Virus record (IMG/VR): IMGVR_UViG_3300042991_001091
Coordinates: 1 to 31,106 of that record
Origin: a virus
Direction: 5' to 3' (one strand)
Length of the DNA stretch: 31,106 bases
Below are positions 1 to 31,106 of this stretch, piece after piece. The position numbers and the translations under genes are program-made. The notes below the pieces were generated by a model. The model made no database searches. It was not told where the DNA came from and was given only the letters and a program-made list of their open reading frames with translations. Each line of letters begins with the position of its first letter. Within the stretch, counting starts at the first letter, position 1.

Positions 1-438
1 ATTCTTTATAACCCTTTTGCCACTGATCAGACCAAAGAAATTAAAATCAGACCAGGTGAAGACCATGCCAGCCTGCACAGTGAACGAACTAAAACATTCT
101 CAGGTTACAGTCGGGATGAAATCAGGACAATGACCAGAGAGATGAATCGTCCGCAACGCCTTTTATGGGCCATTGATGTTCTTTTTCAGAAACTGCCCAT
201 TCACGATCTGACCAAGTTTGCTCCGTCTCGTGTGGATATCATGAAAATAATCGGTCCTCCGGTATCCGGATCAGACCTGATTCATGCGGTTGAAAAATAC
301 AAATCCAACCCATCCAATATCAAGGCTTTGATCGACGAGGCTGCCATTGCTCCCCCTCCCGAGCTTGGGGATTTTTCACTGATAAAGGAACCTGAACCAG
401 ATGACCCTCTCACAACTACTGACATTAGCAGCCAATAG
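1..438 (+). CDS. 3' end of a virion-region protein of unknown function (5' truncated)
   Basis: The reading frame is open from base 1 to the stop at 436-438, giving 145 visible residues, so the true start lies upstream of the window. ATG codons at 130 and 142 are internal and not good start candidates, because the frame upstream of them is open and protein-like and has no ribosome binding site before them. The visible part is hydrophilic and probably helical, with an acidic and proline-rich end (EPEPDDPLTTTD). No domain is recognised. By position, directly before a head-tail adaptor-like gene, it is likely a virion or packaging protein, but this is inference. Its last 38 bases overlap the next gene in another frame. 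Confidence 0.7.
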   Translation: MLYNPFATDQTKEIKIRPGEDHASLHSERTKTFSGYSRDEIRTMTREMNRPQRLLWAIDVLFQKLPIHDLTKFAPSRVDIMKIIGPPVSGSDLIHAVEKYKSNPSNIKALIDEAAIAPPPELGDFSLIKEPEPDDPLTTTDISSQ

Positions 439-1069
439 GCTTGATGATACCAAGGAACCATATCTTTGGAGCGACGAAGAGCTAACCTCCTATGCCAACC
501 AGCGGATCAACAAGATCTGCGAAGAAGTTCCGGCCATTCGGGATGACTCTACTGTGGGTATCTGTACCATCCCGGTTACGGCTGGACTCAATACCTACGC
601 AACCGATCCAAGAATTATTTACATTGTCGAAGCACGGTTGAACAGTGAAGTATGGCCCCTGGGAAGAATGGGATATCAGGAATTAATTTCTTTTCAATCC
701 ACCTGGAGATCCGTCAGTAATACTCCACGTAGCTTTATTACCGACTTTGAGCTTGATCGGATCCTTCTTTATCCCAAGCCGATTGTCAACGACACACTTT
801 ATCTGAACGTCATCCGGTACCCACTGGAGCCGTTGGATTATCTGCGGGCCTCTACCATGATCCCGGAGATTCCGGCTCGCCTTCATGAGTTGCTCATCCC
901 TGGAATTACCGCCCAGGCTTACCGTAAGGCAGATGCGGAAACTGAAAATCTGGTACGCTCCAAGGAAGATGAAAAAGAATGGCTCGCTAATTTGGAGCAG
1001 ATCCGACAATTTTATCTCAACCTGCACTATACTCCAATGGTAGCAGTGCCACATCAGGCGTTTATGTAA
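401..1069 (+). CDS. Putative head-tail adaptor (connector) protein
   Basis: This 222-residue protein has an N-terminal helical segment (LSQLLTLAANRLDD, then LWSDEELTSYANQRINKICEE) followed by a beta-rich middle containing TDPRIIYIVEARL and a second helical part near the C-terminus (ARLHELLIPGITAQAYRKAD). This layout, helices then a strand-rich central part with a 'Y/I..I..A...G..L' pattern, is typical of phage adaptor proteins of the SU10/gp6-like type that sit beneath the portal. The assignment rests on family resemblance and on position just before a putative tail propeller protein. The ATG at 401 has AAGGA 11 bases upstream. The gene overlaps its upstream neighbour by 38 bases and shares TAATG with the next gene, which implies translational coupling. 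Confidence 0.55.
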   Translation: MTLSQLLTLAANRLDDTKEPYLWSDEELTSYANQRINKICEEVPAIRDDSTVGICTIPVTAGLNTYATDPRIIYIVEARLNSEVWPLGRMGYQELISFQSTWRSVSNTPRSFITDFELDRILLYPKPIVNDTLYLNVIRYPLEPLDYLRASTMIPEIPARLHELLIPGITAQAYRKADAETENLVRSKEDEKEWLANLEQIRQFYLNLHYTPMVAVPHQAFM

Positions 1070-2112
1070 TGGATCTTCGCGCTACTCACAAACTGGAGCG
1101 CTTCGGTGGAGTTGACAACGTCAGCGATCTTACCGACATGACTATGATCAGTAAGGAATTCGGGACATTCTATTTCTCTCCGACGGCCGACAATATAGAC
1201 ATTAATGACAATTCATTGATCACCCGCAGAGATGGTTATCGTGTCGTGTACACTGCCGGCAACGAAATCCATAGTCTCTGGTCGGATGACCTGGATTGTT
1301 TTTTTGTTTCTGGTACAACACTCTACCGTTTGAATGAAGATTATAGCAGCACGGTTCTTCATACGGGTCTCAGTGGACGTCCGGTGGTGTTCGCCTCCGC
1401 ATTCGGTGATACCTATTTCACGGACGGAGTTTATATCGGCTATATCTCCAAATTTACATCCACCGCCGTAACTATACTTCCAGCAGTGACTGACTTGTTC
1501 AAATCATCCATGCCGGCGGGGCATGCTATGACGTTCTACCGTAATGTCCTCTACGTGGCTGTCAATGATATTGTCTTCTGTTCCGATCCGCTGAAAATAC
1601 GTCAGTATGATGTGCGTTTCGGGATGATTCCACAGTTTGGCTACATTACTATGCTGCAATCTCTCGATAATGCGATATGGATCAGTGATGATAAATCAAT
1701 CTATTGCTGGTTGGGGACATCGCATTACGATTTTACCAATAGAAAAAAATCCGATTTTCCCGTGTTGATCAACAGCAGCACGGTAGCACTTTCTGAAAAC
1801 ACCATGCTGGAATCCGACGGGAAGTCCGTAATCATGGCCACTAAATATGGATTCTATGCCGGGACGAATGACGGCAGTTTAGTCGCACTGACCAAAAAAC
1901 GATACCATATCCCGAGTACGTTCAGTCCCGTTAGCATGGGAGTTCGCTGGTCCAAGGAGACACATCAGTGTTTGCTTGCTGGAAACGTTTATCCGTCCAT
2001 TGATGGAGCACACATTATGATTTCCACTCCGCCCCTGGACATACTGACACAAACATATCAACCGTGGTCGCTTCCGTCTTTGATTGTCTCGCTGACCGGA
2101 ACGACCGCCTAA
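1069..2112 (+). CDS. Putative beta-propeller tail (nozzle-like) structural protein
   Basis: The 347-residue protein shows repeated short beta-strand blocks, each with aromatic and Asp/Gly turns: SLWSDDLDCFFVSGTTLYRL, GDTYFTDGVYIGYIS, RNVLYVAVNDIVFCSDP, DNAIWISDDKSIYCWLG and DGKSVIMATKYGFYAGTNDG. Their spacing resembles the blades of a beta-propeller. The N-terminal part (DINDNSLITRRDGYRVVYTAG) resembles the opening of short-tailed phage tail proteins that introduce a propeller. It begins at the ATG of a TAATG overlap with the adaptor gene, which fits co-expression of neck and tail parts. Assignment as a nozzle or tail tube cap is inference from the fold pattern and gene order. A generic tail-fibre or host-contact protein is the alternative. 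Confidence 0.5.
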   Translation: MDLRATHKLERFGGVDNVSDLTDMTMISKEFGTFYFSPTADNIDINDNSLITRRDGYRVVYTAGNEIHSLWSDDLDCFFVSGTTLYRLNEDYSSTVLHTGLSGRPVVFASAFGDTYFTDGVYIGYISKFTSTAVTILPAVTDLFKSSMPAGHAMTFYRNVLYVAVNDIVFCSDPLKIRQYDVRFGMIPQFGYITMLQSLDNAIWISDDKSIYCWLGTSHYDFTNRKKSDFPVLINSSTVALSENTMLESDGKSVIMATKYGFYAGTNDGSLVALTKKRYHIPSTFSPVSMGVRWSKETHQCLLAGNVYPSIDGAHIMISTPPLDILTQTYQPWSLPSLIVSLTGTTA

Positions 2113-2124
2113 AGGAGTAATAAC

Positions 2125-2889
2125 ATGGCCCTCAAGCTTTCCACAAAAATGCGTAATGATCTGCTGTCCGGGAAAGAGCTGCGGAAGTCTTTTGAAGACG
2201 CGGTGATTAAAATCTATACCGGAACGGCCCCCTCTACTGCTGATGAAGCCGCCAGCGGTACCCTCCTGGTCACTGTTACCAAATCTTCCGGAACCGTATC
2301 CGTCTCGGAAGTCAGTACCGCTATGGAATCGAAACTGAATATCGGATCTCACGCTTCCGCAGAAACATTCGGGGTGACAATTAATGGTGTGCTATATCAT
2401 TATGTCAACACACCAGATGCCGGCGATGCTACTGCCGTGGCCGCAGCCTACGCCAAGGTCATTGATGCGGCTCCGGACGTTGAAGCCCATGCCTGCGGTA
2501 CCGCCGATATCTACATCCGTTCGAAATTTGCCGGTGTAGAATATACCTGCGTCGTAGAAGCGGCTGTTACCGGCACCCAGACCTTAACCCTGAACGCCGT
2601 GGCTAACGCAACAGCCGATACTATCCGTTTCGGATCTGCCTCTGACGGGGTCATTTCCAAGGCTTCTGAAACGTGGTCCGGGGTTGGTGTTTCTACCGGT
2701 ACCGCCGGGTATTTCCGGATTGTAAACTCCGCAGATGATGGTCTCACTGATGCTGTTAACAAAGTCTTCCCTCGGTTGCAGGGCAATGTTGGTATTTCAG
2801 GCACCGAAATGACCCTTTCCAACACAACCATTACCTCAGGGGCTACCCAGACAATTGATACCGCCACTATCACCATGCCGGTGAGCTAA
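2125..2889 (+). CDS. Virion structural protein, Ala/Thr/Ser-rich, unknown role
   Basis: This 254-residue protein opens with a helical KLSTKMRNDLLSG block and then IKIYTGTAPSTADEA. Such openings are common in phage minor virion proteins. The rest is low-complexity beta-type sequence rich in Ala, Thr, Val, Ser and Gly, including TLLVTVTKSSGTVSVSEV and ADTIRFGSASDGV, as in fibre or decoration proteins. Cysteines are few and there is no membrane segment. AAAGGAG at 2111-2117 lies 7 bases before the ATG. It sits between the putative propeller protein and another small structural protein on the same strand with 13-base gaps. No enzymatic motif was found, and the structural role is inferred mainly from context and composition. 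Confidence 0.55.
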   Translation: MALKLSTKMRNDLLSGKELRKSFEDAVIKIYTGTAPSTADEAASGTLLVTVTKSSGTVSVSEVSTAMESKLNIGSHASAETFGVTINGVLYHYVNTPDAGDATAVAAAYAKVIDAAPDVEAHACGTADIYIRSKFAGVEYTCVVEAAVTGTQTLTLNAVANATADTIRFGSASDGVISKASETWSGVGVSTGTAGYFRIVNSADDGLTDAVNKVFPRLQGNVGISGTEMTLSNTTITSGATQTIDTATITMPVS

Positions 2890-2902
2890 ACGGAGATTAC
2901 CT

Positions 2903-3424
2903 ATGAATAGCCGGATTGAACCCGGTGAACTGATTGATGTGTCCTCTACCTGGATCTTACGTCTTCTGGATAAAAACGGAAGGCTGAAGCAACGGGTAGA
3001 GGTGCATAATCTTGTTACTACCCAGGGTAAAAACTTTCTTCTTGATGTGATGTTTCACAACACTACGGCACTCAATCCATGGTATCTTATTCTGTGGACC
3101 GGAGCGTATGTTCCCGTGATCGGAGATACCTATGCTGTTCCTGGTTATACCGAACTCAATACTGAAGTGGACGAAGCCACGCGGGCGGAATACGTTGAAA
3201 CCGCCTCTTCCGGAGGGATCATGACCAATGCGGCCAGCAGGGCGGTCTATACATTCGGATCTGCGGCAACCATTAATGGATTAGCACTGGTGGCCGGATC
3301 GAGCACCAAGGCCAATACGGCCGCGTCCGGAGCCATCCTTTTTTGTTCCGCCAGGCTGACTGCATCAGTAGTCCCTGCTGCGGATGATATCATTAACGTT
3401 TTAGGAACGATTACCGCAGTCTAA
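2903..3424 (+). CDS. Small virion or tail-associated protein
   Basis: The 173-residue protein has a short amphipathic start, a strand-rich N-terminal part (STWILRLLDKNGRLKQRVEVHNLVTTQGKNFLLDVMF) and a C-terminal beta-rich Ala/Gly segment. The pattern 'HNLVT..GKNFLLD.MF' followed by a turn-rich segment (YLILWTGAYVPVIGDTYA) resembles short phage tail or decoration proteins found next to fibres, although I cannot name a family. CGGAG lies upstream of the ATG. It is followed within two bases of its stop codon by the LamG-domain tail gene, so the two are almost certainly co-translated. The function is unknown beyond a likely virion role. Confidence 0.5.
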   Translation: MNSRIEPGELIDVSSTWILRLLDKNGRLKQRVEVHNLVTTQGKNFLLDVMFHNTTALNPWYLILWTGAYVPVIGDTYAVPGYTELNTEVDEATRAEYVETASSGGIMTNAASRAVYTFGSAATINGLALVAGSSTKANTAASGAILFCSARLTASVVPAADDIINVLGTITAV

Positions 3425-3426
3425 TT

Positions 3427-5856
3427 ATGGGACGCGACGATAGCTATACCTCTTTTTTGATGCACTTCGACGGGATCGCCGCCGCTTTCACGGAAGAAAC
3501 CGGGAAGACGATGTCGTATGGAGGCAACGCGACGCAGAGTGTTGCTCAGAGCAAATTCGGCGGCAAAAGTCTCTATCTTGATGGTGCCGGAGATTATGTA
3601 ACGTCAGGCAATGTAAGCTGGGCCGATATGGTATTTGGTACCGATAACTTTACCATAGATGGCTGGGTTTATTTCATCTCCGGTCCAGAAACAGTCGCTA
3701 CGTACCATACCATTCTAACCTATCATCAAAGCTCAACTGCTTTCTGGGCATTGAGGCTTTACAACAACTCCGGTGTCATCCAGTGGAGTTTCCTGGTAAA
3801 CTCTACCACGCCGATTATTGAAGTTTATTCCAATGTAAGCGGATCCCTCACCGGTCAATGGATCCACATTGCCCTTACCAGAGAGGGAAATGATTTTAAG
3901 TTTTATCAAAACGGTGTTCAGGTTGGTACGACTGTTACTGATAGTAGTTCTATACCGTCGCTGTCTGGATATGTCCGCATTGGTTCTCTCGATGCTTCTA
4001 CTCCCTTTCTCAATGGATATGTTGATGAGCTGAGAGTTTCAAAAAACATCGCTCGTTGGACTGCGGGATTCACACCACCATCGTTGCCGTATGGCCCAGC
4101 TCCAATTGATGATAGTTACACTAAGCTGTTATTGCACTTTGACAGTTACGATAATTCACCGGATTTTTGTGACCAGAATGCTCACTTAGTCATTCCCTAC
4201 TCCTCAGCCCTTCAAGATACCGCACAGTTTAAATTCGGAACATCATCTCTTCTCGGCTCTTCTACCAGTGTGGACTGTGGAATCAGCGATGATTGGATTA
4301 TCGGAACACAAGACTTCACTGCCGACTGGTGGATGCGCTCGACCACCCTCCCCACTACAGGGAATTATCAAAGACTCTGGACACACAATCTTTCCAACGG
4401 AGCAAACTGGACCGGAGTACAGCTCCGCAACGCATCGGGGACATATTATTTAGAATATATCCATTATGTCGCATCGGCTTTAGTAACAGTTTCTGATATA
4501 GTGACTATCAGCGTAGATACCTGGTATCACTGTGCGATTGTTAAAAGCGGTAATGACTTTACACTTTACCTCAACGGTGTTCCTGGAACAACCGTAAACT
4601 CAGCACAGTCTATTTCCGGCCAAAGCTCTTCTGCCCGTCTGATGATCAGTGGGCAAATCAACCAATATGCCTGGACGGGTCATATTGATGAATTTCGCTG
4701 GTCGGTTGGCACCGCCAGATGGACTGCCAATTTTTCAAGTGCTCTGCCGTCAGGTCCCTATCCCTCTACTCTGAATTTGGTTGAATCATTCACCCCTGAT
4801 GGATTGCTTAACAGCACAAGCTCAGATATTGCTGTAGACTTTCCCGCCTTAACATCGCAAATGTTTCTGGCGGTTGATTCCGGGATAAACATCGATCTTT
4901 ACTTGCCCGTGCCGACTGCGTCCAGCTCTGGTATTGGTGAAGATTTTTTACAGATCGATGGTGATATTGATCTAACACTGGAGGGGGAATTCTATGGCGC
5001 CGGGGCGTTGGATTTCGATCTGGCTTATCCCAGTGCGGATATCAACATGCTTCCCGGGAATATCATTGATATCTCAGGGATGTTATCTCAGATTGTCCCC
5101 AGCTTACAAACCAGCAGTGAGATTATCAGTGATATAGATGTTGATATCCCTCACCTGGCCATTGCCCTGGCAGGATCCGTAGAGATCATCGGCCGCATTG
5201 CCGGCAGTTTGCCATTTCCAACACTTGCATCAGGCATTGCATACGTAAACCACGGATCTCTTGATCTCGAAATCCCGTCAATGTTTTTTGACAGTGTGTT
5301 ACTGCATAACGGAATTATCGTTATTGATGCTGATATTCCCGTGCTGTTGATGTCTCTTAATGGCACCTTGGAAACCGCTACGGTATCATTCAAAACCATT
5401 GTTATGAACACTACCAACAGAGGGGTTAGTGAATATCCGGATTTCACTCCGCGCCACATTACTTCCTTTAGTGGAAAAACTATTGCGGCATCTGCGGCAA
5501 GCATTGTTTCCCTGGGGACCTCTCTCGACAACGGATATTTTATCCCTATGACTTTCTCTACCGGAAGCCTACAATCCAATGCTCAGCATGTCCTGTTCCC
5601 TCGTGACATTTGGATTGTGCTTCGCAGTGGAAAAAGAGTCATGCTGACCGTCCGTGTGGATGAAGGTTCCGACGGTACAGAATACACCTACATGTCCGAT
5701 GTCTTCGTGCCTGAATTGCGCAAAACACGTGTTAAAATCGGACGTGGATTCCGTGATGGTCATTATGGATTGACTGTTCAAAATATCGACGGAGAATATC
5801 TGGCGATTGATCGTATCGAAATTCATTCCGACACAAGCTCCTCCAGGAATACATAA
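3427..5856 (+). CDS. Tail or host-contact protein with two LamG (concanavalin A-like) domains
   Basis: The 809-residue protein contains two tandem LamG-type jelly-roll domains, at about residues 4-220 and 226-450. Both have the same order of landmarks: a DDSYT opening, LLHFD, a KFG.SSL block, a F T.D.W(V/M) strand, WI/YH.A..(R/K).GNDF..Y.NG, and a final GH/YVDE.R.S...ARWTA..(S/P)..LP. Residues 450-650 are acidic, beta-type repeats rich in aliphatic residues (DIDVDIPHLAI and similar). The C-terminal 150 residues (from about TTNRGVSEYPDF) resemble a module seen at the ends of other phage tail proteins. LamG domains commonly bind glycans, so a role in adsorption to the host surface is likely. 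The two LamG copies look like an internal duplication. Confidence 0.75.
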   Translation: MGRDDSYTSFLMHFDGIAAAFTEETGKTMSYGGNATQSVAQSKFGGKSLYLDGAGDYVTSGNVSWADMVFGTDNFTIDGWVYFISGPETVATYHTILTYHQSSTAFWALRLYNNSGVIQWSFLVNSTTPIIEVYSNVSGSLTGQWIHIALTREGNDFKFYQNGVQVGTTVTDSSSIPSLSGYVRIGSLDASTPFLNGYVDELRVSKNIARWTAGFTPPSLPYGPAPIDDSYTKLLLHFDSYDNSPDFCDQNAHLVIPYSSALQDTAQFKFGTSSLLGSSTSVDCGISDDWIIGTQDFTADWWMRSTTLPTTGNYQRLWTHNLSNGANWTGVQLRNASGTYYLEYIHYVASALVTVSDIVTISVDTWYHCAIVKSGNDFTLYLNGVPGTTVNSAQSISGQSSSARLMISGQINQYAWTGHIDEFRWSVGTARWTANFSSALPSGPYPSTLNLVESFTPDGLLNSTSSDIAVDFPALTSQMFLAVDSGINIDLYLPVPTASSSGIGEDFLQIDGDIDLTLEGEFYGAGALDFDLAYPSADINMLPGNIIDISGMLSQIVPSLQTSSEIISDIDVDIPHLAIALAGSVEIIGRIAGSLPFPTLASGIAYVNHGSLDLEIPSMFFDSVLLHNGIIVIDADIPVLLMSLNGTLETATVSFKTIVMNTTNRGVSEYPDFTPRHITSFSGKTIAASAASIVSLGTSLDNGYFIPMTFSTGSLQSNAQHVLFPRDIWIVLRSGKRVMLTVRVDEGSDGTEYTYMSDVFVPELRKTRVKIGRGFRDGHYGLTVQNIDGEYLAIDRIEIHSDTSSSRNT

Positions 5857-7169
5857 TGTTTGACAGAGATGAATTTGGAAGAAGACCGTGTCCTGAGGGG
5901 GAAATTCGTCAAAGCAACGGACGGTGCATTAAGCAGAAGAAACACAAGGTGCCTAAGAAGCCGAAGCCGCGCCGAAAAAAACTTCCCAAAAAGAAAAAAC
6001 CAAAGGTTCAAAAGAAACCTCAACAAGATAGAGATTATAGGCCTGGCGAACGTTCCGAACAACAAGAATTCGACCGTCATCAGTATTCAGATCTACTAAC
6101 GACCCCTCGTACCATCAGAACTACCGAAGCTGGTGAGATGTATAGACAGGATGCAATCCGTAAGGCTACTGCGTCTGATCTGAATCGTAATTTGAATGAT
6201 GCTCCAATGGCCTATAAAAACTCAGACCACGGAGATGCTTATAGCCAATCATCAAATCAATTTGGTAATGAGTACATCAATATTAATTCGCATGGTGAAT
6301 TGGGAAATCCATCATTGGCCCTTGGAAGAGCATCACTGCGTGACGATAATCCATTTCCCAATCCTGGACCTGGCCCCGGTCCAAATCCCGGTCCTGGTCC
6401 TGGACATCACAGAAAACCGGTACCACCTGGTCCTGGCCCTTTCCCCGGCCCGAACCCTGAGCCTGGCCCTGGTCCGAACCCCTTTCCCGGCCCCGGACCC
6501 GGACCCGGACCCGGACCTGGTCCTGGCCCAACCAATCCATGTTCTCCGATGCCGGCCGGTCCTGTAGTGACATTGGGGACTACCACCATAATACCTGGTC
6601 ATTGTACGACCGCTACTACTTCGGGTTCCGGTCCTATTACCATAGACGTAGAGGATAATTATGATAATCCGAATGATGTAGCCGTTAACCAAATTCCTGG
6701 TGGTACGCAGATTTGCTTATCTCCTACGGCTGAAAATATCGGATGCGACAAAGAAATTGTCATTACGGTCACAGATCAATGCGGGCAAACATCTTTCATA
6801 ACATTACATCCATCAACAGCATATCTTTCTTCCCTGGCATTTTATGAAATAAATCCTAACATCGAACCATTTGGTCCGGATTTTCCATATCAAAGTGCGG
6901 GGTGTGCCGGAGTCCATGATCTTGGTTATTGCAAAGGGTATTGTGCTATGACTGGTGTTACCTGTGATGGAGAAAAGGTACCACACGATGGTTCTTACTT
7001 TGGTTGTAGCAGTGAATGGGTGGCCGGATGCCTTGGATATCCTCCTGACTTTGATATTCTATATTCTTACGTAGACATCGGAAGGGCTTATTGTACGGGA
7101 AGATATGATATGCGCACAGTTGACATGAAACAGGCCGGCTGTTGTCCGGATGTGAATGCGCCATTTTAA
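5856..7169 (+). CDS. Basic / PGPG-linker / cysteine-rich protein of the tail region
   Basis: This 437-residue protein has three distinct parts. Residues 1-65 are strongly basic, with a cysteine pair (C12, C25) followed by Lys/Pro repeats. Residues about 165-226 form an extended Pro-Gly linker made of PGPGPGPNP-type repeats. Residues 228-437 contain fourteen cysteines, including CAGVHDLGYCKGYC, CSSEWVAGC and a terminal CC pair, mixed with aromatic and Gly residues. The cysteine-rich part suggests disulfide or metal stabilisation, and the linker suggests it is held away from the particle. No family is recognised. It is joined to the LamG gene by a TAATG overlap, so a receptor-binding or surface-display role is inferred. 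No signal peptide or membrane segment is seen. Confidence 0.6.
   Translation: MFDRDEFGRRPCPEGEIRQSNGRCIKQKKHKVPKKPKPRRKKLPKKKKPKVQKKPQQDRDYRPGERSEQQEFDRHQYSDLLTTPRTIRTTEAGEMYRQDAIRKATASDLNRNLNDAPMAYKNSDHGDAYSQSSNQFGNEYININSHGELGNPSLALGRASLRDDNPFPNPGPGPGPNPGPGPGHHRKPVPPGPGPFPGPNPEPGPGPNPFPGPGPGPGPGPGPGPTNPCSPMPAGPVVTLGTTTIIPGHCTTATTSGSGPITIDVEDNYDNPNDVAVNQIPGGTQICLSPTAENIGCDKEIVITVTDQCGQTSFITLHPSTAYLSSLAFYEINPNIEPFGPDFPYQSAGCAGVHDLGYCKGYCAMTGVTCDGEKVPHDGSYFGCSSEWVAGCLGYPPDFDILYSYVDIGRAYCTGRYDMRTVDMKQAGCCPDVNAPF
6361..6534 (+). repeat. Low-complexity Pro-Gly coding repeat
   Basis: This stretch is built from short degenerate units of the type CCTGGNCC and GGNCCNGG. It encodes the PGPG linker of the 5856-7169 protein. 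The densest part, 6490-6530, repeats GGACCC several times. It probably expands and shrinks by slippage. Confidence 0.8.
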
Positions 7170-7596
7170 TTACATGAAACGAACATTTATTCTCTACCCA
7201 GACAATACAGTATTTCCGCCGGACACTCCGCAACGTAGAGTTTTAGCAGAGCAACGGAGTAAGGATATTCGTAAAGCCATACAACTTTATCCGCATATTC
7301 CCTCAACCGAAGATGCTTATTTTGCTTATTGCCGAGAAAATAACATAAAATATATTACTCAGAATGAAATACATTTTGCACTGGCTGCTGCCAGGCAAGA
7401 TTTTATCACCATCAAACAGAAAAGATTTATTTGTAATAGTTGCGGTGAACAGGCAGTGACCCTAACCCCTCTCTGCCCTTCATGCGAACAGTTCGCTCGT
7501 GGATTTCGCACCACCCTTCTTTGCGAGAAGTGTTTATTTACTGAATTTTCACCCAAGAGTATGCAAGAATTATTAGGAGCACCAAACGATGAATAA
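7156..7596 (+). CDS. Zinc-ribbon protein with three CxxC pairs
   Basis: The protein has 146 residues if it starts at 7156, or 140 from the ATG at 7174, which follows the upstream stop by 4 bases. The initial part is basic and mostly helical. The C-terminal half holds three CxxC pairs: C93/C96, C107/C110 and C123/C126. The first two fit a zinc ribbon and the third may form an additional site or pair between subunits. There is no enzymatic motif. The start at 7156 overlaps the preceding gene by 14 bases, and neither start has a clear ribosome binding site. It lies inside the virion operon, so it may be a virion component, a morphogenesis factor or an expression regulator; the sequence does not decide between these. 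Confidence 0.6.
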   Translation: MRHFNYMKRTFILYPDNTVFPPDTPQRRVLAEQRSKDIRKAIQLYPHIPSTEDAYFAYCRENNIKYITQNEIHFALAAARQDFITIKQKRFICNSCGEQAVTLTPLCPSCEQFARGFRTTLLCEKCLFTEFSPKSMQELLGAPNDE

Positions 7597-7622
7597 TCAC
7601 ACCATCATGAGGGAACACATTC

Positions 7623-9632
7623 ATGGCTAACTATTGTTCAACCTCGTCCGCCTTTACCATTCCTGATCCCGTCAATAATGATTGGTCCAACTGGGCTATA
7701 GCTATTTCTGATAAATTTGGTTTAGCTCTCAGTTTGGTAAATTTACTACTCAAGGCTGGAGGACAGTTAGAGGCAGAAAAGGCCCTGTTCGGAGATATCA
7801 ATAATAAATACCGCATTGAAGATTACCGTGATGCGTCGAAGACTACTGCATTTTCCGTTATGCGTGATCCCATATGGCCGGTAGTCGATGAGGTTGACGA
7901 ACCCGTCCATCCTGGAAATTTATCGGTCACTATCGATCCGGTAGATGATCCCCCACGGCCGAATTTTATTGAATTATCAGCGATCAGTCCAGTCAATATC
8001 CCGCCATGGACCCTTCCCGACCATATTCCCTGGGATCCATCTATTGTTCCTACTCCCACGGCGGACGGATCAGTTCCAACAGACAGCACTGATCTTGCCG
8101 CTTTGGATGAGATTGAGATCCCCCCGGTCCCGGCCTGGATCACCCCGATATTGACCAGTCCGGATGATCCGGTCATTACGGATCCCATCATCCCCATCTG
8201 GGAAGGAATCGTATTTCCTCCGTACTTTGATGAGGATGAACCGGTCTATAACATCCTGGCGCCTGACATCAACATCGACAGTGGGAATATGGATTATAAT
8301 TCTCAACTAACCCAGGAGCTGGCGGACTGGTTGTACGATGGACTGATCCACGGTGGAACCGGGCTCCACCCGGATGTTGAAAACGCCATTTGGCAACGTG
8401 AATCGGAAAGAGACCTGTTGGCCCACACCGATCAGTTAACCCGGCTGGCCGCCGAATGGTCCAAGGGCGGATTCAATCTTCCTACCAGCATGCTCACCCA
8501 TATGTTTATGGAAGCCGACAATAACTATACCAACAAGCGCTTGGACACTTCACGTGACATTGCCATTAAGCAAGCCGAACTCGCCCAGGCTAACACCCAC
8601 TTCATCATCACTAATGTCCAAACCATGGAACAGCGGATGATTAATTGGTTCGGAGAAATTGCCAAGCGGGCGTATGATGTTTCTCGTTCAATTACCGAAT
8701 TCTCTCTTGAACGTTATAAAACTGATATTGCTGGGTTTAATACCCTGGTTGATCTATACAAAACCAAGGCTCTGGTTTACGAAATTGTCATTAAATCAGC
8801 CGTTGCTCGGCTTGAAGGGTATAAAGCCCAGCTTGAAGCGGCGAAGTTAACAGGAGAGCTGAATAAGGTTAACGTAGAAGTTTATAAGGCACAGCTTGAT
8901 GGACTGATGATTTACATCAACAAGTACAGATCTGAGATGGACGGGGCCAAGACACACATGGAAATTGAACAGCTCAAGATCCAAGAGTATAAGGCTCGGA
9001 TTGACGCTTACGCTGTCAAGGTCAAGGCCTCTGTTGATGGATACGGTATGTGGACCACAAAGGTTGATGCGGAAGCCAAAGAGATCCAGGCTTATTCTGC
9101 TGGTGCTGACGCCTGGAGTAAACGTGTTGGAGGCATCAAGGTGGGAGTGGATGCCGAGTCTGCTATGGTCCATGCGGAATCAGAGGTTAACAAAAGCTAT
9201 GCTGAAGTATATTCAGCGGATATCAAGGCCTTCGACTCGGAAACAAAGGCTCATATAGAAGAAGCGGTCGCCCAGACAAAAATTTATCAGGCACAGATGG
9301 AAGGATATGCGACTTCCGTAAAAGCCCTGGAAGTGGTCAAAAATGTTCAGTTACGTATTATCGATGAAAAACTGAAGGCTGCCCAGGAAGAATTCAATCA
9401 AAATATTGAACGCACCAAAATTGATTTTCAAGAAAAATTGGAAGAATGGCGGCTCCCCCCGGATACCTGGGACAGTATTACAAAAATTTGGGGACAAGTG
9501 ACTTCTGCCGCCCTGAATGCGGAATCGCTGACGACTCACCTGTCTCAGGGTATTTCATGGAGTGTTGGTGAAAGCACGTCTGAAAGTATGGCCTGCAGTG
9601 AGTCTCATACTTACGATGAAACAACAATTTAA
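7623..9632 (+). CDS. Long helical virion protein
   Basis: The 669-residue protein begins with a short helical region, then a Pro/Asp-rich segment (about 80-215) with many DDP, PIIP and PPYF patches. A conserved-looking block follows at about 225-300: LADWLYDGLIHGGTGLHPDVENAIW, then GGFNLPTSMLTHMF. Residues about 300-610 are almost entirely charged helix and contain related blocks spaced irregularly: EGYKAQLEAAK, EVYKAQLDGLM, QEYKARIDAYAVKVK and KIYQAQMEGYATSVK. This pattern predicts a long coiled coil or an extended helical bundle. I recognise the layout as one seen in other phage virion proteins, but no function is established for it to my knowledge. GAGGGAAC precedes the ATG. Candidate roles are an inner-core, tail or scaffold-like component. 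Confidence 0.6.
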   Translation: MANYCSTSSAFTIPDPVNNDWSNWAIAISDKFGLALSLVNLLLKAGGQLEAEKALFGDINNKYRIEDYRDASKTTAFSVMRDPIWPVVDEVDEPVHPGNLSVTIDPVDDPPRPNFIELSAISPVNIPPWTLPDHIPWDPSIVPTPTADGSVPTDSTDLAALDEIEIPPVPAWITPILTSPDDPVITDPIIPIWEGIVFPPYFDEDEPVYNILAPDINIDSGNMDYNSQLTQELADWLYDGLIHGGTGLHPDVENAIWQRESERDLLAHTDQLTRLAAEWSKGGFNLPTSMLTHMFMEADNNYTNKRLDTSRDIAIKQAELAQANTHFIITNVQTMEQRMINWFGEIAKRAYDVSRSITEFSLERYKTDIAGFNTLVDLYKTKALVYEIVIKSAVARLEGYKAQLEAAKLTGELNKVNVEVYKAQLDGLMIYINKYRSEMDGAKTHMEIEQLKIQEYKARIDAYAVKVKASVDGYGMWTTKVDAEAKEIQAYSAGADAWSKRVGGIKVGVDAESAMVHAESEVNKSYAEVYSADIKAFDSETKAHIEEAVAQTKIYQAQMEGYATSVKALEVVKNVQLRIIDEKLKAAQEEFNQNIERTKIDFQEKLEEWRLPPDTWDSITKIWGQVTSAALNAESLTTHLSQGISWSVGESTSESMACSESHTYDETTI

Positions 9633-9650
9633 TAGAAAGGAGAAATGACC

Positions 9651-10205
9651 ATGTCAGAAGATGGCGGCGATGGCGGTGATGGTGGTGATGTAGGTAGTGA
9701 TGTTGGTGGTGATGTTGGTGGTGATGTTGGTGAAGGAATAGAAGCTTATTCAGAAACCGGCCCTGAAAGTGGAGGAGAAATTGGCGCAAGCTCCGGCAAC
9801 TATGGAGCTATTAATTCTCCTTCATCCAGGGGATCTTCATACCAAGATTTTCATAATTGGGCTCCCGGATATCTTGCCCGTCAGACTGCGGTAAGTAGTC
9901 GTAATCCTTATACTCCATCCATTAGTCCTGGTCAGCAACAAAATACTGCTGATCTTCAGAAATTATTGGAGGCAGAAAAGAAGCCTGAGGAGCAAAAAAA
10001 ACCGGAGGAGCCTAAGACATCCACTCCTCCACCAAGAACTTACGGTGGGCCTTCCCAGACTGCTCCTCCGAGCAATATGATCCCACGGCCAATGCCAAAC
10101 ATTACAATGCCCACCGTTGGGGCTGGTCCTCAAAAGCTTGCCTTCTTTAAAGCGCAGGCTGACACCTTACAAGCCATGCTTCCTTATTGGAAAGCAACCG
10201 GGTAG
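9651..10205 (+). CDS. Low-complexity Gly/Asp- then Pro/Lys-rich virion-region protein
   Basis: An ATG at 9645 is also in frame, but AAAGGAG at 9636-9642 lies 8 bases before the ATG at 9651 and only 2 before 9645, so the later start is preferred (184 residues). The N-terminus is a run of GGDVGGDV-type repeats (about 27 residues), acidic and probably unstructured. The middle is Ser/Gly/Pro-rich. A charged helix follows (DLQKLLEAEKKPEEQKK), then a Pro-rich part, and the C-terminus (KLAFFKAQADTLQAMLPYW) looks like one amphipathic helix. There are no catalytic motifs. Its place between the coiled-coil protein and two proteins upstream of and including the giant suggests an internal virion or assembly role. 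The function is not recognised. Confidence 0.5.
   Translation: MSEDGGDGGDGGDVGSDVGGDVGGDVGEGIEAYSETGPESGGEIGASSGNYGAINSPSSRGSSYQDFHNWAPGYLARQTAVSSRNPYTPSISPGQQQNTADLQKLLEAEKKPEEQKKPEEPKTSTPPPRTYGGPSQTAPPSNMIPRPMPNITMPTVGAGPQKLAFFKAQADTLQAMLPYWKATG
9661..9735 (+). repeat. Short tandem repeat, 12-base unit
   Basis: The unit GATGTTGGTGGT occurs at 9699-9710 and 9711-9722, with a third partial copy at 9723-9732. They are preceded by related GGCGGTGAT/GGTGGTGAT units from 9661. The repeat encodes the GGDV repeats of the overlapping protein and stays in frame. It is a likely site of length variation. Confidence 0.75.
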
Positions 10206-10214
10206 GAGATTCGT

Positions 10215-11441
10215 ATGGCCAATCTAACAAAAGATGAAGAACAGACCATCCAGCCCCAAACACCAAACTTTACTGATAGAATCAGGGCCGGGCTTGAGCA
10301 AGACAAGTCTCTCTATCAGAATATTGGACAGGTGCTGCAAGCCCCCAAGAATGTGGGGGCCAAGATAGGAGAAGCGCTGGTCTCCGGAGCCAAGAGTGTT
10401 CAGTTTCCACAATTCTCTGCAGCAGATGTTCAGAATATTGCCAATCGGGGAACAGGTTTCCCGCGTTACCCAGACAGTAGTTCGGAGAACATCGGTCCAC
10501 TGGCCGGCCAACGCACACTTGAAAATCCAACTAACACTCCCGGTCGGACCATCCCCGAAACGGTCAGTATGCTGCCAAAGGATTCTGCCGTTAAATCCCC
10601 CTGGGCTCAGAAGTTCATGCAGGATGCAGACGCTCTTAAGCAACGCATTGGCTCTCCTGCGGCGTCGTACCAGTTTGAACCTCCTGCAGGGCAACAGATT
10701 CAGCAACCACCCCGTCCGGGCGCATCAGGCTTCAAACATAATGAAAATAACATTTACACCAACGTTCCTACTGGACGCCCCAACGAGGTGCGTTTTTCTG
10801 AAGATACCGGGATGAGGACGCCGGGAGAAAAACTGGAGGAACGTATTCGTGGTATGCTTCCTGGAGCAAACAATGACCAGGTAAAAAATATCATGTTCAA
10901 GGTGGCTCAACAACGCTTGCTGTCTGAAGCGTCACGTAAAACAACTCCGGAGAAACCAACATATCAAACGGTTAATCCCGGACAGACTCTGCTACAGATG
11001 ACTCCCGGAGGCCAGGCTAAAGAAGTTTACCGTTCTCCGAGTGCACAGGGAGAGACCAAGGCTTGGGATAAAAATGTTGACCAAGCGCAACAGGCCCATA
11101 AAACCAGCCGTGATGCGTACAATAAGGGTTGGGACGCCATCTCCGAGAACGTTCCCAATGAACCAAACCAAGACCAGTCGTTACATTATATTACCCAACG
11201 AGAAAAGGCCCACCATGATTACAACACCCAGTATTTCACTTCTCTGGGTGTAGAGCCGGGTTTGGCCGCTGTGCATGAATCACGCGAATTATTTCTCAGG
11301 CAAATGTTGAAACCAGGAGAAAGAATGTCCAGTGAACAGAAGCAAGAGCTGTTAAAAGACCATAAATTGCTGATGAAAGAACGCCATCGTCAGATGAGCA
11401 AGAAATACAATAACACTCTCAGGTTCGATTCTGGAAATTAA
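10215..11441 (+). CDS. Hydrophilic internal virion or assembly protein, unknown family
   Basis: The 408-residue protein starts at an ATG preceded by TAGGAG and follows the previous stop by 9 bases. It is Gln/Pro/Asn-rich, with a central disordered-looking segment (about 70-200) and a charged helical C-terminal half. That half includes a KLEERIRGMLPGANNDQVKNI block (about 206-226) and a terminal KKYNNTLRFDSGN. It has no cysteine-rich or catalytic signature. The N-terminal helix with AKIGEALVSGAKS resembles the amphipathic segments found in proteins that accompany ejected internal virion proteins. It lies directly before the giant gene (3-base gap), so a role in packaging or ejection of the giant is plausible, but this is contextual inference. 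Confidence 0.5.
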   Translation: MANLTKDEEQTIQPQTPNFTDRIRAGLEQDKSLYQNIGQVLQAPKNVGAKIGEALVSGAKSVQFPQFSAADVQNIANRGTGFPRYPDSSSENIGPLAGQRTLENPTNTPGRTIPETVSMLPKDSAVKSPWAQKFMQDADALKQRIGSPAASYQFEPPAGQQIQQPPRPGASGFKHNENNIYTNVPTGRPNEVRFSEDTGMRTPGEKLEERIRGMLPGANNDQVKNIMFKVAQQRLLSEASRKTTPEKPTYQTVNPGQTLLQMTPGGQAKEVYRSPSAQGETKAWDKNVDQAQQAHKTSRDAYNKGWDAISENVPNEPNQDQSLHYITQREKAHHDYNTQYFTSLGVEPGLAAVHESRELFLRQMLKPGERMSSEQKQELLKDHKLLMKERHRQMSKKYNNTLRFDSGN

Positions 11442-11444
11442 AAC

Positions 11445-14400
11445 ATGGCTGAACGAGATGTTAGTCAAATTTTGGAAGATCTAAAAAAAACCAGCTCCGG
11501 AACGAGTACTCCGACAACTCAGGACGAGTGGATCGCGAAGCTACGTGCCGATGCCGGCCCAAGTGAATCTTACGCCCCCCCGGTCTCTCCCGATTTGTGG
11601 AAACCAGAGGATTTACAGAGAATGCTTCCTGAAGCAGAGTATCCCGTTCCAGCCGACTGGAAGCCTCCGGCCTACCAATACACTCCTTCCAAGGGATCCG
11701 TAATGGATGAATTCGCTCGTGGGATGGAATCCGGACTGCGTGGTATTGCCAGTGCTCCAAATGCCGCCATTGCTATGGCTGGAAATTTGGTCAAACAGGT
11801 AGGGGCTACCAACGTCGGACAGGCGGTAGAAGATTTCGGTCGGACCGGAATGGATTACTGGAAGCCTGATCCACGATTCAACAACGCACCTCGTGTTACC
11901 AAGATTGAAGACGTTCAGGGTACTAAAGATTTGGTGGATTATCTCGCCGGAGCAGCCGGACAATTTGCCCCGCAGGTGGGATTATCCGTAATGGGTGGTG
12001 GACTGGGTGCTTTCGGCGGTAAAGCTCTGGCTCAACGGATGCTCCCTAACGCCTTCAGTCAATTCCCGACTGCTGCATCAACCGCTGCCGCCGGTAAGAT
12101 GATCAACCGTGGCATTATGGCCGGTGTCGGGGCCACAGGTATGGCCCAGGAAAATGAACAAATTGCGTCCATGCAGTTGGAAAAGAATCAAAAACTGGAT
12201 GCTTTCCGTGCAATACCTTTTGCCGCCCTTGCCGGGGCCACTGAAATTGTCCCTGTGGTATCACTGCTCAAGCGTACCGGTATGGGTAATCAGATTTTGA
12301 AGCGTCTGGGGGTTAACACTCTGGAAGATGCGGTTATGCGTGGTCCAGGGATTGTTCCACTTGTAAAGTCAATCGTTGCCGGCGGGATGAAAATGGCCGG
12401 CATTGAAGCTGGTCAAGAAGGAATCCAGACTGAATTGGAGCGAGCCGGTGTCGAGGGTATGTCTCTGACAGACGCTGAAGCTCGTTCTGATGTTCTTAAC
12501 TCCATGATCCAGGGTGGATTTCTCGGCCTGGTTACTGGTGGGGCCGGTGGATCAGTCGTTCCTGTCAGGCCGAACATGCAACGATCGGGCCAACGGTTAT
12601 CCGATATTTTTCAAACCGGCGGAGAACTGGTTGATCAGCAGCCGTTATCAGCCGCTGGACAGCCACTGAACCCTTCCGGCCAGGCGAATGATCTTCCGGT
12701 CGGAACAGATCTGGCTAATCTACCCGATGCAGACCTGACCTACCTGGGAAGACGAGAACACCCTCCGGTATCCCCTCTCGGACTTCCAGAACCTTCTAAC
12801 ATGCTTCCTGAGCCGGTTGATTCTCTGGGGAATAAGATCCCCTATTCCGGATCCGTCCCCCCGGCCCCGGAGCTCGGCCCCACCCAACGCACCTGGTTCC
12901 CTTATGGCAGCGAGGGTGACGAAACAGCCTATCCAACATCATCCGCAGCTCGACAGGTTGATCTTACTCAATCACCAGCTCGGCCGCCGGCAACAGGAAC
13001 AACCACGCCTTCCGCTCCGGTCGATTTGACGTCTCCTCAACCGCAAACCATGGTTACTCCGGCTATTGCTAAGACTATCGACGAAACAAGCCGTATTTCC
13101 AGCATGTTGGACGAGACAACTATCCTTGATACCCAGGTTCACCCAACAACCGGGGATTTGGTTGTTCTGGATCCAGACCAATCCCTGGCCGGAATTATGC
13201 AGAACCGGGGCGCCCTATTCAATGAAGCCTACCGCTCCTGGGTAGTCCCCCGGAGTAAAATAAATGATCTCATCCCGGAACTGCAAGCCACCGCCCCTGC
13301 GCCTACCCCTCACCCGTCAAGTCAATCTCTGGCGCAAACAGCCAGTAATGCTATAAATCAACAAGTTCAATTCGGTGATCAGGTCGAACGGTCCGAAAAG
13401 AAACGTACCCCTCCGAAAACCTTCTCTGAACTCGGTCCGCTGGAAATGGCTATTAACGCTGCTGCAGCGGCTCAACCAGAAGAATCACTGTCCCAGCCCG
13501 GTACACTGGACATTCCGGAAAAAACTGCTCTTCAGAGGGACAACCAAGATCGTATGAACGCTATGCTTGAGGCTGCCGGCTTGGGAGCTGGTCGATTAGC
13601 CGCCAAGGGGCAAGAAGCGGTCCAGCCTGAAGCGATCGCCGAACCTCGTACCGGTATCACCATGCCGGACAAACTTCCCGCTACCCTGGAGACTACCGGT
13701 CAAGACGAGGGACGGCTTGCCGCTCGTAATAAAACTGGTCCACCCGAGGGTCTGGTCAACACCGGCATCGAACCTCCAACCGCCATTCACCGCAGTTTTT
13801 TTAATAAACTACGACGCCTGATGGCCCCTGGACAACGTGATGCAGGTGGAAAAATTATTGCCCCGAATCCGGAATCACGTACAGACATCGGTGCTCGGAT
13901 GAACAGCGGTTTTGGTATGCCTACGGCAGTCAAGGGATTTTCCGCATCCGAGGTTGAGAAACTTTCGACCTATACGCCGGAACTGCGAGGTGTTGTTGAG
14001 CCTGAAGAAATCATTATGTCCAATGGCGAAGCCTTTCGTCATTCCGGCCGAACCGCTTATCGTTATAATATTCCCAACCACTATAATGCTGATCTCGATC
14101 CACTGGGCCTCTGGAAACAGACCGCTATGATCCATGCGGCAAATTCCCATGCTCATCCCGGTGTTATCTTCTCCAATTTGGTAAAAAAACATGGCTACTC
14201 CGGTTATGTATTTAATTTTGATAAGGAAGGCAAGGAGCGCTGGGTGGCTACCTTTACTCCGGTCAAGATTCAAGAAAATCTCGGTAAAATGTCTGTGAAG
14301 GAGCAAAGTGCTGAACCAGCTCCAGATGGTGTACGCTTTGACGGTGAAATGATGGGCTACCGTCAGTTTACCGATACACAGTCCGGGCGTACTTTACTCA

Positions 14401-17400
14401 AAGATCCCGGCGAAACCATGGATCAGTTCATGGAACGGCTTCGTCCTGCCGGTAAACTCATGACTGCCGAGGGTCAACCCGAAACCGTAGAGGAATCAGC
14501 CGGCGAACAGCAACGAGTTAAACACAGTGCCGTTAAATCATTTGTACGGAAGCTGAATAAATCCCTGCCTCCTGGTCTGCGTGTTGTAGCCATTCAATCG
14601 ACTGCCGAGCTTCCTGATGCTATCCAATCGACACTCTTACGTCTTGATCCAGACTCCAAGGTTTTTGGCTATATGGATCCAGACGGTACGTGCTATCTCG
14701 TAACGTCATCGTTCGAAACCATTGAGCATATTTATGAAACGCTGGCCCATGAACTCATCGGTCATTACGGTCTTGAACAAATGATGGGCGAAGCCGCATT
14801 CAACAAGATGATGCTGTCCGCCTATGACAGTATGATGTCGCATTCCGATACTAAGGCTGAGATGACTGCGATATGGAAGTTGTACAACACTGTCGGCCAG
14901 AAGCCCAATTTTGATTTACATACCCAAGAGGGTAAGATTCGTTTAATGGGTGAGATGGTAGCGCATATTTCAGAAACATCGCAGAACCCTACCTGGTTTG
15001 AAAATATTATTTCATCCGTGCGTGCGTTTCTCCGTCAACTTGGTTTCACGGTCGAATGGACCAATCAAGACATTCGTGCCATGCTGCAGCAGTCGTCTGA
15101 TTACATTTTCAGTAATCCTGTGAAGTCCGACGCAACAACCGGCGGGCTGCAAATTAAAGTTTTCCACGGTACCGGACAACGGTTTCGTAAATTCGACTTT
15201 AATAAAATCGGCTCGGAATCAGGCCAAATGGCCTATGGTTGGGGCGCCTACGTCTCCGATATTAAAGGCGTCGGAATGTACTATGCTGAAAAGGCCGGGA
15301 AGACATCCCCCAGCGGAAAAGGCTGGACGGGAACATTTATCATTCATAAGGGTAAAGACCAGAAAGATTATCAGTTCCTTGATTGGAATACACCGGTTGA
15401 TCCTCAGTTGCTTCAGACCATTCATGACGACCTAACCCCTGAACAGCAGGTTCGCTTCGACGACACCATGAACGAATATGCCAAAGAAGCAAACGGCAAC
15501 CGTGGTGCTGTAGTTTATCAGGCTGTACGGGATGCGCTTTATGGACAAAGCAAAGAAGAAGCAATATCGGCCGGCAATTACTATCCAGCAAAAGTTGAGT
15601 CGGCCCGGCAAGCTTCATTGTTTTTTGTCGCCCATGGAATTTCCGGGATGCGTTATCCGGCCGGAAAAAAACTTGGAGATATCCATTACGGAACAACTGC
15701 CGGTCATGATTATGTCATTTATGACGAATCCGCCATGGACGTTGAAAAATTCCAACGCACTTATCAGCGTAAGCAGGGTCAATTCCTTGTTCGTCAAAAC
15801 GACCAGCTTGGTGTTGGATCGGTCATGGTTCAGATGGATACCGGTAAGCTTGCTGCTGCCGTTCCTCCGTCCAGTGTTAATTATTTAGCCAATGGAAAGG
15901 CCCTGCCATTATTAAAAGATTTGCCGGATAATCCCGATGTTCACAAGCTCTGGACGGCTGTATCATCCGTCATGCGATCATTGATCAACCCCCAGCATCC
16001 ATATCTCAGCCTGAACCGCTCTATGGTAGAAGACATCTTGGGACAGCAACCGGCCCTTAATGGTCCTGCCAAGGCGGCCTGGACCGATTTGCAGAACTTC
16101 TACGCTTCGGTCCTTGGCACCTTAGCCGAACCAAAGCGCATCAAGATTACAACAGAAATTACCGACATGCCGGAACGGATGGCCAGATTTGCGGTCAAAA
16201 AAGGTGGTATTCTGCAGGATGATGAATTCTACAAGCGGTACCTCCGTCCCTACATGAATCAGGCTAAGCGTGAAATTGACATGGCCGGCGAGGTTGGGAT
16301 CCAGGAGTTTATCCGCAAGAACCGCCCGACGGTCAACAGCGATTCCAAGCGCGCCATTCAGGGTATCGCAGACTTGCTGGATGAATATGCAAAATCCAGG
16401 CCACAGGAAACTGGTGACAACCAGAAAATAGTCGCCCCGGAAAAGGTTGCAAACTGGAAGCAGGAGGTAGAAAAAACAAGGGAATTCGTCAAACGGTTCA
16501 AAGATGCGGTGGATATCTACCGCAACGTTTGGATACAGGCCCTCGACCAACAGGCAGGGAAAACAGAATCCAAGCCCGCCGGCCGGCAGGAATATCTGGT
16601 CAATGGGAAACCAATGCCGGATTTCAGCCAGTCAAATTCACAGGCTGTTCAAGTAACCATGGAGAAGATTCACATTCTTCTCAAAATCCTCTCCGGGCAA
16701 TCTACCGGCAAGCGTCTCTATGCTCAACTATCCGTGCAGAAAGTCCTCAAAAATGTCGGCAAGGGAGAATTGGGATCCTGGCGCCCGGGGCTTTCCAATA
16801 AAACATTCGGAGATCTGATCGAACTCAGCAAGTGGTATTACGATACTTTCGGCCAGATCGACTGGAGAAACCCTCCGGATAAATTCAAACCAGTTGATGT
16901 TAAAATGACGACCCCTGGGGCCACGTCCACCATGCGAGATCAGGGAGGGAGTTTCTTGATTCGCCAGGGTAAACCTCCGTCCGGTCCAGTGGCCACTGAA
17001 TATAAACTTCTCCGCACACTCAAGACCCGCCCAGGGGAGGTCTTCTCTCTCTTCATCGGGAATAAAGAATCAATCCCCGTAGGCGAATGGCTGACTGCTG
17101 AACCTCTGCCTACCGCCGGGTTTGCTGACCGGCCTGGATGGCATACCAGCAAGACACCATCCACAAAACATCTCAGCGAGGCTAACCGTGTTTGGGCCGA
17201 GGTAGAAGTTCCGGCCACCACTGAAGACCGTGTTGCTGGGAAACCACCAAGCCCTAACGGTCAATACAAATTTCCCCGCCCGGCAGCACAGGGTGGAGAA
17301 TGGACCATCAGTGGATCCATAAAAGTGGTTAAAATACTCACCCCGGAGGAAGTAGAAAAGACTCGCTCTGGGAAACTTTCCGTCCGTCTTGCTATCGATA

Positions 17401-20390
17401 ACACCAAAAGACACACCGTTGTTCGTGTATCAGACAGCAAGGTGGTCGCATCATTTTCAGATCAAAAACAGGCCTGGGATTTTATTGCTGCCATGCCTAA
17501 AGAGGATCGCGGAAAACATTATTACGAAAGGCGACCAACTCCGGCTGCGGTAGAAGCCAATCGACGCATGAAAGAGGGTAGTCTGGCCGTCCGCAATGAC
17601 GTTAACGGTCAATTCATCCAGCCCAACGACCGCTGGTACGCCCAACCCATGGCCTTCACCGACCGTCTCAAGGAAGTTATGAGCACTGTCAAGGACTGGT
17701 GGCATGAGCGTGTTACTCCTCAGCTACAACATTTCAAGGATTTAAACTACAAAGACCCCTCTCAATTGCCAGTAGTGGAGCATCTCCGCCAGGCGGAAGA
17801 AATACCCAGGTATGCTCGGGAACTGGTCGGAAGATTCAATCAACGACTGCTGGTCATTTTGAAAAATGATCAAGATCGAGACACCTATGAGCACCTCGCA
17901 GTCCTTCGGGACATGTTCCGTGAAGCCACCATCGGTGTTGTTTCTCAGAAGGGTCCACAACAGATCAATGATTTTCTCGAAGCCCAGGGTTATGCTGATT
18001 TGGGCCAACTGCAAAGCCATATCGCTCATTTTGAATCACTCCGCAATGCTGCGGTGAATGAGGCCCTTAATCTCCGCAAATCATTCTGGGATAGATGGCG
18101 CCGGAAAGCCGTCGCTGCGGACATCCTTCCGGACAGTATTCTTGAAAATGAAGACTACTTTCACCATCAAGTCAAGCAATGGCAGGAACTCAACGAGAAG
18201 TTTTCCGGGACAGCCCCGGGGATGCACAAGACCAAAAAATCGTTTCAAAAGGGACGAACAGGTTTCGCCGGAGAATATAATCTGGACTATTTTGCCAGCG
18301 AAACCGGCGTACTTGTTGATCTAATCACCCAAGTTCAAACCGCCAAATCGTTGCAAGATATCCGCAACAATGATAAATTAAACGTTCTACCGCGCCTGGT
18401 AGCCGAGGCCGATCGGCTGAATGCCGCTGCGGCTCCGGGAACCACCAAGGAAACGTGGAAAACAGTCCTGAAGAGCGGTTTGGTCCTGGATGCTTTTGGC
18501 AACCCGATCACCGAACAGACCCACGAATTTTACAAACCTGTCCGGGGTAACTTCTTCCATAAAGTTCTAACCCTGACCGAGCGGTCCATCAGAAACATCA
18601 TGGAAGAATTGCAAAATGTCGTTGGTCCCGATCCTACCCTGGACGAACTGATGGACATTGCCAGACTACACGCCGGAACTGCCATAGCCACCGGATTACG
18701 ACAACCACTTCTTGATAATTACATGGTGTTGAACCGTCAGATCATCAGTGCCATGGAACACTTCCAGGAACAAACCGATCCTACCTTCCTTGGCCGCATG
18801 ACATCATATCTCCAAACCCAATGGAAGCGCTGGATTCTGTTCAACCCCTTCCGAGTTACCCGTTACCTGCTCAACAACACTACCGGTGACGCCGACATTT
18901 CTTTTGCCTATCGTCCTGGTATTTTCAAGCATGTAGGACAAGCATATAAAGAACTCTACGCTTGGGCCTACAAGAATTCAGCCGGTTTAACTAACGCTCA
19001 GCGTAATAAACTTGAAACCTTAAACCGTAAGGGCCTTCTCGGTTCCGGTATTACAGTGCATGAAATTCCTGAATTGTCCGATGACACGTTGACCAAGTTG
19101 ATTAATAATCCGAAACCTCAACTGATCAAGCGCTGGTTCAAGGGTGTTCATAAATTCAACAATTTCCGTGAAAACATTATGAGACTGGCCGCCTGGGAAT
19201 ACATGAATGCTGAAAATGCTGCCGGTCGGTTTGCCGATCTTCATTATGCGGCCAGCAATAAGGCCGAAGTGAACGCCATTGATTCCATGGACGACAAGCT
19301 CATCAAGATGTCAAGGGAATTGATCGGAGATTACGGGAACTTATCCTATGTTGGTCAAAAACTCCGCAAATATGTCATTCCATTCTGGTCCTGGGCTGAA
19401 ATCAATGCCCCCCGATACTTCAGAATGATGAACAATGAAATCCGAGCCGGAAATACCAGGGGAGGGCTTAGGGTTGCCGGCGTTCTCGGGGCAAAGGCCG
19501 CTGTGCGTGCTGGTGCATTTGCCGCCCTGGTCATGGCCTGGAACTTCGCCTTTTTCCGAGACGAAGAAGAAGAGATGCGCCGTCTCGGACGTGATCAACT
19601 CCATCTGATTCTCGGCCGTCATTCTGATGGTTCAGTCATTTCCTTACGTGTCCAGGGATCTTTTTCCGATACCCTCGGATGGCTCGGTGCGGAAAACCTT
19701 CTTGAGGAACTCCGCTCACTGAAGAAAGGACGGGTAACCCTCGCCGAGGAAGCCAAGTCGATAGCCATGGCCCCGGTGAAACGTCTCATTGGCGGTATCA
19801 CTCCACTTTATAAAACCGCTGCTGAAGCCGCTACGGGAAAGTCCATGTTTCCTGAGCCGTTCAACCCTCGCCCCATTCGTGACAAGTTTCAACATATTAT
19901 GAAGGGTGCAGGCCTTGATTGGATTACAGACCGCTATATCTCTGGAAAGCCGGCGCCTCCGCTGTTCAGTATGAAGTCCATCGCCCAGCCGTTTCTCTAC
20001 ATCACTGATACCCATGAAGCTGCCTACTTCCATTCCATCAAGTTGGCGAATGATTGGCTAAAAGACCAGGGAATGCCTCGGACATCGTCCGACCCGACTC
20101 CACGGTCCAATGCACTGTATTACTGGCGTCAGGCGACCAAGCTTAAAGATAAAGAGGCTGAAGCCTATTACAAGGCCCTCTACCTTAAACTTGGCGGCAA
20201 GGCAACAGGTATGAAGCAATCCATCAAGCACACCGATCCATTGGTCGTCATTCCTCTTAAATTCCGGGCTAAATTTCTCTCCTCCATGGGAGAGGATAAT
20301 AAAAAGACCTGGCGCATGGGTGTCCGCTGGTGGCAAGAAACCTTCAAGGGATATCAGCACGCTCCGGGGAACACGTCCGACGGAGATTAG
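11445..20390 (+). CDS. Giant multidomain (polyvalent) phage protein with metallopeptidase-like and ADP-ribosyltransferase-like domains
   Basis: The 2981-residue protein shows in order: a hydrophobic Gly/Ala-rich region (about 85-370) like those of ejected internal virion proteins; Pro-rich linkers containing a GALFNEAYRSWVVP motif (about 585-600); a module ending in WVATFTPVKI (about 785-940); a metallopeptidase-like domain with HELIGH at 1102-1107 and GEMVAH at 1169-1174; and an ADP-ribosyltransferase-like domain with FHGTG (H1241), AYGWGAYVSD (1263-1272) and YVIYDE (1423-1428). After these come an RPGWH module (1840-1970), a small module (1980-2045), and a helical C-terminal half with ILFNPFRVTRYLLNNTTGD (about 2463-2481), LIGDYGNLSYVG and IPFWSW blocks and a hydrophobic stretch near 2680-2703. 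The domain mix matches the published class of phage polyvalent proteins, thought to enter the cell with the DNA. Domain names are by recognition, and activity is untested. Confidence 0.8.
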   Translation: MAERDVSQILEDLKKTSSGTSTPTTQDEWIAKLRADAGPSESYAPPVSPDLWKPEDLQRMLPEAEYPVPADWKPPAYQYTPSKGSVMDEFARGMESGLRGIASAPNAAIAMAGNLVKQVGATNVGQAVEDFGRTGMDYWKPDPRFNNAPRVTKIEDVQGTKDLVDYLAGAAGQFAPQVGLSVMGGGLGAFGGKALAQRMLPNAFSQFPTAASTAAAGKMINRGIMAGVGATGMAQENEQIASMQLEKNQKLDAFRAIPFAALAGATEIVPVVSLLKRTGMGNQILKRLGVNTLEDAVMRGPGIVPLVKSIVAGGMKMAGIEAGQEGIQTELERAGVEGMSLTDAEARSDVLNSMIQGGFLGLVTGGAGGSVVPVRPNMQRSGQRLSDIFQTGGELVDQQPLSAAGQPLNPSGQANDLPVGTDLANLPDADLTYLGRREHPPVSPLGLPEPSNMLPEPVDSLGNKIPYSGSVPPAPELGPTQRTWFPYGSEGDETAYPTSSAARQVDLTQSPARPPATGTTTPSAPVDLTSPQPQTMVTPAIAKTIDETSRISSMLDETTILDTQVHPTTGDLVVLDPDQSLAGIMQNRGALFNEAYRSWVVPRSKINDLIPELQATAPAPTPHPSSQSLAQTASNAINQQVQFGDQVERSEKKRTPPKTFSELGPLEMAINAAAAAQPEESLSQPGTLDIPEKTALQRDNQDRMNAMLEAAGLGAGRLAAKGQEAVQPEAIAEPRTGITMPDKLPATLETTGQDEGRLAARNKTGPPEGLVNTGIEPPTAIHRSFFNKLRRLMAPGQRDAGGKIIAPNPESRTDIGARMNSGFGMPTAVKGFSASEVEKLSTYTPELRGVVEPEEIIMSNGEAFRHSGRTAYRYNIPNHYNADLDPLGLWKQTAMIHAANSHAHPGVIFSNLVKKHGYSGYVFNFDKEGKERWVATFTPVKIQENLGKMSVKEQSAEPAPDGVRFDGEMMGYRQFTDTQSGRTLLKDPGETMDQFMERLRPAGKLMTAEGQPETVEESAGEQQRVKHSAVKSFVRKLNKSLPPGLRVVAIQSTAELPDAIQSTLLRLDPDSKVFGYMDPDGTCYLVTSSFETIEHIYETLAHELIGHYGLEQMMGEAAFNKMMLSAYDSMMSHSDTKAEMTAIWKLYNTVGQKPNFDLHTQEGKIRLMGEMVAHISETSQNPTWFENIISSVRAFLRQLGFTVEWTNQDIRAMLQQSSDYIFSNPVKSDATTGGLQIKVFHGTGQRFRKFDFNKIGSESGQMAYGWGAYVSDIKGVGMYYAEKAGKTSPSGKGWTGTFIIHKGKDQKDYQFLDWNTPVDPQLLQTIHDDLTPEQQVRFDDTMNEYAKEANGNRGAVVYQAVRDALYGQSKEEAISAGNYYPAKVESARQASLFFVAHGISGMRYPAGKKLGDIHYGTTAGHDYVIYDESAMDVEKFQRTYQRKQGQFLVRQNDQLGVGSVMVQMDTGKLAAAVPPSSVNYLANGKALPLLKDLPDNPDVHKLWTAVSSVMRSLINPQHPYLSLNRSMVEDILGQQPALNGPAKAAWTDLQNFYASVLGTLAEPKRIKITTEITDMPERMARFAVKKGGILQDDEFYKRYLRPYMNQAKREIDMAGEVGIQEFIRKNRPTVNSDSKRAIQGIADLLDEYAKSRPQETGDNQKIVAPEKVANWKQEVEKTREFVKRFKDAVDIYRNVWIQALDQQAGKTESKPAGRQEYLVNGKPMPDFSQSNSQAVQVTMEKIHILLKILSGQSTGKRLYAQLSVQKVLKNVGKGELGSWRPGLSNKTFGDLIELSKWYYDTFGQIDWRNPPDKFKPVDVKMTTPGATSTMRDQGGSFLIRQGKPPSGPVATEYKLLRTLKTRPGEVFSLFIGNKESIPVGEWLTAEPLPTAGFADRPGWHTSKTPSTKHLSEANRVWAEVEVPATTEDRVAGKPPSPNGQYKFPRPAAQGGEWTISGSIKVVKILTPEEVEKTRSGKLSVRLAIDNTKRHTVVRVSDSKVVASFSDQKQAWDFIAAMPKEDRGKHYYERRPTPAAVEANRRMKEGSLAVRNDVNGQFIQPNDRWYAQPMAFTDRLKEVMSTVKDWWHERVTPQLQHFKDLNYKDPSQLPVVEHLRQAEEIPRYARELVGRFNQRLLVILKNDQDRDTYEHLAVLRDMFREATIGVVSQKGPQQINDFLEAQGYADLGQLQSHIAHFESLRNAAVNEALNLRKSFWDRWRRKAVAADILPDSILENEDYFHHQVKQWQELNEKFSGTAPGMHKTKKSFQKGRTGFAGEYNLDYFASETGVLVDLITQVQTAKSLQDIRNNDKLNVLPRLVAEADRLNAAAAPGTTKETWKTVLKSGLVLDAFGNPITEQTHEFYKPVRGNFFHKVLTLTERSIRNIMEELQNVVGPDPTLDELMDIARLHAGTAIATGLRQPLLDNYMVLNRQIISAMEHFQEQTDPTFLGRMTSYLQTQWKRWILFNPFRVTRYLLNNTTGDADISFAYRPGIFKHVGQAYKELYAWAYKNSAGLTNAQRNKLETLNRKGLLGSGITVHEIPELSDDTLTKLINNPKPQLIKRWFKGVHKFNNFRENIMRLAAWEYMNAENAAGRFADLHYAASNKAEVNAIDSMDDKLIKMSRELIGDYGNLSYVGQKLRKYVIPFWSWAEINAPRYFRMMNNEIRAGNTRGGLRVAGVLGAKAAVRAGAFAALVMAWNFAFFRDEEEEMRRLGRDQLHLILGRHSDGSVISLRVQGSFSDTLGWLGAENLLEELRSLKKGRVTLAEEAKSIAMAPVKRLIGGITPLYKTAAEAATGKSMFPEPFNPRPIRDKFQHIMKGAGLDWITDRYISGKPAPPLFSMKSIAQPFLYITDTHEAAYFHSIKLANDWLKDQGMPRTSSDPTPRSNALYYWRQATKLKDKEAEAYYKALYLKLGGKATGMKQSIKHTDPLVVIPLKFRAKFLSSMGEDNKKTWRMGVRWWQETFKGYQHAPGNTSDGD

Positions 20391-21246
20391 TCGCTGCTTT
20401 ACTCGGGAGGCTCTTATCGGCATGACGATCGAGGGCCTCCTTTTTTGCGCCCAATTCAATATGAGCGTATCTGGCCGTTTGAGCCAAGTCGGAATGCCCG
20501 AGAATCGACTGAAGCAATTTCAAGTTCCCGACTTCCCGGAGGAACGATGTCGCAAAGGTATGCCGTAGGATATGCCATCCGGAATAGGGCAGCTTAGCCC
20601 ACTGGAAAGCCCGATTGATCCCGGCGTCGGTTCCCGCTACTCTGGGCTGATAATGATTCCTCGGCGAAGGGAAGACCCAGGGGGTATCACCCCAGCTTTT
20701 CTTTCCCAGGTACCGCTTGTGCTTTTCCAGGATCTCCATCATCTGCGGTGATAAAGGGATTGTCAGTGTCTTTCCGCGCTTAACCTTGACCGTCAGAATT
20801 CCGTTGATAATTTGGTCCCAACGCAGCTTGAAAATGTTTTCCCGCCTCAGTCCGGTGGTCAGCGCCAGGGATACCATAATCTTCAGAGGATTTCTACAAT
20901 AAAACAATAATTTTTGGGCCTCATCATCAGTCATAAACTGTTCGTTCATCTTGGGAACCAGGCAGTGCATCACCGGAAGTTTCTCCACAGCATCATATTC
21001 CTGCCCCATTCTGAGGATTCCCAGAAGAGTCTGGAGCATCAGATTAACAGACGCAGCCGCCAGCTCCTTGCTGTCCACCTTGAGTTGATCTACCTCTTTC
21101 TGGCCGATCGTACCTATCTTTTGATTCAAAAAATAGGCGTTAAGATGTTTAATTGCCCATTCATAGGCCCTGAGAGTATTGATCGGCACTCTCATGGCCT
21201 GTTTCCGTTCTAAAAACATTTCTGAATAATCGGTAAACTTTTCCAT
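20344..21246 (-). CDS. int: Tyrosine recombinase (phage integrase)
   Basis: The 300-residue protein has an N-terminal SAM-like DNA-binding domain (about 1-95) and a catalytic domain. It carries the tyrosine recombinase residues: Arg134 (in TTGLRRENIFKLRW), Lys159 (VKRGKT), His225 and Arg228 (HILRHTFATSF), His251 (LGHSDL) and Tyr260 (ARYAHI). All catalytic positions are present, so it is predicted active in site-specific integration or excision. The ATG has GAGGAG shortly upstream on the minus strand and a TTGACA promoter. Its last 47 bases overlap the end of the giant gene in convergent orientation, and the 3' end carries the virion-operon terminator. The C-terminal 40 residues after Tyr260 are longer than needed for catalysis and follow the overlap. 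An attachment site is not identifiable by eye. Confidence 0.93.
   Translation of the reverse strand: MEKFTDYSEMFLERKQAMRVPINTLRAYEWAIKHLNAYFLNQKIGTIGQKEVDQLKVDSKELAAASVNLMLQTLLGILRMGQEYDAVEKLPVMHCLVPKMNEQFMTDDEAQKLLFYCRNPLKIMVSLALTTGLRRENIFKLRWDQIINGILTVKVKRGKTLTIPLSPQMMEILEKHKRYLGKKSWGDTPWVFPSPRNHYQPRVAGTDAGINRAFQWAKLPYSGWHILRHTFATSFLREVGNLKLLQSILGHSDLAQTARYAHIELGAKKEALDRHADKSLPSKAATNLRRTCSPERADIP
20407..20446 (+). terminator. Rho-independent terminator of the virion operon
   Basis: GGAGGCTCT (20407-20415) pairs with AGGGCCTCC (20432-20440) through nine positions including one G-U pair. Inside it ATCG and CGAT can add an inner stem. Six T residues follow at 20441-20446. It lies 17 bases after the giant gene's stop and inside the 3' coding part of the opposing integrase gene. 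There is no T run on the other strand, so it acts on rightward transcription. Confidence 0.85.
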
Positions 21247-21271
21247 ACTATCTCCTCTCTTTTTTTAGATA

Positions 21272-21301
21272 ATAATATAATCACCATTATTATTATGTCA
21301 A
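21272..21301 (-). promoter_or_regulatory. Predicted integrase promoter
   Basis: On the minus strand TTGACA (21301-21296) is followed by TATATT at 16 bases (21279-21274) or TATTAT at 18 bases (21277-21272). The integrase ATG is 26-28 bases further on and is preceded by AGAGAGGAG. The -35 is a perfect sigma70 hexamer, and the -10 spacing is slightly off the 17-base optimum in either alignment. Confidence 0.7.
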
Positions 21302-21318
21302 ATTTTATTTTTTATCTC

Positions 21319-21347
21319 TTGACTTTGCACCCGAAAGAGATTATATT
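21319..21347 (+). promoter_or_regulatory. Predicted rightward early promoter
   Basis: TTGACT (21319-21324), a 17-base spacer and TATATT (21342-21347) form a near-consensus sigma70 promoter. It points toward 21462 and the replication genes. Its -35 box lies 17 bases from the integrase -35 box in the other direction, so the two promoters are back to back and could be repressed together. Confidence 0.75.
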
Positions 21348-21374
21348 ACAATCAATGAAAGGAGGTGGTGTCCC

Positions 21375-21410
21375 GTGCTTCCATCGACGCAGCCGGCAAT
21401 GACCCGCTAA
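21375..21410 (+). CDS. Possible 11-residue leader peptide
   Basis: AAAGGAGGTG (21358-21367) is the best ribosome binding site in this region, and GTG at 21375 follows its GGAGG core by 9 bases. The frame encodes VLPSTQPAMTR and stops at 21408-21410. An ATG at 21355 overlaps the same site but lies upstream of the core, so it would not use it. It sits between the early promoter and the first early gene. It may be a translated leader or a chance reading of a strong site. Confidence 0.25.
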   Translation: MLPSTQPAMTR

Positions 21411-21412
21411 CC

Positions 21413-21448
21413 GTCAACAATTTGACAGAGACCGTATTGACCGGTCAA
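21413..21448. promoter_or_regulatory. Paired TTGAC/GTCAA half-sites (putative operator or recombinase arm sites)
   Basis: GTCAA at 21413-21417 faces TTGAC at 21422-21426 across 4 bases, and TTGAC at 21437-21441 faces GTCAA at 21444-21448 across 2 bases, giving the 12-base palindrome TTGACCGGTCAA. The same pentamer occurs in both -35 boxes (21297-21301 and 21319-21323). The cluster lies between the early promoter and the ATG at 21462. Confidence 0.45.
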
Positions 21449-21461
21449 ATTTGAGGAATTT

Positions 21462-21893
21462 ATGAAAAAGAACAAGCTGGAAGTAATGAGAGAAGCGCGT
21501 GACCGAGCCCTGGAATCGGGCGTTAATTTTCACACCATGAACCTGGCCCATCCCTCAGGTAAGAAAAAAGGCGGTAACATCATCGCCGCAATCCAAAAAT
21601 TGGATAATAACCTCTTTGATATCGGTGAATTGGGCAAATTTTTGTTTGATGTTGTTCGTGTTAAGCTTTACAGAATTCAATATTCATTTTGCTCACCCGA
21701 CGAAAAGAACCCTTCCAGAATATTTGGTGAAGGGCAGGCAGCTTTACGGTTTTTTAACGATAAATCCGCATTGGTTTTGCATGTTCCCAGAGGAGCCAAT
21801 TTGTCCCAGGTGCTTAAAGAAGGAGCATTGGAATATGCGGCGATAAAACAGGTTCACTGGTTGAAAAATGTTACTACAAAGGATCTCGTATGA
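21462..21893 (+). CDS. Early protein of unknown function
   Basis: This 143-residue protein is the first full-sized gene after the rightward early promoter. GAGGA at 21453-21457 precedes the ATG by 4 bases, a slightly short spacing. The N-terminus is basic and helical (KKNKLEVMREARDRALESG). The remainder mixes strands and helices: FDVVRVKLYRIQYSFCSPDEKNP, then an ALRFFNDKSALVLHVPRG block. No family is recognised. It ends with an ATGA overlap with the DUF3310 gene, so it is translationally coupled to the early operon. Position in the operon suggests an immediate-early regulator or host-takeover role, but nothing in the sequence proves this. Confidence 0.55.
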   Translation: MKKNKLEVMREARDRALESGVNFHTMNLAHPSGKKKGGNIIAAIQKLDNNLFDIGELGKFLFDVVRVKLYRIQYSFCSPDEKNPSRIFGEGQAALRFFNDKSALVLHVPRGANLSQVLKEGALEYAAIKQVHWLKNVTTKDLV

Positions 21894-22162
21894 GTGATGC
21901 AGTAAACCATCCGACCCACTATACCAAACACGGTGAGGTGGAGTGCATTGCTGCTATCCGAGCTTCAATGTCCAGAGAAGAATTCTGCGGGTATCTCAAG
22001 GGTAATACCATGAAATATCTCTGGAGATACCGGGACAAGGGCGGGATGGAAGACCTTAAAAAGGCAGGAGTGTATCACCACTGGCTTGTTGAAGCATACG
22101 TGGATTTTTGTCAACAAAAAGGAATTAAATTCGATGGAGAAAGTCCAGTATCGAGTATATGA
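21890..22162 (+). CDS. DUF3310 family protein
   Basis: The 90-residue protein carries the family signature NHPTHYTKHGEVECIAAI at residues 6-23, then FCGYLKGNTMKYLWRYRDKGGMEDLKKAGVYHHWLV, matching DUF3310 (often annotated as SaV-like or nucleotide kinase-like). These proteins are widespread in phage early regions and their reaction is not established. The family has a conserved NHPxHY start, a GN..KYLWR helix and an EDL.KA..Y helix, and all three are present here. Length is near full for the compact form. The ATG is within an ATGA overlap and has AAAGGA 6 bases upstream. The next gene overlaps its end in another frame. Confidence 0.88.
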   Translation: MSDAVNHPTHYTKHGEVECIAAIRASMSREEFCGYLKGNTMKYLWRYRDKGGMEDLKKAGVYHHWLVEAYVDFCQQKGIKFDGESPVSSI

Positions 22163-22400
22163 TGTTTACCTGGCGGCTTTTATGGCCAGTCACAGTTTTC
22201 CACTGGATCTTGAAATTGTGACTCCGACAAAAATTGCTTTTGTATTTACCGGTACGCAAGAACAAATTGACCAAGCCCGGAATTCTTATTTTCATGATAG
22301 CGAACTTCAAGCCTTTATAGGACAAATTAGACAAATGAAGATTGCTCTACATGATTGTCTTCGCCGGAATAATGATGATATCTATAGGAATGATATATGA
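22134..22400 (+). CDS. DUF5659-like small early protein
   Basis: The frame is open from 22086, but that start lies deep in the DUF3310 gene with no binding site. ATG at 22134 has AAGGA upstream at about 11 bases and gives 88 residues. The pattern VYDVYLAAFMASHSFPL.LEIV, then KIAFVFTGTQEQIDQARNSYF and FIGQIRQMKIALHD, matches the DUF5659 type as I know it (DLYLAAFL..kG, r..FVF.d, .y....v....f...ik.LK). That family has no assigned function. It overlaps the DUF3310 gene by 29 bases and ends in an ATGA overlap with the nuclease gene. The family assignment is moderate. Confidence 0.55.
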   Translation: MEKVQYRVYDVYLAAFMASHSFPLDLEIVTPTKIAFVFTGTQEQIDQARNSYFHDSELQAFIGQIRQMKIALHDCLRRNNDDIYRNDI

Positions 22401-23542
22401 TCTGCGATAAGCGTACATCTTCAGCAAATCCGCTGGAAAAACCGGTAGACTGTAAAAACTACATTTCTGTCGGCAGTGTTGCCGATGACAACGCCCGCTC
22501 CATCGGCTTTTGTCAATTGAGCGGAGAATTTCTTTGTATCGAAGACACCGACGGAAGGTTTCCCCGGCTCAGCTTTTCAACTATCTCCGATTTTCTTGAT
22601 TGTAAATGGAAATACTTTCTGAAACATATCAAGGGTATTTACACGCTTCCGCCGGCTACAGGTGATGCCCTGAAAATGGGCCAACTTTGGGACGTTTGTG
22701 TGCAGACCTTGGTAGGAAATATTCCCAAGTCGGAAATTAAAAAAACAATTGAGAAATATGAGATTCCGGAATTGGCTGAACGTAAAGTGCATGCTGTTTA
22801 TAAAGCCTTCAAAGATCTTGAAATCAACTTGGATATCATGTGCCGGCCCCAAGACAGGTTTGAGCTACCGATGAATTATCCCTTCGCTAATCATTCCTTT
22901 GTCCTCACCGGGGTTTATGATCGTAAATACGAAAACTATTTTGTGGAGACCAAATTTTCAAGGTCCCCTGATTATTATCAAAACTTATTCAACATCATCC
23001 CGCAAGTCGGAACATACTTTGCAGCCGACCCGGACATGGAACATTGCATCATGGAGGTTGTCCGTTGCCCTGATTTGCGTGGAGACAAGGAGGACCTGGA
23101 AGAATACCAGCAGCGTTGCTACGCCGATATCATGGCTCGGCCCAGTTGGTATTTCCCTGGATGGAACAAAGAAAAACGAACCTTCGGAAAGAAATTTCAC
23201 CGTTCCGAATTCAATCTTGATGAAGTAATCGAACGTTACCAGGACGTGTATTATCAGATCGCCGATTCCGCTTATCGTAATGCGTTCACTAAAAATTACA
23301 AAGCCTGTTACCGTCCCTTTCCCTGTGATATGATTCCGATCTGTCTTTTCAATGTAATGTCGGAAACAGTTTATGGGATCAAGGCAAAGCCGGTGTTCAC
23401 TGTTCCCGTAGATCAATCCACCGATGAAGGACGGATGGCTTCGAAAATTGAGACGGCGGTTCATATCGCAGAATCCAAGCAACCGATTAAAAAGACTACC
23501 AAGAAATACCAATCAGAACAATTACCCAAGGAGAATAAATGA
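22397..23542 (+). CDS. PD-(D/E)XK nuclease with probable Fe-S cluster
   Basis: The 381-residue protein has a RecB/Cas4-like layout. LSFSTISDFLDCKWKYFL (58-75) is the typical N-terminal helix with a cysteine (C69). D175 (in TGVYDRK) and E184-T-K186 (VETKF) are the PD-(D/E)XK catalytic residues. A C-terminal KACYRPFPCDMIPIC supplies C304, C310 and C316. One early and three late cysteines is the arrangement that ligates a 4Fe-4S cluster in Cas4 and AddB-type nucleases. The protein is expected to be a DNA exonuclease working with the Sak4-like ATPase encoded next (ATGA overlap), in phage recombination or replication. The N-terminal 55 residues are unlike the family core. AGGA precedes the ATG by 7 bases. 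Confidence 0.8.
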   Translation: MICDKRTSSANPLEKPVDCKNYISVGSVADDNARSIGFCQLSGEFLCIEDTDGRFPRLSFSTISDFLDCKWKYFLKHIKGIYTLPPATGDALKMGQLWDVCVQTLVGNIPKSEIKKTIEKYEIPELAERKVHAVYKAFKDLEINLDIMCRPQDRFELPMNYPFANHSFVLTGVYDRKYENYFVETKFSRSPDYYQNLFNIIPQVGTYFAADPDMEHCIMEVVRCPDLRGDKEDLEEYQQRCYADIMARPSWYFPGWNKEKRTFGKKFHRSEFNLDEVIERYQDVYYQIADSAYRNAFTKNYKACYRPFPCDMIPICLFNVMSETVYGIKAKPVFTVPVDQSTDEGRMASKIETAVHIAESKQPIKKTTKKYQSEQLPKENK

Positions 23543-24300
23543 GAATTTATAAAACAGAAGAATTGAACGACTCCGGAGATATCATCCTGGCCTATGGAGC
23601 CACAGGAGTTGGTAAAAGTGTTTCCGTGATCCAGTCCGCACCCGAACCGATATTTTATTTTTTAACCGAGCCCAGGAACCCGCTCAAGTTTCTACATGCG
23701 GCCAACCGTCCCGGGCTTGATATCGACTTCGGTTTTTATTCCAACTGGAACGACATGTTCGAGTGGTTCATGGATGATAATAATACTGCCCGCCATGAAT
23801 CAATCATCATCGATTCTTTAACTTTTCTATCCAACATTGCCCTGAATTTTGAATTGATTGATGAACATTACGAGAGCAAGACGGTAAAAGAAAAGTCGGA
23901 CAAGACATTGATCATGCGGACCAAATTGTCTCAGGAAGGTTTCGGTGGTCTGTCCGGTCAGCTTCTTCGTTTTACCAACATGATTTCCAAACTTTCTCAA
24001 AACGGAAAGACTGTTATCCTGTTGGCCCTGCTGGAACAGAATCCGAAATTCAATCGTGAATTGGTGGGAGCCCCGGCCCTCAAAGGGAAGGATTTTCCGA
24101 AAGCGCTTCCTGGGTTCATGGATTTCATCGGTCTGGTGGAGCCGCGCAAAAATGACAATACCGGAGAAACTATTTATCCTCCGACTATTGACTTTCGTGG
24201 TGATGCTGGTTATCTTTCCAAGTGGACAGGGTATGGAAAACCCGGATGCGGTCCGCTTAATATCCAGAAAATTTTAGACAAGGCCCACGGCCGATCTTAA
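23539..24300 (+). CDS. Sak4-like RecA-fold ATPase
   Basis: The 253-residue protein has a Walker A GATGVGKS at 20-27 and a Walker B strand SIIIDS ending in D92. A compact RecA-like core follows (LSQEGFGGLSGQLLRFTNMISKL and TVILLALLEQ), then a C-terminal GAPALKGKDFPKALPGFMDF block typical of phage P-loop proteins annotated as AAA or Sak4. Sak4 proteins are single-strand annealing or recombination factors that act with an SSB. Here a nuclease gene precedes it (ATGA overlap) and an SSB-like gene follows, which reproduces that genetic context. AAGGAG lies 5 bases before the ATG. The core length fits the small family form. Confidence 0.8.
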   Translation: MRIYKTEELNDSGDIILAYGATGVGKSVSVIQSAPEPIFYFLTEPRNPLKFLHAANRPGLDIDFGFYSNWNDMFEWFMDDNNTARHESIIIDSLTFLSNIALNFELIDEHYESKTVKEKSDKTLIMRTKLSQEGFGGLSGQLLRFTNMISKLSQNGKTVILLALLEQNPKFNRELVGAPALKGKDFPKALPGFMDFIGLVEPRKNDNTGETIYPPTIDFRGDAGYLSKWTGYGKPGCGPLNIQKILDKAHGRS

Positions 24301-24422
24301 CGAAAGGGGGGGGAAACACCAGATTAGATTAAAAGTTCATTTTACCGGTCAAAGAAGAATTGAAAAAAAGTAAACCATAATAACCAAACATCATATTTCA
24401 ACCTAAAGGAGAAAAATTAAAC

Positions 24423-24977
24423 ATGGATACTCAAGGACAAAAAAATGCTGACTGGGGATTTCAGGCACCGGCCGATGGCTGGTATTTAATGGAGTTCATG
24501 GGCGACATTAAGGAATCGATCAAAGAAATCAACGGGGAAAAGCGCACGTCACTTCAGGTCCCTCTCAAGGGAGTTGAATCGTATCCGGACGGGGAGGCCG
24601 TAGCCTTTCAGATGTCCATCTTCGTTCCCCTCAGCGGCGAGACCGACAAGGAAATCGGGTTTGCCAAGAAAAAAATGGCCGACGTGTTGGTCAACTCGGG
24701 ACTGTATGAGGCCTTTGAGAAACGTTATCCCGGCGGTGATATATCCATCTTGGATCAACGGATCATCGATGGCATCAAGATAAAGCTGCCCGAAAAACAA
24801 GTCATGGTCAAGATCGAGACCAAGGAAAATAAAAAGGTCGGCAAAACCTTCACCAATATTGTCGCCCTGGCCACCAGGGATTTCAAACCCGACAAGGACG
24901 AAAGAAAGACCGCCAAGAAGGAAAAGCCGGTTGCCAAAGAATCGGCCAACGGGACGGAATCAACGGAAGGTTGGTGA
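24423..24977 (+). CDS. Putative single-stranded DNA-binding protein (OB-fold, DUF669-like)
   Basis: The 184-residue protein begins with a DGWYLMEFMGDIKESI strand block and then SLQVPLKGVESYPDGEAVAFQMSIFVPL, a sequence style typical of phage OB-fold ssDNA-binding proteins of the DUF669 kind. The last 35 residues are charged and disordered (KKEKPVAKESANGTESTEGW), ending with acidic residues and an aromatic one, as in SSB tails that recruit partners. Genomic position just after the Sak4-like ATPase supports the role. AAAGGAG precedes the ATG by 11 bases. The OB-fold assignment is by resemblance and should be considered probable. Intergenic bases 24301-24422 separate it from the ATPase. A strong terminator follows it. 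Confidence 0.6.
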   Translation: MDTQGQKNADWGFQAPADGWYLMEFMGDIKESIKEINGEKRTSLQVPLKGVESYPDGEAVAFQMSIFVPLSGETDKEIGFAKKKMADVLVNSGLYEAFEKRYPGGDISILDQRIIDGIKIKLPEKQVMVKIETKENKKVGKTFTNIVALATRDFKPDKDERKTAKKEKPVAKESANGTESTEGW

Positions 24978-25007
24978 TCTCAACCCCTTAATTAACATCT
25001 AATCATA

Positions 25008-25041
25008 ACGGGCGGGTGGAAATATCTTCCCGCCCGTTTTT
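25008..25041 (+). terminator. Rho-independent terminator after the SSB-like gene
   Basis: ACGGGCGGG (25008-25016) pairs perfectly with CCCGCCCGT (25029-25037) around a 12-base loop. Five T residues follow to 25041. It lies 30 bases after the 24977 stop and just before the RNA ligase ribosome binding site, so genes downstream depend on read-through or on a promoter not recognised by eye. Confidence 0.88.
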
Positions 25042-25059
25042 ACATCGAAAGGATTTACA

Positions 25060-25617
25060 TTGGACTTTTATAAATTTCCTAAAATTGCCCGTCTTAATCG
25101 TGAAATTATCGTTACGGAAAAAATTGATGGGTCCAACGGACAGATCTTCATTACCCCGGATTTGCAATTTTTCGTAGGATCTCGCTCCAGGTGGATCACT
25201 TCCGACCAGGATAATTATGGTTTCGCTCGCTGGGCCTATCAGTATAAGGACGAACTGATTGCCTCTCTTGGAGAGGGCCTTCATTATGGCGAATGGTGGG
25301 GGTCCGGCATCAACCGAGGATATGGATTAACCAAGGGCGAAAAACGCTTCAGTCTGTTCAACACTTTACGCTGGAATAACGACAACGTCGGACCGGCTGG
25401 TGTTGTTCCTGTTTTATATGAAGGAATTTTTTCCCAGAATAAAATCAATGATTGCCTGGCCCTGCTGAACGAACACGGAAGCTTCGCCGCTCCAGGATAT
25501 ATGAAGCCCGAGGGTATCATTATCTTTCACACGGCTGCTAATTTATACTTGAAGGTTACGTTGGAAAATGATGAAACACCGAAAAAACTGATAATAATAA
25601 GAGATAATAAAGAATAA
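25060..25617 (+). CDS. Small RNA ligase-family nucleotidyltransferase
   Basis: The 185-residue protein has the covalent nucleotidyltransferase motifs in order: KIDGSNG with adenylation lysine K21, a YGEWWGSG block at 76-83 (motif III region), EGIIIF at 151-156 (motif IV) and YLKVT with K165 (motif V). It is predicted to form the ligase-AMP intermediate and seal RNA ends, possibly to repair tRNAs cut by host defences. At 185 residues it contains only the catalytic core, much shorter than T4 Rnl2 (334). The start is TTG at 25060 with AAAGGA at 25048-25053, 6 bases upstream; no ATG is available near it. It follows a strong terminator. A DNA-joining activity is not excluded by the motifs alone. 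Confidence 0.85.
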   Translation: MDFYKFPKIARLNREIIVTEKIDGSNGQIFITPDLQFFVGSRSRWITSDQDNYGFARWAYQYKDELIASLGEGLHYGEWWGSGINRGYGLTKGEKRFSLFNTLRWNNDNVGPAGVVPVLYEGIFSQNKINDCLALLNEHGSFAAPGYMKPEGIIIFHTAANLYLKVTLENDETPKKLIIIRDNKE

Positions 25618-25641
25618 TAAACGATAATAAAGAATAATAAA
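25603..25641 (+). repeat. 20-base-period direct duplication at the end of the RNA ligase gene
   Basis: The 19-base unit GATAATAAAGAATAATAAA occurs at 25603-25621 and again at 25623-25641 with one base between them. The first copy contains the ligase stop codon (25615-25617). The second runs into the AAAGGAG used by the next gene. Confidence 0.85.
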
Positions 25642-25653
25642 GGAGATTTGATT

Positions 25654-25881
25654 ATGATAGACTATACAGATATCGTCAATTCAAGTAAGGGAAGGCCTTA
25701 TAATTGGAACCACTTTACCATAACCGAAAAAAGAAAACTCGCACCGTATCGTCCAAAATATCGTCTACTGGAGTATATCCAGTTTCGCAAATTTACAACA
25801 TTCCTGATGACTTTGTTCTCGTTATTGATACTCGGGAGCAGCGCCCTTTATTTACGCCACCGCCTGAAAGGCTTACGATAA
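25654..25881 (+). CDS. Reading frame with the ribosome binding site, overlapping the ERCC4 nuclease (possible frameshifted N-terminus)
   Basis: The ATG at 25654 has AAAGGAG (25639-25645) 8 bases upstream, the only good start in this area. The frame encodes 75 residues and ends at 25881. It overlaps the ERCC4 frame by about 180 bases. Its second half, after about residue 45, becomes a hydrophobic stretch (FLMTLFSLLILGSSALYL) that looks like an out-of-frame reading of the ERCC4 domain start. The first 45 residues may be the real N-terminus of the nuclease, joined by a -1 shift. Alternatively this is an independent small protein with a membrane-like segment. The sequence alone does not decide. 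Confidence 0.35.
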   Translation: MIDYTDIVNSSKGRPYNWNHFTITEKRKLAPYRPKYRLLEYIQFRKFTTFLMTLFSLLILGSSALYLRHRLKGLR

Positions 25882-26243
25882 CACACAAGGCCCTACAACA
25901 TGGTGATTATTCCATCTATGGATTTGAAAACAAAGTAGCTATAGAGCGCAAAAAGATGTCAGACCTGATGTCGTACATAGGGTCTGAACGTGAACGCACC
26001 GTTAAAAAACTGAATGCCATGTCAGACCTGTGTTTCAAAGCCCTGGTAGTAGAAGAAAACTGGGATGATTTATTTTTGCCCAAAGCATATTCCAGATTAT
26101 CTTCTGATACTATCCGTCAGGCCCTGGTGTCATTTCAGCTACGATTTGGTCTGCATATTTTCTGTCATCCATACCGTAAGGTTTGCGAACAATGGGTATT
26201 GGATCGTTTACTTTATTTCCATAAACAACAACATATAGTTTAA
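25704..26243 (+). CDS. ERCC4-type (XPF/Mus81-like) nuclease
   Basis: The 179-residue frame has the ERCC4 nuclease motifs: IDTREQ (D42, E45), HGDYSIYGF (D68) and VAIERKK (E81), with the rest of the domain to about residue 170. This metal-dependent fold cuts branched or structured DNA, and in a phage it would process recombination or replication intermediates. The frame opens after a stop at 25701, and its first codon is TTG with no ribosome binding site. Residues before about 34 do not look like the family. The neighbouring frame from 25654 has the binding site. The domain is intact, but how it is started is unclear (TTG start, frameshift or sequencing error). Confidence 0.78.
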   Translation: MEPLYHNRKKKTRTVSSKISSTGVYPVSQIYNIPDDFVLVIDTREQRPLFTPPPERLTITHKALQHGDYSIYGFENKVAIERKKMSDLMSYIGSERERTVKKLNAMSDLCFKALVVEENWDDLFLPKAYSRLSSDTIRQALVSFQLRFGLHIFCHPYRKVCEQWVLDRLLYFHKQQHIV

Positions 26244-26253
26244 CGGAGGTTGT

Positions 26254-26460
26254 ATGAAAGCCGTGGAAAAATTTGTCCTGGAGGCGGATCCCGACCTGCA
26301 CGAATATGTCAGTGTTTTTATAAAAAATGTAATTGAAGATCTTTCTATATCATCGATTGTTGATCCGTCCTTGGAGCAAGCACTGTTCGATGAAGCATTC
26401 CGTTCCACTGCTCGGATCCTGATCGAAAACATGACCAAACAAATAGATCTGGAGGAGTAA
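26254..26460 (+). CDS. Small acidic helical protein, unknown function
   Basis: The 68-residue protein has a clear GGAGG site before the ATG at 26254. It is helical and acidic, with a hydrophobic pattern consistent with one or two amphipathic helices (YVSVFIKNVIEDLSISS; FDEAFRSTARILIENMTK). It has no cysteines and no membrane segment. Its stop overlaps the next start in TAATG, so it is coupled to the RHH-like gene. No family is recognised. A small partner or regulator of the neighbouring nuclease or RHH-like protein is possible but not supported by sequence. Confidence 0.55.
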   Translation: MKAVEKFVLEADPDLHEYVSVFIKNVIEDLSISSIVDPSLEQALFDEAFRSTARILIENMTKQIDLEE

Positions 26461-27281
26461 TGGACACACCCGGAACCATCAACTCTAATTTTGGAGCGCT
26501 GGAAGAGGCCGAACGTCAGTTACGCTCAATGACCGTCAGATCACGTGAAAATCCCGATTTACAGGGTGCAGAAGAGGAGGGAGCCCAGGCAGAACGGCTG
26601 GAACGTTGGATGCCCGACCTCGATCTTCCTGAATTCCGTCGGATCTGCCTTCCTGAGCTGCGGTCATATCGTGCCAACCAATTGCGCCAAGAAAATCGTG
26701 GACGTAGCACGTCTAAGGTCACCGTGAAGATCCCGGATACCTTAACGCGTCAGATCCATACCGTTGCCGAAAAGAACCCTCACCTGTTCAACGATTCAAA
26801 GGAATTTATAGACGATTTTTCCCTTTTGGGGCTGAATATCGGTCTTTATGTCTTCCGAAATTTCCCGAATGAACATGATGTAATCGAACCGATGGCCTGG
26901 GAAGACGAAGAAATCCTACGTTCATTGCATCGAGAGATCCAACGGATGAAGACTCTGGCTATCTTCGATGCTCACTGTAAACGTCTCCAAGAGGAAGCCG
27001 GCCACCTTGAAGACGAAATGAAATTGTCCGGTTCCTTGTCTCATGCAACCGAAGTTGCCATGGCTCAGGCCGCTAAACTGATCAAAGATTCTCCCACGCT
27101 TAAAGGACACTATATGGAGATAATAAACAAATACTTTGATGTCCAGTCACTCAAAAAATGGAGAGATAAGCAGCGGAAGAGAGAATCCAGGGGAAGCATT
27201 CTGGCAGATCAGGAGGGAGATCCAATGATAAGCTTAAGCAGACGTCATCTCTGTTTGGTCAGTACAGCCGATGGGGAGTAG
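26460..27281 (+). CDS. Helical protein with ribbon-helix-helix-like segment
   Basis: The 273-residue protein is mostly charged helix. Residues 84-128 read as a strand (SKVTVKIPDTLTRQI) followed by helices (FNDSKEFIDDFSLLGLNIGLYVFR), the pattern of a ribbon-helix-helix DNA-binding domain (MetJ/Arc type). The N-terminal 80 residues and the C-terminal half are highly charged (EEAERQLRSM...; KKWRDKQRKRESRG). It begins in a TAATG overlap with the small gene upstream, and a gene-free repeat region with many TGTCC/GGACA sites lies immediately downstream. RHH proteins bind short inverted repeats, so this protein is a candidate for the factor that binds those sites, but the pairing is inference. No exact family is recognised. 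Confidence 0.5.
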   Translation: MDTPGTINSNFGALEEAERQLRSMTVRSRENPDLQGAEEEGAQAERLERWMPDLDLPEFRRICLPELRSYRANQLRQENRGRSTSKVTVKIPDTLTRQIHTVAEKNPHLFNDSKEFIDDFSLLGLNIGLYVFRNFPNEHDVIEPMAWEDEEILRSLHREIQRMKTLAIFDAHCKRLQEEAGHLEDEMKLSGSLSHATEVAMAQAAKLIKDSPTLKGHYMEIINKYFDVQSLKKWRDKQRKRESRGSILADQEGDPMISLSRRHLCLVSTADGE

Positions 27282-27323
27282 GTCGATGAGTGACTATATT
27301 AACATGGTATACCGTCCGAAAAG

Positions 27324-27572
27324 TGTCCAGCAAAAACCCCGTTTTTTAATGTTTTGTCCGCGGCTGTCCGCTGGACAAGGGCAGACAAGCACGTGTAAGT
27401 TATTGATTGCAGGTAGCGTGTCCGCCCCTGTCCGATGGACAACCGTGGACAAAGGCCCTAAAAACGGGCTTTTTTTCGGACAAGTGAGGACAGATCCAGG
27501 TAGATAATATTTTATTAACACGTGACCTCTTATATACGCACGCACGCGCGGTTGAAATTCTGTCCGAGGACA
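27324..27572. repeat. TGTCC/GGACA site cluster
   Basis: TGTCC occurs at 27324-27328, 27355-27359, 27365-27369, 27419-27423, 27429-27433 and 27561-27565. GGACA occurs at 27373-27377, 27437-27441, 27447-27451, 27478-27482, 27488-27492 and 27568-27572. Three pairs form palindromes: TGTCCGCTGGACA (27365-27377), TGTCCGATGGACA (27429-27441) and TGTCCGAGGACA (27561-27572). Many copies extend to TTGTCCG or CGGACAA. The density far exceeds chance for a five-base word. Confidence 0.85.
27451..27476 (+). terminator. Rho-independent terminator within the TGTCC/GGACA cluster
   Basis: AAAGGCCC (27451-27458) pairs with GGGCTTTT (27466-27473) with one G-U pair around a 7-base loop, and the T run reaches 27476 (seven T). 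It lies 170 bases after the RHH-like gene and would separate transcription of that gene from the helicase. Confidence 0.7.
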
Positions 27573-27617
27573 TTTTTGCATAGTATGTTTATTATAGAGA
27601 GGAGAAGGGGGAATAAT

Positions 27618-29327
27618 ATGAAAACAGCATTGAAGAACATCGATCCCGGAGCAGATAGCTTGCGGTTGGAAGAACAGACTCTGGGTAATTTCACTTCCCT
27701 GAACGACCTGAAGGAATCGTTCGGTCATTTCCGTTTCAGGGAATATCGTGAGACGCAAAAAGCGGCTCTTGATTTCATCATCAATTCGAAAAAGAAGTTC
27801 ATCGTTATAGAGGCACCGACCGGGTCGGGCAAGTCTCTGATCGGGATGGCGGCTGGACAACTGACCAAGTCCTTCATTTACACTGTTCATTCCAAGCCTC
27901 TTCAGGTTCAGCTTCAGAGCGATTTTCCCGAGGCTTCGATTCTTTTCGGCAGGACGAACTATCCCTGCTCCATGATTTCCCGATTGACCTGTGGAGAGTG
28001 TCCGCTGACCGACCCTCTTAAGTCATGTATTACCGGCTGTCCTTATAAAAAGCTCAAGAAAGAAACTATTGCCAGCAAGTTCCGCGTGTTGAACTATGCT
28101 TACCTGCTCACTGAAGCAAATTATGTCGGGAAATTTTCCAAGCAGGGGATGATTGTAATTGATGAAGCCGACTCCCTGGAGAATGTTCTCTACAATTTCG
28201 TATCCATCGCTATTGCGGAAAGCACCCTGAAATCCTTGAATCTCAGCTTTCCCAAGCATAAAACGGAGGAATCGGAAAACCTGGTGGAAGAATGGCGCGA
28301 ATGGGCGATTGTCGTCCGTCGGAAAATTGATAATAAAATTAGAAACTTGAAAAAGATATTCGATCATATGGATTCCATTGAGACCGATGAAGACCGTAAT
28401 TTGGTCAACCAGCTTGAACGATACAGCGGAATTTCTTCTAAGTTATCAATATTTATAATGAATATTGACCACACCTGGCAGTCTGAGATTAAAGAGGGAT
28501 TCCGTGGAGGCAAGGTGATGCACTTCAAACCTCTCTGGCTTACTCCGGCTCTTACGTATTCATCGCTATGGAGACACGCTGACCGGTTCATCTTGATGTC
28601 CGCCACCTTCCCGCCGAAGGACGTTCTGGCCAAAATGTTCGGAATCACCGCTACCGATATTGACTATTTAACCTTACCCTCGGCTTTCCCGGTTGAAAAC
28701 CGGCGGTGTATCGTTTCCCCGGTCGCCGATCTAACCTACGATACCCAGGTCCGGGAAACTCCGAAAATAATTTCGGCGGTAAAGAAAATTTTGGCCCTCC
28801 ATCCGGGCGAAAAGGGCCTGATCCATACGATCAATTATCGCCTCCGGGATGCCATTATGCAGCAAATCGAGGATATTCGCTTGGTTACACACGATCCCTT
28901 CAACAAACAGCAAATCCTGGATGCTTTCCGGGCCTCCGACCAGCCGCTTGTTCTGGTATCGCCCTCGTCCGAACGCGGGCTTTCCCTGGAGGATAGCCAG
29001 TGCCGCTTCATCATTTTGTGCAAGGCTCCGTTTCTTAGCTTAGGGGATAAGGCCGTGAAAGCAAGGAAGAATTCCGGGCAGATCGGTAGGCTCTGGTACG
29101 TTGCAGACATGCTTTTAACGGTGGTACAGGCAATGGGCCGGGGGGTTCGGCATGAAAATGATTTCTGCGTGTCGTATCTCCTCGACGAGCGGATCGCAAG
29201 CAGCATGCGTCAGCAGACTACCTTGATGCCCCCTTGGTTCCGGGACGCCCTGGAATTCGAGAAACCGGACGTTCTTTTCGGACCTCCGACCGGAAGCCAG
29301 GAATACCGGGCTGATGATGCTTGGTAG
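27618..29327 (+). CDS. DinG/XPD-like Fe-S helicase
   Basis: From ATG at 27618 the protein has 569 residues. AAGGGGG lies 6 bases upstream; an earlier frame opening at 27522 runs through the repeat cluster and is not preferred. Motif I is APTGSGKS (K72). A cysteine-rich insert has C117, C125, C128, C137 and C141, as expected for the 4Fe-4S cluster of DinG/XPD helicases. DEAD at 182-185 is motif II, the SAT motif is in LMSATFPP, the motif V region is SSERGLSLE, and motif VI is QAMGRGVR (504-511). It is a 5'-3' superfamily 2 helicase in its family and probably unwinds DNA in phage replication or recombination. The box is DEAD where DinG members often have DEAH. It closes the rightward early genes. 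Confidence 0.9.
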   Translation: MKTALKNIDPGADSLRLEEQTLGNFTSLNDLKESFGHFRFREYRETQKAALDFIINSKKKFIVIEAPTGSGKSLIGMAAGQLTKSFIYTVHSKPLQVQLQSDFPEASILFGRTNYPCSMISRLTCGECPLTDPLKSCITGCPYKKLKKETIASKFRVLNYAYLLTEANYVGKFSKQGMIVIDEADSLENVLYNFVSIAIAESTLKSLNLSFPKHKTEESENLVEEWREWAIVVRRKIDNKIRNLKKIFDHMDSIETDEDRNLVNQLERYSGISSKLSIFIMNIDHTWQSEIKEGFRGGKVMHFKPLWLTPALTYSSLWRHADRFILMSATFPPKDVLAKMFGITATDIDYLTLPSAFPVENRRCIVSPVADLTYDTQVRETPKIISAVKKILALHPGEKGLIHTINYRLRDAIMQQIEDIRLVTHDPFNKQQILDAFRASDQPLVLVSPSSERGLSLEDSQCRFIILCKAPFLSLGDKAVKARKNSGQIGRLWYVADMLLTVVQAMGRGVRHENDFCVSYLLDERIASSMRQQTTLMPPWFRDALEFEKPDVLFGPPTGSQEYRADDAW

Positions 29328-29412
29328 AATGCCATCTGATGCTGTACGGCCCTATTATTTGTTGTGCTCAGGAATTTTCAGGCCCTCAGCGTCTACAGAC
29401 AGGCAGCAGGGC

Positions 29413-29446
29413 AAAAAAAACCCCCAGGGCCTCAAATCCGGGGGTT
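29413..29446 (-). terminator. Rho-independent terminator of the leftward small-gene operon
   Basis: On the minus strand AACCCCC (29446-29440) pairs with GGGGGTT (29425-29419), and eight T residues run from 29420 to 29413. It lies 24 bases beyond the stop of the leftmost minus-strand gene. On the plus strand the hairpin is followed by TTCTTC only, so stopping of helicase transcription there is weaker. Confidence 0.85.
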
Positions 29447-29469
29447 CTTCATCGGACGAAAGATGGTGG

Positions 29470-29751
29470 TTATTTACGCCGGGCAGCTTGTAGTTTTTCC
29501 AGGTGTTCCGGACTCAGGGTCCGCTTGGGTCCGCTCTTCTTTTCTGCGTAAGGCATGAAGCCATATAGCGGGCAACCGGCAATCAAGCAATCTTTTGCTC
29601 CGTCGGTGTATCCACCCATACAACCATAGCACATGGCTATCATGGCTTGTGACCGGCTCAATTCTTTGCCCTCCAGGTGGTTGATCAGTTCCCGTTGCCC
29701 ACGATGGGCCGGCAGGCTCTGCACCGCCTTTAGATAATTATATTCAGCCAT
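29470..29751 (-). CDS. Small zinc-binding phage protein (CxxC...C....C)
   Basis: The start ATG at 29751-29749 overlaps the stop of the upstream gene in TAATG and has a GAGGGGG site upstream, giving 93 residues. A longer frame to 29814 reads into the upstream gene and is not preferred. The centre has CYGCMGGYTDGAKDCLIAGC, that is C41, C44, C55 and C60, followed by PLYGFMPY. I recognise the pattern CxxC.GG...(E/K)...C....CPL as recurrent in small phage proteins, likely zinc-binding. The C-terminus is basic and helical (PEHLEKLQAARRK). The function is unknown. It is the last gene of the leftward operon, and its product may bind nucleic acid or a host protein. Confidence 0.7.
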   Translation of the reverse strand: MAEYNYLKAVQSLPAHRGQRELINHLEGKELSRSQAMIAMCYGCMGGYTDGAKDCLIAGCPLYGFMPYAEKKSGPKRTLSPEHLEKLQAARRK

Positions 29752-30347
29752 TAGAACCCCCTCAGGAACGGATGGTCCAGGGCGACGCCCTTCCTTTGAG
29801 GGTCTTCCCAGCATTCGCCCGCACCGATCTCCCGGTCATGCTTGAAGGTGATGATGTCCATGGTGGTAGGCCGGTCGTCAAGGCAGCACTCCACCCAGCA
29901 AACTTCCCAGGGTTTGATCCCGATAGGCTTTCCGATGCCCTCATAAACTGTTTGGGCCAGTGCTCCGATATTTTTGGTTATGGTTTCTCCAGGGTTGTCC
30001 TCACGTTCACCCAGGAAAACGATTAATTCAGGATTTATCTCCTTTGTAGCTTCCAGGTGCTGGTTTCTCAGAACGAGCAGTTTACAGACTGTCTGACCAA
30101 CTGTAAAAAAGTCATTATGGAACGTAATATTAAACATTTGTTCCCCCTTATCCGGCCAGCCAATGCACTTACTGGCGGCTACAGCCCCGGCAGGATCGGC
30201 ATGCCTCTTTTCTGTCATGATTTTACGAAAATAATGTGCCGTTGCTGCACTGGTAAACATAGGATCACCCACCGGGGCAAACCTCCACTTAACCAGCATG
30301 TCGTGATAACTCATCTTATCAATTCTGTCTTTCAGTTCGTCAGTCAT
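29751..30347 (-). CDS. Conserved-type phage protein of unknown function
   Basis: The 198-residue protein begins MTDELKDRIDKMSYHDML and continues KWRFAPVGDPMFTSAATAHYFRKIMTEKR. The block 'MSY.(D/Q)(M/L)L..WRFAP.GDP(M/L)F...' is one I have seen in uncharacterised phage proteins. The rest, including a VCWVECCLDDRP strand block and DIITFKHDRE, is mixed alpha/beta. GGGAGG lies upstream of the ATG at the usual spacing. No catalytic residue pattern is clear. It is translationally coupled to the zinc-binding gene that follows (TAATG). Its role in the phage is unknown, and it may belong to early accessory functions. Confidence 0.65.
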   Translation of the reverse strand: MTDELKDRIDKMSYHDMLVKWRFAPVGDPMFTSAATAHYFRKIMTEKRHADPAGAVAASKCIGWPDKGEQMFNITFHNDFFTVGQTVCKLLVLRNQHLEATKEINPELIVFLGEREDNPGETITKNIGALAQTVYEGIGKPIGIKPWEVCWVECCLDDRPTTMDIITFKHDREIGAGECWEDPQRKGVALDHPFLRGF

Positions 30348-30379
30348 GATTTACCTCCCGATGATATTATAATTCGCAT

Positions 30380-30562
30380 TTACTCTTCCTGGCCGAACAC
30401 TTCGTCTTGACAGGATTGACACAACCCGCTGATCCGGTATTCTTTCGCACTGATCGCATTGCGGAAGCAACCCGCAGGCTCCTTGCAGAACGAGCAGATA
30501 TTCCTATTAACCAGTTCCACCTCTTCCCCGAAACCAAGCTTTTTCATAATGTCCTGATCCAC
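30380..30562 (-). CDS. Small zinc-ribbon protein
   Basis: The 60-residue frame starts at GTG (30562-30560), 9 bases after an AAGGAGGT site. An ATG six codons in would give 55 residues. It contains ICSFCKEPAGCFRNAISAK and then YRISGLCQSCQDEVFG, that is CxxC pairs at C23/C26 and C48/C51 plus C32, a typical small zinc-ribbon pattern. Proteins with 'FR..(S/I)..E(Y/F)RISG(L/M)CQ.CQD..FG' are common in phages and have no fixed role. It precedes the WRFAP-type gene by 32 bases in the same operon. Confidence 0.75.
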   Translation of the reverse strand: MDQDIMKKLGFGEEVELVNRNICSFCKEPAGCFRNAISAKEYRISGLCQSCQDEVFGQEE

Positions 30563-30669
30563 GCTTGCTCACCTCCTTCTTTTGATGACTCAGGGATAGG
30601 GAGGAATCCACGTCCTCCCGTACCCTCAGTCATGGCGGCGGCATAATGCCTCCTCCTCTCTTTGATGGA

Positions 30670-30867
30670 TTAATCCACCAGTTTTAACAATTCCTCAACC
30701 TGCTCCAGGGCTGCTCTCAGCCGCCTGGTGTCCTCATACATGGCATCACGCTCCAACCGTTTCTTATTCAGGCTTTCGATGTTAATTTGAGCAAATGCCT
30801 TGATACGCTTGAAGGCCCTTAACAAATCCAATCCCACCGGGCTTTCTTCCATCTTTTCCTTTACCAT
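30670..30867 (-). CDS. Small charged coiled-coil protein
   Basis: A GGAGGTGAGG site lies upstream. The ATG at 30867-30865 is 11 bases beyond its GGAGG core and preferred; a GTG at 30879 overlaps the site. This gives 65 residues: a highly charged, leucine-patterned helix (LLRAFKRIKAFAQINIESLNKKR, then TRRLRAALEQVEELLKLVD) predicted to form a coiled coil. There are no cysteines. It is the first gene after the leftward promoter. No family is recognised. It may be a regulatory or partner protein, but the sequence does not show which. Confidence 0.6.
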   Translation of the reverse strand: MVKEKMEESPVGLDLLRAFKRIKAFAQINIESLNKKRLERDAMYEDTRRLRAALEQVEELLKLVD

Positions 30868-30893
30868 GCTTTGCCTCACCTCCCTTTGTTCAC

Positions 30894-30922
30894 AATCTAA
30901 TGTTTATTATTGTGTTTGTCAA
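30894..30922 (-). promoter_or_regulatory. Predicted leftward promoter
   Basis: On the minus strand TTGACA (30922-30917), a 17-base spacer and TAGATT (30899-30894) form a sigma70-like promoter for the coiled-coil gene and the zinc-ribbon genes. The -35 box contains the stop codon of the small hydrophobic frame upstream. Confidence 0.75.
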
Positions 30923-30978
30923 GAAAAGATAATCCATAATCCAGCCGCAACCACAAATAAAAGGATCGCATCTTCCAT
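30919..30978 (-). CDS. Possible 19-residue hydrophobic (membrane) peptide
   Basis: ATG at 30978 encodes MEDAILLFVVAAGLWIIFS and stops in the promoter -35 box. A GTG at 30990 would add VLTI and overlap the stop of the partial upstream gene (GTGCTGA), which suggests coupling. The product is one transmembrane-length hydrophobic helix with an acidic N-terminus. Too short to classify; it may be a chance frame. Confidence 0.35.
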   Translation of the reverse strand: MEDAILLFVVAAGLWIIFS

Positions 30979-30983
30979 GATGG

Positions 30984-31106
30984 TCAGCACGGTATTTTCC
31001 CGCCCTTCTTCGGGACCTCTTCCGTCATATCCAGTGACCTGGCGACCATCCGCAGCAGCTTTCCCGCATCATCGGAAATGTTCTCCACCCTTCTTCGCAG
31101 ATTAAT
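30984..31106 (-). CDS. 3' end of a small early protein (5' truncated at window end)
   Basis: On the minus strand the frame is open from the window end and codes 40 visible residues: a basic amphipathic helical part (INLRRRVENISDDAGKLLRM) followed by VARSLDMTEE, with a basic end KKGGKIPC. The true start is beyond 31106. The stop overlaps the possible hydrophobic peptide gene. No family is recognised; the length and context suggest another small accessory gene. Confidence 0.4.
   Translation of the reverse strand: MNLRRRVENISDDAGKLLRMVARSLDMTEEVPKKGGKIPC

What the first reader, a model, noticed from the sequence alone, without database searches (positions are those of the whole stretch)
11445..20390. 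A 2981-residue giant polyvalent protein at the end of a phage virion operon
One gene takes nearly a third of the window. Domains seen in order are a Gly/Ala-rich hydrophobic region, a WVATFTPV module, a HELIGH peptidase-like domain, an ADP-ribosyltransferase-like domain, an RPGWH module, a small beta/alpha module and a long helical C-terminal region with a membrane-like stretch. Published work on phage polyvalent proteins proposes that such proteins are delivered with the DNA and act on host defence or signalling early in infection. The exact module combination here, with peptidase and ART in tandem, is a good candidate for an uncharacterised ejected effector system.
Basis: partly seen in the sequence, partly recalled or inferred. 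Interest (0 to 1): 0.85.

Follow-up and report, generated by a model that had tools for sequence, protein, structure and literature searches.

The report
Giant injected multitool protein of podovirus
This short-tailed phage ends its particle-building operon with a 2,981-residue multi-domain protein of a known kind, probably packed into the virion and shot into the host with the DNA, and one of its modules is also used on its own by T7-like phages as one of their very first anti-host genes.

Summary
In detail: one uninterrupted ORF (11445-20390, 2981 aa) closes a colinear podovirus virion operon. Relatives (Hollowayvirus F116/D14S, Shewanella Y11, uncultured ctwe8250, many IMG/VR contigs) carry a giant in the same slot. 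It is a phage "polyvalent protein" (Iyer 2017 class): a zincin-like peptidase (HELIGH is the HEXXXH variant, 1025-1220) followed by an ART of the H-Y-D type (H1241/Y1269/D1427). The peptidase-ART tandem is not new: an archaeal virus (MetMV) and Shewanella Y11 have the same order, and published work already describes such fusions, with the peptidase as a probable self-processing enzyme. Pfam LPD38 is absent; N- and C-terminal regions only hint at the N4 virion-RNA-polymerase chassis. The surprise is the RPGWH module (1836-1972): absent from Pfam, 74 distinct copies found, 25 inside large (mostly giant) ORFs of mostly SU10-adaptor podoviruses and 47 as a stand-alone ~105-aa protein, in four T7-like phages next to the 0.7 kinase and, in three of them, directly behind antirestriction gene 0.3. 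One effector domain therefore seems deployed by two routes: injected or expressed first. Its function is unknown; virion presence is untested.

The parts
11445..20390 (+). giant polyvalent protein gene, 2981 aa
11682..12734 (+). aa 80-430, Gly/Ala-rich hydrophobic N-terminal region (possible membrane-inserting head; TM-like aa 254-277)
   Evidence: weak match to the N-terminal domain shared by Hollowayvirus-type giants and N4 vRNAP (E 0.007; 0 of 1000 local shuffles; not significant against real unrelated ORFs)
12735..13811 (+). aa 431-789, Pro/Thr/Ala-rich linker
   Evidence: composition
13812..14474 (+). aa 790-1010, WVATFTPV module, orphan
   Evidence: no match in phages at E<=1 or in fetched loci
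14517..15104 (+). aa 1025-1220, zincin-like metallopeptidase of polyvalent proteins; HEXXXH at aa 1102-1107; candidate third Zn ligand E1170
   Evidence: AF2 model of this half well ordered
15129..15845 (+). aa 1229-1467, ADP-ribosyltransferase of ART-PolyVal / Tox-ART-HYD2 type; H1241, Y1269, D1427
   Evidence: AF2 model of this part is low confidence
16950..17360 (+). aa 1836-1972, RPGWH domain (phrog_12224; no Pfam family)
17367..17579 (+). aa 1975-2045, small beta/alpha module, orphan
17577..20387 (+). aa 2045-2981, C-terminal region (helical as read by eye) with hydrophobic segment aa 2677-2704 (window 19473-19556) about 290 residues before the C-terminus, the same place as in most giants and in N4 vRNAP
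   Evidence: weak profile match aa 2501-2665 to the C-terminus of ctwe8250/L018/L032/L053 giants (not significant); Pfam LPD38 not found
10215..11441 (+). 408-aa gene directly upstream; positional counterpart of the gene that precedes the giant in relatives, possible second ejection protein
   Evidence: position only
9645..10205 (+). 186-aa low-complexity protein; positional counterpart of the small third ejection protein (N4 gp52), speculative
   Evidence: position only
7623..9632 (+). 669-aa virion-operon protein conserved across the lineage (phrog_10969), anchor for colinearity
401..1069 (+). SU10-type adaptor (short-tailed phage connector)
   Evidence: PF24175 E 1.7e-15
1069..2112 (+). head-closure Hc3-like protein
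   Evidence: phrog_8040 E 8e-22

Best explanation
The gene encodes a phage-type polyvalent protein: a late protein packed into the head of a short-tailed (probably temperate) phage and ejected into the cell with or ahead of the DNA. The hydrophobic N-terminal region and the C-terminal region are the carrier part. The central HEXXXH zincin probably cuts the giant, in the head or after entry, so that its cargo works separately. The cargo is an NAD+-using ART that modifies a host protein (Alt-like logic) and the RPGWH domain, which acts on an early host target, the same kind of job it does as an early gene in T7-like phages. Shown by sequence: the ORF, its slot, the peptidase homology, the ART residues, and the dual occurrence of RPGWH. 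Inferred: packaging, ejection, self-cleavage, both cargo activities and their targets.
For: Colinear virion operons with a giant in the same slot in ctwe8250, D14S/F116, Y11 and many IMG/VR contigs. Peptidase homologous to that of giants carrying LPD38/LPD5/LPD1/LPD3/InPase. HEXXXH is a described polyvalent subtype, with processing proposed as its role (PMC5512222). ART-PolyVal match with H-Y-D. ART directly behind the peptidase also in MetMV, L106 and Y11. RPGWH in 25 large (mostly giant) ORFs; 11 of 15 records with such giants also encode an SU10 adaptor. Stand-alone RPGWH beside the 0.7 kinase in four T7-like phages, directly behind 0.3 in three. N4 vRNAP, a proven ejected giant, is a last-in-operon gene with hydrophobic NTD, HExxH domain and helical C2 (PMC12633501). 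The N4 NTD matches the Hollowayvirus giant NTD profile at 16.1 bits against 8.6 for the best clearly unrelated ORF.
Against: No proteomics of this or a close virion. LPD38 not found. The window's own N- and C-terminal similarity to other giants is not significant against real unrelated ORFs. The ART match is partial and below Pfam's cut-off, and its fold was not confirmed. RPGWH has no significant fold match in the PDB. The related phage AP1 seems to lack a giant, so it is not essential in all relatives.
Confidence: 0.72

Rival explanations
1. A purely structural ejection protein (T7 gp16 / N4 vRNAP scaffold role): it forms the inner-membrane end of the DNA channel, and the ART, peptidase and RPGWH are inactive relics or structural spacers.
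For: Slot, size, hydrophobic ends and the hydrophobic C-terminal segment at the same distance from the end as in N4 vRNAP. In N4 the HExxH domain is part of a giant whose known enzyme activity is a polymerase.
Against: ART triad H1241/Y1269/D1427 and the HEXXXH plus a conserved Glu are intact. Cargo modules swap between relatives while the slot stays. RPGWH exists as a free early gene, which a spacer would not need.
Confidence: 0.15
2. Prophage-encoded toxin or fitness factor acting from the lysogen or against rivals, not carried in the virion.
For: The phage encodes an integrase; ART and peptidase domains are common in toxins.
Against: No secretion signal or immunity gene was noticed nearby (not searched with a dedicated tool); the gene starts 3 bases behind the virion operon and the slot is kept among phages of this lineage.
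Confidence: 0.05
3. RPGWH is a divergent ART-fold (NAD-handling) domain, so the giant would carry two NAD-dependent effectors. (This refines the best explanation rather than excluding it.)
For: ART-superfamily structures (Arr 2hw2, Arr-2 9iba, Xre-RES 9r35, cholix 2q5t, tankyrase 4tjw) appear in the top 50 of the Foldseek search, Arr first.
Against: No match is significant (best E 0.39, TM 0.28); the H-Y-D pattern is absent from the invariant residues K21 G31 L36 R63 W66 H67 W84. Viral-library matches point instead to DUF7666 and rIIB-type proteins.
Confidence: 0.2

Closest known systems
Phage-type polyvalent proteins (Iyer et al. 2017, PMC5512222)
   Same: Multi-domain giant with unrelated activities, MPTase plus ART, encoded beside virion genes in phages
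   Different: No LPD38 or other Pfam LPD found; carries RPGWH, which has no Pfam model
MetMV AZF89913 (3002 aa, Methanosarcina virus)
   Same: MPTase directly followed by ART, 22% identity over 1025-1404; similar size
   Different: LPD38 at the C-terminus; HEXXH rather than HEXXXH; no RPGWH found
Hollowayvirus giants (F116 gp59+gp60, D14S DBA08961) and ctwe8250 UOF79314
   Same: Same slot in a colinear operon; MPTase present
   Different: Cargo differs (methyltransferase, LPD23, LPD3 in D14S)
N4 virion RNA polymerase gp50 (PMC12633501)
   Same: Last gene of the virion operon after two smaller ejection proteins; hydrophobic NTD, HExxH domain, large C2, hydrophobic segment about 280 residues from the C-terminus
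   Different: RNA polymerase replaced by ART/RPGWH cargo; direct sequence homology of the window's ends to N4 not established
phrog_12224 / stand-alone RPGWH proteins (IMM-002, Pisces, vB_EclP_26, CR3, phiTE)
   Same: Same ~105-aa domain, 35-38% identity
   Different: Stand-alone gene, beside the 0.7 kinase in the T7-like phages, not part of a giant

Membership tests
Phage-type polyvalent protein | at least two domains with unrelated activities in one polypeptide | tested here: met
   MPTase, ART and RPGWH
Phage-type polyvalent protein | encoded next to virion genes of a phage | tested here: met
Phage-type polyvalent protein | MPTase of the HEXXH/HEXXXH polyvalent type | tested here: met
   profile match 173 bits, a profile that includes the window itself; independent BLAST matches E 3e-13 and 1e-8; HEXXXH
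Phage-type polyvalent protein | packaged and injected | not testable with these tools
   needs virion proteomics
ART-PolyVal (PF18760) | score over the curated cut-off | tested here: not met
   23.7 bits against 31.2, positions 4-52 of 140
ART-PolyVal / Tox-ART-HYD2 | H-Y-D active-site residues | tested here: met
   H1241, Y1269, D1427 by motif
LPD38 giants (PF18857) | LPD38 domain near the C-terminus | tested here: not met
   no match at E<=1; own profile no better than shuffles
N4 vRNAP-like ejected giant | N4-type RNA polymerase domain | tested here: not met
   no Pfam or NCBIfam polymerase match
N4 vRNAP-like ejected giant | shared N-terminal domain | tested here: inconclusive
   window E 0.007 and 0 of 1000 shuffles, but 19 ORFs under 1100 aa score as high or higher, most of them unrelated
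Hollowayvirus-type podovirus | colinear SU10 adaptor, Hc3 and phrog_10969 operon | tested here: met
   20-30% identity only, so a distant relative, not a member of the genus

The most novel reading that the evidence does not exclude
RPGWH is an undescribed early host-takeover or counter-defence effector domain that phages deploy by two routes: pre-made and injected inside giant polyvalent proteins of SU10-type podoviruses, and as a first-expressed small gene in T7-like phages (and as a small gene in large myophages).
Probability: 0.45. Interest if true: 0.72.

Novelty: new member of a known kind. Interest (0 to 1): 0.52.

Why it matters
Polyvalent giants have been proposed as injected multitools since 2017, but few of their modules can be tested in isolation. 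RPGWH exists as a free ~105-aa gene in cultured E. coli T7-like phages, so the function of one module of an otherwise intractable metagenomic giant becomes directly testable by deleting one small gene in a laboratory phage. The conserved slot with swapping cargo, and N4 vRNAP sharing its N-terminal domain with Hollowayvirus giants, suggest that the N4 virion polymerase is one cargo choice on a wider ejected chassis.

Tried and rejected
Whole-protein and C-terminus pattern scans of IMG/VR found no close relative. PDB sequence searches gave nothing useful. LPD38 membership was tested by Pfam, by an iterated profile and by hhalign and was not met. N-terminal homology to other giants looked convincing against shuffles but not against real unrelated ORFs with composition correction, so it is downgraded. 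The AF2 model of peptidase+ART is good for the first half only and gave no zincin or ART match. T4 rIIB shows no sequence similarity to RPGWH, although rIIB-type and DUF7666 models resemble its predicted fold. PADLOC found nothing. Rfam and tRNA scans were empty. Helicase matches do not narrow the host. The phrog_8040 search of RPGWH records was uninformative because nothing rang even in controls; PHROGs did not name the genes just upstream of other RPGWH giants as virion genes.

Full report
Observation. The window is an IMG/VR record of 31,106 bases. The ORF 11445-20390 (+) codes for 2981 residues without a stop and starts 3 bases after the stop of the gene at 10215-11441.

Where it sits. Upstream genes are an SU10-type adaptor (PF24175, E 1.7e-15), a head-closure protein and other virion genes, and a 669-aa protein with homologues in Hollowayvirus and relatives (phrog_10969, E 4e-75). 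The uncultured podovirus ctwe8250, Pseudomonas phages D14S and F116 and Shewanella phage Y11 keep comparable operons and put a giant of 2166 to 3812 aa (split in F116) in the same slot, behind a gene of 385-725 aa. A scan with the 669-aa protein gave 55 IMG/VR loci; many of them end this operon with a giant, others do not show one within the stretch fetched. Acidovorax phage AP1 shares several operon genes but shows no giant in the stretch read.

Peptidase. Residues 1025-1220 match giants of MetMV, Achromobacter CF418P1, Dolichospermum Dfl-JY45 and an Endozoicomonas plasmid-phage. CF418P1 and Endozoicomonas carry further Pfam polyvalent domains besides LPD38 (InPase, LPD3, LPD5, LPD1), MetMV carries LPD38, and D14S and Y11 carry LPD23, LPD3, ddrB-ParB, LPD5, LPD1 and ART-PolyVal between them. 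Of 43 distinct domain copies, 26 are HEXXXH, 16 HEXXH and one has neither. PMC5512222 describes the HEXXXH set and proposes that such peptidases process the giant.

ART. The Pfam ART-PolyVal match is real but partial (E 9e-5, below cut-off). H1241, Y1269 and D1427 fit the H-Y-D pattern described for this clade. The order peptidase-ART recurs in MetMV, in L106 and in Y11, so the tandem is a recurrent pair, already described in kind. The AF2 model is well ordered for the peptidase half and poor for the ART; a PDB fold search was uninformative.

RPGWH. Residues 1836-1972 form a domain with no Pfam family, matching phrog_12224. A profile scan of IMG/VR found 148 relatives, 80 kept. Among the loci held, 74 distinct domain sequences occur: 25 in ORFs of 600 aa or more, 2 in cut ORFs of 337 and 572 aa, and 47 in ORFs under 300 aa, mostly about 105 aa. 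Seven positions are invariant in a 64-sequence alignment, among them R, W and H of RPGWH. Of 15 records with RPGWH giants, 11 also encode an SU10 adaptor at E <= 0.001 (8 over the curated cut-off), so most are short-tailed phages. Roseobacter phage CRP-212 carries the domain in a 1203-aa protein two genes after the portal. The stand-alone gene lies directly between gene 0.3 (SAM hydrolase or gp0.3, antirestriction) and the 0.7 kinase in Escherichia phages IMM-002 and Pisces and in Enterobacter phage vB_EclP_26, and just before the kinase in Enterobacter phage NJ2, where nothing is annotated in the 0.3 place. In T7-like phages (own knowledge) this is the region that enters and is expressed first. 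The predicted structure is confident (pLDDT 86, pTM 0.82). It has no significant PDB match; the first hit is Arr, an ADP-ribosyltransferase, at E 0.39, with four more ART-fold entries in the top 50. In the viral library it finds its own family and, more weakly, DUF7666 and rIIB-type proteins. T4 rIIB shows no sequence similarity. These fold hints are leads only.

Ends of the protein and the N4 analogy. [quoted passage not shown] The N-terminal profile of Hollowayvirus-type giants, built without N4, finds N4 at 16.1 bits against 8.6 for the best clearly unrelated ORF; I take this as homology. For the window the same region reaches E 0.007 and beats 1000 shuffles but not real unrelated ORFs once composition is corrected; it stays suggestive. 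The C-terminal region resembles those of ctwe8250, L018, L032 and L053 weakly. Of 23 giants with a clear C-terminal hydrophobic peak (mean hydropathy 1.4 or more), 17 have it 256-315 residues from the end, the window at 293 and N4 at 280 (my count from the list; several of the 23 are close relatives). LPD38 is not detected in the window.

Mechanism. Shown: the slot, the peptidase homology, the ART residues, and the two forms of RPGWH. Inferred: packaging, passage through the tail ahead of DNA, membrane association through the ends, self-cleavage by the zincin, ADP-ribosylation of a host protein, and an early host target for RPGWH.

Verdict. The giant is a new member of a known kind. The peptidase-ART combination is ordinary within that kind. 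The dual deployment of RPGWH is the part worth a specialist's time, because it can be tested in a laboratory coliphage.

Noticed in passing
20344-21246 (-): Tyrosine recombinase/integrase gene convergent with the giant; its ORF overlaps the last 47 bases of the giant. Suggests a temperate phage.
   Followed up: partly
22397-24300: Exonuclease-like gene followed by a Sak4-like annealing protein; a recombination module.
   Followed up: no
27522-29327: DNA helicase (phrog_2488, E 1e-95) with wide but distant relatives (best Bacillus phage G, 31%).
   Followed up: partly
3427-5856: 809-aa virion-operon protein with a concanavalin A-like (Laminin_G_3) domain, probably receptor or sugar binding.
   Followed up: no
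L009 (Acidovorax phage AP1) 33916-38414: Operon relative that has small genes where the others have the giant; the giant may be dispensable in this lineage.
   Followed up: partly
L153 13914-15089 and L129 13922-14443: The giant's N-terminal domain is split over several short ORFs in these relatives; broken gene or sequencing error.
   Followed up: no
L132 and L078 giants: Two MPTase domains in one giant (L132 1857-2041 and 2082-2264).
   Followed up: no
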